A DNA stretch of 64,000 bases from Planctomycetota bacterium (GTDB taxonomy: Bacteria > Planctomycetota > UBA1135 > UBA2386), in the NCBI GenBank assembly GCA_016795295.1, contig JAEUHP010000205.1:1-64000 (forward strand), given 5' to 3'. A model generated the notes under the pieces. The model ran no database searches, was not told the DNA's origin, and worked only from the letters and a program-made list of their open reading frames with translations. A program made the translations under genes and the position numbers. Below are positions 1-64,000 of the stretch, in pieces. Numbering within the stretch: position 1 is the first letter of the stretch; every line of letters begins with the position of its first letter.

Positions 1-207
1 TACGGCGCTCTGCTGGACGAGACGCCGGCGCCCCACCGCGGCCGCGGCACGGCGCGGTTGTGGGCGAACGGCTACTGCCGCGAGCTGTGGGATCGCGGCG
101 GGGTGCGGCCCTTGCCGACCCGGTGCTCGCGCGGTCGCGACGTGGTGCTGCCGGCGCGGCCGGAGCATGTCAGCATCACGGCGGCGTTGGCCGGCGTCGG
201 GCACTAG
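1..207 (+). CDS. C-terminal end of an unidentified protein (5' truncated by window)
   Basis: An open frame runs from the first base to a TAG at 205-207, giving the last 68 residues of a protein whose start lies outside the window. The tail is arginine and glycine rich with the stretch ARLWANGYCRELWDRGG and shows no motif I recognise. It converges on valS, with only about 60 bases between the two stop codons. Codon use is GC-rich like the neighbours, but a frame this short in such DNA could be fortuitous, so confidence is moderate. Confidence 0.45.
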   Translation, partial: YGALLDETPAPHRGRGTARLWANGYCRELWDRGGVRPLPTRCSRGRDVVLPARPEHVSITAALAGVGH

Positions 208-229
208 CCGGGTTTGGTGGCGCAGCCGG

Positions 230-277
230 CCCGGCTAGCCCAGTACCCGGCTAGCCCAGTTCCCGGCTAGCCCAGTT
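230..277. repeat. Three tandem copies of a 16-bp unit over the valS stop codon
   Basis: The unit CCCGGCTAGCCCAGTN occurs three times head to tail at 230-245, 246-261 and 262-277, differing only in the last base of copy one. Read on the minus strand, each copy contains CTGGGCTAG, the last two codons and TAG stop of valS; the real stop lies in copy three (267-269). Because 16 is not a multiple of three, the three TAGs fall in three different frames of the valS transcript. Confidence 0.9.
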
Positions 278-3200
278 CACCGAGGCTCTGCTCGACCGCT
301 GCGAGCTGCTGCTGCAGCGCCGCCAAGGCCGCCTGCTCCTTCTGCACCACGGCCGGCGGCGCTTTGGCGACGAACCCGGGGTTGCCGAGCTTCTGCTCGA
401 TGCCGCGGATCTGGCCCTGCAACCGGTCGCGTTCCTTCTGCAGCTTCTGCCGTTCCTGCGCCAGATCGACCACGCCGAGCAAGAAACACTTCACCGCTCC
501 GGACACCACGGTCGCCGCATCGGGGGTGCGCTGCAGGTCGGGGCCCACCGAAACTTCGCCGAGCCCAGCCATCGCCGCGAGCAGGCTCTTGGTGGCCTCG
601 CACACCTCTGCTGTGGCACCGCTGGCCTGGATGCGCGCCACCAGCCGGTCGCGCGGCGGCACCTGGTAGCGCGCGCGGGCCTCGCGGATCGCCACACACA
701 GACCTTGCATGGCGGTGAGCTGCTGCTCGACGTCGGCCGCGATCCAGTCGGGCCGTGCGGCCGGCCAGGCGGCGAGCACGAGCAGGTCGCTGCTCGGCAG
801 CGGCGCCTCGAGGCCGCGCTGCGGGGCCAGCTCCTGGAGGCGTGCCCACAGGGTTTCGGTGACGAACGGCACGAACGGGTGCAGCAGGCGCAGCGTCTGG
901 TCGAGCACCAGTGCCAGCACCTGTTTGCCCGTTGCGGCAGCGGTGGGGTCGGCGCCGGGTTTGAAGCAGGGCTTCTTCAGTTCGAGGTACCAGTCGCACA
1001 GCTCGTTCCAGAAGAAGTCGCGGGCGGCGGCCAGGGCTTGGGCTGGCTGGTAACGCAGCAGGGCCTCGTGCACGGCGGTGCGCGCCGCCGCGAGCCGCGA
1101 CAGGATCCAGCGGTCCTCGAGTGGCAGGGTGGCGGCGGTGAGCGGGGCGAAGCGCGTGCCGTCGAGATTCAGGAACGCGAAGCGCGCGGCGTTCCACAGC
1201 TTGTTGCAGAACGACGCGCCGACGGTGAAGCGTTCGGACGTGGCTTTCGCCGGGGTGATGCCCTCCTTGCCGTACTGGCCGATCAGGTCGATCGGCCGGC
1301 CCGTGGTCGGGTCCAGGAACGTGCCGATGTAGGGGCCCGGCTTGGCCGTGGCCAGGTCGATCAGCTGTTCGGGCGCACCGGCCGCGGTGAACGGCGAGAT
1401 CGCCTGCACCGGCAGCCGGATGTCCTGCGTGCCGGTCTGCAGTTCACACACCACGTAACGCAGGGCGTCGGCGCCATAGCGGGCGATGATGTCGAGCGGG
1501 TCGATGCCGTTGCCCTTGCTCTTGCTCATGCGTTCGCCCTTGCCGTCGAGGATCGTGGCGTGCAGGAACACGGCGTGGAACGGCACGTCGCCGAGGTTGT
1601 AGAGCCCGGTCAGCACCATGCGCGCGACCCACAGCGTGATGATGTCGCGGCCGGTGACCAGACACGAACCCGGGTAGTAGTAGGACAGCGAGTCCGGCCG
1701 GCCGGGTGCGCCGCCCAGCGCGGTTTGCCCCGGATCGACCCGCGCGCTGTCCGGGTTGGGCCAGCCGAGCGTGCTGTGCGGCCACAGCGCGGAACTGAAC
1801 CAAGTGTCGAGCACGTCCGGATCGAGGCAGAGGCCGGCGCCTTGCAGCACCGGGCCCAAGGACTGGTCCATGGCGCTGTCGCGGAAACAGATCTGCACCT
1901 CGACCCGGGTCGGGGCATTGGGCGAGCGCAGGTGCGCGAAGGCCTGCTGCGGCGGCAGGCGCTGGCCGTCGGGCAGCACCACGTACGCCGCCACGTCGTC
2001 GCGGGCGAGTTGGGCGCCGAGCATCGGCTCCAGCATCAGCAGGTGCTGCACCGGCAGTTCGCCGCGCCACACCGGGATCCGGTGGCCCCACCAGAGCTGG
2101 CGGCTGATGCACCAGTCGCGCTTCTCCGCGAGCCACTGGTCGTACATCTTGCGGTAGCGCTCCTGGTCCGGGTGGAAGCGCACCTGCGCGCGCGGCGAGC
2201 CGTCCGGGCGCGGGGGCAGCGTGCCAGCGCTCGCCATCAGGGCCACTTCGGCGAGCCCGGGCGCCACGAATTCCTGCGCGGTGCCGCGGCCCATGCGCAC
2301 CCCGCCGGGCACGTCGCCCATGTGCACGAACCACTGCTGGCTCAGGAACGGTTCGACGATGGTCTTGCTGCGGTCGCTGTGGTCGACCTCCAGCACGCGG
2401 TCCTCGATGCGTTCGAGCAGGCCCAGAGCATTCAGGTCCTGCAGCACCGCCGCACGCGCGGCGAACCGGTCCTGGCCCTGGTAGCGGCCACCGGCCTGGC
2501 TGATGGTGCCGTCGGGGTTCAGCATCGACACGGCGCCGATCTGCGGGTGGCGCTGCCACACCGCGTAGTCGTTGGGGTCGTGTGCCGGTGTGATCTTGAC
2601 GCAGCCGGTGCCGAGCGTCGGGTCCGCCCATGCGTCGACGATCAGCGGGATGGTGCGGTCGACCAGCGGCAGGCGCAGTTTGCGCCCGGCTTTGGCCAGT
2701 CGTGCGATCGCCTCGAGGGTCGGCAGCAGGTCGCGTTCGCGGGCCAGCAGGCGGTCGAGTTCGAGCTGGGCGGCGGCGGCTTCGGCGCCGCTCGCCTTGG
2801 CCACTTCGACCTGCTGGTCGACGATCGCCGCCCGCAGCGCACCGGAGGGGTCCGGGTGCACCGCCACCGCGGTGTCGCCGAGCATGGTCTCCGGGCGGGT
2901 GGTCGCCACCAGGACGTGCGTCGGTTCGCCGGGGCCGGCGTCGAGCACCGGGTAACGCAGGTAGTGGAACTTGCCCTGGACGGTGGCCTTGTACAGTTCG
3001 TCGTCGGCGACCGCGGTCTGCAGGGCACAATCCCAATTGACCAGGCGGTTGCCGCGGAAGATCAAGCCGTCGCGAAACATGGCGAAGAACGTGTGGCGCA
3101 CGGCACGCGCACACACGTCGTCCATGGTGAAGCGTGCCCGATCCCAGTCGCACGAGCAGCCCATGCCCTGCTGCTGGGTGCGGATGCGCTGCTGGCTCTG

Positions 3201-3569
3201 GGCCGCCCAGTCGTGGATGCGCTGCACCAGGGCCTCGCGGCCGACGTCGTGGCGGGTCTTGCCTTCGAGCTCCTTGAGGCGCTTCTCGACCACCGCCTGG
3301 GTGGCGATGCCAGCGTGGTCGGTGCCGGCCTGCCACAGGGTGTTGTCGCCCTGCATGCGGTGCCAGCGCACCAGCAGATCCTGCATCACATTGTCCATCG
3401 CGTGGCCCATGTGCAGGGCGCCGGTGACGTTCGGCAGCGGCATCATCACCACGTAGCGCTGGTCGCGCGCATCCGGGGTCGCGGCGAAGGCCCGGCTGCC
3501 GAGCCAGCGCGCGGTGGCGGCAGGTTCGAGGGTCGCCGGGTCGTACTTGGCGGGCAGTTCGGTGCTCAT
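267..3569 (-). CDS. valS: Valine--tRNA ligase (ValRS)
   Basis: Class I aminoacyl-tRNA synthetase that charges tRNA-Val in the cytoplasm and edits mischarged threonine. The 1100-residue product has the HIGH signature as HMGH (residues 53-56, in PLPNVTGALHMGH). It has the CP1 editing signature TTRPETMLGD, the KMSKS loop as RMSKS (about 680-684), an anticodon-binding domain, and the C-terminal coiled coil typical of bacterial ValRS (AQERQKLQKERDRLQ). The start chosen is the ATG beginning MSTELPAKYDPATLE. A longer frame upstream gives 54 proline- and arginine-rich residues unlike any ValRS, so I reject it. The gene is divergent from the PAS kinase at 3725 and ends inside a tandem repeat that duplicates its last codons. 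Confidence 0.97.
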   Translation of the reverse strand: MSTELPAKYDPATLEPAATARWLGSRAFAATPDARDQRYVVMMPLPNVTGALHMGHAMDNVMQDLLVRWHRMQGDNTLWQAGTDHAGIATQAVVEKRLKELEGKTRHDVGREALVQRIHDWAAQSQQRIRTQQQGMGCSCDWDRARFTMDDVCARAVRHTFFAMFRDGLIFRGNRLVNWDCALQTAVADDELYKATVQGKFHYLRYPVLDAGPGEPTHVLVATTRPETMLGDTAVAVHPDPSGALRAAIVDQQVEVAKASGAEAAAAQLELDRLLARERDLLPTLEAIARLAKAGRKLRLPLVDRTIPLIVDAWADPTLGTGCVKITPAHDPNDYAVWQRHPQIGAVSMLNPDGTISQAGGRYQGQDRFAARAAVLQDLNALGLLERIEDRVLEVDHSDRSKTIVEPFLSQQWFVHMGDVPGGVRMGRGTAQEFVAPGLAEVALMASAGTLPPRPDGSPRAQVRFHPDQERYRKMYDQWLAEKRDWCISRQLWWGHRIPVWRGELPVQHLLMLEPMLGAQLARDDVAAYVVLPDGQRLPPQQAFAHLRSPNAPTRVEVQICFRDSAMDQSLGPVLQGAGLCLDPDVLDTWFSSALWPHSTLGWPNPDSARVDPGQTALGGAPGRPDSLSYYYPGSCLVTGRDIITLWVARMVLTGLYNLGDVPFHAVFLHATILDGKGERMSKSKGNGIDPLDIIARYGADALRYVVCELQTGTQDIRLPVQAISPFTAAGAPEQLIDLATAKPGPYIGTFLDPTTGRPIDLIGQYGKEGITPAKATSERFTVGASFCNKLWNAARFAFLNLDGTRFAPLTAATLPLEDRWILSRLAAARTAVHEALLRYQPAQALAAARDFFWNELCDWYLELKKPCFKPGADPTAAATGKQVLALVLDQTLRLLHPFVPFVTETLWARLQELAPQRGLEAPLPSSDLLVLAAWPAARPDWIAADVEQQLTAMQGLCVAIREARARYQVPPRDRLVARIQASGATAEVCEATKSLLAAMAGLGEVSVGPDLQRTPDAATVVSGAVKCFLLGVVDLAQERQKLQKERDRLQGQIRGIEQKLGNPGFVAKAPPAVVQKEQAALAALQQQLAAVEQSLGELG

Positions 3570-3724
3570 CGAGGGCGAACAGTGTAGGGGCACTGCGCAG
3601 CCGAGGCACGCACTCCGCGGTCCTGCCGACCTGGGTGGCGCCCGGGGCGGGTGGGAAAAGTCTGGGGGCGGGGTGGTCTTTTGCGCAGGGCTGGTGGACA
3701 CTCGGGGTCTCAGGGAACCGGTCC

Positions 3725-4831
3725 ATGCCAATCCACGATCACGGGCACGAAGCCTCTGGCGATGGCGCCGGGGCCGACGATCTCTTGCTGCACGTGTTCG
3801 AGGCGGCCCCCAGCGCGATGCTGCTGGTGGCCGCGGACGGCCGCATCCGCACGGCCAACCGCCATCTCGAACAACTGTTCGGCCATCGCCGTGAGGATCT
3901 GGCCGGGCAGCCGGTCGAGATGCTGGTGCCCGAACGCTTCCGCGGGCCCCACCCGGAGCACCGGGCAGGTTTTCTGCGGGCTCCGTCGGTGCGGGCCATG
4001 GGGGCCGGTCGCGATCTGTTCGGGCTGCGCCGCGACGGCAGCGAGGTGCCGATCGAGATCGGTCTCAACCCGATGCGGGTGCGCGGCGAACTCTACGTGC
4101 TGGCGTCGATCATCGACATCACCCAGCGCAAGCGCGGCGAGAACCTGCTGCGCGCTTCGCTGGCCGAGAAGGAGACACTGCTTCGGGAGATCCACCATCG
4201 GGTCAAGAACAACATGCAGGTGGTGTCGAGTCTGCTCAGTCTGCAGACCAGCAACGTCGACGAACCGCGCTACCGCGCCATGTTCGAAGAGTGCCAGGCA
4301 CGAGTGCGGGCCATGGCGCTGATCCACGAGAAGCTCTACGCCTCCGGCAACCTGTCCCAGCTCGACGCCGGCGAGTACGTGCGCGAACTGGCACACATGC
4401 TGGTGCGTTCCTACGACCAGAGACGCGCCAGGGTGCGCCTGGACGTGGTGGCCGAAGCCTTGCCGCTCGACATCCAGACCGCCATTCCGGTCGGCCTCCT
4501 GCTCAACGAGCTGGTCACCAACGCCATGAAGCACGCGTTCGAGGACGGCCAGGGCGGCACGGTCCGGGTGGCGCTGCGTTGCGTCGGCGGCTCGGACGCC
4601 GAACTGTGTGTCGCCGACGACGGCCGGGGCATGGCCGAACCTACGGCGCCGGCCGAGGCTGGCCCGACGCGCGGCCTCGGCCTGCGGCTGGTGCGTGGCC
4701 TGGTGCGCCAGATCGACGGCGAATTGCACCGCCGCACCGAATCGGGCCGCGGCGTCGCAGTGACGATTCGCTTTCCTCTGCCCGCGCCGGCGCCCGCCGA
4801 GCCGGCCACATCCCCGGAGAACGAGCCATGA
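3725..4831 (+). CDS. PAS-domain sensor histidine kinase of the HisKA_2/HWE type
   Basis: Signal-transducing kinase without transmembrane segments, so probably cytoplasmic. Residues about 20-140 form a PAS domain (LLVAADGRIRTANRHLEQLF, then IIDITQRKRGE). Next comes the HisKA_2 phosphoacceptor helix LREIHHRVKNNMQVVSSLL and a C-terminal ATPase domain with N-box NELVTNAMKHAFEDG and G-box DDGRGM. The start is the ATG at 3725, preceded by AGGGA about seven bases upstream; an upstream in-frame extension lacks family similarity. Its stop overlaps the start of the next gene (ATGA), so the two are translationally coupled and probably act in one pathway. The sensed signal cannot be read from the sequence. 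Confidence 0.9.
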   Translation: MPIHDHGHEASGDGAGADDLLLHVFEAAPSAMLLVAADGRIRTANRHLEQLFGHRREDLAGQPVEMLVPERFRGPHPEHRAGFLRAPSVRAMGAGRDLFGLRRDGSEVPIEIGLNPMRVRGELYVLASIIDITQRKRGENLLRASLAEKETLLREIHHRVKNNMQVVSSLLSLQTSNVDEPRYRAMFEECQARVRAMALIHEKLYASGNLSQLDAGEYVRELAHMLVRSYDQRRARVRLDVVAEALPLDIQTAIPVGLLLNELVTNAMKHAFEDGQGGTVRVALRCVGGSDAELCVADDGRGMAEPTAPAEAGPTRGLGLRLVRGLVRQIDGELHRRTESGRGVAVTIRFPLPAPAPAEPATSPENEP

Positions 4832-6747
4832 GCCACCGCGTGATGATCGTCGAGGACGAGAGTCTGGTCGCCGAGGATCTGCACCAGTGCCTCGAACAGT
4901 TCGGCTACGAAGTGGTGGGCGTCGCCGACAGCGCCGAATCGGCGCGCCGCCTGGCCCGCGATCAGGTGCCGGACCTGGCGTTGTTGGACATTCGCCTCAA
5001 GGGGGCCGTGGACGGCATCGAGTTGGCTCAGGAGCTGCGTGACCAGCGCATCGGCTTCGTCTATCTGACGTCGCACGCGGATGCGCACACGCTGTCGCGG
5101 GCCCGTGCCACCGAGCCGCTCGGCTACGTGCTGAAGCCGTTCGACCGGCGCGAGATCCACCCGGTGCTGGAGATGGCGGTCTACCGCCATCAGAACGACC
5201 GCCAGCTGCGCGCCATGGAGCGTTGGCTGTCGACCACCCTGCACAGCATCGGCGACGGCGTGCTGGTCACCGATGCGCAGCTGCGCGTTTCGTTCCTGAA
5301 CCCGGCGATGGAGCGCTGCTGCGGCCATTCGCTGCGGGAAGCCGTGGGTTTGCCGGTCGGCGAAGTGCTGCGTCTGGTCGCCGGCACCTCGCAGGAGCCG
5401 TTGCCGTGCATTGCGGCCCGGGCGCTCCAGCAACAGGCCATCGTGTATCTGGAGCCCGATGCCGAACTGGTGCGGCGGGACGGCTCGCGCCTGCCGATCG
5501 ACGACTGTGCGGCGCCGATCCGCGACGGGGATCGGGTCACCGGGGTCGTGGTGGTCTGCCGCGATGCGCGCCAGCGCCGCGAGTTGGAGCGGCGCCAGCG
5601 CGAAGCCGACCAGCGGGTCGAGGAAGCCAAGCGCATGCAGAGCCTCGCGGTCCTGGCCGGTGGGGTCGCACACGACGTCAACAACGCCTTGACGGCGATC
5701 CTGGGCGGGGTGGCAGCCTGCCGCGAGGGCAATGCCGCTGAACGGGCCCTGGCCCTGGATCGCATCGAAGCCCGGGTCGGCGCCGTGGCTGCGTTGTGCC
5801 GGCAGTTGCTGGCGGGTGCCGGCGCGGCACCGCTCGCTCCGGAGGTCGTGGTGGTGGCGCCGGCGTTGGCCGCCGTCGTCGCGGCGGAACGCGAGTTCGT
5901 CGGGGAACGGATCAGCGTGTCGGTCGAGGTCGAACCGCCGCTGCTCGCGGTGCTCGCCGACCCGGTGCAGTTCGGCCAGGTGGTGCAGAATCTGCTGCGC
6001 AACGCGGCCGAAGCGCTGCTGGCGCGCGGCGGGGCCATCGCCGTGCGTGCCGGCCAGCTCCGGTTGCCAGGCCAGCACCTGGCCGATGCCCAGATCGGTG
6101 CTGGGCTGGCGGCGGGTGACTACGCCTGGTTCGAGTTCGCCGACGACGGGCCGGGCATGCCGCCCGATGTGCGGGCGCGGGTGTTCGAGCCGTTCTTCAC
6201 CACCAAGCTGTCGGGCCGTGGCCTCGGTCTCGCCAGTGTGCACGGCATCGTGCGCCGCCATGGCGGTGCGATCCAGGTGGTCAGCGAAGTGGGCGTGGGC
6301 AGCCTGTTCCGGGTGCTGTGGCCCATGCCGCCCGCGGCACCGGCAGTTCCCGAGTCCGTGCGGCGGACGCGGTGTGTGGCGGTGGTCGACGACGACCGCG
6401 GCGTGCGCGAGGTTGCGGCCAATCTGCTGCGGTTGCGCGGCCTGCGCGCTGCGGAGTTCCCCGCCGGAGAGGTCCTGTTGGCTGCCGTTGCCGCTGGGCA
6501 GCGGTTCGATGCGGTGGTCCTGGACATCGCGATGCCGGGCCTGGATGGAGTGGCGACCTTGGATGCCCTGCGCGTGGCCAACCCGGCACTGCCCGTGCTG
6601 ATGGTCAGTGGCAACGCGGACTTCACCGCTCTGCAGCAGCGGCGGGACCCGTGCCTCGCCTGGCTGGCGAAGCCGTTCGACGGCCATGGACTGCACCGCG
6701 CCCTGGAACGTCTGTGGCAGCAGATCACCAGCCGACCCGCGCCGTGA
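4828..6747 (+). CDS. Hybrid regulator: REC-PAS-histidine kinase-REC
   Basis: A 639-residue cytoplasmic signalling protein. An N-terminal receiver domain (residues about 1-125; VMIVEDES, phosphoacceptor Asp in LALLDIRLKG, Lys in YVLKPFD) is followed by a PAS domain (about 130-260). Then come a HisKA dimerisation helix with VAHDVNNALTAI, an ATPase domain (NLLRNAAEAL, DDGPGMP, GRGLGLASVHGI) and a second receiver (Asp in VVLDIAMPGLDG, Lys in LAKPFDG). It overlaps the upstream kinase by four bases (ATGA). The N-terminal receiver is the obvious acceptor for that kinase, which suggests a two-step phosphorelay. There is no DNA-binding domain, so the output must be another partner; the orphan receiver at 13213 is one unproven candidate. 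Confidence 0.9.
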   Translation: MSHRVMIVEDESLVAEDLHQCLEQFGYEVVGVADSAESARRLARDQVPDLALLDIRLKGAVDGIELAQELRDQRIGFVYLTSHADAHTLSRARATEPLGYVLKPFDRREIHPVLEMAVYRHQNDRQLRAMERWLSTTLHSIGDGVLVTDAQLRVSFLNPAMERCCGHSLREAVGLPVGEVLRLVAGTSQEPLPCIAARALQQQAIVYLEPDAELVRRDGSRLPIDDCAAPIRDGDRVTGVVVVCRDARQRRELERRQREADQRVEEAKRMQSLAVLAGGVAHDVNNALTAILGGVAACREGNAAERALALDRIEARVGAVAALCRQLLAGAGAAPLAPEVVVVAPALAAVVAAEREFVGERISVSVEVEPPLLAVLADPVQFGQVVQNLLRNAAEALLARGGAIAVRAGQLRLPGQHLADAQIGAGLAAGDYAWFEFADDGPGMPPDVRARVFEPFFTTKLSGRGLGLASVHGIVRRHGGAIQVVSEVGVGSLFRVLWPMPPAAPAVPESVRRTRCVAVVDDDRGVREVAANLLRLRGLRAAEFPAGEVLLAAVAAGQRFDAVVLDIAMPGLDGVATLDALRVANPALPVLMVSGNADFTALQQRRDPCLAWLAKPFDGHGLHRALERLWQQITSRPAP

Positions 6748-6810
6748 CCACGTAGCGGCGCGGCCGTCGCCAGCGCGGCCCTTGGGCGCCTGCGGGCGGC
6801 GCGCACCGCC

Positions 6811-8544
6811 TCACTCGAGCCGGTAGGCGAACGCCAACTCCGGCCCGAGCAAGGGGTGCTGCTGACGGCCGCGCAGGTCGACCGCCAGCATCTCGGCGCG
6901 CAGGGTGTCGCGCAGCAGACGGCCCTCGCGGATGCTGCCGGTGGCGGCGAGGCTCTGCGCCAGCAGGGCCTTGGTCAGCGGCGTGTCGGCCAGGCGGGCG
7001 GCGCGCGACAGGGCCAGGTGCCGGTCGCCGAGTTCGCCCCGCAGCTCGTGGGCGAACGCCGCGAGGCGCAGGCCGAACGGGCTGTCACCGCCCCGGCCGA
7101 GCTGCGCTTCGAGCCGTGGCAGGCGCTGCTTCTCGGCGCGGATCTGCAGCAGACCACCGAGGTACGCCGCTGCGTCGGCCACAGGTGAACCCGGCAGTTG
7201 CGCCTGAACGGCGGCGAGCAGCGGCTCGAGTTCGCGGCCCTGGTCGAGCCGGATCAGCACTTCACCCTGTTCGGCGAACTCGCCGGCGCGCAGGGCCAGG
7301 AACTGCGGGTGCGCTGCCAGCCACTCGAGGTCCAGGCGCAGCACGGCGGCGGCGGCTCCCGATTTGCCGAGCAGCAGGGCATGGGCGGCCTGGATGCGGC
7401 GCAGGTGGTGGGCGTTGGCGCCGCTGCCGAGGTCGGGATCGGCCAGCATGCGGTCGAGGTCGGCGCGCAGCGCGTCGTGCTGGCCTGCGCCCCAGCGCGA
7501 CAGGGCCCGTGGCACCACCAGCCAGAGGGGCGGCAGTCGGAGTGCCGCAGCGTCGAACCAGCCGAGCGCCGCGGTCGCCGCATCGGTGCCGAGGCAGGCC
7601 CAGCCCAAGTGGTAGGCGGGCAGGGCCTGGTTCGGCAGGCGCTGCACGAGTGGCTCGAGCACGGCGCGGGCCGCGGCGAACTCGCGGCGGTAGTTGTGGG
7701 CGATCGCGCGGGTCAAGGCGCACTGCGGGTCGTGGGGCCGTTCCCGCTGGGCCACTTCCCCCAGCAGATCCAGGTCGGCGTCGAAGGGGCGCGCCCGTTC
7801 GGGGTGTTGCGAACTCTGCGCCAGCAACAAGGTGCGGGCGAGACGATGCTGCGTGCGCGGGCCGAGGCGGCTTTGGTAGCCGAGTGCTTCGCGGCACAGC
7901 CGTTCGGCGGCTTCGGGGTCGCCGAGCAGCAGGCGCACGGCCGCGATCGTCTCCAGCACGAACGGGCTGGCGCCGTCGCGTTCGCGGGCTCCGGTCAGGG
8001 CCCGGGCCGCGGCGGAGAACGCCCCGTCCCGCAGCAGGAGCTGGGCGTCCACGGCGGCGAGCAGCGCGTCCACCACGGGAGTGGTGGCGAGTGCCACCGG
8101 CACGGGCGCGGGGCAGCGTTCGCCGAGGGCATGCCGGGTGGCCCAGGCCAGCTGGTCGACGGCGGCGGGCAGGTCGACCGCGGCCCACGAAGTCCCGGCC
8201 AGGGTCCGTGGCCCGTCCCGGGTCAGCAGGGCGGCATGCAGCGCGCGCGCGCGCAGGTCGACCGTGAGCTGCACCGTGAGCGCCCCGTCGAGTCGCAGCT
8301 CGGCTTCCAGCACGTCGAAGTGCGGCGACTGCGCCAGCGCTTCGCGGTACCAGGCCAGGGCCGCGCGGTCGTCCCGTTCGTCGCCGTGCCCCGGGGCCAG
8401 GTCGACCAGGAGGCGGGTGCCGGCGGGCAGCTCCAGGGCCATCGGCACCGTGGGGGCCGGCCCGGGCACGGCGGTGAACTCCACCGATTCGGTGCGGCAG
8501 GCAGCGAGCAGGGCCAAGGTCCAGGGTAGCGAGGAGCGCACCAC
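6811..8544 (-). CDS. TPR-repeat lipoprotein of unknown function
   Basis: A 577-residue predicted lipoprotein: the first 15 residues form a short signal ending in the lipobox LAAC (Cys16), so it should be exported and lipidated. The body is almost entirely alpha-helical and alanine/leucine rich, with repeats of tetratricopeptide type (for example ALPAYHLGWACLGTDAATA and AALGWFDAAALRLPP). These usually serve as protein-interaction scaffolds. No catalytic motif is visible. It converges on the hybrid kinase and is divergent from the secreted protein at 8610. The start chosen is the ATG that yields an intact lipobox. The specific partner is unknown. Confidence 0.75.
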   Translation of the reverse strand: MVRSSLPWTLALLAACRTESVEFTAVPGPAPTVPMALELPAGTRLLVDLAPGHGDERDDRAALAWYREALAQSPHFDVLEAELRLDGALTVQLTVDLRARALHAALLTRDGPRTLAGTSWAAVDLPAAVDQLAWATRHALGERCPAPVPVALATTPVVDALLAAVDAQLLLRDGAFSAAARALTGARERDGASPFVLETIAAVRLLLGDPEAAERLCREALGYQSRLGPRTQHRLARTLLLAQSSQHPERARPFDADLDLLGEVAQRERPHDPQCALTRAIAHNYRREFAAARAVLEPLVQRLPNQALPAYHLGWACLGTDAATAALGWFDAAALRLPPLWLVVPRALSRWGAGQHDALRADLDRMLADPDLGSGANAHHLRRIQAAHALLLGKSGAAAAVLRLDLEWLAAHPQFLALRAGEFAEQGEVLIRLDQGRELEPLLAAVQAQLPGSPVADAAAYLGGLLQIRAEKQRLPRLEAQLGRGGDSPFGLRLAAFAHELRGELGDRHLALSRAARLADTPLTKALLAQSLAATGSIREGRLLRDTLRAEMLAVDLRGRQQHPLLGPELAFAYRLE

Positions 8545-8609
8545 GACAGCTTCCCGGGCGAGGCGGCTCGGCTCAACCCGCCGCCGTGGAATGCCGATGG
8601 CAAGGGCCT

Positions 8610-9629
8610 ATGCGCAGCATGCTCTGGGTGTGGGTCTCGACGTGCGGCCTGCTGGCGCAGCAGCCAGCGCCGCCAGCCCCCAAGCCAGCCGCGGCGCCCG
8701 TGGTGCCGCAGCAGCAGACGGGGGGGCAGAACGCGGGCCGGGTTGCCGTCGTCACCTTCGACCAGAACGGTTTTCCGCAGGTTGCCGACGATCTGCCGCC
8801 TGGAGCGGCGGTGGCACCGCCCGCGCCCGCCGGCGAAGTTCGAGTGGCCGACCAGGCCGCGGCGCGAGCCACCGCCGCGACCGCGGTGCCAGCGAGTGTC
8901 CCGGCCTCAGCCGCCGCGGGCTTCGACGCCGGCACGCCGCTGCTGCCGATGTTCTCTGCCACCGGTTCGCCGGGCGCTTGGAAGCGCCTCGGCGGCGTGC
9001 AGGTGACCTGGCGGATCACGGTCTACGACCCGCAGGGCGCGGTGCTCGGGACCCGCGAAGTCGTGCACACCGCCGACACGAACTTCGCGGCCCGCGATCG
9101 GCTCGAGTTCCCCGGCGAAGGGCGCTGCTACGGCCGGCTCGGGCCGTCGGTGTTCGCCGAGCGCCAGGGGCGGCCGTGGCCGACCTGGACCGAGACCGCG
9201 GGCCACGAGCTGGCTTTGTTCGGCATGCACCTGCGGCTGCCGTGGTTGTTCGCCGACACCGCGGCCTTCGCCGCGACTTCGGGCGGGGTGGTCGATCGAC
9301 CCGACGAGCGCTTGCAGCGTCTGCTGGTCGAACGGCGGCCACCGCTGGGCCTCGACGCGATCGGTCCCGATGCCGAGCCCCCGCCGCGCGATCGTTTCGA
9401 GCTGTGCTTCGAGCCGTCCGGGGGACGGCCACGCGAGCTGGTGCATCGCTTCGCGTTCCCCGGCAGCGGCGCGCGCACGGTGCTGTTCGACGAATGGGAA
9501 GAGTACCGCGGCGTCTGGTTGGCGCGGCGGCGCATCTACGTCGACGAGCAGCGCCGGCCGACCACCATGCTGCAGATCCTGGCGATCGAATCCGCGGTGG
9601 TGACCGAACGCGATTTCCGGCTGCACTGA
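8610..9629 (+). CDS. Predicted secreted protein, unknown function
   Basis: A 339-residue protein beginning with a signal-like hydrophobic segment (MLWVWVSTCGLLAQQ), then about 90 residues of low complexity rich in alanine and proline. A folded C-terminal domain follows (from about residue 100), rich in beta-type sequence and ending in RRRIYVDEQRRPTTMLQILA. That ending resembles the last strands of LolA-like or outer-membrane sorting folds, but this is only an impression. I chose the ATG at 8610, with AGGG just upstream, over a GTG at 8586; the ATG at 8619 is also possible. It is divergent from the TPR lipoprotein and converges on the PLP enzyme. I do not recognise the family. Confidence 0.65.
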   Translation: MRSMLWVWVSTCGLLAQQPAPPAPKPAAAPVVPQQQTGGQNAGRVAVVTFDQNGFPQVADDLPPGAAVAPPAPAGEVRVADQAAARATAATAVPASVPASAAAGFDAGTPLLPMFSATGSPGAWKRLGGVQVTWRITVYDPQGAVLGTREVVHTADTNFAARDRLEFPGEGRCYGRLGPSVFAERQGRPWPTWTETAGHELALFGMHLRLPWLFADTAAFAATSGGVVDRPDERLQRLLVERRPPLGLDAIGPDAEPPPRDRFELCFEPSGGRPRELVHRFAFPGSGARTVLFDEWEEYRGVWLARRRIYVDEQRRPTTMLQILAIESAVVTERDFRLH

Positions 9630-9677
9630 GTGGTCGCTGCCCGGGCTGGCGGCGTTCCCGCGCCCAGGGCCGGCCGT

Positions 9678-10865
9678 TCAGCGCAGGCGCGCGAGCGCTT
9701 GTTCCAGGTCCTGGATCTGGTCCGCCACGTCTTCGACGCCGACCGACAGGCGGATCAGGCCGTCGCTGAGGCCGACCTTCTTGCGTTCGGCCGGTGGGAT
9801 CGAGGCATGGGTCATCGACGCCGGGTGGTCGACCAGGCTCTCGACGCCGCCGAGGCTCTCGGCGAGCGAGAACACGCGCAGCGCCGCAGCCACCTTCTTC
9901 GCCTGCGCCACGGTGGCCTTCAGTTCCACCGACACCATGCCGCCGCCCTTGCGCATCTGGCGCATCGCCACCTGGTGGTTCGGATGGCTCGGCAGGCCCG
10001 GGTAGAACACGCGGGCCACGCGCGGGTGCGCCTCCAGCCACTCCGCCACCGTGTGCGCGTTGCTGCAGTGGCGCTCCATGCGCAGGTGCAGGGTCTTGGT
10101 GCCGCGCAGCACCAGGAAACAATCGAGCGGGCCGGGGGTCCCGCCGCACGAGTTCTGGAAGTGCGCGAGGCGCTGCCGCAGCGCCAGATCGTTGCCGACC
10201 AAGACGCCGCCGACCACGTCGCTGTGGCCGCCCAGGTACTTGGTGGTGGAGTGCACGACCAAGTCGCAGCCGAGCTGCAGCGGCTGCTGCAGGTACGGCG
10301 TGGCGAAGGTGTTGTCGGCGAGGGTCATCACCCCACGCTTGCGGCAGCGCGCGGCGAGCGCGGCCAGGTCGCAGCAGCGCAGCAGCGGGTTGGTCGGCGT
10401 CTCCAGCATCACCAGCTTGGTGTTCGGCTGGAACGCGGCGTCGAGCTGGTCGAGGTCGGTCAGGTCGACGAAGGTGGTCTTGACGCCGAACTTCTCGTAG
10501 AGCGTGCGCAGGATCCGGTAGGTGCCGCCGTAGAGGTCGTTGCCGGCGATCACGTGGTCGCCCTGCTGCAGCAGGTTGAGCACGCAGTGGATCGCCGCCA
10601 TGCCGCTGGCGAAGCCGAGGCCCCAACCGCCGCCTTCGAGCGCGGCGAGGTTGCCTTCGAGCGCGGTGCGGGTCGGGTTGCAGGTGCGTGAGTAGTCGTA
10701 GCCCTTGGTCTGGTTCGGCGCTGCCTGGACGTAGGTCGAGGTCAGGTAGACCGGCGTCATGATCGCGCCGGTGGTGGGGTCGGGAGCTTGGCCGGCGTGC
10801 ACGGCGAGGGTGCCGAAGCCGGGGGACGAACGCTGCGCTTTGGCGCGGGGGCTGGATTTGGCCAT
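9678..10865 (-). CDS. Cystathionine gamma-synthase/lyase-family PLP enzyme
   Basis: Pyridoxal-phosphate enzyme of the Cys/Met metabolism family, acting in trans-sulfuration between cysteine and homocysteine or in methionine breakdown. The 395-residue product has the family's usual length. It shows YDYSRTCNPTR near residue 57, the ASGMAAIHC segment, the substrate-side LETPTNPLL, the PLP-contacting LADNTFATPYLQQ, and the Schiff-base lysine in HSTTKYLGGHSD (Lys209). The C-terminal SLGGVESLVDHPASMTH is also typical. Sequence alone does not separate gamma-synthase, beta-lyase and gamma-lyase activity. The start at MAKSSPRAKAQ excludes a 61-residue basic extension overlapping the divergent mutS2 promoter region. 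Confidence 0.93.
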   Translation of the reverse strand: MAKSSPRAKAQRSSPGFGTLAVHAGQAPDPTTGAIMTPVYLTSTYVQAAPNQTKGYDYSRTCNPTRTALEGNLAALEGGGWGLGFASGMAAIHCVLNLLQQGDHVIAGNDLYGGTYRILRTLYEKFGVKTTFVDLTDLDQLDAAFQPNTKLVMLETPTNPLLRCCDLAALAARCRKRGVMTLADNTFATPYLQQPLQLGCDLVVHSTTKYLGGHSDVVGGVLVGNDLALRQRLAHFQNSCGGTPGPLDCFLVLRGTKTLHLRMERHCSNAHTVAEWLEAHPRVARVFYPGLPSHPNHQVAMRQMRKGGGMVSVELKATVAQAKKVAAALRVFSLAESLGGVESLVDHPASMTHASIPPAERKKVGLSDGLIRLSVGVEDVADQIQDLEQALARLR

Positions 10866-11022
10866 GGTGGGCTGGATCTGCGCCGAGCCTACGCGGGCTC
10901 GGGCGCGCCGCAAATGACGATTCCGCCCACCGCGGGCGCCAGTGCCGGGCCGCGCGCGCGAAACCCCGGAAGCCGAGCTCGGTGGTTGCGGCGCGCCGGG
11001 CGCCGGGCAACATGGACCGGGC

Positions 11023-13089
11023 ATGTCCAAAGCCCCCGCCGAACGCAACTACGACCTCGAGGCGCTCGAGTTCGTCGTGGTGCGCAACCTGCTGGCCGAG
11101 CGACTCACCACCACCGTGGGGCGCGCCGCGGTCGAGGCGCTGGCGCCGTTGGCCGATGCCGCCGCGGCGCGGGCCGAACTGGCGGCGGTCGGAGCGTTGG
11201 CGGCGGCCTTCGCCACCGGCCAGCAGCTGCCGCTGAGCGGGGCCGTCGAGGTGCGTTCGTGGCTCGGTCGGTTCGCCGCGGGCGAACACGTCCTGCAGGC
11301 CAAGGAACTGGCCGAACTGAAGCGCCTGCTGCGCGCGGGCGAACGCTGCCGGCTCTGGTGCCTGGCCAAGGCGGGGCCGCTGGCGGAGTTCGCCGCGCCG
11401 GCGCCCGACCTGGAAGACCTGGTCGCCGAGCTCGAACAGATCGTCGACGACCGCGGCGAGATCCTCGATTCCGCGTCGCCCAAACTGCGCGCGCTGCGCG
11501 CCGAGATCGAGCAGGCGCGGCTCGCGGTGGACGGGGCTCTGACTGCAGTGCTGGCGAGTGCCGAGGTGCGCAAGCACCTGCAGGCGGCCGAGCCGGTGTG
11601 GCGGCATGGCCGGCCGGTGTTGCAGGTGAAGGCCGAGTTCCGCCACAAGGTTCCGGGGGTGCTGCACGACCGCAGCGCGTCGGGGGCCACCTTGTTCGTC
11701 GAGCCGGAAGCGGTGGTGGAGGCGGCCAACCGTCTGTCGGACGCGCAAGCAGCCGAGCACCGCGAACGCAACGTGGTGCTGGCCGACGCGGCGCGCGGCT
11801 TGCGGCGCCTCTTGGCCGAGATCCAGGCGGCGGTGTGGTTCGTCGGCGCAGCCGATCTGCTGGCGGCAAAGGCGCGGCTGTGCGTCGAGGACGGGTACAC
11901 GGTGCCCGAAGTGGTCGAGGACGGGCCGCTGCGCTTGCGCTCGGCGCGCCACCCGCTGCTGCAGCGCGGTGCCGCTGCGCAGTCGATCGTGCCGTTGGAT
12001 CTGGCGCTCGGCGACCCGAACCACCTGCTGGTGGTCACCGGGCCGAACACCGGTGGCAAAACCGTGGTGCTGAAGACGGTGGGCCTGCTGGCGCTGATGG
12101 CGGCTGCCGGGGTGCCGGTGCCGGCGGCCGCCGGCGCGCGGTTGCCGTTCTTCGTCGCGGTGCAGGCCGACATCGGCGACGAACAGGCGATCGCGCAGAA
12201 CCTGTCGACGTTCAGTTCCCATGTGCAGCGCATCACCCGATGCCTCGCCCACGCCGGGCCCCGCGCCCTGCTGCTGCTCGACGAGCTCGGCGCGGGCACC
12301 GACCCTGAAGAGGGTGGGGTGCTCGGTTACGCCGTGCTGGAGCGCCTCGTGGCAGCGCGCGCGTTCGCCGTGGTCACCACCCACCTGGGCCGGCTCAAGG
12401 ACTTCGCCTACCAGCATCCCGGGGCCGAGAACGGCTCGATGGCGTTCGATGGGGTCAGTCTGCGTCCGCTCTACCGGCTCGACGTCGGCATCCCCGGGCA
12501 GAGCCACGCGCTGGACATCGCCAGCCGGGTCGGCATGCCGAGTGCGGTGGTGGCGCGCGCGCGCGAACTGCTGGGGGTGCGCGACCAGACCCTCGACCAT
12601 CTGATCGAACGGGTGCAGGTGGCGCGGCGCGATGCCGAGGCCGATCGGCGGCGCACCGCCGACCTGTCGCAGGAGGTTGCCGCGCAGCAGCACCAGCTCC
12701 AGACCAAGTTGGTGGAGGCTGGGCGGGTCGAGGGCTGGCTGCACGAGGAGGCGGATGGCGCGGTCGAAGCGGAGCTGCGCGCCGCCCAGGCCAAGCTGCT
12801 GCCCCTGGTTGCGGCGCTGCGCAATGCTCCGGGTCCGTTCGGGCCCAAGGTGCGCGAGCTGGAGACAGTAATACAGGGGCTGCTGCGCACGGCGGCCCTA
12901 CACCGGCGCCGCATGCAGTTCTGCCACGGCCTGAAGAAAGGCGATCCGGTGTTCCTCCCACGCTGGCGGCGTACTTGCCCGGTGGTCAAGGTGGACAAGG
13001 TCCGGGAGCTGGTGACGGTCGAACATGGCAACGCCAAACTCGAGGTGCCGTTCGAGGATGTGTCCTGGCTGCAGCCGCTCGGCGGGTGA
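11023..13089 (+). CDS. mutS2: MutS2-family DNA-binding ATPase lacking the Smr domain
   Basis: MutS2 proteins act on recombination intermediates or on collided ribosomes, unlike mismatch-repair MutS. The 688-residue product has the MutS core and lever region and an ABC-type ATPase with Walker A GPNTGGKT (near residue 345) and Walker B LLLLDELGAGTDPEEG. A charged coiled coil follows (about 520-600), then a KOW-like domain (KKGDPVFLPRWRR...LEVPFEDVSWL). It stops at LQPLGG, where family members of about 750-790 residues continue into a C-terminal Smr nuclease domain; no such domain follows in any frame. ATG 11023 is chosen because MSKAPAERNYDLEALEF matches MutS2 N-termini. It is divergent from the PLP enzyme. 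Confidence 0.93.
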   Translation: MSKAPAERNYDLEALEFVVVRNLLAERLTTTVGRAAVEALAPLADAAAARAELAAVGALAAAFATGQQLPLSGAVEVRSWLGRFAAGEHVLQAKELAELKRLLRAGERCRLWCLAKAGPLAEFAAPAPDLEDLVAELEQIVDDRGEILDSASPKLRALRAEIEQARLAVDGALTAVLASAEVRKHLQAAEPVWRHGRPVLQVKAEFRHKVPGVLHDRSASGATLFVEPEAVVEAANRLSDAQAAEHRERNVVLADAARGLRRLLAEIQAAVWFVGAADLLAAKARLCVEDGYTVPEVVEDGPLRLRSARHPLLQRGAAAQSIVPLDLALGDPNHLLVVTGPNTGGKTVVLKTVGLLALMAAAGVPVPAAAGARLPFFVAVQADIGDEQAIAQNLSTFSSHVQRITRCLAHAGPRALLLLDELGAGTDPEEGGVLGYAVLERLVAARAFAVVTTHLGRLKDFAYQHPGAENGSMAFDGVSLRPLYRLDVGIPGQSHALDIASRVGMPSAVVARARELLGVRDQTLDHLIERVQVARRDAEADRRRTADLSQEVAAQQHQLQTKLVEAGRVEGWLHEEADGAVEAELRAAQAKLLPLVAALRNAPGPFGPKVRELETVIQGLLRTAALHRRRMQFCHGLKKGDPVFLPRWRRTCPVVKVDKVRELVTVEHGNAKLEVPFEDVSWLQPLGG

Positions 13090-13162
13090 GTGTTGCCGCG
13101 GGTGGTGCTGCGCGGCCTGCTGATGCTGGCAGCCGCGGCGCGAGGCACGGCCAGCTTGCAGC

Positions 13163-13191
13163 TTGAGAGGCGGGGGGCATCTCCGTAGGAT
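13163..13191 (+). promoter_or_regulatory. Candidate sigma70-type promoter for the receiver gene
   Basis: TTGAGA at 13163-13168 and TAGGAT at 13186-13191 are separated by 17 bases, close to the vegetative consensus. They end 21 bases before the ATG at 13213. Found by eye only. Confidence 0.4.
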
Positions 13192-13212
13192 CCTGCCGAT
13201 GCGGCCGAGGTC

Positions 13213-13662
13213 ATGACGTTGCCTACCGTCCTGGTTGCCGACAACGACACCGCCGTGCGCGGTTTGCTCGCCGAGGTGCTGGCGCGTGTTGGCCTGTCGG
13301 TGCGCCAAGCCGACGACGGCGAGAGTGCCCTCGCGATGGCTGGCGAGCCCGGCTTGGCCGGTATGGTCTGCGACCTGGACATGCCGCGGCGGTCCGGCCT
13401 CGAGGTGCTCGAAGAGCTGGCTCGCCGAGGCGTGACTTTGCCGGCGGTGGTGGTCTCAGGCTACTTGGACGAGGCGATCGACGAGCGGTTGCGTCGCCTG
13501 CCTGCAGTGCGTGAGGTGCTGCGCAAGCCGTTCGATCTGCTGGGCTTTGCTGCACGCGCCCGCGAACACTTCCGCGCGGCGCTCCCGGCCGGTGCCGCGG
13601 CTGTTCCGGCGGCGTCGCTGACTCCGGGTGGACCGCTGGCTCTGGGTGGGTCAGAGCACTGA
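13213..13662 (+). CDS. Stand-alone response-regulator receiver protein
   Basis: A CheY-like receiver of 149 residues with no output domain. The acidic pair is in VLVADNDTAV, the phosphoacceptor Asp in MVCDLDMPRRSG (about residue 56), the conserved Ser in VVVSGYLD and the Lys in VLRKPFDLLG. After the fold ends near residue 125 there is a short alanine/proline tail. The gene is preceded by a good promoter-like sequence and GAGG just before the ATG, so it is probably transcribed alone. Receivers of this kind usually act by binding another protein. The two kinases at 3725-6747 are the nearest candidate donors, but nothing in the sequence proves the pairing. Confidence 0.88.
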   Translation: MTLPTVLVADNDTAVRGLLAEVLARVGLSVRQADDGESALAMAGEPGLAGMVCDLDMPRRSGLEVLEELARRGVTLPAVVVSGYLDEAIDERLRRLPAVREVLRKPFDLLGFAARAREHFRAALPAGAAAVPAASLTPGGPLALGGSEH

Positions 13663-13714
13663 GATTCTCCGCGCAGGGTCGCCGCGCTGGGATGAAAAAA
13701 AGGCCGCTCCGACC

Positions 13715-13742
13715 TTGAACTGCTCTGGCCGCTCGGTATCGT
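13715..13742 (+). promoter_or_regulatory. Candidate promoter of the tRNA-tuf operon
   Basis: TTGAAC at 13715-13720 and TATCGT at 13737-13742 have a 16-base spacer and lie 27 bases before the first tRNA. Each hexamer matches the vegetative consensus at four of six positions. Position, more than sequence, supports the call. Confidence 0.35.
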
Positions 13743-13769
13743 CTCCCGGCCTTTCCGTAGCTCTGACCC

Positions 13770-13845
13770 GCTAGCGTAGCTCAACTGGCAGAGCACCTGA
13801 TTTGTAATCTGGAGGTTGTGGGTTCAAGTCCCATCGCTAGCTCCA
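13770..13845 (+). tRNA. tRNA-Thr (anticodon TGT)
   Basis: Full cloverleaf with acceptor GCTAGCG/CGCTAGC, D arm GCTC/GAGC, anticodon loop TTTGTAA reading ACA codons, T arm GTGGG/CCCAT and an encoded CCA. The anticodon stem CCTGA/TCTGG has one T-T mismatch in its third pair. It is first in the order Thr-Tyr-Gly-Thr-tuf, the same as E. coli thrU-tyrU-glyT-thrT-tufB. Confidence 0.96.
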
Positions 13846-13913
13846 GATCGGGTGCTGCCAGGTCGCGCGCCGGCGGGGCGAAGTTGCGGAGGGATCGCAC
13901 GGACGGCAACGTC

Positions 13914-13998
13914 GGGCGGATACCAAAGCGGCCAAATGGACCAGACTGTAAATCTGGCGGCTCAGCCTTCGCAGGTTCGAATCCTGCTCCGCCCACCA
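13914..13998 (+). tRNA. tRNA-Tyr (anticodon GTA)
   Basis: Class II tRNA with acceptor GGGCGGA/TCCGCCC, anticodon stem CCAGA/TCTGG enclosing CTGTAAA (GTA anticodon), a long variable arm, T arm GCAGG/CCTGC and an encoded CCA. It is second in the tuf-linked tRNA cluster. Confidence 0.97.
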
Positions 13999-14139
13999 GT
14001 CTCCGAGTCCGGTGCCTTGGTTTCCGAACCTGGTGCCGCTCGGGCGTTCGAGCGATTTTTTGTGGTTGGTTCCGGCCTCGGGGTCGTTCCCGTAGGCTAG
14101 CGCCAGCCACCGCCGGGTCGGTTCGACGGCCCGGTGGGT

Positions 14140-14213
<74 letters not shown>

Positions 14214-14297
14214 GATCGCCTCCCCGGCTGCTCCCGCCTCTGGCGAGGGTTGGTCGGTTTCGCTCTTTGTTCGTTCCGCCCTGCGTTCCGCAGGTCT

Positions 14298-14373
14298 GCT
14301 GCTATAGCTCAGCTGGTAGAGCACCTCCTTGGTAAGGAGGAGGTCGTGGGTTCGAATCCCGCTAGCAGCTCCA
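14298..14373 (+). tRNA. tRNA-Thr (anticodon GGT)
   Basis: Cloverleaf with acceptor GCTGCTA/TAGCAGC, a perfect anticodon stem CCTCC/GGAGG around TTGGTAA (GGT, reads ACC/ACU), T arm GTGGG/CCCGC and an encoded CCA. It is the last tRNA before tuf and probably part of the same transcript. Confidence 0.97.
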
Positions 14374-14377
14374 ACTT

Positions 14378-14440
14378 CTTCCGCTTCCGGAAGTTCGCTT
14401 CCTAGAAACGCTTCCCAGAAATTTGGGGCCTGCGCGCCCC
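14378..14440 (+). promoter_or_regulatory. Two small hairpins in the tRNA-Thr to tuf spacer
   Basis: CTTCCG/CGGAAG with a CTTC tetraloop (14378-14393) directly follows the tRNA. GGGGC/GCCCC with a six-base loop (14425-14440) lies 23 bases before the tuf ATG. Neither has a T tract. They may guide tRNA 3' processing or shield the tuf leader; function is inferred. Confidence 0.4.
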
Positions 14441-14463
14441 ACCGATTCGAGACACGAGATCCC

Positions 14464-15666
<1,203 letters not shown>

Positions 15667-15691
15667 GCTGAGATCTGGTTCGTTTGGATCT

Positions 15692-15731
15692 GGCGGGATC
15701 CTCCCCTGATTTGCCTGGGTGGGTTCCCGCC
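15692..15731 (+). promoter_or_regulatory. Stem-loop after tuf
   Basis: GGCGGGA pairs with TCCCGCC, with a partly paired interior (CCTCCC against GGGTGG, one mismatch). It starts 25 bases after the tuf stop and lacks a T tract. It is more likely a processing or partial termination signal between tuf and tRNA-Trp than a full terminator. Confidence 0.4.
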
Positions 15732-15805
15732 GTATGCCGAGGGCCGCATGGTTCTCGGCAGATCGCATTCTCGGATGCCTTCCTTCGTTGGGCGGCATCC
15801 TGCGC

Positions 15806-15881
15806 AGGGCAGTAGCTCAATTGGTAGAGCTGTCGATTCCAAATCGACGGGTTGAGGGTTCGAGTCCTTCCTGCCCTGCCA
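15806..15881 (+). tRNA. tRNA-Trp (anticodon CCA)
   Basis: Cloverleaf with acceptor AGGGCAG/CTGCCCT, discriminator G, D arm GCTC/GAGC, anticodon stem GTCGA/TCGAC around TTCCAAA (CCA), T arm GAGGG/CCTTC and an encoded CCA. It lies between tuf and secE, a placement shared by many bacterial phyla. Confidence 0.97.
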
Positions 15882-16041
15882 CTTCTCGAAACCCGCCGTC
15901 GCGGTGGCGGAGCTGCGGTGGCGTTGGATTCCGCGCTGGAGTTGTGATGCCCTCTGGCGCAACGCGACTTCGCGCGCTAGTGTCTTCGCCCCGCGCTGCC
16001 GCCAGCGCCACTGCCACTGCACAAACTTCAGGAGCTACACC

Positions 16042-16479
16042 GTGAGCCAACGCAAGGACCAAGGCCGCTACGCACGCATGATCGCCTTCTGGGCGGTTGC
16101 GGCGTTGCTCGCCTACGGCATTTTCCACGCCGGAGGCCTCGTGACTCTGCTCGATCGCTGGATGGCGGGTTCGAACCGGACCCTGATCGACCCCTTCCCC
16201 CTGGTCGGCAAGCTCAAGTATTCGACGTTGGTCGGCGGGGCGCTCTTGGCGGCCGGTTGCTTCCTGGCCAACCGCTTGGTGCTGCAACCGCGCATCAACC
16301 AACTGCTCACCGACACCGAAGCGGAGATGGTCAAGGTGACGTGGCCAGTTTGGCCGGAGGTGGTGCAGGGCACGCTGGCCGTCACGGGCATGGTGCTGGT
16401 GCTGTTCACCTTCCTCACCTGCGTGGACCTTCTCTTGGTCAACGTCATGACCCTGCTGATGCCGGGGAGCAAGAGCTGA
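16042..16479 (+). CDS. secE: Preprotein translocase subunit SecE with extra membrane segments
   Basis: Small essential subunit of the SecYEG channel in the inner membrane. The C-terminal part has the SecE core: amphipathic helix EAEMVKVTWPVWPEV (about 94-108) and transmembrane helix TLAVTGMVLVLFTFLTCVDL. Two further hydrophobic segments precede it (about 13-37 and 60-81), so this 145-residue SecE resembles the three-segment form rather than the single-segment one. I chose GTG at 16042 because AGGAG lies eight bases upstream; the longer frame from 15904 would read cysteine/arginine-rich spacer. The stop overlaps the nusG start (TGATG), so the two are translationally coupled. Confidence 0.93.
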   Translation: MSQRKDQGRYARMIAFWAVAALLAYGIFHAGGLVTLLDRWMAGSNRTLIDPFPLVGKLKYSTLVGGALLAAGCFLANRLVLQPRINQLLTDTEAEMVKVTWPVWPEVVQGTLAVTGMVLVLFTFLTCVDLLLVNVMTLLMPGSKS

Positions 16480-17009
16480 TGGCCCTCGAATGGTACTTCT
16501 TGCGCATCCAGGTCGGACGCGAGGACCGGATCCGTGAGAACATGGTGCGCCGCCTGAAGCAGGCCGGCATCGAGCACTTGGTGCCGCAGATCGTGGTGCC
16601 CACGGAGACGATTGCGGACCACCGCCAAGGCAAGAAAACTGTCCGGCGTCGCAAGCTCTACCCGGGCTACCTCATGGTGCAGATGGACCTTTCCGACCAG
16701 GTCTGGTTCGCCCTGCGCGAGACTCCGGGCTTTGGCGACTTCGTGGGCGGGCACACCCAGCCGACGCCGGCGCGCGCGGAGGACGTCGAGAAAGTGCTGG
16801 CGCACATGGACGCGAGCAAGGACCAGCCCAAGATCGCGGTTTCGTTCAAGAAGGGGGATCGGGTCAAGATCAAGACCGGTGCCTTCGAGAACACGGATGC
16901 CGTGGTCGAGGAAGTGCATGCCGAGAAGGGTGTGCTCGACGTTTCCGTCAACTTTTTTGGTCGCCCAACCCCGATGTCGCTCGGATATTGGGAAGTTGAG
17001 TTGATTTAG
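16479..17009 (+). CDS. nusG: Transcription termination/antitermination factor NusG
   Basis: NusG binds RNA polymerase, reduces pausing and links to Rho or the ribosome. The 176-residue product has the NGN domain starting EWYFLRIQVGREDRIREN, with VRRRKLYPGYLMVQMDLSD, then a C-terminal KOW domain (FKKGDRVKIKTGAFENTDAV) ending in VNFFGRPTPMSLGYWEVELI. Its length is that of E. coli NusG, with no inserted domain. The ATG at 16479 shares a base with the secE stop. Order secE-nusG-rplK is universal in bacteria and fixes the identity. Confidence 0.97.
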   Translation: MALEWYFLRIQVGREDRIRENMVRRLKQAGIEHLVPQIVVPTETIADHRQGKKTVRRRKLYPGYLMVQMDLSDQVWFALRETPGFGDFVGGHTQPTPARAEDVEKVLAHMDASKDQPKIAVSFKKGDRVKIKTGAFENTDAVVEEVHAEKGVLDVSVNFFGRPTPMSLGYWEVELI

Positions 17010-17093
17010 AGATCGCTTTCTGGTTCAATCTTTGCCCCTTTCCCCGAGCGGACTGGATCCGATCGGTCCACCGCCGGGGTGGGCACTCTTGTA

Positions 17094-17140
17094 GTGGGAG
17101 GGCTCGCACCGCTCGGTGCGGGTCCGCCGGAACCGCTGAG
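17094..17140 (+). promoter_or_regulatory. Candidate L1-binding leader of the rplK-rplA mRNA
   Basis: The rplK leader contains GTGGGAGG (17094-17101), then a hairpin CGCACC/GGTGCG with loop GCTC (17105-17120) and a CCGC-rich strand. GTGGGAGG beside such a hairpin is what I remember of leaders where ribosomal protein L1 represses its own operon. The match is visual; a covariance search would decide. Confidence 0.35.
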
Positions 17141-17148
17141 AGAAGAAC

Positions 17149-17574
17149 ATGGCCAAGGAAATTACCGCTTTCGTCAAGTTGCAGTGCCCTGCGGGCGCTG
17201 CCACCCCTGCGCCCCCCGTCGGCCCTGCACTCGGTCAGCACGGCATCAACATCGGGCAGTTCGTCAAGCAGTTCAACGACGAGACCCGCGCCCAGGCTGG
17301 CTTGGTGATCCCTGTGGTCATCACGGTCTACAAGGACCGCACCTTCAGCCTCAAGTACAAGTCGCCGCCGGCCTCGGTTCTGCTCAAGAAGGCGGCCAAG
17401 TTGGCTACTGCGGCGAAGACGCCTGGTAGTCAGGTCGCTGGCCAGGTGACGCGCGCTCAGGTGCGTGAAATTGCCCAGCTCAAGGCCAAGGATCTCAACA
17501 CCGGCAACGTCGAGGCCGCGATGCGCATGGTGGAAGGCACCGCGCGCTCGTGCGGCATTCTGGTGGTGGACTGA
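17149..17574 (+). CDS. rplK: 50S ribosomal protein L11 (uL11)
   Basis: Component of the GTPase-associated centre of the large subunit. At 141 residues it is the standard length. The N-terminal proline-rich segment is present ([21 protein letters not shown]), as are the RNA-binding helix region and the C-terminal [18 protein letters not shown]. It follows nusG after a 139-base spacer holding a likely L1-type regulatory hairpin, and precedes rplA. Confidence 0.98.
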
Positions 17575-17762
17575 TCCAAGTCGCGGCTGGGTGCGGCGTC
17601 GTCAGGCGCCTCGCACCTGGACCGCATCGCAGAAGCAGGTCGTAAGCGCTGAAGTCGTAACTGCCTAGGACCGGATGCGTTGGGTCTTTGGAGTTGAGCC
17701 GTAAGGGCTTGGCTCCTGGTCGTCGAACGGTTCGGTCGGGCTCGAGCACACAAGGAACAAGC

Positions 17763-18449
17763 ATGGCCAGCAAGCACAGCCGTCGGTACGAGAAAGCCGC
17801 TGCGAAGGTGGATCGCGCCAAGCGGTACTCCGTTGCGGAGGGCATGGCTCTCGTCAAGTCTTTGGCGACCGCCAAGTTCGACGAGACCGTCGACGTCGCC
17901 GTCCGGATCGGGATCGACGCCAAGAAGACCGACCAGCTGGTGCGTGGTTCGGTCAGTCTCCCTCGTGGTACTGGCAAGTCGATCAAGATCGCCGTGTTCG
18001 CCGAGGGCGAAAAGGCGAAGGAGGCTCTGGCTGCAGGGGCTGACTTCGTCGGTTCTGCCGACTTGGCCGACAAGATCGAAAAGGGCTTCACCGACTTCGA
18101 CATGACGATCGCGTCGCCCGACATGATGCGCTTCGTCGGCAAGCTCGGTAAGGTCCTCGGTCCACAAGGCAAGATGCCTTCGCCCAAGGCGGGCACCGTG
18201 ACCCCGAACGTGGCTGCCGCGGTTCGCGAGTTCAAGGCCGGCAAGATCGAGTTCCGCACCGATGCTGGGGCCAATGTGCACGCGGCGATCGGCAAGAAGT
18301 CGTTCCAGGCCGACGACTTGGCGACCAACTTGGTGGCCTTCTTGGATCACCTGAGGACCTTGCGTCCTGCGCAGGCCAAGGGGGCTTTCATCCAGAAGGT
18401 CGTGGTGTCCACCTCGATGGGGCCTGGTGTGGCCCTCGCCGTGGAATGA
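17763..18449 (+). CDS. rplA: 50S ribosomal protein L1 (uL1)
   Basis: Builds the L1 stalk that guides deacylated tRNA through the E site, and in many bacteria represses rplK-rplA translation. The 228-residue protein shows the start MASKHSRRYEKAA, the hinge region GKLGKVLGPQGKMPSPKAGTV and the end KVVVSTSMGPGVALAVE. ATG 17763 has AGGAA five bases upstream and matches the family start; the 25 extra codons upstream do not. A 188-base spacer separates it from rplK, unusually long for this pair; I see nothing recognisable in it. Confidence 0.97.
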   Translation: MASKHSRRYEKAAAKVDRAKRYSVAEGMALVKSLATAKFDETVDVAVRIGIDAKKTDQLVRGSVSLPRGTGKSIKIAVFAEGEKAKEALAAGADFVGSADLADKIEKGFTDFDMTIASPDMMRFVGKLGKVLGPQGKMPSPKAGTVTPNVAAAVREFKAGKIEFRTDAGANVHAAIGKKSFQADDLATNLVAFLDHLRTLRPAQAKGAFIQKVVVSTSMGPGVALAVE

Positions 18450-18483
18450 CCTTGGAGTGAGCTGCCTCGAGCCATTCTTCCAT

Positions 18484-18519
18484 GAGTGGACTCTCCCCTT
18501 CGAGTGGGCTCTCCCCCTC
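18484..18519 (+). repeat. Two tandem 18-bp units in the rplA-rplJ spacer
   Basis: GAGTGGACTCTCCCCTTC (18484-18501) is repeated with two changes at 18502-18519, and a third partial GAGTGA copy follows. The array lies where an rplJ leader regulated by the L10-L12 complex would be expected. Confidence 0.75.
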
Positions 18520-18588
18520 GAGTGAGCAGTCGAGCCGAAACTCTGCTGCTGACGTCAGATTCCAAAGCCCGTAGTCCGAGCGACTGTC

Positions 18589-19146
18589 ATGCCCAACCAA
18601 GTCAACGAGATTCTTCTGGCCGACCTTCGTCGTGAGTTCACGGCGATGGGCTCGTGCGTGGTCGTCGAGTTCGGCAAGCTCAAGCCGCAGCAGGATCTGG
18701 AGATTCGTGGCCAGATGCGCGACGCCGGCGTGCGGTACCGCGTGGTCCGTGGTCGGCTTGCGGTGAAGGCGTTTGCCGGCCTCGGCATCGACATGGATGC
18801 GGCATTCTCCGGTCGCTGTGCCGTAGCGATCGCGAAGAAGGAGGGTGCGATCCAGGCTGCCAAGATCTTGCGCGACTGGATCAAGAAGACCAAGGATGCG
18901 CCGATCTCGATCAAGGGTGGTGTCGTCGAAGGCACCGCCTACACGGGAGCCTTGGCTGCGACCATCGCCGATCTGCCGGATCGCAACACCGTCAATTCCA
19001 TGCTCGTCGGTGCACTCAGCGGCCCTGCTCGCTCCTTGGCGAGCTTGGTCTCCGCGGTTGCTGGCGGGATGGCTCGATGCATCCAAGCTCGTGTCGACCA
19101 AGCTGGCGGCGCTGCCGGTGCCGCCCCCGAGGGCGGCGCAAGCTGA
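18589..19146 (+). CDS. rplJ: 50S ribosomal protein L10 (uL10)
   Basis: Anchors the L7/L12 stalk to the large subunit. The 185-residue protein has the typical start (VNEILLADLRREFTAMGSCVVVEF), the rRNA-binding segment MRDAGVRYRVVRGRLAVKAF, and the helical C-terminus that binds L12 dimers (SGPARSLASLVSAVAGGMARCIQAR) before a flexible glycine/alanine tail. It is paired with rplL 96 bases downstream. The 139-base leader carries a short tandem repeat. Confidence 0.97.
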   Translation: MPNQVNEILLADLRREFTAMGSCVVVEFGKLKPQQDLEIRGQMRDAGVRYRVVRGRLAVKAFAGLGIDMDAAFSGRCAVAIAKKEGAIQAAKILRDWIKKTKDAPISIKGGVVEGTAYTGALAATIADLPDRNTVNSMLVGALSGPARSLASLVSAVAGGMARCIQARVDQAGGAAGAAPEGGAS

Positions 19147-19242
19147 TCAGGTATTCGCCTCGGTCGCCAGCAGGCGGCGACGGCGGCATTTCGATTTCCC
19201 AGTTCTCCAACCCGTATTCAATCCCCCCCGGAGGTTGTAGTC

Positions 19243-19650
19243 ATGTCGGATGGTCAAAACGTCGTTCTCGATGCCGAACTCGAGGACATCTTCAAGAAGA
19301 TCGATGGTCTGAGCCTGGGCAAGGCTGCTCAGCTGGTCAAGGCGATGGAGGCCCGTTGGGGCGTGTCGGCTGCGGCGCCGGTCGCCGTGGCGGCCGCTGC
19401 CGCTCCGGGTGCTGCCGCTGCAGCTCCGGCTGAGGAGAAGACCGAGTTCACCGTGGTTCTGAAGGACGGTGGCGCGAACAAGATGGCGGTCATCAAGCTC
19501 GTGCGCGAAGTCACCGGCCTCGGCCTCAAGGAGGCCAAGGCGATGGTCGACGAAGCCCCCAAGACCCTCAAGGAGGGTGTGGGCAAGGACGAAGCCAACG
19601 ACCTCAAGAAGAAGCTCACCGAGGCGGGTGCCACGGTCGAGCTCAAGTGA
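19243..19650 (+). CDS. rplL: 50S ribosomal protein L7/L12 (bL12)
   Basis: Multicopy stalk protein that recruits and stimulates translational GTPases. The 135-residue sequence has the N-terminal dimerisation region ([25 protein letters not shown]), an alanine-rich hinge (about 45-65) and the conserved C-terminal domain ([42 protein letters not shown]). A strong GGAGG lies nine bases before the ATG, fitting the need for several copies per ribosome. A conserved-looking hairpin follows before rpoB. Confidence 0.98.
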
Positions 19651-19975
19651 GTCGACTCGTTCCTCAGCCAACTCGGCTAGGAGATCGGCAGCAACGCTGT
19701 TCGCTCAGCGTTGCTGTGCGGTCGCACGCCCTTGTTGCCGCTTTCCTCTTGCGAGGCGGTGCCAGGGGCTTGTACGCTTGATGACCCTTGGTGCGGTTTT
19801 TGCCTGCCCTGGCCACGAGCCTGGGTGGGCCCTCTCCCCCCAACTTCTTCGCAACGTGCCGGCAGAGCGCTCTTGTTCGTTTGGAAGCGTGCTGCCAGCG
19901 GTGCGAGGTGTTGCCCCCAGTGCGTGTAGCCCCCAGAGCAGGGGCCCCCAGAGCAGGGGCCCGAGGTGGAACTGA
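19651..19975 (+). promoter_or_regulatory. rplL-rpoB spacer with an 11-bp perfect hairpin
   Basis: This 325-base gap has no gene. It contains a perfect inverted repeat CAGCAACGCTG/CAGCGTTGCTG with a six-base loop (19689-19716) and no following T tract. In E. coli the same gap holds an attenuator and an RNase III site that lower rpoBC expression relative to the stalk genes, so a similar role is inferred here. The remainder includes a GGTTTTTGCC stretch and, just before rpoB, two copies of a 15-bp repeat. Confidence 0.6.
19930..19959 (+). repeat. Two tandem 15-bp units just before rpoB
   Basis: CCCCCAGAGCAGGGG is present at 19930-19944 and again, identically, at 19945-19959, ending 16 bases before the rpoB ATG. 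Each copy can fold as a small CCCC/GGGG hairpin next to the ribosome-binding region, so it could affect rpoB translation. Confidence 0.85.
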
Positions 19976-22900
19976 ATGGAGACCGTAGTCTACGGCAGTT
20001 ACCGGTCTGTAGCCGAGATCCCCGACCTCGTCGAGATGCAGACGAAGTCGTACTTGAACTTCCTGCAGCCGGAAGTTGCGCCGAACCGTCGCAAGGTCGA
20101 GGGGCTGGAAGCTCTGCTGCGGGAGGTCTTCCCGATCTTCTCGTACGACAAGACGTTGTGCCTCGAGTATGTCAGTTACGAGCTCGGTCGCCCGCGTTAC
20201 ACGGTCGAAGAGTGCCGGAAGCTGCGGGTGACCTTTGGTTATCCGTTCAAGATCCGGGTCCGCTTGGTCAAGCCGGAGCCGGTGGAAGAGGACATCTACC
20301 TCGGCGAGATCCCGATCATGATCGGGGGCGGCGAGTTCATCGTCAACGGCAGCGAGCGCGTCACGGTGAGCCAGTTGCATCGCTCCCCCGGCGTGGACTT
20401 CTCCGTCGAGCTGCACACCGGCGACAAGAAGATGCACTCGTGTTGGATCATCCCCGAGCGTGGCTCGTGGATCGAGATCAACGTCACGAAGAAGGATGCT
20501 CTGAACATCCGCATCGACCAGTCGGGCAAGTTCTCCTGCAGCACGCTGCTGCGGGCGATGGACGAGAAGTTCTCGACCGATGCGGCGATCCTTCGCGAGT
20601 TCTACGAAGTCGAGAAGATCACGCGCAAGAAGACCGATCCCGAGGCGAAGTTCGCCAAATCGTTGGTCGGCACGTATGCGGTGGGCGACATCGTCGATGC
20701 AGCCAGCGGGGAGCCGTTCGTGCGCAGCGGGGAGGAGATCACCGAGGAGGCCGCACGCGCCATCGCCGACAGCGGCATCAAGGACATCGAGGTTCTGCGT
20801 GATCCCGAGGACTTCCTGATCCTGAACACTCTGCGTGAGGACACCACCAACAGCCACCAAGAGGCGCTGTTGAAGATCTACGGGCGGCTGCGTCCAGGCA
20901 ATCCGCCGCAGATCGAGAAGGCCAAGGAGCTGTTCCACGAGAAGTTCTTCGACGAGACCCGTTACCGACTCGGGCGCGTGGGCCGATTCCGTCTGAATCG
21001 CAAGTTCGGAACGAGCACTCCGGAGACGCAGCAGACGCTCAACGCGGCGGACTTTGTGCAGGCGATCCAGTACATCTTGGCCCTGCGCAAAGGCGAGGGC
21101 GAGGTGGACGACATCGACCACCTGGGCAACCGGCGGGTGCGAACCATCCAGGAACTCGCAGGTGACGAGTTCCGCAAGGGCTTCCTGAAGCTCCGGCGAA
21201 CTGCGCAGGAGCGCATGAATCTGGAGAACGTCGACTCGATCACGCCGCGCACGCTGATCAACAGCAAGACGTTCTCGTCGGCCATCGAGTACTTCTTCGC
21301 CCGTGGCGAGCTGAGCCAGGTGGTCGACCAGACCAATCCGCTGTCCCAGCTGACGCACGAGCGTCGCTTGTCAGCGCTCGGTCCGGGCGGTTTGAATCGC
21401 AAGCGCGCCGGGTTCGAAGTGCGCGACGTGCACATTTCGCACTACGGGCGTCTGTGTCCGATCGAAACCCCGGAAGGCACCAACATCGGCCTGATCTCCA
21501 GCTTGGCGATCTACAGCTCGCTCGACGAGTACGGCTTCCTGACCACGCCCTACGTGGTGGTCAAGAACGGCAAGGTGACCGATGAGGTGGTGCGGCTGCG
21601 GGCGGACGAAGAAAACAATGGCATCTTGGCGCCGGCCGACACCCCGGTCGACAAGAGCGGCCGCTTGGTCGGCGACGACCAAGGCCGCGTCATCGCTCGA
21701 GTCAAAGGTGACCCGGCACTGATCGATGCCAAGGAAGTGCACTACATGGACGTCTCCACCAAGCAGGTGGTAGGCGTTTCGGCTTCGCTGATCCCCTTCC
21801 TGGAGCACGACGACGCCAACCGTGCTCTGATGGGTTCGAACATGCAGCGCCAAGCCGTGCCGTTGCTCACCACCGATGCTCCGGTGGTGATGACCGGCAT
21901 GGAAGAGGTGGTGGCGCGCAACTCCAGCATGGTCGTTCGCGCGCGCAAGGCGGGGACCGTCACGAAGGTCGATGGCCAGCGCATCGAGATCGGCGACGAC
22001 GTTTACAAGCTCCGCAAGTTCGAGGCGCTGAACGAGCGCACCTGCCAGAACCAGACCCCGATCGTCAAGCTTGGGCAGAAAGTCAAGGCGGGTGAGGTCA
22101 TCGCGGACGGCGCCGCCACCAAGCAAGGTGTGCTCGCCCTCGGCAAGAACCTGACGGTCGCGTTCATGCCGTGGGACGGCTACAACTACGAAGACGCGAT
22201 CTTGCTCAGTGAGAACCTCGTCAAGGACGACGTGTACACGTCCATCCACATCGACGAGTTCGAGATCGAGATCCGTGAGACCAAGCTCGGCAAGGAAGAG
22301 TTCTCGCGCGACATCCCCAACGTCTCGGAGAAGGCGCTGCGCAATCTCGACGAGAACGGGATCGTGCGGGTTGGCACTCGGGTGCGCCCTGGCGACATCC
22401 TGGTGGGCAAAGTTGCGCCCAAGAGCAAGAGCGAACTGACTCCCGAAGAGAAGCTGTTGCACGCGATTTTCGGGCGCGCTGGCGAGGACGTCAAGAATGC
22501 CTCGCTGGAGGTCCCGACCGGTGTGGAAGGGATCGTGATCGGTTCCGAGAAGTACAGCCGCAAGGTCAACTTGACCGAGAACGAGCGCACCAAGAACCTG
22601 CAGGAGATCACCAACGCGGAGGTCGAGTTCCTGAAGCAGTTCCGTGCCAACACCCGGCGTTTGCTGGAGGCTGGCAAGGAGGCTTTGGGCGCTCCGATTG
22701 CGTCTGCCGAGGGCAAGCGCCTTGCGGTCCTCGAAGACATGCTGATCCTGGATCTGCGGGCGATCCGCGACCGGGTCCGCCAGGTCGCCGAGGAGACTGC
22801 GGACGCCGACAAGCGCACCGCGTTGCAGGCTGCGCTGCAGGAATTCAACGAGCGCATCGAGGAGTCGGAAGCCGAGAAGAACAAGCTCGTCAACCGCCTG

Positions 22901-23686
22901 TCCCGTGGCGACGAACTGCCGCAGGGCGTCCTCGAGATGGTCAAGGTCTACGTCGCGACCAAGCGCCGCATCTCGGTTGGCGACAAGATGGCAGGTCGCC
23001 ACGGCAACAAGGGTGTCATCAGCAAGGTGCTGCCGGTCGAGGACATGCCGTTCCTGGCCGATGGCACCCCTGTCGACATCGTGTTGAATCCGCTCGGCGT
23101 GCCGAGCCGTATGAACGTCGGGCAGATTCTGGAAACCCACCTTGGATGGGCAGCTCGGAAGCTGGGCTTCCGGGCGGTGTCGCCGGTGTTCGACGGTGCC
23201 AGCGAGCAAGAGATCGAACAGGCTCTGCAGAAGGCAGGATTCGCCAAGGACGGCAAGTCGGTCCTCTACGACGGCCGCACCGGGGAAGCCTTCACCCAGC
23301 GCGTCACGGTGGGCACGCTCTACATGCTGAAGCTGCACCACTTGGTCGACGACAAGGTGCACGCCCGTGCCACCGGACCCTACTCCTTGATCACCCAGCA
23401 GCCGCTTGGCGGCAAGGCTCGCTTTGGCGGCCAGCGCTTCGGTGAGATGGAAGTCTGGGCGCTCGAAGCGTACGGAGCCGCGAACATCCTCCAAGAGTTG
23501 CTGACCGTGAAGTCCGACGATGTCGACGGTCGCACCAAGATCTACGAGGCGATGGTCAAGAACGAGAACATCCTGGAGCCCGGCACGCCGGTTTCCTTTG
23601 GCGTGTTGTGCAACGAGATCAAGGGCCTCGGCCTGAACATCGAGCTGCACAAGCGTGGCACGGCCGAGACGTTGCTTCCCGGTTGA
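19976..23686 (+). CDS. rpoB: DNA-directed RNA polymerase subunit beta
   Basis: Catalytic subunit of RNA polymerase. At 1236 residues it is shorter than E. coli RpoB (1342). The start [20 protein letters not shown], the rifampicin-pocket segment [20 protein letters not shown] (446-465), [30 protein letters not shown] and [20 protein letters not shown] are all present. Residues matching E. coli Asp516, His526 and Ser531 are retained (Asp451, His461, Ser466). Phe514 corresponds to Val449 and Asn518 to Thr453; I do not infer resistance from these. It is preceded by the rplL-rpoB hairpin and paired with rpoC across a 100-base gap. Confidence 0.98.
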
Positions 23687-23713
23687 TGCCAAGCTTCTGA
23701 CGCCGAGCTCTCC

Positions 23714-23738
23714 GCTGCCGCCAGCCTCTGGCGGCGGC
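23714..23738 (+). promoter_or_regulatory. Hairpin between rpoB and rpoC
   Basis: GCTGCCGCCAG pairs with CTGGCGGCGGC (one G-T pair) around a CCT loop, 28 bases after the rpoB stop and without a T tract. It probably marks RNA processing or stability; function is inferred. Confidence 0.5.
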
Positions 23739-23786
23739 ACCTCGCACCTTCTCACACGATTCCCTTAGCAGTACAGGCGGCGCCCG

Positions 23787-26700
23787 ATGGTCGAGCCCAT
23801 CTACGACAAGATCAACGACTACGCTTCTGTGACCATCAAGCTGGCCTCCCCGGAGGACATCCGGGGCTGGTCCTTCGGTGAGGTCAAGAAGCCTGAGACG
23901 ATCAACTACCGGACTTACCGTCCGGAGCGCGATGGTCTGTTCTGCGAGCGCATCTTCGGCCCGGAGAAGGACTGGGAGTGCTCATGCGGCAAGTACAAGG
24001 GCATCAAGCACAAGAACATCACGTGCGACAAGTGCTTGGTGAAGATCACGCACAGCCGTGAGCGGCGCAAGCGCATGGGCCACATCAACCTGGCGGCCCC
24101 AGTTGCGCACATCTGGTTCTTCAAGGCCATGCCCTCGCGCATCGCCACGCTGCTGCAGGCAGTCAACCCGGCGATGAAGACCGCCAGCCTGGAGAAGGTG
24201 ATCTACTTCCAGGACTACGTGGTGATCGATGCCGGCGACACCCCGCTGAAGGCGCTCCAGCTGCTTTCCGAGGACGAGTTCCGTCAGGCCAAGCAGAAGT
24301 ATGGCATGGGCTTCCAGGCCGGGATGGGTGCGGAAGCCGTCCGGGAGTTGCTGCGCCGGCTGGATCTGAACCAGCTCAGCGAGAGTCTGCGTGAAGACCT
24401 GCGGCGCACCACGGCGGCGCAGAAGATCAAGGATCTGATCAAGCGTCTGAAGACGGTCGAGATGCTTCGCGACTCGGGGAACCGCCCTGAGTGGATGATC
24501 TTGGACGTCATCCCGGTGATCCCGCCGGATCTGCGTCCGCTGGTCCCGCTCGACAGCGGCAACTTCGCGACCTCCGACCTGAACGACCTGTACCGGCGTC
24601 TCATCAACCGGAACAACCGCCTGAAGAAGCTGCTCGACCTCAACGCTCCCGAGGTCATCATCCGCAACGAAAAGCGGATGTTGCAGCAGTCGGTCGACGC
24701 GCTGTTCGACAACGGTCGTTGCCGTCGCCAAGTGCACGGCTCGAGCAATCGCCCCCTGAAGTCCTTGACGGACATGATCAAGGGCAAGCAGGGCCGGTTC
24801 CGTGAGAACCTGCTCGGCAAGCGCGTCGACTACTCGGCGCGTTCGGTGATCGTGGTCGGTCCGGACCTCAAGCTGCACCAGTGCGGCTTGCCCAAGATCA
24901 TCGCGCTCGAGCTGTTCCAGCCTTTCATCATCCGCCGGCTCAAGGAGCTCGGCCACGCCGACACCATCAAGTCGGCGAAGAAGATGTTGGAGCGCAAGGA
25001 CGAGGAGGTCTGGGACATCCTCGAGGAGGTGATTCAGAACCACCCCGTGCTGCTGAATCGCGCACCGACCCTGCACCGGGTTGGCATCCAGGCCTTCGAG
25101 CCGGTCTTGGTCGAGGGCAACGCGATCCGCATCCATCCGCTCGTCTGCTCCGGCTACAACGCCGACTTCGACGGCGACCAGATGGCAGTGCACCTGCCGC
25201 TCTCGTTCGAAGCGCAGATTGAAGCGTCGACCTTGATGTTGTCGACCAACAACATCTTCTCGCCCGCGCACGGCGGCCCGATCATCGCGCCGAACCAGGA
25301 CATCGTGCTCGGCTGTTACTTCCTGAGTCTGGCTCGCCCGGGCGAAATGGGTGAGGGCCGGACCTTCGCCAGTCGCGACGAGGTGTGGATGGCCTACTCG
25401 ATGGGGCGGCTGCACATCCACGCCAAGATCAAGGTGCAGTTCCCGGCTGGAATCGAAGTTCGCAGCCAAGGATCCACGTTCCGCACCGATGGCAAGGCCC
25501 TGGTCGAAACCACTCCGGGGCGCATCATGTTCAACGAGATCCTCGAGTCGGGGATGCCGTTCTACAACCACGACCTGGACAAGAAAGGCTTGGCGAACAT
25601 CATCGCCGACGCACACTTGCTGCTGGGGCGCGATGCGACGCTGCGTCTCTTGGACAACATGAAGGAGGCCGGCTTCCGCGCTGCCACGCGCGCCGGTTTG
25701 TCGTTCGGCAAGGACGACATGGTCGTGCCGCCGACCAAGGACAAGATCATCGCCGCGACGCAGAAGGAGGTGGAGAAGATCCACGTCATGCACCAACGCG
25801 GTATCATCACCGAGGGGGAACGATACCTGAAGGTCATCGACGCCTGGACCCACGCTCGCGAGAAGATCGGCGAGGACATGCTGCACGAGCTGCGCAATGA
25901 CACGCGCGACGGCAAGCTCTACGTGAACCCGATCTTCTGCATGGTGCAGTCGAAGGCTCGTGGCTCGGTGGAGCAGATTCGTCAGCTCGCCGGGATGCGT
26001 GGTCTGATGGCCAAGCCCTCGGGCAAGATCATCGAGCAGCCGATCAAGGCCAACTTCCGCGAAGGGCTCCGGGTGCTCGAGTACTTCTCCTCGACCCACG
26101 GTGCACGCAAGGGCTTGGCCGACACCGCGCTCAAGACCGCCGACTCCGGCTACTTGACCCGCAAGCTAGCCGACGTGGCGCAGAACGTGGTGGTCGGCAT
26201 GGACGACTGCGGCACGGAGAACGGTGTCGAGAAGGGAACTGTCTACCAGGGCGACAAGGTGGCGGTGACGTTCGTCGACGCGGTGCGCGGGCGCGTGGCT
26301 CGGCGTGCGGTCGTGGATCCGATGACCGAAGAGGTGATCGTCGAGCGCAACCAGCTGATCACGGTCGACATCGCCAAGCGCATCGAGCGCGTCGCGAGCA
26401 GCGAGAAGATCGTGGTGCGTTCCCCGTTGACCTGCGAAGCGCCGATCGGGGTTTGTGCCAAGTGTTACGGCATGGACCTCTCGCGGAGCGCCATGGCCGA
26501 GCCGGGTCTCGCCGTTGGCATCATCGCTGCGCAGTCGATCGGCGAGCCGGGCACGCAGTTGACGATGCGCACGTTCCACATCGGCGGCACGGCCTCCAAG
26601 AAGGTCGAGGACTCGGAAATCCGCAACAAGCGTGCGGGTCGGGTCCAGTTCGCCAACCTGACCACGGTCGAAGTCGAGACCGAGGGTGAGAAGGGCAAGA

Positions 26701-28022
26701 AGCACTTGATCGCGCTGAAGCGCAAGGGTGAGCTGCTCATCCTCGACGCCAAGGACCGCGAACTCGAGCGGCACTCGATTCAGCTCGGTGCCGTGCTGCA
26801 AGTGGCCGATGGCCAGGATGTCAAGGAGAACACGGTGCTGTGTTCGTGGGATCCGCACCACAACCCAATCCTGGCCGAGGTCTCGGGTGTGGTGAAGTAC
26901 GAGGACATCCTCGAGGGCAAGACCTACCGCACGGAGCGCGATGCGGACACGAAGGTGCAGCGTAAGGTGCTGATCGAGCACAAGGGCGACTTGCACCCGC
27001 AGATTCTCATCGAGGACGAGCAAGGCAATCGCCTCGCGATCAACCCGATCCCGGAGAAGGCCTACATCGAGGTCGAGAACGGGCAGCGCGTGGTCGCCGG
27101 CATGCTGTTGGCCAAGACTCCGCGCGAGATCCAGGGAACGCAGGACATCACGGGTGGTCTCCCGCGCGTCACGGAGCTGTTCGAAGCGCGCCGGCCCAAG
27201 GACCCGGCGGCGCTCTCCGAGATCGACGGCATCGTCGAACTCGGCGACAAGCGTCGCGGCAAGCGCACGATCGTGGTCAAGGGCGAGGGTGGCGTGGAGC
27301 GCGAGCACTTGGTGCCTCAGGGCAAGAGCTTGCGCGTGCACCGCGGCGACCACGTCAAGGCCGGTGAGTTGCTGGTCGATGGCCCGAAGGTCCCTCACGA
27401 CATCTTGATGATCCAGGGTGAGTCGGAGGTGCAGAACTACCTGCTCCGCGAGGTGCAAACCGTCTACCGCGCTCAGGGCGTGAGCATGGACGACAAGCAC
27501 ATCGAGATCATCCTGGCGCAGATGATGCGCAAGGTTCAGGTCGAGGATCCGGGTGACAGCGACTTCCTGCCAGGGCAAGTGGTCGACAAGTTCCGCTTCC
27601 GGGAGGGCAACCAGCTGATGCGCAGCCAGCGCAAGAAGCCGGCTACCGCCTCGCCGCTGTTGCTCGGCATCACCAAGGCGTCGCTGCAGTCCGATTCCTT
27701 CATCTCTGCGGCGTCTTTCCAGGAAACGACCAAGGTGCTCACGGAGGCTGCGCTCGCCGGCAAGCGTGACGAGTTGGTCGGCCTCAAGGAGAACGTGATC
27801 CTCGGGCACCTGATTCCGACGGGTACTGGCTTCCGTCAGTACCAAAAGACCAGGGTCCAGAAGAACGTCGACCTCCATGCTGCAGCCGAAGAGATCGGTC
27901 GCTTGAGTCGCCAGGGCTTCCTGGATCAGGGCGGCCCCGTGATTCGGCTGGAGGGAATCGATGAGCCTGCCAGCGGCTCTGGTGCCGCGCCGGCCAAGGC
28001 GGACCAGCTGCCTGCCGAGTGA
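23787..28022 (+). CDS. rpoC: DNA-directed RNA polymerase subunit beta'
   Basis: Catalytic partner of RpoB. The 1411-residue protein has the N-terminal zinc ribbon (CSCG near residue 66, then CDKC), the switch and bridge-helix regions, and the Mg-binding loop [12 protein letters not shown] (458-469). The second zinc site is [15 protein letters not shown], and the end matches the trigger-loop/jaw region and [16 protein letters not shown]. The tail after residue about 1385 is divergent. No large insertion is obvious by eye. It is followed by 178 bases with a candidate promoter for rpsL. Confidence 0.98.
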
Positions 28023-28124
28023 GGACTCCTTGTCGCTGCTCCGCAACTGTCTGGCTCGCCCTTCAACCCTTGGGCCTTCCGCCCTTGGGGGTGGTGGTGC
28101 TGGGTGCCCCCGATCGCTTGGGGG

Positions 28125-28152
28125 TTGCAATCTGTTCGGTCTTCGCTATTCT
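28125..28152 (+). promoter_or_regulatory. Candidate promoter for rpsL-rpsG
   Basis: TTGCAA (28125-28130) and TATTCT (28147-28152) are separated by 16 bases and end 48 bases before the rpsL start. This would let the two S-protein genes be transcribed apart from rpoBC. Found by eye. Confidence 0.4.
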
Positions 28153-28200
28153 GTCTGACCCGAAATCTGGGCCCTGACGCCCGCTGCGCTCCAACTTCGT

Positions 28201-28575
28201 ATGCCAACGATCAACCAGCTCGTCCGCAAGGGCCGCAACAAGGTCCGTTACAAGAGCAAGTCGCCGATTCTGGACGCTTGCCCGCAGAAGCGCGGCGTGT
28301 GCCTTCAGGTCAAGACCATGACCCCGAAGAAGCCGAACTCCGCACTGCGCAAGATCGCGCGCGTCCGGCTCAGCAACGGCAAGGAGACCACCGCCTACAT
28401 TCCAGGGGAAGGCCACAATCTCCAGGAGCACTCGATCGTTCTGATCCGTGGTGGTCGTGTGCGCGACCTGCCAGGTGTTCGCTACCACATCCTGCGTGGT
28501 TGCCTGGACGCTTCCGGTGTCGAAAGTCGCCGCCGCAGCCGTAGCAAGTACGGTGCGAAGCGCCCCAAGAAGTAA
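28201..28575 (+). CDS. rpsL: 30S ribosomal protein S12 (uS12), Arg at position 88
   Basis: Decoding-centre protein of the small subunit. The 124-residue protein is canonical: CPQKRGVC, the [11 protein letters not shown] loop with Lys43-Lys44, and [10 protein letters not shown]. In the next segment the residue matching E. coli Lys88 is Arg88 (GGRVRDLPG in place of GGRVKDLPG). A Lys88-to-Arg change is a classical streptomycin-resistance substitution in other bacteria, so this organism's native S12 may confer tolerance. It is followed by rpsG; fusA and tuf, which complete the str operon elsewhere, are not adjacent. Confidence 0.98.
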
Positions 28576-28728
28576 CGTTCTGGAAGGTTGGGTGAGCCGA
28601 CGGGACCTGATTCGTCTTGGCTCCCTTTGCCCACCCGCCTTCCCGCCTGGAGCTGGTTCCCGCTCTTGGCTGGTCCGGTCTCCAAGCCCTTTCCCTCCTC
28701 AAGCTTACCGTTCGAACTGCTGACTCCG

Positions 28729-29202
28729 ATGCCTCGCTCCTACAAGTCCACTGAAGTGTTCCTCAAGGGAGACCCGCGCTACAACAACCTGCTTGCGAGC
28801 AAGATCATCAACAAGATCATGCTGCAGGGCAAGAAGACCACGGCGCAACGGATCTTCTACGAGGCGGTCGAGTTCGTGGTGAAGAAGGTGGAGAACGGCG
28901 AGCCCGTCGACGTCTTCACCAAGGCGATCGAGAACATCAAGCCTCGGATCGAGGTGCGGAGCAAGCGAGTCGGTGGCGCCACTTACCAGGTGCCGCGTGA
29001 AGTTGGCAAGCGCCGCCAGCAGAGCTTGGCGATTCGTTGGCTGGTCGATGCTGCGCGGAGCAAGCGTGGTAAGCCGATGGCCAAGTCGCTCGCCGAGGAG
29101 TTGTTCGATGCCTTCAACAACCAGGGGGCGGCCGTGACCAAGAAGGAAAACGTGCACAAGATGGCCGAGGCGAACAGCGCCTACAGCCACTTCGCTTGGT
29201 AA
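28729..29202 (+). CDS. rpsG: 30S ribosomal protein S7 (uS7)
   Basis: Assembly-initiating protein of the small subunit head. The 157-residue product has the full-length bacterial form: MPRSYKSTEVFLKGDPRYNN, the RNA-binding KIINKIMLQGKKTTAQRIFY, RVGGATYQVPREVGKRRQQ and the C-terminal KKENVHKMAEANSAYSHFAW. ATG 28729 matches the family start; 47 upstream codons do not. The last codons and the TAA are duplicated three times in a 17-bp tandem array immediately downstream. Confidence 0.98.
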   Translation: MPRSYKSTEVFLKGDPRYNNLLASKIINKIMLQGKKTTAQRIFYEAVEFVVKKVENGEPVDVFTKAIENIKPRIEVRSKRVGGATYQVPREVGKRRQQSLAIRWLVDAARSKRGKPMAKSLAEELFDAFNNQGAAVTKKENVHKMAEANSAYSHFAW

Positions 29203-29247
29203 GGCACTTCGCTTGGTAAGGCACTTCGCTTGGTAAGGCACTTCGCG
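29188..29247 (+). repeat. Tandem 17-bp array over the rpsG stop codon
   Basis: CACTTCGCTTGGTAAGG occurs at 29188-29204, 29205-29221 and 29222-29238, followed by a partial fourth copy to about 29247. Each copy encodes His-Phe-Ala-Trp-stop, the natural end of rpsG. The 17-base period places the three TAA codons in three different frames. Confidence 0.93.
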
Positions 29248-29644
29248 TAGCGGCAACGGGTATCGTTGTGGCGGCCGCAGTTGTGGCCTCGGTTTCTCGC
29301 GAGTGTGAAAGTCGGAGGAGGGGGCTCGTCGATCTTCTGGGCCCATCGGGCTGATGGTCACACTTGGCTTGGGGTGTGCTGTACGCTTGGCGAGAGCTCT
29401 TCGGTGAGACCGTCTGGGACCGGAGGTGCGTCATCCTGCGATGGCATGCTCTTCGCGGCACCGGGCGGTGCTTGCGGTGCTGGCTTTGCGCGAATCGGTG
29501 GAAGAACCAGATCGTGGTGCGCGTCCCAGAGTAGTGATCCTTGGTTCGACTTTGGCGTTGCTGCTGCGGCCCGGCTAGACTGGGGCTGTCGTCAGGCTGA
29601 GATCAACCGCCAGACTGAGACCAACCGCCAGACTGAGACCTGTG
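29248..29644. other. Gene-poor spacer between rpsG and the PDZ protein
   Basis: About 400 bases without a convincing gene; a 167-codon open frame here has low-quality composition and no recognisable motif. Near the end it contains TTGGCG (29552-29557) and TAGACT (29576-29581) with an 18-base spacer, a possible promoter. An 18-bp tandem repeat then runs up to the next start codon. Confidence 0.5.
29604..29639 (+). repeat. Two tandem 18-bp units before the PDZ gene
   Basis: CAACCGCCAGACTGAGAC is exactly duplicated at 29604-29621 and 29622-29639, with a degenerate partial copy just before (29591-29603). The array ends five bases before the ATG at 29645, so it occupies the ribosome-binding region and no clear Shine-Dalgarno is left. 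Confidence 0.88.
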
Positions 29645-31024
29645 ATGAAGTTGCCGCTCCCCTTGCTCTTGTATGCCTCTTCCCTGGGCATGCTTGCGTT
29701 TGGCGCCCTGACCGCGCAAAAATTGTTGCTCAAGCAAGACAGCCCCAGGGCGGCTACGGATCGTGGTAGAGATGCTGGGACGGAGCGGTTGGAAGCCGGG
29801 CGTGGCAAAGGGCCGGTTTCGGCCGATTGGCGCTACAACCATGGCTCTTGGTGGGCCGACTTCAAGAACGTGAATTTCGTCGGGAAACTGCCCCCGCCGC
29901 CGCCCAAGCCCAAGGACGCCGAGGATCAGCCCAAGACGGAAGCTCCTCGTGAGGTGCGGCCGCTGGACCAAATCGTCGAGTTGGTCTCGTTGGTCTATGA
30001 CAGCCAAGACCTTGGTCGAGGTGAGCTGTCCCACATCATTGTTCGTTATCGCCCCGAGGCGAATGTGCAGGCGCCGGAGTGGTATCTGCGCGAAACCACC
30101 AGCGTGGGAGCGGGTGCTGCGGCTGCAGGCGGCCCACGCGACACGACGCCCCCCCCGGCGCGTCAAGGTGGCAATGCTGCAGGTCCTCAGGGAGCCCGTA
30201 ATCGCGATGGCGGCAATCGGCCGCCGCCTCGCGGTCCAGCCACCCAGGTGCCAACCTCGATGGTCGGCAAGGAGTTCCTACAGAAGGTGTGGGTGCGTGG
30301 CGATGGGGATCCGCGCCGGGACCCGCGCCTCTGGCCCCCGTTCCAAGACATCCGCTTGGTTCGCATCGACCCGAGCGCCCAAATTGCCTACTTCGTCCGC
30401 ACTCCGCCTAGCTCCAATTCGGGAGCCCCCAACTCGGGAGACCCCAACTCGGGGGACCCCAACTCGGGGGACCCCAACTCGGGGAAGGCGCCGCCCAAGT
30501 CTGGAGAAGGCGCGGGGGAGCTGACCGAGGAGCCGCTGGTGAAGACCGCGTTCAACCTGTCGGCAGACTTGGTGCAAGAGCTGCAGCGCCTGAGGGGCGA
30601 CTCCGGCAGTGCCGTCGCGGCGAAGCCCGACGCCAAGGTCGGAGGGGTCGCCAACCAACCTGAGTACCCGGATGTCGAGGAGACCACTCTGGTCGGCGGC
30701 GTGCGTGTGCTGGGGCGCCGGCAGGAGCAGCGCTTTCGCGAGAACTCCGACGAAATCTGGCAGCGGATTCAGCTCGACACCTACCAGAGCCGGACCACCA
30801 CTACGCGTGGCCTGCAAGTGCGCAGCGTCGATCCTGCGATCGCTGCAGAGTTCGGTGTGGTCCAGGGCGATGTCCTGCTGGAGGTGAATGGGCAGCCCGT
30901 GCGGAGCCAGGCCGAGGCGTTGCGCTTCGGTGAGTCCGAGTATGGCAAGGGTGTGCGCACCTTTGTGACGAAGTGGTTGTCGGCAGGACAAGTGGTCGAG
31001 CGCACTTACCAGGCGCGCAGGTAG
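29645..31024 (+). CDS. Membrane-anchored PDZ-domain protein (GspC-like outline)
   Basis: A 459-residue protein with one N-terminal hydrophobic segment (LPLPLLLYASSLGMLAFGAL), a periplasmic proline-rich linker, two short beta-type segments (QIVELVSLVYDSQD; PFQDIRLVRIDPSAQIAYFV) and a C-terminal PDZ domain (from about residue 380; RGLQVRSVDPAIAAEFGV, GDVLLEVNGQPVRSQAEA). A membrane helix, a homology-region-like domain and a C-terminal PDZ also describe GspC of type II secretion systems, but similarity is too weak to name it so. It carries an in-frame repeat encoding NSGDP units (30412-30486). ATG 29645 or GTG 29642 may start it. It is probably the first gene of a run with coaX. Confidence 0.72.
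   Translation: MKLPLPLLLYASSLGMLAFGALTAQKLLLKQDSPRAATDRGRDAGTERLEAGRGKGPVSADWRYNHGSWWADFKNVNFVGKLPPPPPKPKDAEDQPKTEAPREVRPLDQIVELVSLVYDSQDLGRGELSHIIVRYRPEANVQAPEWYLRETTSVGAGAAAAGGPRDTTPPPARQGGNAAGPQGARNRDGGNRPPPRGPATQVPTSMVGKEFLQKVWVRGDGDPRRDPRLWPPFQDIRLVRIDPSAQIAYFVRTPPSSNSGAPNSGDPNSGDPNSGDPNSGKAPPKSGEGAGELTEEPLVKTAFNLSADLVQELQRLRGDSGSAVAAKPDAKVGGVANQPEYPDVEETTLVGGVRVLGRRQEQRFRENSDEIWQRIQLDTYQSRTTTTRGLQVRSVDPAIAAEFGVVQGDVLLEVNGQPVRSQAEALRFGESEYGKGVRTFVTKWLSAGQVVERTYQARR
30412..30486 (+). repeat. In-frame 15-bp repeat encoding NSGDP units
   Basis: Five copies of a 15-bp unit (core CCCCAACTCGGGGGA) are tandem here, the first degenerate. They encode a hydrophilic linker of the form (NSGDP)n between the central and PDZ parts of the protein. 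The period of 15 keeps frame, so copy number can change without breaking the gene. Confidence 0.92.
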
Positions 31025-31037
31025 TTGGGGGCAGCTG

Positions 31038-31805
31038 ATGGGCGTCGACCCCTCGACAGTCGCTGGCCATCCAGCGCCTGTTCTGACCATCGACTGCGGG
31101 AACAGCACCGTCGACTGTTTGGAGCACCACAGCGGACGTCGGCTGCGCTGGCACCACGGCGGTGACCGATCGGCACTCGACGATTTTCTGCGAGCCACCA
31201 CCGCCCGCAGGTGCGCTGCTGTGTCGGTTCGCCATGACGCGGAGCTCGACCGCTGTGCGGCGGTTCTGGCGCGGCGCGATCTGCGTCTGCTTCGCGCCGG
31301 TGTCGACTTGCCGTGCCCGTTGCCGCTCGACTATGCAACCCCGCACACTCTGGGTGCCGACCGATGGCTCGGCGCCCTCGCGGCGCATCGGCGGTGGGGG
31401 GCGGCGATCGTGGTCGATTGCGGTTCTGCCACCACCGTGAACTTGGTCGATGCGGCCGGGGTGTTTCGCGGTGGGGCTATCTCCCCAGGCCTGCGCGCCT
31501 TCGTGCTCGGCATGGCTGCGGCGACGCCTGGGTTGCCCGCGGCCGATCTTGCAGCGGTGCCCGAGGTGCCGCCAAGGAGCTCCAAGGCAGCCGTCGACTG
31601 TGGGGTCCTGCTGGGCTACTGCGGCATGGTGGAGCGTCTGGTGGCCGAAATGGTGCAGGCCGCACGCGGTGCTGCCCGTCTCGTGGTCACCGGTGGCCAT
31701 GCCGAGCACTTGTTGGCGCACACCCGTTTGCACGCGTTGCACGAGCCCGCGTTGGTCCACGACGGACTCCTGCAGCTTCTTTGCGAGTCGCCATGCGCTG
31801 GGTGA
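31038..31805 (+). CDS. coaX: Type III pantothenate kinase
   Basis: Phosphorylates pantothenate, the first step of coenzyme A synthesis. The 255-residue product has the acetate/sugar kinase-fold motifs of CoaX: the phosphate loop LTIDCGNST (from residue 16), PHTLGADRW, the central [13 protein letters not shown] and GGAISPGL, and a C-terminal [11 protein letters not shown]. These match CoaX rather than type I or II kinases. Its end overlaps the start of the GTPase gene by 13 bases, indicating coupling. It starts 13 bases after the PDZ gene. Confidence 0.9.
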
Positions 31806-32794
31806 CCCCTCCTGGGGTGGCGGGCGTCGCCGTGCTCGCAGTGCCCGAGAGCCTGCGCGAGTTCGCATTCGATCATCTGCGTGGCCGCCGCGGCGTTCGG
31901 CTCGGCTCCGTTCCGAATGCACTGTGCCGCGCGGAACTTCTGGTTGCCGGCCAAGTGCTCGACGAGATCCTGGTGGTCGACCGCGCGCCGAACGGGCTCG
32001 AGCTGCACTTGCACGGCGCGCCAGCGGTGCACGCGGCGTTGGCAGCAGCAGGTTGGCCGATTCGCACCGAACCTTGCCTGGCAGCGGAACGGCTGCTGCG
32101 CGACGCCCTGGACGTGCCGCAGCTGGACCTCGCGCTCGAGCAGTTGTCGCGACCGTTCGCGGACTTCTTGCGGGAATTGCGGGAGTTGCCACCTGCCAGC
32201 CGAGCTTCCGCCGTGGTCGCGGCGTGCGCTCGCTCGAGGGTGGCCATGGCGCACTGCACCGCAGAGAGGTTGGTGTTGATGGGTCGCCCCAACGCTGGCA
32301 AGTCGACGCTGTTCAATCGCCTGCTCGGCCGAGAGCGGGTCCTGACCGGGCCTCGACCGGGTCTGACGCGAGACCCGGTGGTCGAGCGAATCTGCCTCGA
32401 TGGCTACCCCTACGATCTGATCGACACCGCTGGGGAAGGCGAGGGTCTGTCCGGAGTCGATGCCGAGGCAGTCGGGGCGGGGCGGGCGGCGCGCGCGAGC
32501 GCCTTGCGGGTCTTGGTCGTCGACGCGAGCCGGGGCCCGGATGCGATCGACCGCTCGCTGCTGGAAACAGCCGCGTTGGTCGTCGCCAACAAGACCGATC
32601 TGCAGGGGCCGGCCTGGCCCAGGGAGATTCCGTGCCAGCTGCGCGTCGCTGGTCGGCGCGATTCTACCGGAGAGCTACAGGCGAAACTCGGCGCAGCTCT
32701 CCGGCTCGTGCGTGGCTTGCCTACTGCGGGGCCGGTAGGCGGAGGCGCCGCTTTGGACCTGGAGGAGTTCGCGCAGTTGCTGGCACTGGCGTGA
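31793..32794 (+). CDS. Shortened MnmE-like GTPase lacking the C-terminal catalytic cysteine
   Basis: MnmE (TrmE) with MnmG modifies wobble uridines of tRNAs; it is normally about 450 residues and ends in a CxGK-type motif. This 333-residue homologue keeps a divergent N-terminal TrmE domain ([17 protein letters not shown]), the helical domain, and an embedded G domain: G1 GRPNAGKS (164-171), PGLTRD, G3 DTAG (211-214) and G4 NKTD (266-269). It ends in [13 protein letters not shown] with no cysteine motif and with the second half of the helical domain missing. Either it is the lineage's reduced MnmE or a paralogue with another task. It overlaps coaX by 13 bases. Confidence 0.8.
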
Positions 32795-32893
32795 GCGGGT
32801 TGCGCTCACTAGGCCGGCGCCGCGTGCTTGCCGCACTTGGCATCTGTGCGCCGAAGAGGCGTACCAGTGGTTGCACGGCTGGGCAGCTCCGGC

Positions 32894-34258
32894 ATGATGC
32901 CGGTGGCGATGCCCGACCTTGCGAAGCGTGACCTGGTTTCGATCGAAGACCTCAGCACGGCTGAGATCCTCGAGCTGTTCCATCATGCCGACGAGTTCCG
33001 TGCCAACCTCGGCGATTGGTCCGACCTGTGCCGAGGCGCCATCATGGCCACGCTCTTTTTCGAGCCGAGCACCCGCACCCGCTTGTCCTTCGAGTCGGCG
33101 ATGCTCCGACTCGGTGGTGGGGTGATCACGGCAGCGGACGAGAAGAACACCAGCCGCAGCAAAGGGGAATCGCTCGCCGACACCGTGCGAGTCGTCGGTG
33201 GGAGCTACGCAGACATCCTAGTCGTCCGGCACCCAGAGGACGGCGCGGCGCGTGTGGCAGCTCGTTATGCGCGCGTGCCCGTGGTGAACGGCGGGGATGG
33301 TGCGCACGAGCACCCGACCCAGACGCTCTGCGATCTCTACACGCTGTGGAAAGAGAAAGGGCGGCTGGAAGGGCTCGAAGTGGTGTTGTGCGGGGATCTG
33401 CGCTACTCGCGTACGATCCACTCGTTCTGCTACGCGTTGGCGCGCTTCGGTGCCAACATCGTCACCATGCCGTATCCGGGCTTCGAGTTGCCCGACTACG
33501 TCCTGCACCGCCTCCGTCGCAACTTTGGTGTGCAGACCGCGGCTGCTTCGGTCGCCGATCTGCCAGGCATCGCTGGCAGCAGCAACGCCGCGGCCTACCT
33601 GACGGCGAGCACCCCGCATCAGTTGGCGCTGTTCACCAACCTGACCAACGTGGAGGTGAACCGCATCGACGCGATCTACATGACCCGTGCCCAGCGCGAG
33701 CGGCACAGCGGAGAGTCCACGGCGAACTACCCGCGTCTGTCGCGCACCACGCTGGACGCCGCTGCAGCCAAGGATGCGCGGATCATGCATCCTCTGCCGA
33801 GAGTGGACGAGATCGACTACGACATCGACGACGACCCTCGGTCGATCTACTTTCGGCAAGCGGAGCTCGGTGTGCCGATGCGCATGGCGCTGATGGCGTT
33901 CTTGCTCGGCCGCATCCAGCTGCGAGCAGCTCGACCTGCCGCACTCAGCACCAGCCCGGGCATCGTCGCGGGTGCAGGGTTGCGCTGTCGCAACGAGCGG
34001 TGCATCACCAACAACGAAGGAGTGCGCTACTTGGTGCGCGACTTCCGCCTGTGCGAGAGCGAAACTCCGCCGGTGCTGGCGTGCGCCTATTGTGAGCGCG
34101 AGGTGGAGGCCAGGTTCGTGGGTGATGCCGCCAGCCGTTCCTTCCATCGGTACAGCGCCGCGGAAGCGCGGCAGGTTCGAGGCGAACAGCGGGTGTACTT
34201 CGAATCCGAGGCGCAAGCTCTGGCCGCAGGCTTCTCGCCGGGCGTCGAGGGGGCGTGA
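32894..34258 (+). CDS. pyrB: Aspartate carbamoyltransferase with fused PyrI-type zinc domain
   Basis: Makes N-carbamoylaspartate, the committed step of pyrimidine synthesis. Residues about 10-345 are a complete catalytic chain: STRTRLSFES (59-68), the lysine loop SRSKGESLADT (88-97), HPTQTLCDLYT (140-150), GDLRYSRTIHS and HPLPRVDEI. After a short linker comes a four-cysteine unit, C365-x4-C370 then C397-x2-C400 (GLRCRNERCI, LACAYCERE). It matches the zinc-binding half of the regulatory chain PyrI, but the nucleotide-binding allosteric half is absent. A 50-residue tail ends VYFESEAQALAAGFSP. Start codons at 32828, 32897 and 32909 are also possible. Confidence 0.93.
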   Translation: MMPVAMPDLAKRDLVSIEDLSTAEILELFHHADEFRANLGDWSDLCRGAIMATLFFEPSTRTRLSFESAMLRLGGGVITAADEKNTSRSKGESLADTVRVVGGSYADILVVRHPEDGAARVAARYARVPVVNGGDGAHEHPTQTLCDLYTLWKEKGRLEGLEVVLCGDLRYSRTIHSFCYALARFGANIVTMPYPGFELPDYVLHRLRRNFGVQTAAASVADLPGIAGSSNAAAYLTASTPHQLALFTNLTNVEVNRIDAIYMTRAQRERHSGESTANYPRLSRTTLDAAAAKDARIMHPLPRVDEIDYDIDDDPRSIYFRQAELGVPMRMALMAFLLGRIQLRAARPAALSTSPGIVAGAGLRCRNERCITNNEGVRYLVRDFRLCESETPPVLACAYCEREVEARFVGDAASRSFHRYSAAEARQVRGEQRVYFESEAQALAAGFSPGVEGA

Positions 34259-34703
34259 GCGGAGGCTTGGCATCGTCCAGGCGCCGGCGGAGTGGCCTGG
34301 CGGGCAGGTTGGGCTTTGCGCCTGCGCGCAGGCAACTGAGCGGAAGCGCGCAGTTCGGCGGTTGGCGAGTTCCCGCCCCGAATCAGGCCGCTTCGGTGCG
34401 CTGCTGCAACACTCTTGGCGACAACGTCTTGGATTCTCTTGCGCGCCGCCGTCTGGATGGCATGATGTTTGTTGCTACTGGCTCGGTTCGCTCGGGTTGC
34501 CGTTCGGCAGGCCGAGGGTGCCGGCCGGTCCAGGTTGGTCCGGCATCTTTCGGTGCGATGGTGCTGGCTGGCGATCCTCGGGTTCTGCCCTCGGATTCTG
34601 CCGGCTGGCCTCTCGCTCCGGGCTTGGTGTGCTCCCGTTTTGCCCTGTCCCCATGGTCACCCGCTCAGTGGCGCACCGCAGCCACTGCAACTCTCCTCTA
34701 CAC
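34259..34703. other. 445-base spacer before the first giant lipoprotein
   Basis: No convincing gene. A 150-codon open frame crosses it but has no motif and overlaps the lipoprotein start. I looked for RNase P, SRP and tmRNA hallmarks and saw none. It contains a 13-bp tandem duplication CTCGG[G/A]TTCTGCC at 34577-34602. A promoter for the A1 gene must lie here or be shared with pyrB, but no clear hexamer pair stands out. Confidence 0.5.
34577..34602 (+). repeat. 13-bp tandem duplication upstream of lipoprotein A1
   Basis: CTCGGGTTCTGCC (34577-34589) is followed directly by CTCGGATTCTGCC (34590-34602), one mismatch. It belongs to the same class of short boundary duplications seen at several other gene junctions in this window. 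Confidence 0.75.
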
Positions 34704-37700
34704 ATGAATCGACTCTTGCGCGGAGCTAGTTCGCTGCCAGTCTCCGACCGGTGGTTGCAGGCCCTTCGACTGCCGGTTGCTCTGGCTGCAACCCTTTGGG
34801 TCGCGGCTTGTGGCGGTGGCGGTGGCGGCACTGGCAACGTCGGCCCTGGCTCGGGGCAGCCCAGGTTGCTGCGCGTGGAGTTCGGCCGGGTCGTGGACGT
34901 GTACGGCTACCAGGCGGCACCCGAAGGCGGTGTGGTCCGGGCGCTCTATCGCCGCGACGTTTTGATCGGTTCGAACATCGTCGACGAGCGGGGGCCGAAC
35001 GAGAACAAGCCGGACGAGGAAGTCGTGTACGACTTCGTCGGATCGGATCCGGACACGCTGCAGCCACGCCTCTTCATTCCGCGCCTCATCGAGAGCCCGG
35101 CGTTCACCTCGGCGTTCACCGCGCTGGATGCTCAGGTTCGGGAAGTGGCGCCGATGCGCGCCGGCACAGCTGGTCCCGGCCGCCCCTTCTCCGTGGTGCC
35201 GCGCAACGCGGCCGTGCGCCTGACCTTCTCGGCCCCGCTGGGGGTCGACGACGGCTTCTTCGTGCAACGCAACGAGCAGGGCTTGGTCACCGGACTGCGC
35301 AACACCGAAGCCGTCCAGCTGCTCCGCATCACGGGCAACCCGGAGCTGCCGGGCGGGCTTGCGCCGCTGCCGGTGCGCATCGTCGTCGGCGAGCGTCAGC
35401 TCCTGCTGGATCCCGTGCTGCTTGGCACGGAAGGCCAACAGTACCAGGCGCGCAACACCGCTTCTGGGTTGCCCGAGTCGGCGGACCAGTCCAGCGCCAG
35501 CATCCGAGTTGCCCTGGCCATGGAGGGTCCGCTGGCCATCCCATCTCTGCGGGAGACCAACGGGCTCACCGGGATGAACAACAGCATGCGGAAGTCGGTC
35601 ATCCGCGACTTCCGTGCCGGCAACAGCGGCGACGACTCAGCCGACATGGCGCGTGGCTTCGTCCGCGACCCGCTGCCCTTGCGCCTGATCGGCGAGATGG
35701 TGATGTACTTGGAGCGAGTCGAGCGCATCAACGACTTCACCCAGGAAGTGACGATCTACAAGAACGGCATCGACCAGGAAGTCGACGTTGGCGACGTTTT
35801 GCGCTTCGTCAACGACTCTTCGGGGATCCCGTTCGGTGCGGCGGAGGTGGTGGTCGATCCTGAGGACGATCGCGGCCAGCCCTCGGTCCAGCACGTTCGC
35901 GTGCGGATCCGGTCGATCCCGGGGCTCGAAGCGATCGACCCGCGCAATTTGCCGGGGTATCCGGCCGCAGTAGGGGAACGCGAGCCCTGGTTGGTGCAGA
36001 ACGCGCCCAAGGCCGTGCTGGTCGCCGAATTCACGGCTGGCAGCGTGGAGACCGGCGGGGACAATCCGCGCTACTTCCTGAGCTTCATCCCAACCCCACT
36101 GCCACTGAGCACCGGTGTGCCCAGTCCCCCAGGCACCAACGTGTCGCCGTTCGCGGGGGCCGTGGTGCGGTTCACCAAGCCTGTGGACATGTCGACGGTG
36201 TTGTCTGCCGACACGCTGTTCTTCGGCATGCGGGACTTGGTGAGTGAGGAGGCCCAGCAGGCATTCATCAACAGCCGACCCAACAGCCAGGGTGGGCAGG
36301 GCATGGAGCCGGCGGCTTTCAACTCGGACAAGTATCGGACGCCGTTCCTGGTCGCCGCGAAGGTCTATGACGAGGATGGATCGCAGACCTCGTTGCGTCT
36401 GCAGCCCACCAGCGGCTTCTATCTCGACAGCACCATGCGCTCGCCGCCCGTGGGAGCCGACTTCTCGTACTTCCTGCACCTGATCGCCGAGTCGCCTCAA
36501 GGTGGTATTCGCGACTTGTCGGGCAACCGGCTGGATCTGCAGGGCGCGAGCGCCGAGCGCAGCAACTACGTCGTCATCGACTTCACCCTCGACACCCGTT
36601 CGAACGGCTCGGTGCCGTTCTTCGAAGACAACCGAGTGGTGTCGATCGTGCGCCGATTCGCCGCACGGGACGAGGACGAGAATCCCTCGTTGTTCTTGGG
36701 CAACGAGATCCAGGCTCCTGGTGCCCCTGCGCTGGCCACCGCCTACCCGCTCGAAGACATCGCCGGCGCGGTCGTCTATCTTGGTGGCAAGATTCAGGCG
36801 CGCCCCACCACGCGAATCCGGCAGATCGGCGACAACCAGAATCAGGCCCCGGTCGCGGCCCAGAATTCGATCCTCGCCTGGTGCCCGCCGACGGTCTCCA
36901 ACGAGCCACAGGTTTCGAACAACTCGTCGAACGCCCCGTTCGGCCAGGGCATCCAGAACCCACTCAATCCCTATGGTTGCCGTTTGCAGACCGTTTGGCG
37001 CGAAGTCGATCTGAGCCTGTCGCGCACCGACGCCTATGACTTCAACCTGGACGTGGAGCAGATGTACTGGGCGCCCTTCACCGGCACGACACTGATCTAC
37101 GACGAGTTCGACCGCGTGAGCATGTTCCTCGGCCACTCGGAGTACCGGCCCTTGCCGTGCATCGGTCAGTTCAGCGCGATGCCGTCGTTGTCCGACTCCG
37201 GTCTGCGCAGTCAGTTCCAGCGCAACTTCGTTTGGAATCCTGCGCCCCTGACGACTTCGGCCACTGGTCCGATCGAGACCCAGCCGGCTCCGCATCCGGC
37301 TTACGTGGACGTGCCCATGGTCATCGATCCTGCGACCGTGGTCTATGAGCCGAACAACATCAATCGGTTCTTGCCCTTGCCCCGGTTCCGCAAGCCCTAC
37401 TTCGTGTTCCGGGACGAGACCGTGTACGAGCAGGGTGGCGATGCCGGTTCCGGCGTCGACACGGGCACCGGTTCGAGCTACACGCCGTACCTGGTTTCTC
37501 CTTGGAATCACGGTTTGGGACGCCGTTGGTTCCCCGGCGAAGGCAATGCCCCAGCCTTTGCGAGCTCGTTCTGGAACGACTGCCGCAACTTCCAGCTCAC
37601 CACGTCTTCTTCCCAGGAATTCAGCACCGGTGGTCTGATGGGCAGCATCGCGTTGCCGTTGATCGCCGACTTCTGGACCTACTGCGACTCCCCGCAGCTG

Positions 37701-38639
37701 CCGGAAGGAAATGGCTACGTGGCCCTGGGCACCAACGGCTGGCAGGTCTCGCTGACTGTCCAGTCCAGCCCGCAGCCGAACTTCCGCACGTTCTCGGCGG
37801 GTCGCCCGCCTTTGCCGACCCAGCCCAACCCCATTTGCGTGGGGCCCAGCAGCAATGCTTGGGGTGTTGCTGCGGGTGGCTACACCTACCCCGCGGGGGG
37901 CGCGACCCCTCCTTCCGACAACTCGTTCTATTGGATCATGGTCGACTTCCTGCGTCGGCAGACCGTGATCACCAACGGCTTCGTGGACCTCAACAATCCA
38001 CACCGTGTCCCGGAGGGGTTCTCCGACACCCGCCTCGGGCCGTACTTCCTCTCTGGAGGCAACAGCACTCGTCCGGCCGACATCAGCCCGGTGTTCGGCT
38101 ACGAGATGGAGCCGCCCCTGTCCAGTTTGCCAGGGGGCAGCTCGGTCGTTCCGCAGTTCCGCGCGGCCGGCCCCGTGGATGGCAGTCCTTGGTACTGGGA
38201 CCGTTGGGTCAGCGCGGCGACGCCGCTCTATCCGGCGGCTCAAACCAATCCTCCTGGACCCTACACTCCGCTTGGTTCGCCTGCGCAGCGGCAAGCCCTC
38301 AGGCCCACTGCGGACAATTTCCCCTTGGATCCGTTCAAGGCGACGGATGCCCACATTCGCAAGTGGGACAACCGAGCCGTGCCGGGCGGTACGCAGGCTC
38401 GGAACTGGTGGACTTACTTCTACAACCGGACGGTCACCCGGTATGTCCAGGACCCGAACCAGCTGTTCTCGCCAGCATTCACTGCTGCCTACGCTGGGCC
38501 CAACGAGTCCTTCACTCCGCGTGACATTCGCTATCTGAACTGGCGGTTCGTCATCGCCAACGATGTCGAGGCAAGTCCTCCGGTGGTGCCGACCATCGAG
38601 ACCTTCTCTCTGACCTACCGATTCCAACGCGTGTTCTGA
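34704..38639 (+). CDS. Giant lipoprotein A1 (DVYxYQ/DVEQxYW family)
   Basis: A 1311-residue predicted lipoprotein with signal and lipobox LWVAAC (Cys36) followed by a polyglycine stretch. After VEFGRVVDVYGYQ (about 60-72) come beta-rich segments that include SbsA-like Ig signatures (GAVVRFTKPVDMSTV near 484; GGIRDLSGNRLDL). A distinctive core follows, FNLDVEQMYWAPF...YDEFDRVSMFLGHSEYRP (about 780-815), and the end TIETFSLTYRFQRVF. The gene at 42404 is a clear paralogue sharing each landmark. No catalytic motif is visible; an extracytoplasmic structural or binding role is inferred. ATG 34704 is chosen for the intact lipoprotein signal; about 240 upstream codons overlap pyrB in another frame. 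Confidence 0.85.
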   Translation: MNRLLRGASSLPVSDRWLQALRLPVALAATLWVAACGGGGGGTGNVGPGSGQPRLLRVEFGRVVDVYGYQAAPEGGVVRALYRRDVLIGSNIVDERGPNENKPDEEVVYDFVGSDPDTLQPRLFIPRLIESPAFTSAFTALDAQVREVAPMRAGTAGPGRPFSVVPRNAAVRLTFSAPLGVDDGFFVQRNEQGLVTGLRNTEAVQLLRITGNPELPGGLAPLPVRIVVGERQLLLDPVLLGTEGQQYQARNTASGLPESADQSSASIRVALAMEGPLAIPSLRETNGLTGMNNSMRKSVIRDFRAGNSGDDSADMARGFVRDPLPLRLIGEMVMYLERVERINDFTQEVTIYKNGIDQEVDVGDVLRFVNDSSGIPFGAAEVVVDPEDDRGQPSVQHVRVRIRSIPGLEAIDPRNLPGYPAAVGEREPWLVQNAPKAVLVAEFTAGSVETGGDNPRYFLSFIPTPLPLSTGVPSPPGTNVSPFAGAVVRFTKPVDMSTVLSADTLFFGMRDLVSEEAQQAFINSRPNSQGGQGMEPAAFNSDKYRTPFLVAAKVYDEDGSQTSLRLQPTSGFYLDSTMRSPPVGADFSYFLHLIAESPQGGIRDLSGNRLDLQGASAERSNYVVIDFTLDTRSNGSVPFFEDNRVVSIVRRFAARDEDENPSLFLGNEIQAPGAPALATAYPLEDIAGAVVYLGGKIQARPTTRIRQIGDNQNQAPVAAQNSILAWCPPTVSNEPQVSNNSSNAPFGQGIQNPLNPYGCRLQTVWREVDLSLSRTDAYDFNLDVEQMYWAPFTGTTLIYDEFDRVSMFLGHSEYRPLPCIGQFSAMPSLSDSGLRSQFQRNFVWNPAPLTTSATGPIETQPAPHPAYVDVPMVIDPATVVYEPNNINRFLPLPRFRKPYFVFRDETVYEQGGDAGSGVDTGTGSSYTPYLVSPWNHGLGRRWFPGEGNAPAFASSFWNDCRNFQLTTSSSQEFSTGGLMGSIALPLIADFWTYCDSPQLPEGNGYVALGTNGWQVSLTVQSSPQPNFRTFSAGRPPLPTQPNPICVGPSSNAWGVAAGGYTYPAGGATPPSDNSFYWIMVDFLRRQTVITNGFVDLNNPHRVPEGFSDTRLGPYFLSGGNSTRPADISPVFGYEMEPPLSSLPGGSSVVPQFRAAGPVDGSPWYWDRWVSAATPLYPAAQTNPPGPYTPLGSPAQRQALRPTADNFPLDPFKATDAHIRKWDNRAVPGGTQARNWWTYFYNRTVTRYVQDPNQLFSPAFTAAYAGPNESFTPRDIRYLNWRFVIANDVEASPPVVPTIETFSLTYRFQRVF

Positions 38640-38665
38640 AGGCAGGTTCCTCGGCAAACTCTGGC

Positions 38666-38685
38666 ACTCGCTGTCGCCAGCGAGT
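38666..38685 (+). promoter_or_regulatory. Perfect 8-bp hairpin between A1 and B1
   Basis: ACTCGCTG and CAGCGAGT flank a TCGC loop, 26 bases after the A1 stop. There is no T tract, so it may stabilise the upstream message or attenuate B1 rather than terminate. Confidence 0.45.
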
Positions 38686-38783
38686 AGCCGTCGTGGTAGT
38701 CTGCGACCCTGCTTTGCTGCCCTGGTGCGAAGCCAGGCGCCCTCTCCCCTCTGCCCCGTCCTGCTTCCGGCCCTCTCCCAGCC

Positions 38784-41700
38784 ATGACTCGAAGCCTGCA
38801 GGGACCTTGCGTCCTTTCCTCGGTGCTCCTCGGCCTGCTCGTCTCCTGCTCGGGGGGGGGCGGCGAGGATGGTCCTCCGGGTAGCTCCGGTCGCCTCACG
38901 GTTCTGCAGACCGACCCGGTCAGCAACGGTCGTCTGTTCTTGAACGACCCGGTCCAGATCGACTTCAGCAAGCCGGTCGACTTGGCTTCGGCCAGTCTGA
39001 ACACGGTCAGCTTCGTGGTGTTCGACCAGCTCGGGCAACCCCTGGCGGAGCAAGTCGCTGGCGATTTTTCGCTGGTAGCCAGTCCTGGTGACGTGGAGGT
39101 GGGGCGTCGTCTGCGGTTCGTGCCCCGCTTCCCGACCAACTCGACCTTCGACAACGGTGGGTTTCGCCCTGGGCGAACCTACTTGGTGCAGTTGGTCGGC
39201 GGCAGCCGACTGAACGGCACGGTGCTGCGCGCTACGGATGGTCAGTCCTTGTCGCAGGCCGTGAGCTTCCGCTTCTCCACCGCGGATGGCGTTTCCTCCG
39301 CCCAGTTGTTCCGCAACTCGACGGTGGGTGGGCCTCGCCGCGTGGGCCTCGACTTCTCTCCTGCCAACGACGGTTCTGGGATCGTCCTGAACAAGCTTGG
39401 ACAACAGCCTCTGGAGATCAGGCTGCACTTCGACCAAGCCTTGAATCCGAGCACGACCAATGTGCCCACGGCTCTCGACACCGATCCGCTCGTGCGCTCG
39501 GTGGGCTCCCGTGGCCGGATCTTCCTGGAGTACGACGATCCGGTGTTTGGCACGGACACATGGATTCCGGCCGACGTGGAACTGGAGCGCAATACGCTCA
39601 GCGGTTCCACCGTGGTCCTGCGGCCAGTCGGTGTGTTGCCCAACAATGCCACGATTCGCGTTGTGGTCGAGAGCAGCCTCGAGGACATCTCGGGTGAGTC
39701 GAATCTGGGCAATGCCGCCTACGAGCGCTACTTCGGCACGTTCACCACGCGGCGGGCCTACGAGCAGCAATTCGATGCCGTCGTCGACGAGTTCCTCGAT
39801 GCCCGCAACCTCGACTTGAACGCCGCTTTTGCCGAGCCGATCGCTGAGGTCGGCCCCGGTTACGTGCGGGCGAGCTTGAACTTCGAGGGTGGTCCTACCA
39901 ACCTGGACTTCGAGCCGCAACAGCAGCAGGTGGTGCTGAACACCAACTTCACCCAGGTCACGCCCAAGGTCGGGGCTCCTTTCAACGTGACGGGCGGCGT
40001 CTTCAACTTCCGGAACGTCCAGATCAACAGTGGGATCACGGTTCGAGGCCAGGGCACCAACCCGATGGTGTGGCTGGTCAGCGGCCGATTCGAAGTGGCG
40101 GGCACGCTCTCCGTCCGCGGTGGAGATGGTGTCAGGGTGACCACCACTGCTGCCGCCGACGTCGCCAAGACTGGCGGTGCCGGTGTTTGCGGTGGCGGCA
40201 ACGGCGGTGCTGGCTCCCCGCAAACTAGGCAGAGGAGCAGTGCTGGCGCGACCGGTAATGGCCCCCTGCAGCAGGCTTTGCGTGGTGGTGGTGGTGGCGT
40301 GCTTTCGTGCTTCAGCACCTGCATGAGAGGTTCAGGCGGTGGTGGTGGTTCCTTGGCGACCCAGGGCGACCCCAATTTCCTGAGCAAGACGGTTCCTGCC
40401 GGCGCAGCCAACCCGGTCAACGTGTTTCCGATTTTCGGCCAGCAGGCAGGCACTGGCGGTCTCGGATGCTCTGGCGTTGGCGGTGCTGGTACTCGTCAGC
40501 TCCCCGGTGGCATTCCGGGGCCGATCGTGTTCTCGGACGCGCGTCAGGACAACAACTTCTGGGGCAGCGGCGTGAATTTCCGCACTGGCTTGCGCATCCA
40601 AGGCGAGTTGGCTGCCCCCCTTGGCGGCGGCGGCGGCGGTGGCGGCGGCGACCTGTCCTACAACAGCAGCAGCAACAACTGCAACCTGGACGATTCGAAC
40701 TTCCGTAGCGATGCTGCCGGCGGCGGCGGTGGTGGCGGTGGTGGTGTTTTGATCGTCAAGGCGCTTGGCGACATCGTCATTCGCGAAACTGGCCGAATCA
40801 TTGCTGATGGTGGTTCGGGTGGCTGTGGTGAAGTGGGTAGCGGGGCGGTCGGTGTCCGCGGTGGCGGTGGCGGCGGCGGGGCTGGTGGCATGGTGGTCTT
40901 GATGTCGGCAACGCGCATCGAGATCCACGCCCACGGTGGCAACAGCACGGTGTCGCCCTTCAGCCGTGTCGACACGTATGCCCAGCGCGACTACGACTTC
41001 GCCATTTCCGCGGACGGCGGTGTCTGCGTGACGGCTTCGACCACGAACCCGCAGGTGCTGGCCAAGTATCCGGCGGGACGTGGCCAGGCCACGGTCCTGC
41101 CCGCGACCTACGACTCTGCCCCGCTTGGTGGATTCGGCGGCATGGGCATCGTGCAGTTGATGGCCCCTCCGGGCAACAACAGCGACGGGACCAATACCGT
41201 TCTCGACGACAACATTCGGGTCATGCGGCTCGGCGTCGAGGCTCCACCTCTGCTCAAGCGGCAGCTCTTGGCTTGGCGCGGTTATCCCAATGCGGCTGGT
41301 GATCTGGTTGGCGACGATGGTTTGCCGACCAGCATCGGCGACAACGAGGGCGACATTCGGCCCGCGCCGATTCTGCTGCCCGCTCCGTTCGGTGCCAAGA
41401 GTCGCATTCGCACCAAGTGGATCGACACCGGGGCCAGTGTGCGCCGTGGTCTTCTGGCGGACGATGGTCTGGCGAGAGGCGTGGTGGAGCAGGCCGGAGC
41501 CGTGCGGGGACCTCTCTACGAATTCGCCGCAACGGCAACTTCTGGCTTCGCAGCTGGCTACTTGACCTACGATCCTTCGGCCGGCGAATCGGTTCGGGTG
41601 ACGTATCCTGCGGTCGGCGCCCCTGCCGCCATTGTGGCTCGGGATCCGAACGCCACGTTCCTTGGCCAGCCCGCGTACCGGGTGCAGATTGGCGTGGGCA

Positions 41701-42227
41701 CGTTGGGTGACGTGGTGGATCGTTACGCCGGCTACCATGCCGAGCTGCGCGACGGTGGGGGGGCTCCGGTCCGTTCGTTCCGGATCCTCTCTCACTCGGA
41801 TCGAGTCTTGGTCTTGTCGCCCGATGCCGGTCCGCTGCCTACCGCAGCCGAGGCCGTCGACGTGCAGTTGCGAGCCAAATTCGTTGGCGTTACGACCAAC
41901 GGCATCGAGGGCCTCGGGCCGTCGTACTCCGGGAGTGTTGGAGGAGCTCGCGTGCCCAATGCGAACCTGCGACTGGGCTTCGCCTTCCATCGCAATCCGG
42001 CCAACTCCTCGGCTCCCCGGCTGCCTTCGACCGAGGGCACCTACCTCTATGATCTCAGCGACCCAGTCGTTCAGGAGAGCATCCGGCAGTTGGGCGCTGC
42101 GTTCGTGCAAGTCGACATCCTGTTCGACTGCGCATTCCGCAGCGTGTCGGGCGATGTGCCTACCAGTTTGAGTCCGACCACGCCCAGGCCGAAGCTCGAG
42201 TTCCTGACCATTCCCTTCCGCTTCTGA
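38784..42227 (+). CDS. Giant lipoprotein B1 with Ig-like domains and glycine-rich insert
   Basis: A 1147-residue predicted lipoprotein (lipobox LLVSC, Cys22). Residues about 35-165 form an SbsA-like Ig domain (LFLNDPVQIDFSKPVDLAS, FRPGRTYLVQLVGG), and a second follows to about 320. Next is a shell-type segment FNFRNVQINSGITVRG...GRFEVAGTLSVRGG (about 405-455), then a very glycine-rich block (about 463-710) with repeated GGGG runs and DIVIRETGRIIADGGSGG. The C-terminal beta-rich domain ends KLEFLTIPFRF. A run of nine G (38852-38860) sits just after the lipid-anchor codon. The gene at 46594 shares the layout without the insert. Function unknown; surface location inferred. Confidence 0.85.
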   Translation: MTRSLQGPCVLSSVLLGLLVSCSGGGGEDGPPGSSGRLTVLQTDPVSNGRLFLNDPVQIDFSKPVDLASASLNTVSFVVFDQLGQPLAEQVAGDFSLVASPGDVEVGRRLRFVPRFPTNSTFDNGGFRPGRTYLVQLVGGSRLNGTVLRATDGQSLSQAVSFRFSTADGVSSAQLFRNSTVGGPRRVGLDFSPANDGSGIVLNKLGQQPLEIRLHFDQALNPSTTNVPTALDTDPLVRSVGSRGRIFLEYDDPVFGTDTWIPADVELERNTLSGSTVVLRPVGVLPNNATIRVVVESSLEDISGESNLGNAAYERYFGTFTTRRAYEQQFDAVVDEFLDARNLDLNAAFAEPIAEVGPGYVRASLNFEGGPTNLDFEPQQQQVVLNTNFTQVTPKVGAPFNVTGGVFNFRNVQINSGITVRGQGTNPMVWLVSGRFEVAGTLSVRGGDGVRVTTTAAADVAKTGGAGVCGGGNGGAGSPQTRQRSSAGATGNGPLQQALRGGGGGVLSCFSTCMRGSGGGGGSLATQGDPNFLSKTVPAGAANPVNVFPIFGQQAGTGGLGCSGVGGAGTRQLPGGIPGPIVFSDARQDNNFWGSGVNFRTGLRIQGELAAPLGGGGGGGGGDLSYNSSSNNCNLDDSNFRSDAAGGGGGGGGGVLIVKALGDIVIRETGRIIADGGSGGCGEVGSGAVGVRGGGGGGGAGGMVVLMSATRIEIHAHGGNSTVSPFSRVDTYAQRDYDFAISADGGVCVTASTTNPQVLAKYPAGRGQATVLPATYDSAPLGGFGGMGIVQLMAPPGNNSDGTNTVLDDNIRVMRLGVEAPPLLKRQLLAWRGYPNAAGDLVGDDGLPTSIGDNEGDIRPAPILLPAPFGAKSRIRTKWIDTGASVRRGLLADDGLARGVVEQAGAVRGPLYEFAATATSGFAAGYLTYDPSAGESVRVTYPAVGAPAAIVARDPNATFLGQPAYRVQIGVGTLGDVVDRYAGYHAELRDGGGAPVRSFRILSHSDRVLVLSPDAGPLPTAAEAVDVQLRAKFVGVTTNGIEGLGPSYSGSVGGARVPNANLRLGFAFHRNPANSSAPRLPSTEGTYLYDLSDPVVQESIRQLGAAFVQVDILFDCAFRSVSGDVPTSLSPTTPRPKLEFLTIPFRF
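38852..38860 (+). repeat. G9 homopolymer just inside lipoprotein B1
   Basis: Nine consecutive G lie in codons 23-25, directly after the lipobox cysteine codon. This is the longest single-base run I noticed in the window; the other runs are six to eight bases. A one-base slip would truncate the protein shortly after its signal, as in phase-variable surface genes. Confidence 0.85.
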
Positions 42228-42403
42228 ACCCATCGTGACGAGCGCCAACTGCACTGCCTTCTCGAACTGGCATCTCGGCTCCCGGCGAGCCTCGGTTGGC
42301 GCTGCATCGTCCTCTACCCAATCTCACTGAGTGTGCCCGGGAATCCTTGGTTCTCGGTTGCTCGCAACAGACCCCTGCTGCCACCTGCTCTCCAGGCCCT
42401 CCC

Positions 42404-45400
42404 ATGATCGTTGTCAATCGTCCGTCCAGACTCGCGGGTTTCGGTCTCCCGGGATTTGCTGCTCTCGCCGCGCCGGTGCTCATGGCATCGCTGCTCCTTG
42501 TGCTGTCGGGCTGCGGCAACGGCTCGGCTGCCAAAGACGCTTCCGGAGGTGGAGGCAAGGTCGAGCTGGTTTCGATCGACTTGGGGCGCTTGGTGGACGT
42601 CTATGCCTACCAGCGGATCGATCCGGCGGTTGGCGACCGTCGCCTGCGGACCAACCGAAACCTGGTCAAGGTGGCTTCCAACGTGGTCGTGAATCCACGT
42701 CTCGGCAGCGATGCTCTGTTCGACGCCGTGGGCGCTGAGGTACCCACTGCCACCTACGAGTTCCGTCCGTTCGATTCTTCGATCGGGCACGAAGAGCTCG
42801 TGATTCTCTGGGACAATCGTCCTGGTCCAGAGTCCGCCCGATTCCAAGACGCACTGGCGGCGGCGCAGAATGGCCTGACCAATCTGGCTCCGGCGTTTCG
42901 TGGGCAGAACGTGGTGCTGCGCCCCATTCCGATCGTGCCTCGGAATGCTGCCTTGCGCATGCAGTTCAGTGGTCCGATCAATGCCACGGAAGAGTTGCTC
43001 CGCAACAACCCGTCGGTCGTACAGTTGCTGGAGTTCAAGGGCGATCCCGCGGTGGTCTCGCCAGCGGATGCCTTCCGCATCCTGCCTTGTCGGGTCATCC
43101 CGCAGGGCGATCGCATCGTGGTCGACACCACGATCCTGGGTGGGGAAGGTGCGGGTGGCCTGCGCTCGAGCGGTTTGCCGGCATCGGATGACAATGTGAC
43201 GGCAAACATTCGTTTGGCGATCCCGACTCGAGGTTCTGCGATTTCGTCGGTCTTCGTTCAGGCGGATGGTATTCCCGATCTCAACGGCGTGGACAGCACC
43301 GGCCGCGCCTCCATCATTCGTGACTTCCGTTCCGGCAATTTGCTGGATGGAGTGGCTGGGCGACTCCCAGAGGACGAAGCCCCGATGGTGATCGGGAGCT
43401 TCAGCATGGGTATCACCGCCATCAACCCGGTTACCCGGGAATTGACACTGGCCAAACGCGGCAGTTTGGTGCCGGTGCGTGGCCGGTACCCGTTCGTCGA
43501 TGGACCGCTTGGCACGGGAGGCGTTCCGATGGGGCCGCTGGCTGCGCCGATTGCAACCCCATTGCGTTCCGGAGACATCCTGACGCAGTCCAGGCTGGTC
43601 GAGATGCCCGACGGCAGCTTCGAGACGGTCACCTTGCGCGCGGAGATCTTGCAGAATTTGGCGATTGGTACTGAGTTCGGTGGTTCCCTGCCGCTGGGCC
43701 GGTCGGGAAGCTCGAATCCGAGTGAGATCCAAGGGCAACACTTGCCCACTGTGACGGTCAAGGTCGCTTCGCTCGAGGCTGGAACCGATTCTCTGGGACG
43801 CAGCTACTCCTTCGAGGCCCTCGGCACGTCCAGCGGTAGGGACTGCATCCTCCGCGCCTATTATTACAATTCGATTCCCTACACTGGATCCAACCAGGTG
43901 ATGGGGGATCGCGATTGGCGCAAACTGTTCCTGCGGGTCGACCCGCAGCCGTTGCCCGATCCGGGCTCGACTGCGATCACGGGAGTGAATCCGATCGGCT
44001 CGTTCGGTGTGGAGTTCAGCAAGCCGATGGACCTGGATCAGGTGGATCCGACCGCGAGTTTGGTGCTGACCAACACCCATGCGCCGTTGGTCCCCGAGAA
44101 TCCGGGTCCCGGCGAAGAACGCTTCTCCGATCAGATGGGTGACGCCAAGAAGGCGACCACGCGGGTGGTTTCCACGCGCCTCTCTGACTTGAACGGCGAC
44201 GGTACCATCCTACGGCTGCAAGCGCCCTATGGCCTTTACCATGCCAACGGCTCGACCGAGACCTATGCTTTCCACGTGATGCTGGGGGCGTCGGGAGTCA
44301 CCGACTTGGCGGGTAATCCCGTGCGTGTCTACGACAGCCCAACCGCGCCACTCGAGGCTTGGTCGGTGAATCTGCTGATGAACGCAACGGCGAGCACCAA
44401 CATGATCGGCTACCACACGTTCATGTTCACGGATGCCGACGAAGACGGCACTCTTCCGGGTTCGATCGACATCTTTGGTCAGTTCCGACTGCAGGGTGGC
44501 CGGTTGTTCGGTGCGGCTGGTGTCCGCTTTGCCCGTACGGCGGACAGTCAGAATCTCGGCGGTATCAATCGCATCAACCGCGGCGAGTGCTGGGACACCG
44601 CCAACAGCGTCTTGGTCGTGCCGACGGCCAACGCCCCTGCCCCAACCGATGAGAATGGTGCTCCCCATCCGGGCCGCCTCTACTGGCAGCCCAGGATGCT
44701 GGATTCCATCGCTCCTCCGGCAGTTCCACAGGTCTACGAGTATTGGCAGCAATTGCCGCAGAAGGTCGGTCGTGTGCTCGAGCCGCACAACCCACGTGGC
44801 ACGCGCATGCAGATGCGCTACATCGAGGACGACTTCACCCTGGATTATCGCGAGCCAGCTGAGTTCGCAATCGATGTCGAGCAGCTCTACTGGTCGCCCT
44901 TCGACGACGAGACGGTGTACTACGATGTGTTCGATCGGTACTCCATGTCGTTGGCGCATTCCGGTAAGCGCCCAGACGTTTTCTTCCGGTTGGTGCAGCC
45001 GGCCGGCATGCCGCCGCCCCCGCTCCGTTGCAGCTACGTCTGCACTGCCAACAACAGTGCCCTCTCGACGCTCTTCTCGGAGAACGTTCTGGAAGGGACC
45101 TCTGCGGTCTCGGTTTTCGAGGACAAGATCTACCGGATCAACCCGAACGAGGCTTTCCGTTCGCCGCTGGGCATCAAGTACGTGCCATTCCCGCGCTTCG
45201 ACCGCAGCTACACGTGGCGGGATTCGCGTCTGGTGACTCGGGATGCGGCTGGTGCCATTCTCGGTCTCGGCGGAGCGCAGTCGCCGAGCACGGCCCAGCC
45301 CAACACCAACTCGGACTGGACCGCCCACATCGATTCCCCTTGGGTCCCCAGTGCTGCACCCGCTCCGTTCCTGAACGCAGGTTTCAGCACGTGGGTCATG

Positions 45401-46414
45401 GACGACGCAGACTTCAAGGGCAACATTCAGCGAGACCACGATCCGATTGCTCTGCCTCTGCTGGTGGACTTCAAGGTGTTCCCCGACACCCCGGCCAACA
45501 ATGGCTTGGCGACCGGCCAGAACGCGTTCCAGGTGGCTCTGGTTGGCCCGCCTTCGTTCGGCTTCCCCGCCACCACGGGTGGCTACTACGATCGCCGGCG
45601 TGCCAACATCTGCAACCCCGCAGTGCCGGCTTGGCCCGACGTCCGTGCGCAGGCTTCGGGTGGCGAGGACTTGATCACCGGCAACCCGATCTTCATCGAT
45701 CCGGCCAACCAGCTGGTGGCACAGCCGAGCACCCTGCGGGACGCTGGGTTGGGCAACGCCACGCGCGCCCTGTTCCAGGCTCCGGCCCGCGACGGCATGC
45801 TGAACTGGGCACGCGCGGACTTCGTGCGCAAAGTCTCCACCGCGACCTTCGGCTTCTTCGACACCCTGCAACCGCAGCGTTCGCTGCTGGTGTCGTATGC
45901 AGCCTCTGGTGCGGCCTCGGTCACCGCAAGCAATGGGTTCCCAGACTTGGCTGCGGTGGACCCGAACCTGCGCATTTCGGACATCGTCGTGCAGATGGAT
46001 CCGCCTTCGACTCGGCAGCCAGCCGGAACCGGCGTGGTCGTCGAGCTGCGGGGAGCCGAGTCCTTTGCCAACGCGGCTGAACTGTACAATCCTGACTTCA
46101 ATCAGGCGGGGCAGACTCCCAACGATGGCTACAACACTCGTGGGAACCTGCTGAACCCGAACTACGCATGCGAAGCCTACCGCTATTCGCAGCCAACGTT
46201 CGGGGCCGGCTTCGACACGCCGCGAGTGGCTGCCACGGGCTTGACCCGGTACGTCGGAGACGACCAGATCCAACTGATCCGTGATCCCGCGACCCAGTTG
46301 CTGCCGCGCTACTTGAACCTGCGGCTGAATCTGACCAACAACGTTGGGGTGACGCCGCCGCTGTCGCCGTCTCTCCGCAGCCTGAGCATCGTCTACCGGC
46401 TCCGCGCGCCGTGA
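42404..46414 (+). CDS. Giant lipoprotein A2, paralogue of A1
   Basis: A 1336-residue predicted lipoprotein (lipobox LVLSGC, Cys37). It repeats the landmarks of A1 in order: IDLGRLVDVYAYQ near the N-terminus, VPRNAALRMQFSGPI (A1: VPRNAAVRLTFSAPL), SIIRDFRSGN (A1: VIRDFRAGN), Ig-like GVEFSKPMDLDQV and DLAGNPV, the core FAIDVEQLYWSPF...YDVFDRYSMSLAHSGKRPD (about 820-855), and the end LRSLSIVYRLRAP. Overall identity is clearly partial, so the duplication is old. ATG 42404 gives a proper signal peptide. It lies between the two B-type genes. No enzymatic motif is seen. Confidence 0.85.
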   Translation: MIVVNRPSRLAGFGLPGFAALAAPVLMASLLLVLSGCGNGSAAKDASGGGGKVELVSIDLGRLVDVYAYQRIDPAVGDRRLRTNRNLVKVASNVVVNPRLGSDALFDAVGAEVPTATYEFRPFDSSIGHEELVILWDNRPGPESARFQDALAAAQNGLTNLAPAFRGQNVVLRPIPIVPRNAALRMQFSGPINATEELLRNNPSVVQLLEFKGDPAVVSPADAFRILPCRVIPQGDRIVVDTTILGGEGAGGLRSSGLPASDDNVTANIRLAIPTRGSAISSVFVQADGIPDLNGVDSTGRASIIRDFRSGNLLDGVAGRLPEDEAPMVIGSFSMGITAINPVTRELTLAKRGSLVPVRGRYPFVDGPLGTGGVPMGPLAAPIATPLRSGDILTQSRLVEMPDGSFETVTLRAEILQNLAIGTEFGGSLPLGRSGSSNPSEIQGQHLPTVTVKVASLEAGTDSLGRSYSFEALGTSSGRDCILRAYYYNSIPYTGSNQVMGDRDWRKLFLRVDPQPLPDPGSTAITGVNPIGSFGVEFSKPMDLDQVDPTASLVLTNTHAPLVPENPGPGEERFSDQMGDAKKATTRVVSTRLSDLNGDGTILRLQAPYGLYHANGSTETYAFHVMLGASGVTDLAGNPVRVYDSPTAPLEAWSVNLLMNATASTNMIGYHTFMFTDADEDGTLPGSIDIFGQFRLQGGRLFGAAGVRFARTADSQNLGGINRINRGECWDTANSVLVVPTANAPAPTDENGAPHPGRLYWQPRMLDSIAPPAVPQVYEYWQQLPQKVGRVLEPHNPRGTRMQMRYIEDDFTLDYREPAEFAIDVEQLYWSPFDDETVYYDVFDRYSMSLAHSGKRPDVFFRLVQPAGMPPPPLRCSYVCTANNSALSTLFSENVLEGTSAVSVFEDKIYRINPNEAFRSPLGIKYVPFPRFDRSYTWRDSRLVTRDAAGAILGLGGAQSPSTAQPNTNSDWTAHIDSPWVPSAAPAPFLNAGFSTWVMDDADFKGNIQRDHDPIALPLLVDFKVFPDTPANNGLATGQNAFQVALVGPPSFGFPATTGGYYDRRRANICNPAVPAWPDVRAQASGGEDLITGNPIFIDPANQLVAQPSTLRDAGLGNATRALFQAPARDGMLNWARADFVRKVSTATFGFFDTLQPQRSLLVSYAASGAASVTASNGFPDLAAVDPNLRISDIVVQMDPPSTRQPAGTGVVVELRGAESFANAAELYNPDFNQAGQTPNDGYNTRGNLLNPNYACEAYRYSQPTFGAGFDTPRVAATGLTRYVGDDQIQLIRDPATQLLPRYLNLRLNLTNNVGVTPPLSPSLRSLSIVYRLRAP

Positions 46415-46593
46415 TGCGTGCGCGTGGGCCGGTTGCGGTCCTTGCCACCAGTCTTGGTTCCTTCTGCCTAGGCTGTGTTTGCGGTGTGGGGAGCTGCCGT
46501 CTGGCTGGACTGCCTTCAGGCAATTGTCGATTCTAGGGAGTTGCTGGCCGTTTGGCGGGTTCTGACCGCTGAGGCACTTGGTCCCTGTTCGTC

Positions 46594-48426
46594 ATGAGTA
46601 GACTTCCTGCAGCTCTGCTCGTCTCGGCCTTGGTGCTCTCCGCATGCAGTCCTGATGCCGAGCAGCCGGAGCCGTTTCGTGTGGTCAGGGTTGCTCCCGA
46701 GGATGCGGCTGCTGCGGTTCTTGCGCTCAACGATTCCATCACGGTTTGTTTCTCGGCAGACCTGGCGCCGACGAGCGTGACCGAGGAGTCCTGTGCTGTT
46801 CTAGACGAAGCTGGACTGCGTGTATCAGGTGGGTTGCGGGTACGTGGACGGCATCTCACGTTCTCGCCTCGCGTTCCGTTGGCTCCCGACTTGTCGGATG
46901 GCTCCTTTCTTCCAGGGCATCGTTACCAGATGGTGCTGGCCGGCCTGCCGCGGCCGGACGGAATTCGGGCTGTGGACGGCCGCCGACTCTCGTGCGGGGT
47001 CGTACTGGATTTCACGACTGCTGCGCCCGGCCACCCGCAGCACGCTGTGCTCCGAAGCCCGTTGCCGGGTATGCCGTTCTTGCCCGTAGACCCCGCTGGG
47101 CCCCAACAGTTGGCCGTGGATCGTCCGCTTCTGCAGGTCCGATTCACGGCTCCCGTGGCACCATGGTCGGTCCAAACTGGTGCCGTCCAGATTCGCCGCT
47201 ACGGCAACCCGGTTGAGGTGCTGATGCCTCGGGGAGTTCGGTTGGTCCGTGCTGCGCGAGACGAACTGGAAGGGGCGCTGCTGGAGGTCGACCTGGGCGG
47301 CGTTCTCATGGACATCTCGGGTCGGCGGGTGCGCCCCTTGCAGGTAGGCGACCTCTTGTCGTTGTCGCTGTCGCAAGGCACCGCCGCGCTCCGGGATTAT
47401 GGCGGAGTGCCGGTCCTGCCTGCTGGGGAGCCCTGCTGGCATGTGATCCCGGGGGCTGCAGTCGCGCGTATGCAATGGCCTGGGATCCCGGATGCAGGCC
47501 TTGCAGGTGCCGCCACCCAACCGGGTTTCGAAGTGTACGCTGGCGCAGTGATGCCGCGTGCGCGGCTCGAAACTGGAACGGGTCGGCACGGTTCGTTCGT
47601 TCCGCAGGTCGACACCTCGATCGCATCGATGCAGCCCTTCGATCGGGGGGACCGTGTCGAGGTGCGCAGCGACGAGGGGCGGTTCGAGTTCCTGGGGATC
47701 GAGATTCCAGCCGGGGTGGTGGTCACCGTCGATGCGACCCGCGGCCCGGTGCGGTTGCTGGCTGTAGGTGGTGTTCGGATCGCCGGGACTCTGCGGATTC
47801 TCGCGCGGGCGCTGCCTTTGCGGCTGCTCCGACCTGGCGCCCCGGTCGAGGCTGCCCTCGAGATGGCTCCCGTGGCCATCGCCGCATCCGGCAGCATCGA
47901 GATTGCGGGCCGGATCGAAGTGGTCGACGGGGTGGCTCCTGACGCCACTGCTCTTTGCCTAGCCAGTGCCAGTGGCGTCGATCTCAGTGGTCCGATTCCC
48001 TTCCATACGCTACTGGCCGTGGCGGAGGCAGAGGATGTTCCTGCTGTTCCCGCGATCCGGGGAGCTCGTGGCCAGGCCCTGGTGGTTGCGGTTTCGTTCC
48101 AACGCGGCGTCCCCGCAGGGGCCAGCTGGACGGCCGTCGCAGAGTCGCCATGGCTGCAAGTGCCGATGGACCTTGGCTCGAGTCGACTCCATCTGGTCGA
48201 CGCCGCGCCAGGTTGCTCGGTTGGGTGGCAGACGGCGCCGGCGGACCCCCTGCGCCCCAGCATCCCGGACCTGACCAAGGGCCGGCAGAGTGGCATCCGG
48301 ATCGGCCTGGACGGCGATGCGCTCCCGTTCGTCCCTGGTGAGTGGGTGCGGTTCACGCTGTCTGCAGCCGTGGTCTCCGGCAGTCCCTTGCCCAGTTTGC
48401 GCAGCGTCCAGGTCTTCGAACGCTGA
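46594..48426 (+). CDS. Lipoprotein B2, compact paralogue of B1
   Basis: A 610-residue predicted lipoprotein (lipobox VLSAC, Cys18). An SbsA-like Ig domain (LALNDSITVCFSADLAPTSV, DGSFLPGHRYQMVLAGL, IRAVDGRRL) parallels that of B1 (GGFRPGRTYLVQLVGG, RATDGQSL), followed by a second Ig-like unit. The segment FEFLGIEIPAGVVVTV...GGVRIAGTLRILAR (about 363-405) aligns with the B1 shell, but the glycine-rich insert is absent; GSIEIAGRIEVVDG follows directly. It ends LPSLRSVQVFER. It closes the A1-B1-A2-B2 array. The following genes belong to the pilus group, 172 bases away. Function unknown. Confidence 0.83.
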   Translation: MSRLPAALLVSALVLSACSPDAEQPEPFRVVRVAPEDAAAAVLALNDSITVCFSADLAPTSVTEESCAVLDEAGLRVSGGLRVRGRHLTFSPRVPLAPDLSDGSFLPGHRYQMVLAGLPRPDGIRAVDGRRLSCGVVLDFTTAAPGHPQHAVLRSPLPGMPFLPVDPAGPQQLAVDRPLLQVRFTAPVAPWSVQTGAVQIRRYGNPVEVLMPRGVRLVRAARDELEGALLEVDLGGVLMDISGRRVRPLQVGDLLSLSLSQGTAALRDYGGVPVLPAGEPCWHVIPGAAVARMQWPGIPDAGLAGAATQPGFEVYAGAVMPRARLETGTGRHGSFVPQVDTSIASMQPFDRGDRVEVRSDEGRFEFLGIEIPAGVVVTVDATRGPVRLLAVGGVRIAGTLRILARALPLRLLRPGAPVEAALEMAPVAIAASGSIEIAGRIEVVDGVAPDATALCLASASGVDLSGPIPFHTLLAVAEAEDVPAVPAIRGARGQALVVAVSFQRGVPAGASWTAVAESPWLQVPMDLGSSRLHLVDAAPGCSVGWQTAPADPLRPSIPDLTKGRQSGIRIGLDGDALPFVPGEWVRFTLSAAVVSGSPLPSLRSVQVFER

Positions 48427-48598
48427 CAGCGCCAAGCACTGGAATTCGTTCGGCGAGGCCGTATGCTCGTCGGAACCACCGTGGTGGCACAACGTGGGTC
48501 AGCACGTTGGGTCGCGACCGTCGGGGTCGCTCCGGTGGGTTCGATCTGGGCAGTGGTTTCGAGGCGTTGCCGATCCAGGCATCGGCACTTGTACGGTC

Positions 48599-49576
48599 AT
48601 GTCGACGGCGGTCGTGGTCCAGGCGGGCGCAGCCCTGCTCGGGGCGTGCGTAGGCTCGTTCCTGAACGTCGTCGCGTACCGCTTGCCGCACGAAGACCCT
48701 GCGCGACGCAGTTTGGGTGGTCGATCTCGATGCCCTCGCTGCCGGCAGCAGATCGCATGGTACGACAACTTGCCGGTCTTGGGTTGGCTGTTGCGAGGGG
48801 GCCGCGCCCGATGCTGTGGCGGAAGGATCGGAATCCGTTACCCGATCGTCGAAGCTGCCACTGCCGCGCTCTATTGGTCTGTCGTTGCCTTTCCACCCAG
48901 AGCCCACCTCGCGGGCCAGGACTTTGCCGCGCCGCTCCATGCCACCGGCACCGCTTGGGCGGCGGTGCTGGTCCTGTGGGTGTTCATCGCCCTGCTGGTG
49001 GCTGCGGCGCTCATCGATCTCGACACCTACCTCTTGTTGGATGTGCTGACCAAGCCCGGCATGGCGATCGGGCTTGCCGCCGGCCTATGGCCAGGGGTTG
49101 CTGGGCGACTCGCGGGCGACCCCTCGGTGCCGCCGAATCTGGACTCTCTGCTGGCGAGTGTGTTGGGCCTGTTGGTGGGCGGGGGCGTGGTTTGGCTGGT
49201 CCGGGTGGCTGGATCCAGGGTGTTCCGCAAGGAGGCCATGGGATTCGGCGACGTGAAGTATCTGGCCATGATCGGCGCGTTTCTCGGGTGGCAGGAAGCT
49301 CTGCTGACCCTGTTCTTGGCCTGCATATGCGGTGCAGCCTTGGGCGCCGTCGGGCTGTGTTTCGGTGGCTCCGCCCGCATCCCCTTCGGGCCATACCTTG
49401 CAGTCGGTGCACTTGCCGCAATGTTCGTGCGCGAGCCCACGCTCGAGTTTCTGTTCGTCACGTGGCCGGAGTGGCAGAGGGGCTCTTCGTCGGCTCCCTG
49501 GCTGCTGTCGGCCGCAGCAGTCTTGTCCTTGTTGGCCCTGTTCGTCGTGATCCGCAAAGGAAGGCGCGCAGGGTGA
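48599..49576 (+). CDS. pilD: Prepilin peptidase/N-methyltransferase (A24 family)
   Basis: Inner-membrane aspartic protease that cleaves and N-methylates type IV prepilins. The 325-residue protein has about eight hydrophobic segments. The cytoplasmic loop contains CPRC (45-48) and RCC (72-73), and ends GIRYPIVE. Catalytic aspartates are in ALIDLDTYLLLD (Asp140) and GFGDVK (Asp218), with GAFLG after the second. Usual members have CxxC-CxxC in the loop; here the third cysteine position is Ala70 and the pair reads CC, so zinc binding may be altered. ATG 48599 matches family starts (GACVGSFLNVVAYRLP). The substrate is most likely the pilin at 58048. Confidence 0.92.
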   Translation: MSTAVVVQAGAALLGACVGSFLNVVAYRLPHEDPARRSLGGRSRCPRCRQQIAWYDNLPVLGWLLRGGRARCCGGRIGIRYPIVEAATAALYWSVVAFPPRAHLAGQDFAAPLHATGTAWAAVLVLWVFIALLVAAALIDLDTYLLLDVLTKPGMAIGLAAGLWPGVAGRLAGDPSVPPNLDSLLASVLGLLVGGGVVWLVRVAGSRVFRKEAMGFGDVKYLAMIGAFLGWQEALLTLFLACICGAALGAVGLCFGGSARIPFGPYLAVGALAAMFVREPTLEFLFVTWPEWQRGSSSAPWLLSAAAVLSLLALFVVIRKGRRAG

Positions 49577-49602
49577 TTCGTTTCTTGTCCTTGGGAGGTT
49601 CC

Positions 49603-50238
49603 ATGTCGTTCCGCAATTCTCTGTTCGTTCTCGCGGCTCTCGGCCTGTCGCTGCTGACGAGCTGCACCACTCGCTACCAGGATCTGTTGCGCGAGCGCGA
49701 CGATCAGCTGCGTGCCCAGACCGCGCGCGCCAACTCGCTCGAAGAGGAGCTGCAGCGCCGCCAGGCCATGCCGGTCGAGGCGACCACGGCGCCGAAGTCG
49801 GAGGATGCCAACAACGAGGTCACTGCCCTGCAGAGCCAGGTCGGGCCCAACGCGAGCGTCTACATTCGCAACAACCTCCTGAGCATCGGCGTCAACGATT
49901 CGGTGACGTTCGACTCGGGCAGTGCGGCTCTGAAGGAGTCTGCCCACCGTGTGTTGCAGAACATCGCAGCCGTGATGAAGAACCAGTACGCCGGCCACCG
50001 CTTCTACATCGCTGGCCACACCGACAACGATCCGATCAGCAAGTCGAAGGACAAGTTCCGCAGCAACCGGCACCTGTCCACCGAGCGAGCCGACGCGGTG
50101 TGCCGCTACCTGGTCTCACAGGGCGTCCCTGAGTCTTCGGTGGTGGTCGTCGGCTACGGCCAGTACGATCCGCTGTCTGGCAGCAAGGCGCAGAATCGGC
50201 GTGTCGAAGTCGGCATTGGCGAGAAGATCCGCCGCTGA
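49603..50238 (+). CDS. OmpA-family peptidoglycan-binding lipoprotein
   Basis: A 211-residue lipoprotein (LLTSC, Cys21) with a charged coiled coil (about 25-60) and a C-terminal OmpA-like domain: TFDSGSAALKESAHRVLQ, the peptidoglycan-contact segment FYIAGHTDNDPI, then NRHLSTERADAVCRYL and NRRVEV. Pal and related proteins with this layout tether the outer membrane to the wall. GGGAGG precedes the ATG by four bases. It starts 26 bases after the prepilin peptidase gene and is probably cotranscribed. It could anchor the pilus or the large lipoproteins, but that is inference. Confidence 0.92.
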   Translation: MSFRNSLFVLAALGLSLLTSCTTRYQDLLRERDDQLRAQTARANSLEEELQRRQAMPVEATTAPKSEDANNEVTALQSQVGPNASVYIRNNLLSIGVNDSVTFDSGSAALKESAHRVLQNIAAVMKNQYAGHRFYIAGHTDNDPISKSKDKFRSNRHLSTERADAVCRYLVSQGVPESSVVVVGYGQYDPLSGSKAQNRRVEVGIGEKIRR

Positions 50239-50577
50239 CAGGTTGCCGAGGGCCTGGAGATCGCTGCGAGTCGGGGTGCATCTCTGGTCCTCGAGGCCCT
50301 GGCGGGCTGGGGCCGTCCCGAGTTGGGGGGCGCTTGTCGAAACCACCCGTTCCAGCGAATCGCCAGGTGTTCGAGCGGCTGACCTTCCCTTCCTGGTGCG
50401 TAAGCCTGCAGGGGGTGGAACAACTGCGTAGTGAGGTGTTCTTCCGTCCGTTGGGAGTGTCCGTTACAAGCAACGTGGTCCCAGGCTCCGCGGTTTCACA
50501 CCGGTCGTTCCGGGGGCTGCAGAGCCAGGATTCCCTCGCCGCCCGGATCGCCGGGCGCAACCGCTACGGAGTCTCGG
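50239..50577. other. 339-base spacer before the EF-G-like gene
   Basis: No gene, repeat array or strong hairpin seen. An upstream in-frame extension of the EF-G-like gene (from 50431) enters it but shows no family similarity. The spacer suggests that the EF-G-like gene has its own promoter, which I could not identify. Confidence 0.4.
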
Positions 50578-52635
50578 ATGGCACACGCTACGGCAGACTT
50601 GCGCAACGTCGCCCTGGTCGGGCACGGACACTCGGGCAAGACGGCACTGGTGGACGCGATTGCGCTCCACACCAAGCTCACCAACCGGCTCGGTAGTGCC
50701 GCAGACGGCACCAGCATCAGCAACACCGAGCCGGAGGAGCGGGACCGCAAGCAGACCCTGTCCTTGCACGTGTTCCGGATTCCGTTGGGTGCGCAGCGGC
50801 TCAACTTGATCGACACGCCAGGGCATCCCGATTTTGCCGCCGAGGCGATCCACGCCATGGCCGCGGTGGAGACCGTGTGTCTGTGCCTCAATGCCACGGC
50901 GCCGATTTCCTTCCACGCCAAGCAGCTCTGGCGCAGCGCCGGTGAGTTGGGCGTCGGCCGCGCCATCATCATCACGCACCTGGACCAGGAGAACACCAGC
51001 TTCCAGCGGTGGATCGACGATCTGCGTCAGGTGTTCGGCCACGCGGTTGCGCCGGTGACCTACCCGAATGCCACTGGCGCCGCTTTCCGTTCGGTGCACG
51101 ACGTCACCCACGACGAAGGCCCGGATGCGCCGAAGTACCACGACATGATCGAGGAAGACGAGGCCGAGGTCGACGACACCCTGATGGAGCACTACCTCGA
51201 GTCCGGGCATCTGGGGAAGGACGAGTTCGAGCAGAATCTCGAGCGCGCGGTGGCACGGGGCAAACTCGTGCCGGTGTTCGCGGTGTGTCCGAACCGAGGA
51301 CTTGGTCTGGAGCAGTTGCTGGAGTTCATGCAGAGGCACTTTCCGTCGCCGGTTTGCTTTGGGGCCAGGGGCGGAGCGGTGCCCGGTGCAACGGCGCTTG
51401 GACAGACGAAGGAGTCTCGGCCGATGGTGGCCCCTGACCCCGAGGGACCATTTGCCGCTCAGGTGTTCAAGGTTGTTTCGGATCCCTATGTCGGAAAGCT
51501 GGCGTTCCTGCGTTGCTTCCGCGGCAAGTTGCAGCGCGAACAGCCGGTGCTCGACGTGCGCAGCGGCAAGTTGGCCAAGGTTGCGCACCTGCTCGACGTG
51601 CATGGCAAGGAGACCAAGGAGATTCCGTCGGTGGTTGCTGGAGACGTGTTTGCGGTCAGCAAGATCGACGACTTGGCTCTTGGCGACACCTTGGTCGCAG
51701 AAGGATCGGTCTTGGAGTTGCCGCGGCCGAAGCTCCCGCGGCCGACCTTCGCTCGCCACGTCTGGCCCAAAGCGCGTGGGGACGAGCAGAAGATCGGGCA
51801 CGCACTGGAGAAGCTGTGTGCCGAAGATCCGTCCCTCGAGCATCGACGAGACAAGGAGACTGGTGAGCTCTTGATCACCGGCATGAGCCCGTTGCATCTC
51901 GAGGTGCAGTTCCAGCGGCTACACCGTCGGCATCAGGTCGACGTGGAACATGGCCAGCCGACCATTCCGTACCGCGAGACGATCACGGCACGTGCGGAAG
52001 GCCACCATCGGCACAAGAAGCAGACGGGGGGGCGTGGTCAGTTCGCTGAGGTCTACCTGCGAGTGGCCCCACGCGAGCATGGAGCTGGGTTCGAATTCGT
52101 CGATTCGGTGGTTGGTGGGGCGATTCCGCGCCAATTCATCCCCGAAGTCGAGAAGGGCACCAGGAAGTTTCTGGCGAAGGGGTCGTTGGCCGGCTTTCCG
52201 GTCGTCGACGTGCAGGTCGAGGTCCACGACGGGAAGTTCCACGATGTCGACAGCGATCAGCTGAGTTTTCAGATCGCCGGCGAGCGGGCATTCCACGACG
52301 GGTACCACAAGGCTCGCCCGATCCTGCTCGAGCCGATCATGAGTGTGGAGATCCGCGTGCCCGAGCGCTGCACCGGAGATGTCGCGGGCAATCTGTCCAG
52401 CCTCCGTGGCCGGCTGTCTGGGATGGAAGCTCAGGACGGCGTTCAGATGATCACGGCACAGTGTCCGTTGGCTTCCCTGTTGGATTATTCGACACAGTTG
52501 CGGTCGATCACGGCTGGTGAGGGCAGTTTCACCATGGAGTTTGCGCACTACGAGGCGGTGCCGCCGCACCTGCAAGCCGAGATCGTCGCTCGCCGCAAGG
52601 CCATCGTCGACCAGCACCACGGCAACCATGGTTGA
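50578..52635 (+). CDS. EF-G-like translational GTPase paralogue with degenerate G4 motif
   Basis: A 685-residue protein with all five EF-G domains. G1 is GHGHSGKT (15-22) and G3 DTPGH (79-83, with the catalytic His). The G4 NKxD motif reads THLD (133-136), and switch I reads RKQT where EF-G has RGIT (Thr60 kept). Domain IV is full length, with HKKQTGGRGQFAEVYL and the C-terminal LSSLRGRLSGMEAQDG. This is the pattern of EF-G-like paralogues rather than the housekeeping fusA product, and it is not next to rpsG. Loss of Asn and Lys from G4 suggests changed nucleotide affinity or specificity. It is flanked by envelope and pilus genes with no evident link. Confidence 0.85.
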   Translation: MAHATADLRNVALVGHGHSGKTALVDAIALHTKLTNRLGSAADGTSISNTEPEERDRKQTLSLHVFRIPLGAQRLNLIDTPGHPDFAAEAIHAMAAVETVCLCLNATAPISFHAKQLWRSAGELGVGRAIIITHLDQENTSFQRWIDDLRQVFGHAVAPVTYPNATGAAFRSVHDVTHDEGPDAPKYHDMIEEDEAEVDDTLMEHYLESGHLGKDEFEQNLERAVARGKLVPVFAVCPNRGLGLEQLLEFMQRHFPSPVCFGARGGAVPGATALGQTKESRPMVAPDPEGPFAAQVFKVVSDPYVGKLAFLRCFRGKLQREQPVLDVRSGKLAKVAHLLDVHGKETKEIPSVVAGDVFAVSKIDDLALGDTLVAEGSVLELPRPKLPRPTFARHVWPKARGDEQKIGHALEKLCAEDPSLEHRRDKETGELLITGMSPLHLEVQFQRLHRRHQVDVEHGQPTIPYRETITARAEGHHRHKKQTGGRGQFAEVYLRVAPREHGAGFEFVDSVVGGAIPRQFIPEVEKGTRKFLAKGSLAGFPVVDVQVEVHDGKFHDVDSDQLSFQIAGERAFHDGYHKARPILLEPIMSVEIRVPERCTGDVAGNLSSLRGRLSGMEAQDGVQMITAQCPLASLLDYSTQLRSITAGEGSFTMEFAHYEAVPPHLQAEIVARRKAIVDQHHGNHG

Positions 52636-52922
52636 GTCGGCCGCATTCCTGGTGTCCGGAAGCGCGGTCGGTGTTCGCCCTTCCCGGCACAGCCCGCCAC
52701 GCTGATCGGCTGAGCACCTCAGGTCGGCAGGCGTCCTTGGGGCCGTGGAGGGCGTGACGAGCACGGGGGCGCGGTGCGGTGCCCAACTTGGTAGGAGAGC
52801 GCGTGGGGAGGGGCCCGCGGGGGCCGTGGGCCGCCGAGTTCTCAGCTCAACCACTGCCCCACCCGAAGCCGATAGCTCCCAGGCTCGGTCGCTTGGACCG
52901 CGCGCACACCAGGAGCACGCCG

Positions 52923-54029
52923 ATGGTATCGATGGAAGAGCTGCTGAACCTCATGGTCCAGCGCGGAGGTTCGGACCTGCACATCTCGGTCGGTGCACCG
53001 CCGAAGATCCGTATCGACGGCAAGTTGGTGGACACCGAGTTCGAACCTCTGATGCCAGAGGCGACCAAGAAGCTGATCTACTCGGTGCTGGGACCGGATC
53101 AGGTCGCGAAGTTCGAGAAGAACTTCGAAATCGACCTGTCCTTCGGCGTCACCAATCTCGGGCGATTCCGCACCAATGTTTTCATGCAGCGTGGCTCGGT
53201 GGCCGCGGTGCTGCGTGTCATCCCGTTCGAAGTGTTCGACTTCGAGACCATCGGGCTGCCACGCAAGGTCTGCGAGTGGATCTGCAACCTGCCTCGCGGG
53301 CTGGTCCTGTGCACGGGCTCAACCGGGTCCGGCAAGTCGACCACGTTGGCATCGATGGTGAACTACATCAACGAGACGCGCCAGAACCACATCGTCACCA
53401 TCGAAGACCCGATCGAGTTCCTGCATCGCAACAAGTCCTGTCTGGTCAACCAACGGGAAGTAGGGGGGGACACGCATGGATTCGAGAAAGCACTCAAGTC
53501 CGTGCTGCGCCAAGATCCTGACATCGTGCTGGTCGGCGAAATGCGCGACCTCGAGACCATCGAGGCGGCGTTGACGTTGGCGGAGACGGGGCACCTCACC
53601 TTCGCCACTTTGCACACCAGCGACGTACAGCAGACCGTGAACCGCATCGTCGACGTGTTCCCGGCGCACCAACAACAACAGATTCGCACGATGTTGTCGT
53701 TCACGCTGCAGGCCGTTGTGTGCCAGCAACTGGTGCCCCGCATCCATGGCAAGGGCCGCGTGCTCGCCGCCGAGATCATGATCGTCAATCCGGCGATTCG
53801 AGCCCTCATCCGTGACAACAAAGCTCACCAGATCATGTCGACGATCCAGACTGGCGGCGCTGCCGGCATGCGCACCATGAACCAGTCGCTGTTCGAGCTG
53901 TACCGAAGTGGTCAGATCAGCTACGAGGACGCCTTGGATCACACTTCGGACGAGGGTGACTTCCAAAGGCTGATGGAACGGGCTGCGGGGCCTGCGGCAC
54001 CGGGTCTGCGCAAACCGAGCGTGCGGTGA
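52923..54029 (+). CDS. pilT: Type IV pilus retraction ATPase PilT
   Basis: Hexameric cytoplasmic ATPase that powers pilus retraction. The 368-residue product matches PilT: MEELLNLMVQRGGSDLHIS, Walker A GSTGSGKST (132-140), an Asp box (IVTIEDPIEF), Walker B VGEMRDLETIEAAL, the His box HLTFATLHTSD, and the PilT C-terminal helix MNQSLFELYRSGQISYEDAL. ATG 52923 is preceded by AGGAG at a good distance; 48 upstream codons in the same frame look like spacer. The spacer from the EF-G-like gene is 287 bases. pilB begins two bases after its stop. Confidence 0.96.
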   Translation: MVSMEELLNLMVQRGGSDLHISVGAPPKIRIDGKLVDTEFEPLMPEATKKLIYSVLGPDQVAKFEKNFEIDLSFGVTNLGRFRTNVFMQRGSVAAVLRVIPFEVFDFETIGLPRKVCEWICNLPRGLVLCTGSTGSGKSTTLASMVNYINETRQNHIVTIEDPIEFLHRNKSCLVNQREVGGDTHGFEKALKSVLRQDPDIVLVGEMRDLETIEAALTLAETGHLTFATLHTSDVQQTVNRIVDVFPAHQQQQIRTMLSFTLQAVVCQQLVPRIHGKGRVLAAEIMIVNPAIRALIRDNKAHQIMSTIQTGGAAGMRTMNQSLFELYRSGQISYEDALDHTSDEGDFQRLMERAAGPAAPGLRKPSVR

Positions 54030-54030
54030 C

Positions 54031-55737
54031 ATGACCCAATTCGCCAAGAAGCTGCGAGGCATTCTGGAGAAGGCCGGCAAAATCGACGGCCCGACCGGAG
54101 AGGCTCTGTTCGCAGAGGCGCAAGCGCAGAAGCGTCCTTTCACGGAGATCCTGGTCAAGAAGGGGGTGATCACCGAGGCGGCCTTGATCGCCCTGATCGC
54201 GAAGGCGGCCAACGTGCCGCCGATCGACTTGACCAAACTGACGGTCAACAAAGACGTTCTGGCATCGGTCCCAGAGGACGTGGCCAGGGAGTACTGCATC
54301 TTCCCGATCGACCGGATCGGCAACCTGATCACCGTTGCCGTCGCCAACCCGTTCGACGTGCTCAAGCTCGACGACATCCGCATCATCACCAGCTGCCAAT
54401 TGCGGCTCGTGGTGAGCACCGCCGAGGAGATCGAGAAGATCCGCGCCAAGGGCTACCAACGCGAAACCGAGAGCGTCGACGGGATTCTCGGGTCGTTCGA
54501 CGACGCCGACGTCGAGCTCAAGGAAGTCGAGGCGGAAGACGAGAACGCAGACCTTTCTGCCATCAGTGACGAGGAGTCGCCGGTCGTCAAGCTGGTGAAC
54601 AAGATGATCCTCGACGCCTGCAATGCCGGCGCATCGGACATCCACATCGAGCCGTTCGAGAAGAAAGTGATCGTTCGCTATCGCAAGGATGGCTGCCTGA
54701 GTGAGGCCATGACCTTGCCGAAGCGGATGCAGAACAACATCACTTCGCGCATCAAGATCATGTCCAAGCTGGACATCGCCGAGAAGCGCAAGCCGCAGGA
54801 CGGCAAGTTCCAGATGAAGATCGGCAACAAGGCGGTCGACTTTCGGGTGTCGATCTTGCCGGTCGTGTGGGGCGAGAAGACCGTGTTCCGCATTCTCGAC
54901 TCCAGCAACCTGGCGCTTGACATCAAGTCGCTGGGTTTCGAGCCGCGATCGATGGAGGACTACCTGTGGGCCTGCGCCCAACCTTACGGGATGATTCTGG
55001 TCACAGGTCCCACCGGATCGGGAAAGTCGACCACCCTGTACTCGGCGGTTCGTCATATCGCGGCTCCTGACATCAATCTGGTGACCGTCGAAGATCCGGT
55101 CGAGTACCAGTTGGAAGGCATCAACCAAGTGCCGGTCAACCCGAAGACTGGTCTGACCTTCAGTGCGGCGCTGCGCTCCATTCTCCGTCAGGACCCAGAC
55201 GTGGTGCTCCTGGGCGAGATCCGTGACCAGGAGACGCTGGAGATTGCGGTCAAGGCGGCGCTGACCGGACACTTGGTGCTCAGCACGTTGCACACGAACG
55301 ACGCGCCTTCGACCATCACTCGCATGGTCGACATGGGCATGGACCCGTTCATGGTCGCCAGTTCGTCCCTGCTCATCTGTGCGCAGCGCCTTGGGCGCAA
55401 GCTGTGTGTGAACTGCCGCAAGCGTGTGGAAGTGCCCAAGGACGCGCTGTTGCGGCTCGGCTTCCTGGAGGCGGACCTCGAGCAGCCGATGGAGCTCTAC
55501 GAGCCCGTTGGCTGTCCGCGCTGCAGCAACGGCTACAAGGGGCGCTTCGCGCTGCTGGAGACCATGCGCATGTCCGAGGGCATCAAACGCATGGTCGTCG
55601 AGCGTGCGCACATAGCAGACATCAAGAAGCTCGCTCTGGCCGAAGGCATGCTGACCCTTAGACGCTGCGGGCTGATGAACGCAACGCGCGGCAAGACCAG
55701 CTTGCAGGAAGTCGAAACCACGACCATGGCCGATTGA
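54031..55737 (+). CDS. pilB: Type IV pilus assembly ATPase PilB (GspE family)
   Basis: Cytoplasmic ATPase that drives pilus extension. The 568-residue product has the N-terminal GspE_N/MshEN-type domain, an N2 domain (ASDIHIEPFEKKVIVRYRKD), Walker A GPTGSGKS (326-333), Walker B GEIRDQETLEIA, the His box HLVLSTLHTND and a four-cysteine zinc site (CVNC and CPRC) typical of extension ATPases and absent from PilT. It starts one base after the pilT stop, and pilC follows after 34 bases: one operon. Confidence 0.95.
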   Translation: MTQFAKKLRGILEKAGKIDGPTGEALFAEAQAQKRPFTEILVKKGVITEAALIALIAKAANVPPIDLTKLTVNKDVLASVPEDVAREYCIFPIDRIGNLITVAVANPFDVLKLDDIRIITSCQLRLVVSTAEEIEKIRAKGYQRETESVDGILGSFDDADVELKEVEAEDENADLSAISDEESPVVKLVNKMILDACNAGASDIHIEPFEKKVIVRYRKDGCLSEAMTLPKRMQNNITSRIKIMSKLDIAEKRKPQDGKFQMKIGNKAVDFRVSILPVVWGEKTVFRILDSSNLALDIKSLGFEPRSMEDYLWACAQPYGMILVTGPTGSGKSTTLYSAVRHIAAPDINLVTVEDPVEYQLEGINQVPVNPKTGLTFSAALRSILRQDPDVVLLGEIRDQETLEIAVKAALTGHLVLSTLHTNDAPSTITRMVDMGMDPFMVASSSLLICAQRLGRKLCVNCRKRVEVPKDALLRLGFLEADLEQPMELYEPVGCPRCSNGYKGRFALLETMRMSEGIKRMVVERAHIADIKKLALAEGMLTLRRCGLMNATRGKTSLQEVETTTMAD

Positions 55738-55771
55738 CCGTGGGCCGTCGAAGAACCCAAGAGATCTGCAA

Positions 55772-57007
55772 ATGTCCACCAAGTTCAAGTTCGAGGCCAA
55801 GGATGCGACCGGCAAGGTTGTGCGTGGCTCTGTGGCTGCTGCCAGTCAGGCCGAGGTAGTTGCGGATCTGCGGCGACGCAATCTGACCCCGGTCGACGTT
55901 GCCAAGGCCGGTGGCATCGGCAGTCTGTTCGGGGGCGGCAAGGGCAAGCGCAAAGCCACCAAGTCCTCGGTCCAGAAGGGGGAGCTCGAGGTCTTCACGC
56001 GCCAGTTGGCGACCATGTTGGGGGCGGGCATTCCCATGTTGGAATCGCTCGAGATCCTCGCCGATCAGGCCGAGTCACCGGGGTTCGGGTTCTGCCTGGG
56101 GCGCGTGGTCGAGGACATCCGGGCCGGTTCGGACCTGTCCAAGGCTCTCGAGGCCCATCCCCGGGTGTTCTCCAACATCTACGTCAGCATGATCCGCGCT
56201 GGTGAGGTTTCCGGGCAGCTCGACGCGATCCTGCAGCGTTTGGCCGAGTATCTGGAAGCTGCGGCGCATCTGCGTGCCGAGATCAAGTCGGCGATGACCT
56301 ACCCGGTGATCTCCCTGTTCCTCGTGTTCGGCATCGCAGCGTTCCTGATGATCGGCATCGTGCCCTCGTTCGGGCCGGTGTTCGAGTCCCTCGAAGTCGA
56401 GCTGCCCGGTCTCACGGTGTTCATCATGCAGATCGCCTTCTTCATGAAGGACTACTGGTATCTGCTGTTCGGCGGGTTGTTCGGGGGAATCGTGGCGATT
56501 CGCTATGCCACCCGCACCCCAAAGGGTGCGTTGATCAAAGACCAGTTGATGCTGCGGGTGCCGGTGTTCGGACCGCTGTTCAAAAAGGTGGCTCTGTCAC
56601 GCTTCTCCCGGACGTTCTCGACCTTGGTCAAGAGCGGTGTGCCGATCCTCGGCGCCATGGAGATCGTCTCGGCGACCTCTGGCAACTTGGTCATCAGTGG
56701 CATCGTCGACGCGGCCCGAGACAGTGTCCGCAACGGTGAGAGTCTCTCGGAACCATTCACGCGGTCGACGATCTTCCCGCCCATGGTGACCAAGATGATG
56801 GCCATCGGCGAGCGTTCGGGCGCCTTGGATGCGCTCCTGGAGAAGATCGCAGAATTCTACGATCAGCAGGTCGAGGCGGAGGTCAAGGGTCTGACGTCGA
56901 TGATCGAGCCGATCATGATCGCGGTCATGGGGGTCATCGTCGGCGGCATCGTGCTGGCGGTGTTCCTGCCGATCTTCAAGCTGCAGGAGAAGCTGGCGGG
57001 CGGCTGA
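55772..57007 (+). CDS. pilC: Type IV pilus inner-membrane platform protein PilC (GspF family)
   Basis: Polytopic protein on which PilB and PilT act. The 411-residue sequence has two GspF domains. The first runs from about residue 70 (FTRQLATMLGAGIPMLESLEIL) with membrane helix FLVFGIAAFLMIGIVPSFGP. The second starts near residue 270 (LSRFSRTFSTLVKSGVPILG) with the C-terminal helix IAVMGVIVGGIVLAVFLPIF. The N-terminal 65 residues are the usual cytoplasmic extension. It is cotranscribed with pilTB. Confidence 0.95.
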   Translation: MSTKFKFEAKDATGKVVRGSVAAASQAEVVADLRRRNLTPVDVAKAGGIGSLFGGGKGKRKATKSSVQKGELEVFTRQLATMLGAGIPMLESLEILADQAESPGFGFCLGRVVEDIRAGSDLSKALEAHPRVFSNIYVSMIRAGEVSGQLDAILQRLAEYLEAAAHLRAEIKSAMTYPVISLFLVFGIAAFLMIGIVPSFGPVFESLEVELPGLTVFIMQIAFFMKDYWYLLFGGLFGGIVAIRYATRTPKGALIKDQLMLRVPVFGPLFKKVALSRFSRTFSTLVKSGVPILGAMEIVSATSGNLVISGIVDAARDSVRNGESLSEPFTRSTIFPPMVTKMMAIGERSGALDALLEKIAEFYDQQVEAEVKGLTSMIEPIMIAVMGVIVGGIVLAVFLPIFKLQEKLAGG

Positions 57008-57081
57008 AGTCGGTGCTGCGGACGAACGTGCATGTTCCAACAGATGTTCGGGTGGGAATTCTCGTACTGGGGAGCACAGCT

Positions 57082-57960
57082 GTGAACGAAGCGAAGCGGC
57101 GGGTATGGCTCTACGGCTCTGGCTTGGCGATCGTCGGCGGCTTGCTCGGCAGCTGGTGGATGCAGCGCAGCGATGCCGATGCGATCACCTTGTTGTCGAG
57201 TGCTGACGTGCAGTTGCGCATGGCCTATGCCATGCCCTTGGCGGATCGGGAGGGTCGCGTGTTGCCTGCGCGAGCCGAGCTGATCGCTGCCGCAGAGCAG
57301 AACCTGGCAACGGTCGATCGGATGACTCCGGGCATGGCTTGCACTGCCGAGTTCCGCGGCTTTGCCCACATGCTCCGAGGGGAGTGTGCAGCGGCAGCTG
57401 CCGCCTACCGAACGGCCCGCACCTGTGCCGATTGCACCGCCGAGCAGAGGGACGTGCTGGTCTTCAACGAGGCGCGCATGCTGGCCAAGGCTGGTCGCGG
57501 CACCGAGGCGTTGGCGGTGTTCGCCGCGAACGCCGAGCCGCTGGACGAACGCTACGGGCCGCAACGGCGGATCGAGGAGATCGGTATTCTCTGCGACCTT
57601 GGGCGCAAGGACGAGGCGCAGGCACGGCTCGAGGCGATCTTGAGTGAGTCGTCTCTGGATGCCTTGGCAAGGCTGCAGGGCGCACAGCTGTGCGAACGGA
57701 TCGGGCAGCTCCTGGCTGCTCAGGCGAACTACCAGGCGGTTGCCGAACAAGTGCCGATCGCCAACTACCATCTCGCGCGCCTAAAGTTGGCGTCGGGAGA
57801 TGTCGATACGGCATTCGTGCTGTTGGAGCGCGCGGCTTCTGCAGCTCCTGCCGAGGTGAGACGCCTGCTCCAAGAAGAGCCGAGCGTCTGGCAGGTGGCT
57901 GCGGCAGATGCTCGGTTTCAGGAGTACTTGCCTCTGCGTGCGGCGACCCCTGGTCGCTGA
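57082..57960 (+). CDS. Membrane-anchored TPR protein in the pilus operon
   Basis: A 292-residue protein with one N-terminal membrane segment (LYGSGLAIVGGLLGSWWM) and a helical periplasmic domain with tetratricopeptide-type repeats (ALAVFAANAEPLDERYG; RIEEIGILCDLGRKDEAQAR). GTG 57082 is preferred because GGGGAG lies seven bases upstream and the signal-anchor then starts properly; a GTG at 57013 is the alternative. Between pilC and pilA it may be a PilW/PilF-like assembly partner, but it has no lipobox and the similarity is generic, so this is context only. Confidence 0.75.
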   Translation: MNEAKRRVWLYGSGLAIVGGLLGSWWMQRSDADAITLLSSADVQLRMAYAMPLADREGRVLPARAELIAAAEQNLATVDRMTPGMACTAEFRGFAHMLRGECAAAAAAYRTARTCADCTAEQRDVLVFNEARMLAKAGRGTEALAVFAANAEPLDERYGPQRRIEEIGILCDLGRKDEAQARLEAILSESSLDALARLQGAQLCERIGQLLAAQANYQAVAEQVPIANYHLARLKLASGDVDTAFVLLERAASAAPAEVRRLLQEEPSVWQVAAADARFQEYLPLRAATPGR

Positions 57961-57996
57961 CCGCGGCGGCAGCGAACGGAAGAGAGAGAGACGGTG

Positions 57997-58017
57997 CACC
58001 GACCGGGTAGGTCGGTG
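57997..58017 (+). promoter_or_regulatory. Hairpin in the pilA leader
   Basis: CACCGACC pairs with GGTCGGTG around a GGGTA loop, ending 30 bases before the pilA ATG. No T tract follows. It could stabilise the abundant pilin mRNA or separate it from the pilTBC transcript. Confidence 0.5.
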
Positions 58018-58047
58018 TCGTCGGAACAGTCAGGGAGAAAACCACCA

Positions 58048-58734
58048 ATGTCCAAGCGGGAACAGGGCTTCACACTCATCGAATTGATGATCGTTGTTGC
58101 GATCATCGCCATCATCGCGTCGATCGCGATTCCGAACCTCCTCGCCGCGCGTCTGAGCGCGAACGAGTCGGCGGCCATCGCCACGTTGAAGAACATCTCT
58201 TCGGGTCAGGCTCAGTGCCAGGCCTCGGGCGTGATCGACGTGAACAACAACGGCCAGGGCGAATACGGTTTCTTCGGCGAGCTCTCGGGCCGCACCGTCG
58301 TCCGTGCCGGCACGCAGCGGATCACCCCGTCGGTGCTCTCGACGGCATTCGGCAACATCGCCGCCGCGCGCGTCCTGCGCTCCGGCTACCTGTTCCAGAT
58401 GTATCTGCCCGACACCAACGCGGCGGGTATCGCCGAGCAGGCCACGGGTGGTGACGCGGCGAACGCTGGCGGCGTCGACCCGAGCCAGGCGGAGACTCTG
58501 TGGGCCTGCTACGCATGGCCGCAGGTGCAGGGCAGCAGCGGCAAGCGCACGTTCTTCGTGAACCAGAGCGGTGACGTGCTGGCCACCAACGGTGCGGTCC
58601 TCGCCTACAACGGCGCGACCACCGCCCCGGCGTTCTCGGCTGCCTACATCGCCGGTGCGTCGGCGCGCATGACGGTGGGCACGGCTGCGAACACCGTGGC
58701 CCAGGACGGCAACACCTGGGTCGTCGTGCAGTGA
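58048..58734 (+). CDS. pilA: Type IV major pilin (prepilin with class III signal)
   Basis: Structural subunit of the pilus. The 228-residue prepilin has the leader MSKREQG and cleavage before Phe8, with Glu at mature position 5 (FTLIELMIVVAIIAIIASIA), the target of the prepilin peptidase at 48599. The globular domain is longer than in many pilins and contains few cysteines; it includes YGFFGELSGRTVVRAGT, LWACYAWPQVQG and the end NTWVVVQ. AGGGAG lies ten bases before the ATG. A strong Rho-independent terminator follows. Proximity to a glycosyltransferase trio suggests the pilin may be glycosylated. Confidence 0.95.
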   Translation: MSKREQGFTLIELMIVVAIIAIIASIAIPNLLAARLSANESAAIATLKNISSGQAQCQASGVIDVNNNGQGEYGFFGELSGRTVVRAGTQRITPSVLSTAFGNIAAARVLRSGYLFQMYLPDTNAAGIAEQATGGDAANAGGVDPSQAETLWACYAWPQVQGSSGKRTFFVNQSGDVLATNGAVLAYNGATTAPAFSAAYIAGASARMTVGTAANTVAQDGNTWVVVQ

Positions 58735-58741
58735 GGCACGG

Positions 58742-58821
58742 CCCCGGGCTGCATCCGGGGAAGTTCGGTTGCCATGCGAACCCGGTCAGGCTCGGTGCCT
58801 GGCCGGGTTCGCGCGCTTTTT
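58742..58821 (+). terminator. Rho-independent terminator of pilA
   Basis: The main stem GCGAACCCGGTCAGGC/GCCTGGCCGGGTTCGC (58776-58791 with 58797-58812, 16 pairs with one T-G) has a five-base loop, followed by TTTTT at 58817-58821. A smaller CCCCGG/CCGGGG stem precedes it at 58742-58760. This is the clearest intrinsic terminator in the window. Confidence 0.88.
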
Positions 58822-58871
58822 GCCCGTCTTGGCTCCATTTCCGTCCGCCAGGACGCCGATAGCAGCGGACG

Positions 58872-59957
58872 ATGGCGGCGCAACTGCAGCAGGCGGAGCT
58901 CGTGTCCGATCCCGTGCCTCTGGCTCGACTGATGGCGTCCGGAGAGCGTCCGGGTGGGGCCGCGGGGGCGGTCCTGGCGCCGGCCGAGCGACTGGTGAAA
59001 GTAGTTGCGTCCCGGACCAGCGGGGAGCTGCGTGGCGAGGGAAGTGCCACGATCCCAGCGCCTGCGAGTCGACGTCGGGTACGCCACTTGTCCGTCGTGA
59101 TGCCAGCGCGGAACGAAACGCTCAACCTGCCGGCGCTGTTGGCGGAACTCGACGGGGTGCTCCGCGAGGTGCCCCTGGAGCGATGCGAAGTGATCGTGGT
59201 CGACGACGGCTCGACCGACGACACGGCGGCCTTGGCGTCGGCACACGGGGCCAGGGTGGTGTCCCACGCCGAGAGTCTGGGCAATGGTGCGGCGGTCAAG
59301 CGCGGTATCCGCGAAGCTCGCGGTGAATGGATTCTGCTGCTCGATGCCGACGGGCAACACCCGCCTGGGGAACTGCGGGCCATGCTCGACCTGGCCGAGC
59401 GCTATGACATGGTGGTGGGTTCGCGAGGTGGTACGGGGGGCAGCCTGCACCGCAATCTGGCGAATCGCATCTACAGTCGCTTCGCCAGCTATGTGTCGGG
59501 CCGCCACATCCCCGATCTGACCAGTGGCTTCCGTCTGCTCCGCGCCGACGTGGCCAAGGACCTGGTGTGGTTGCTGCCCAACACGTTCAGCTATCCGACC
59601 ACGATCACCATGTCGATGCTCCGCGGGGGTTGGTCGGTCGGCTTTCATCCGTTCCAGGTTCGCCAGCGACGCGGCAAGAGCCACGTCCGTCTGTTTGCCG
59701 ACGGCAGCCGGTTCTTCATGATCATTCTGCGCATCGCGACCATGTTCGCGCCGTTGCGGGTGTTCTTGCCGGTGTCCTTGGCCACCGCCGCCGCCGGCGT
59801 CGCATGGTACGCCTACACTTGGTGGACCACCGGTCGCTTCACCAACATGGCCGTGATGTTGTTGAGCCAGGCGACCTTGCTGTTCGCCCTCGGCTTGATC
59901 GCCGAGCAGGTGGCGGCCTTGCGCTTTCAGAACCTGGCGCGTGACGAGCAGCGATGA
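58872..59957 (+). CDS. GT2 glycosyltransferase, polyprenyl-phosphate-sugar synthase type
   Basis: A 361-residue GT-A enzyme related to dolichol-phosphate mannose synthase. After a 70-residue variable N-terminus, the catalytic domain shows LSVVMPARNETLNLPALL, VIVVDDGSTDDT, the metal-binding DADGQH, and GSRGGTGGSLHRNLANRIYS. SGFRLLR and KSHVRLFADG follow, then two C-terminal membrane helices. Such enzymes move a sugar from a nucleotide donor to undecaprenyl or dolichyl phosphate, making a donor for GT-C transferases. It overlaps the next gene by four bases (ATGA) and lies just after the pilA terminator. Which sugar is used cannot be read from sequence. Confidence 0.88.
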   Translation: MAAQLQQAELVSDPVPLARLMASGERPGGAAGAVLAPAERLVKVVASRTSGELRGEGSATIPAPASRRRVRHLSVVMPARNETLNLPALLAELDGVLREVPLERCEVIVVDDGSTDDTAALASAHGARVVSHAESLGNGAAVKRGIREARGEWILLLDADGQHPPGELRAMLDLAERYDMVVGSRGGTGGSLHRNLANRIYSRFASYVSGRHIPDLTSGFRLLRADVAKDLVWLLPNTFSYPTTITMSMLRGGWSVGFHPFQVRQRRGKSHVRLFADGSRFFMIILRIATMFAPLRVFLPVSLATAAAGVAWYAYTWWTTGRFTNMAVMLLSQATLLFALGLIAEQVAALRFQNLARDEQR

Positions 59958-61108
59958 ACGGGGGCGGGGAAGCGGTCTGGTTCGTTGGCGCGTGGGACGA
60001 AGGCCCTGGGTACCCGCGCACCACTGCACTGCGCGAAGGCCTGCGCAGCATCGGCGTCCCGGTGCGCGAGTGCAGAGTGCCTGGCCTGGGCACCAGCAAG
60101 CAGGCGCTGTTGCGGCGCCCCTGGCGTTGGCCCGGGGCTGTGCTGCACCAGCGGCGGCAGCGGCGAGCCCTGCGCACGTCGCTCCAGGCCGCGCTCGCGG
60201 CCGAGCGGCCGCGCTGCGTGGTGGTGCCCTACCCTGGTCACGCCGTGGTCGGTGAGGTGGCGGAACTCGTGGACGCGCCGGTGGTGCTCGATCTGTTCCT
60301 GTCGGCTTACGACACGGTGGTCGAGGACCGTCGGGTGGTGGCGCCGGGTTCTCTGATTGCGCATTGGCTGCAGCAGGTCGACACGGCCGCGTGCCGCGCC
60401 GCTGATCTGGTCCTGCTCGACACGCCACCCCACGCCGCCTACGTCGCTGCACTCACCGAGCTGTCCAGCGAACACTTTGCCTGGCTGCCACTGGCCGACC
60501 CGGATGCCCCCGCACTACCGGCACCGCCCCCGGCGCCGAGCCAGGGTCGGCTGCGTCTCTTGTTCTTTGGCACCGGGGTGCCCTTGCACGGACTCACCAC
60601 GCTGATCGACGCCGTGGCCGAGTGCTCTGAGGTCGACTTCGAGCTGGTCGGCGGCACCGCGCAGGAGCGCGCTCACGCGGCAGCGCGGTTGCCAGGACGG
60701 CTCGTCCTGCAAGCGCCGTTTCTGCCGCCGGCCGCCCTGCGCGAACGCATCGCCGCGGCCGACTTGGTTGCGGGGGTGTTCGGCACCAGCGGCAAGGCGC
60801 AGCGGGTGGTGCCCTGGAAGGTGGTGCATGCACTGGCTTCGGGGCGCCCGGTGGTGACCGGGGCCACGCCCGCCGTGCTCGGCTGGCTGGATGGTTGCGC
60901 GGCCGTGGTCACGGTGCCCCCTGGGGATCCTGTGGCGCTGGCTGCGGCTCTGCGGCAACTCGCTGCGGAGCCGGGGCGCCTCCTGGCGGCCGCCGCCGCG
61001 GCGCGGCCGGCCTACGAACGCCACTTTGCGGTCGCTCGCTGCGGGGAACGTTGGCGCGGCATCCTGGCGCGCGCCGAAGCAGCTGCAGGCCGGAGGGGAC
61101 GGCGATGA
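59954..61108 (+). CDS. GT4-like glycosyltransferase
   Basis: A 384-residue protein with the two-domain GT-B outline: an N-terminal acceptor domain (FVGAWDEGPGYPRTTALREGL) and a C-terminal donor-binding domain with RLRLLFFGTGVPLHGLTTL, FELVGGTAQ, RIAAADLVAGVFGTSGKAQRV and VPWKVVHALASGRPVVTG. The last contains the family's usual helix but lacks a clear EX7E motif. It is coupled to both neighbours by ATGA overlaps, so the three proteins are made together. Substrates are unknown; it probably extends or starts the same glycan as the flanking enzymes. Confidence 0.82.
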   Translation: MNGGGEAVWFVGAWDEGPGYPRTTALREGLRSIGVPVRECRVPGLGTSKQALLRRPWRWPGAVLHQRRQRRALRTSLQAALAAERPRCVVVPYPGHAVVGEVAELVDAPVVLDLFLSAYDTVVEDRRVVAPGSLIAHWLQQVDTAACRAADLVLLDTPPHAAYVAALTELSSEHFAWLPLADPDAPALPAPPPAPSQGRLRLLFFGTGVPLHGLTTLIDAVAECSEVDFELVGGTAQERAHAAARLPGRLVLQAPFLPPAALRERIAAADLVAGVFGTSGKAQRVVPWKVVHALASGRPVVTGATPAVLGWLDGCAAVVTVPPGDPVALAAALRQLAAEPGRLLAAAAAARPAYERHFAVARCGERWRGILARAEAAAGRRGRR

Positions 61109-62985
61109 CGGCCGGTGCGTCGGTGGGGCTGCGACAGCGTCTGGCCAGCAGCCGTGTCCAGGGAGCGTGGCTCGCGGCTCTCTGTGCGGTGCTCGCCTAC
61201 ACCGCGGCGCTCGCAGGGGAGTGCGTGTTCGACGACGTGCACACGGTGCTCGCGAATCCGGCGCTCCAAGAGCCGGTCGATTGGTGGCGGTTGTGCACCG
61301 ATCCGACGGCCTTCAGTGGCAGCGCCGCGCGCATGTATCGCCCGACCGTGGTCGTGAGTCTGGCGGCGAACGCTTGGTTCGGTGCGGCCGTGCCCGCTTG
61401 GAAGCTCGGCAATGTGTTGTTGCATGCGGCCGTGGCTTGGACGCTCGTGTTCTGGTTGTGCCGGTGGCACGCCCCGCGCCGCGCTGCCGCGGCCGCGGGG
61501 GTGTTGTTCGCCGTGCACCCTCTGTGCAGCGAGAACGTCAATCTGGTGTCGGCGCGCAGCGAGATCCTGCTGGTGTGGTTCGCGCTCTTGGCGCTGCTCG
61601 CCCACCGCGCGGCACTGCGTGGCCGCTGGTGCCTCGGCACCCTCGGCACCGCGCTGGCCACCGCCGGCGCTTGTGGCAGCAAGGAGACTGGCGCACTGCT
61701 GCCAGTGTTGTTCGTCTGGCAGAGTTGGCTCGCCTGCCGGAGCGCCGCGGATCGGCGCACCCTGGTGCGCGGTGTGGCGGCGGCGGTGCCTGCCGTCTGC
61801 GTGGTGGCTGGATACCTGTGGCTCCGCCACCACCTGCTGGGCCAAGCCACTGCGGAGCTGATCGGCCGGGTCGGCAGCGATCCCGCGAGTGGCCACGGCC
61901 GTACCCTGCTGGTGCAACTGGCCACCATGGGCACTTTGTTGCCGAAGGCCCTGCTGCAGATCGTCTGGCCGTCCGGACTCACCATCGATCCCGAGGTTGC
62001 CTACCGAACCAGCATCTTCGAGCCTGCAGTGTGGGTCGGTTGGTGCTCCGTGTCGGGGTTGGCCGTGGCTGGTCTGCTGCCCGGCCGTGGGGTGTGCCTG
62101 CGCCGGCTCGGCGTGGCATTCGCCGGAGTGCTGGCGCTGCCCTGGATCGTGGTACCGCTCAACATGCCGCTCGCGGAGCACCGGCTGTATGGGCCGGCTC
62201 TGGGCGTGCTGGTGGCGCTGCTGCCGTGGGGCGTTCGGCTGGCCCGCGCCTGGCCGCGTCGGTGGGCGCTGCAGCCGCGCCACGGGGTCATGGTCCTCGG
62301 TTGCTGCGGCTTGGTCGCCAGCACCGCGCGCAGCCTCGACTACCGCGACGAACGGCACCTGTGGCGAACCGTGCTCGCCGAGCGGCCGACCGCGTGGCGG
62401 GCCTGGTGGGGGCTTGGTGCCGCCGAGTTGCGTGCCGGCCAAGTGGAGGCCGCGGTCCCGGCGCTGCAGCAGGCCCACAACCTGTACCCCGAGCACTACG
62501 ACGTGCTGCGCAACTACGTCGAAGCGCTGGTTTGGCTGCCGCTCGAACAGCAGCGGCCGTTCGCGGCCGTGGTGGCGGCCGAACGCTTCGCCGCAGCCGG
62601 TCCGCGGGATCCATGGGCGCGTACGCTGCTCGCCGAGGCACAGATTCAGGTCGCCCGTGCCACTGGTTCGGCCGATTGGTCGAACGTCGCGGAGCGCACC
62701 GCGTTGTCGTGTCTCGAGATCGCTCCGGCGAAGGCCCTGGTCTACCGCACCGCGGCGGCGGCTTGCCGGGTGCGTGGGGACTTCGCGGCTGCGTTGGCCC
62801 ACCTGGACCAGAGTCTCGCGCGCGGGCTGGCCGCGGTGGCGGTGCGCGTCGACCGCGCGGCGGTGTTGCGCGATCTGGGCCGCATTCGCGACGCCGATCG
62901 CGAACTGCAACGGGCGCAGATGCAGGCGCCCGGGGATCCGATGGTGTTGCACGCCCTGCAGCAGGCCGCGCGCCCGATGCGCTGA
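61105..62985 (+). CDS. TMTC-like GT-C membrane transferase with TPR domain
   Basis: A 626-residue protein. Residues about 20-420 form a polytopic membrane domain. The first external loop carries the acidic pair in ECVFDDVHTVLANPAL (Asp43-Asp44), followed by YRPTVVVSLAANAWFG, KLGNVLLHAAVAW, FAVHPLCSENVNLVSARSE and GSKETGALLP. These landmarks are those of the TMTC/ArnT-type lipid-linked sugar transferases. The C-terminal 200 residues are TPR repeats (AAVPALQQAHNLYPEHYDVL; AALAHLDQSLARGLA), as in TMTC O-mannosyltransferases. It overlaps the GT4-like gene by four bases and is the likely final enzyme placing the sugar on exported proteins. The acceptor is unproven. Confidence 0.82.
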   Translation: MTAGASVGLRQRLASSRVQGAWLAALCAVLAYTAALAGECVFDDVHTVLANPALQEPVDWWRLCTDPTAFSGSAARMYRPTVVVSLAANAWFGAAVPAWKLGNVLLHAAVAWTLVFWLCRWHAPRRAAAAAGVLFAVHPLCSENVNLVSARSEILLVWFALLALLAHRAALRGRWCLGTLGTALATAGACGSKETGALLPVLFVWQSWLACRSAADRRTLVRGVAAAVPAVCVVAGYLWLRHHLLGQATAELIGRVGSDPASGHGRTLLVQLATMGTLLPKALLQIVWPSGLTIDPEVAYRTSIFEPAVWVGWCSVSGLAVAGLLPGRGVCLRRLGVAFAGVLALPWIVVPLNMPLAEHRLYGPALGVLVALLPWGVRLARAWPRRWALQPRHGVMVLGCCGLVASTARSLDYRDERHLWRTVLAERPTAWRAWWGLGAAELRAGQVEAAVPALQQAHNLYPEHYDVLRNYVEALVWLPLEQQRPFAAVVAAERFAAAGPRDPWARTLLAEAQIQVARATGSADWSNVAERTALSCLEIAPAKALVYRTAAAACRVRGDFAAALAHLDQSLARGLAAVAVRVDRAAVLRDLGRIRDADRELQRAQMQAPGDPMVLHALQQAARPMR

Positions 62986-63006
62986 GCGGATCTGCAGCGG
63001 CGCGCT

Positions 63007-63753
63007 TCAGCCGAACAGTCGCACCGCGTTGGTGAACGTGAGTTCGGCTGCGTCGTGCCAGCTCAGGCCGCGCACCTCGGCCAGGGTCGACAGCGTGTGC
63101 AGCACGAAGGCCGGTTCATTGCGTTTGCCGCGCTGCGGTTGCGGCGCGAGGAACGGCGCGTCGGTTTCGACCAGGACGGCGGCGGCCGGGGCGAAAGCCG
63201 CCGCGTCCCGCAGTGCCTGGTTCTTCGGGTAGGTGAGGGGCCCGGCGAACGAGAGCAACAGGCCCAGGTCGAGGGCTGTGCGCGCTTCGGGAATGCCGCC
63301 AGCGAAGCAGTGCATGACACCCCGCACCGGTGCGTGGCCGCGCAGCAGGGCGAACAGCGGCGCGAAGGCGTCGCGGCAGTGCAGCACCACCGGCAGGTTC
63401 AGTTCGCGGGCGAGCTCGAGGTGCGCGTGCAGGGCGGCTTCCTGTTCGGCCAGTGGCGTCCGGTCGCGGAAACAATCGAGGCCGGTCTCGCCGATCGCGG
63501 CGCAGCCGGGGCGACGTGCCAGGTTGGCGATGGTGGGCCACTCGGCGGCGAAGCGGGTTGCGTCGTTGGGGTGCAGGCCGGCGCTCCAGCGCACCCCGGG
63601 CAAGTGGGCCAGCTCGCTGGCGCGGGTGCTGTTCGCCGCATCGGTGCCGACGCACAGCATCGCCGTCACTCCGGCGGCGACCGCACGACGGTGCTCCTCG
63701 ACCGGATCCTGGCCGTCGTAGCCGAGATGGCAGTGCGTGTCGTAAGCGCGCAT
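63007..63753 (-). CDS. tatD: TatD-family metal-dependent hydrolase/DNase
   Basis: TIM-barrel metallohydrolase of 248 residues; family members show 3'-5' DNase activity. Metal ligands are visible: THCHLG (His7, His9), the Glu in AIGETGLD, His in VLHCRDA, His in GVMHCFAGG and Asp in LVETDAPFL. It converges on the TMTC-like gene 21 bases away and is divergent from the membrane protein at 63831. Length and motifs are standard for TatD/YcfH proteins; the precise substrate cannot be assigned. Confidence 0.93.
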   Translation of the reverse strand: MRAYDTHCHLGYDGQDPVEEHRRAVAAGVTAMLCVGTDAANSTRASELAHLPGVRWSAGLHPNDATRFAAEWPTIANLARRPGCAAIGETGLDCFRDRTPLAEQEAALHAHLELARELNLPVVLHCRDAFAPLFALLRGHAPVRGVMHCFAGGIPEARTALDLGLLLSFAGPLTYPKNQALRDAAAFAPAAAVLVETDAPFLAPQPQRGKRNEPAFVLHTLSTLAEVRGLSWHDAAELTFTNAVRLFG

Positions 63754-63830
63754 CGGCGAACTCTACGGCTGGGCCACCGCGAACGCGATCCTGGCTTGCA
63801 GGCGAGCAGGCGTTCCGGCACGCTCGCTCC

Positions 63831-64000
63831 ATGCCTTCTGCCTCCACGCCGGTGCCGGTGCCGTCCGAGCGGTTGCGCCCCGCCGTGGTGTGGTGGTGGT
63901 GGTGCACCGAAGGGGTCGTGGCGATGGTCATGGTGGGGCTCGCGTTCTGGCTCTTGCGGCCGTGGCTGGCCGAGCACTGGTCGGCCTGGTCGCCCGGCCT
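63831..64000 (+). CDS. N-terminus of a membrane protein (3' truncated by window)
   Basis: The frame from ATG 63831 stays open to the window end and encodes MPSASTPVPVPSERLRP, a tryptophan run (VVWWWWC) and a hydrophobic segment VVAMVMVGLAFWLL. The RLRPxxV...W start before a membrane helix resembles YdbS-type bacterial PH-domain proteins, but 56 residues are too few to be sure. It is divergent from tatD with about 80 bases between them. Confidence 0.55.
   Translation, partial: MPSASTPVPVPSERLRPAVVWWWWCTEGVVAMVMVGLAFWLLRPWLAEHWSAWSPG

Follow-up and report, generated by a model that had tools for sequence, protein, structure and literature searches.

Four consecutive lipoprotein genes in the genome of an uncultivated planctomycete belong to an undescribed cassette, A-B-B2, which is built partly of known domain types and is followed by a gene for a prepilin peptidase. 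On comparative evidence, their order A-B-A-B2 is that of the simple cassette with A copied alone, one A now lying between B and B2. Essentially all genomes of a large planctomycete order, itself known largely through metagenomes, carry the cassette, as do two families outside that order. Its position beside prepilin peptidase has been kept, yet family A matches no solved structure and, in the window (the whole 64,000-nucleotide stretch of DNA analysed here), no Pfam or NCBIfam model. In a sequence-only reading of the window the arrangement was taken as not known from any described system, and no account of the cassette was found in the open-licence literature. Should the products prove to be lipoproteins of the cell surface with a pilus-type machine serving them, they would define the outer face of widespread aquatic bacteria and provide a testable case of large-lipoprotein export outside the Proteobacteria. 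The cassette also illustrates that an alternating gene order need not imply the duplication of a pair.

The lipoprotein genes and their neighbours

The four genes all lie on the forward strand, with the positions and lengths first read from the sequence. A1 (34704..38639) encodes a 1311 aa lipoprotein of family A, made up of multiple beta domains of Ig-like type, with a mature mass of 139 kDa and a pI of 4.9. It is followed by B1 (38784..42227), a family B lipoprotein of 1147 aa, by the A1 paralogue A2 (42404..46414; 1336 aa), and by B2 (46594..48426; 610 aa), a half-length and ancient paralogue of B1. Each protein begins with a signal peptide and a lipobox (VAAC in A1, LVSC in B1, LSGC in A2 and LSAC in B2). 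The lipobox cysteines, C36, C22, C37 and C18 respectively, are invariant or at least 90% conserved among orthologues. In families f1 and f3 (family labels here are those of the genome collection, most of whose members are fragmented MAGs), the A1 orthologues have identities of 40-67%.

Immediately downstream of B2, as in nearly all loci read, is the gene for a prepilin peptidase of the PilD/GspO type with both N- and C-terminal A24 domains (48599..49576, forward strand, start codon inferred). This is followed by another conserved neighbour, encoding an OmpA-domain lipoprotein of 211 aa (49603..50238, forward strand, start codon inferred). A forward-strand stretch at 52779..58734 encodes a PilT-type ATPase, a PilB-type ATPase with MshEN and T2SSE domains, a PilC-type protein, a protein with weak TPR-like character and an N-methylated pilin. 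The proximity to pilus genes described at the outset was verified for the prepilin peptidase, the OmpA-domain lipoprotein, both ATPases, the PilC-type protein and the pilin. Upstream, the conserved neighbour pyrB, for aspartate carbamoyltransferase (32828..34258, forward strand), serves as a marker of the locus. Further upstream is a gene (29642..31024, forward strand) for a protein with an N-terminal hydrophobic segment and a C-terminal PDZ domain, a GspC-like architecture which is conserved upstream in other families; its PDZ score narrowly misses the Pfam cut-off in the window and exceeds it in relatives. Upstream of the locus, f2 and f24 also have genes for a GspE-type ATPase and for a PDZ protein bearing an N-terminal hydrophobic segment. 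PilM, PilO and a GspD-type secretin are encoded on a separate contig of this genome, C161, and other secretins elsewhere. The housekeeping genes pyrB, mnmE and coaX and that for EF-G share the locus with equally deep conservation.

Scans for promoters and terminators scored no higher than shuffled sequence, so that any operon structure is judged from spacing and strand. None of the four proteins has an NCBIfam match above cut-off, and no catalytic family was found in the cassette with Pfam, NCBIfam or PHROGs, on which ground an enzymatic function was rejected. A phage origin was also discarded, as B1 alone has a single weak PHROG match and the viral proteins similar in fold are of a generic glycine-rich or collagen-like kind. 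A search for PF07596 returned zero matches in the genome and likewise zero in every control.

Two families of large lipoproteins

The sequence-only reading paired the first gene with the third and the second with the fourth, and profile comparison establishes both as true pairs of paralogues. In BLASTP, A1 and A2 align in two co-linear segments (E=3e-32 and 5e-28), while their family profiles align over 1106 columns (E=3e-132), showing that the homology spans the whole length. B1 and B2 match in BLASTP across the first Ig-like domain (E=1e-11). Their family profiles match at E=3.8e-30 over approximately 450 N-terminal residues (1-448 of B1 against 1-406 of B2), an alignment which covers the 'shell' segment FNFRNVQI...EVAGTL / FEFLGIEI...RIAGTL. 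The two proteins are not equivalent, however, B2 being a half-length B. Between the A and B profiles the sole match is one of 55 C-terminal columns (67% probability), and comparison of the A2 and B2 profiles gave none. Apart from this weak C-terminal match, A and B are, so far as profiles can tell, unrelated.

The Ig-like domain Big_5 (PF13205) is the only Pfam domain recognised in the four lipoproteins, scoring above cut-off at residues 192-322 of B1 and 26-98 of B2. B1 consists of tandem Ig-like domains and a beta-strand segment extending to about residue 448, a glycine-rich region (449-720) and C-terminal beta domains. Glycine makes up 30% of the glycine-rich region, in runs as long as nine residues, and about 40 of the glycines are invariant. 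B2 keeps the Ig-like domains and the start of the shell segment and lacks the glycine-rich and C-terminal domains. An AlphaFold2 model of B1 (mean pLDDT 85.0, pTM 0.78) is almost all beta, and the glycine-rich segment may form a polyglycine-type bundle, since it is modelled with high confidence and without regular secondary structure. Foldseek matches of B1 to the PDB are limited to the tandem Ig-like domains (LdtMt2, Fabs and CopC). Against a viral library the best match has E=1.1e-9, and several matches are annotated as collagen-like or glycine-rich. By sequence, B finds only chance-level matches among PDB chains.

Neither A1 nor A2 of the window has a Pfam match, including Big_5, or an NCBIfam match above cut-off. 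Two A homologues from f8 do reach Big_5, with 27.5 and 25.1 bits (cut-off 23.6). The structure of the family was modelled on an f8 homologue of 1042 aa, rather than on A1 or A2, and is again almost all beta (mean pLDDT 86.8, pTM 0.80). Foldseek returned no significant match for A, the top one being to the S-layer protein SbsC (E=1.1e-3, probability 0.25, TM-score ~0.1), and by sequence family A matches no PDB chain. As judged from these searches, family A has no named relatives in the libraries used.

Distribution and gene order

Single-sequence searches of 154 genomes of the order found relatives of A2 in 107 and of B1 in 148. With profiles, A was matched in all 67 genomes searched of f2 and f4-f7, and B in 63 of the 67. 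The sequence-only reading would be supported if A and B adjoined far more often than chance, and they do. A strong B match is present in 62 of these f2 and f4-f7 genomes, and in 52 of the 62 an A match lies directly upstream on the same strand, no more than 1 kb away, with a median gap of 113 bp; several of the B genes without an upstream A sit at contig ends. The adjacency is also found outside the order, in f24 and f47. In 392 sampled genomes of the phylum, every strong match to A fell within the order and the eight beyond it were weak, while B has more outside the order (25). Among named contigs, a single protein used as query gave no relatives and an alignment-based scan gave 48 loci; these relatives are MAGs of uncultivated Planctomycetota, one of them a CL500-15 freshwater bin.

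The locus itself is fixed in f1, f3 and f8, with the cassette between pyrB and the genes for prepilin peptidase and the OmpA-domain lipoprotein, and in f2 and f4, where it takes the form A-B-B2. Nearly every locus read in f1 and f3 keeps A1-B1-A2-B2, in f8 the same flanks enclose A-A-B-B2, and in f2 and f4 the order is mostly A-B-B2 with extra A genes at times. Outside the order, f24 (L157) has PDZ-coaX-mnmE-pyrB-A-B-B2-prepilin peptidase, and f47 (L158, L184 and L187) has PDZ-coaX-mnmE-A-B-B2-prepilin peptidase-EF-G. One further f47 locus (L188) is the same with no B2 detected, and in another (L195/L196) the locus is split over contigs.

A second A-B pair occurs in two genomes, G071 and G077 (L099 and L174), where the sequence read shows neither B2 nor prepilin peptidase; A-B pairs can thus move together. 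B genes lacking an A occur in this genome (C281, L095) and, as tandem copies, in f1, f6, f27 and f71, and A-type genes without a detected adjacent B were seen in two f71 genomes (L159 and L160), observations which tell in part against the pairing and count against the surface assembly favoured below. The suggestion that A and B work as a pair is accordingly upheld as conserved gene linkage; the partnership is not obligate, for B is found by itself both here and in other genomes. The extracytoplasmic assembly or receptor pair proposed in the sequence-only reading is a possible function. Independent occurrence takes the form of B lacking A in several families and, in a few genomes, of A with no B next to it.

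Duplication history

The alternating order led to the proposal that a two-gene unit had been duplicated as a unit, and A-B pairs can indeed be copied together elsewhere, as at the second sites described above. The ages of the two splits contradict this for the window. A tree built from the N-terminal region that B1 and B2 share separates all B2 sequences (from f1, f3, f8 and f4) from the rest by a branch with 99.5% support; the B1/B2 split hence predates the divergence of those families. The A trees, made by quick searches with two models, unite the two f8 copies in one clade and A1 and A2 of f1/f3 in another (100%). An AU test on a 16-row set rejected trees in which A1 was forced together with either f8 copy (p 1.4e-45 and 6.2e-45), at a cost of 230 log-likelihood units. 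The A1/A2 duplication is placed by these trees in the ancestor of f1 and f3, that is, of this family and one sister family. The two splits differ in age; duplication of a unit would have made them equally old. Moreover, the order A-B-A-B2 was reached independently in G009 (L176), where both A copies are f2-type. Duplication of an A-B unit is consequently very improbable, and is refuted by the AU test unless gene conversion has homogenised the f8 copies of A.

The simple order A-B-B2 is kept in genomes of f2, f4, f24 and f47, and the trees show the ancestral set to have been A-B-B2 with prepilin peptidase after it. Since the B1/B2 split is older and the A1/A2 split younger than the divergence of the families, the arrangement in the window is best accounted for by a lone duplication of A. 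A was duplicated separately within f2 (G009, G013 and G005) and, as far as the phylogeny indicates, has been copied alone here and independently in several other lineages.

Possible functions of the cassette

The function that we favour, albeit tentatively, is that of large acidic surface lipoproteins which act as an assembly, for attachment, as a coat or in capture, and which are delivered by, or operate with, the machine resembling a type IV pilus or type II secretion system whose genes lie around them. The conserved signals suggest that the proteins would be exported by Sec and then lipidated at the lipobox cysteine. Their trafficking to the outer membrane, and their exposure there, might be helped by the prepilin-peptidase-dependent machine, as gene position and the precedent of SslE and T2SS-beta would suggest. 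From their architecture, A and B could lie in one complex with the Ig-like domains as spacers, and the glycine-rich domain of B might provide a rigid platform or a binding end. Surface display is argued for by the conservation of the lipobox cysteine in every family together with the lack of any catalytic domain, by the A-B adjacency described above and its persistence at second sites, and by the retention of a locus with prepilin peptidase in f1, f3, f8, f2, f4, f24 and f47. The upstream GspE-type ATPase and PDZ protein of f2 and f24, the PilM, PilO and secretin genes of C161 and the precedent of SslE (PMC3707838) point the same way. The linkage to pilus genes may nevertheless be passive synteny, because the housekeeping genes of the locus are equally conserved. 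It is possible, though doubtful, that A-B-B2 constitutes an undescribed surface-display system of the Planctomycetota, a near-universal, order-wide lipoprotein complex with pilus- or T2SS-like deployment in which A is the repeatedly duplicated, diversifying subunit.

The reading ranked next, and one which we would not count as probable, is a general envelope or S-layer-like coat, in which A, B and B2 would make up a structural layer or tether on the outer membrane and the pilus genes would be adjacent only through the conserved order of the region. The housekeeping genes follow that same order, B has multiplied at other loci, A is near-universal where profiles were searched, and its top fold match, although not significant, is to an S-layer protein. 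Against this, Pfam found no S-layer homology domain, and prepilin peptidase directly follows the cassette in f24 and f47 as well. An integral role in the pilus or secretion apparatus, as secretin-assembly lipoproteins, as an anchor with the OmpA-domain lipoprotein or as a pilus tip or sheath, would fit the position of the cassette in several families between the PDZ protein or ATPase and PilD-OmpA-PilT-PilB-PilC. However, lipoproteins this large (600-1300 aa), bearing Ig-like and glycine-rich domains, are unlike known pilotins and alignment proteins, neither Pfam nor NCBIfam reports a PilY1-type domain, and B has multiplied away from pilus genes, all of which makes this role unlikely. Last in our ranking, and less likely still, comes a sensory or substrate-capturing surface receptor complex, perhaps feeding a transporter encoded elsewhere. 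The multi-domain Ig-like lipoproteins in conserved pairs would suit such a complex, but searches of the cassette revealed no TonB-dependent receptor, transporter or carbohydrate-binding domain.

Comparison with known systems

The closest precedent for machine-served surface lipoproteins is SslE (YghJ) of E. coli, a lipid-anchored and surface-exposed protein which is encoded immediately upstream of T2SS-beta and whose secretion requires the prepilin peptidase PppA (PMC3707838). The cassette, known here from sequence, similarly encodes giant lipoproteins with a conserved lipobox cysteine and adjoins prepilin peptidase and secretion genes. It differs in having three or four lipoproteins instead of one. 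Unlike SslE, A, B and B2 have no M60-like or other protease domain in Pfam and no M60 match in NCBIfam, and the adjacent machine genes, which include a PilT-type ATPase, look like those of a type IV pilus rather than T2SS-beta.

Further likenesses are confined to parts of the proteins. The Big_5 or SbsA-type Ig-like domain is common to B1, B2 and the two f8 homologues of A, but it is a small part of each protein, the other domains of B and family A as a whole having no Pfam or NCBIfam family above cut-off. Similarly, A resembles SbsC of Geobacillus in being a string of beta domains, without significant similarity in fold or sequence to solved S-layer proteins. Finally, the glycine-rich or collagen-like viral surface proteins matched by B1 have TM-scores of at most 0.3 for the best three and low sequence identity, and the models suggest that B1 shares with them at most a type of architecture.

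Variation in copy number and gene order

In a locus of family f2, which lies within the order (L176, G009:C18), the order A-B-A-B2 has arisen a second time, independently. Genome G005 carries a single B gene preceded upstream by four A-type genes in a row (L161 and G005:C1:5128070-5142995), which shows that the A family has expanded repeatedly.

B genes also occur apart from A. The window's own genome, G000, has a second B locus with a single B and no A (L095, G000:C281:29585-33010), whilst another such locus (L098, G145:C126) contains at least three B genes in tandem. One and the same neighbour cluster, c18, which looks like argJ, lies close to B in both. Outside the order, B-type genes without A form tandem pairs or triplets (L180, L181 and L189; families f27 and f71). 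Dispersed across the order are short genes (G139:C17:76486-77880; G139:C60; G126:C6; G084:C134; G086:C102) which match only the beta-strand and glycine-rich part of B1, residues ~370-870; five of these matches contain one in-frame TGA.

Pilus- and secretion-like proteins

On contig C161 of G000 (L179, 11073-12521), a 483-residue protein adjoining PilM and the secretin combines a PilO domain with a weak T2SSB-like domain, an arrangement which suggests a fused PilO–PilP-like subunit. Upstream of coaX, a protein with an N-terminal hydrophobic segment and a C-terminal PDZ domain is conserved in the window (29642-31024) and in four other loci (L157, L158, L163 and L164), its layout resembling that of GspC of type II secretion.
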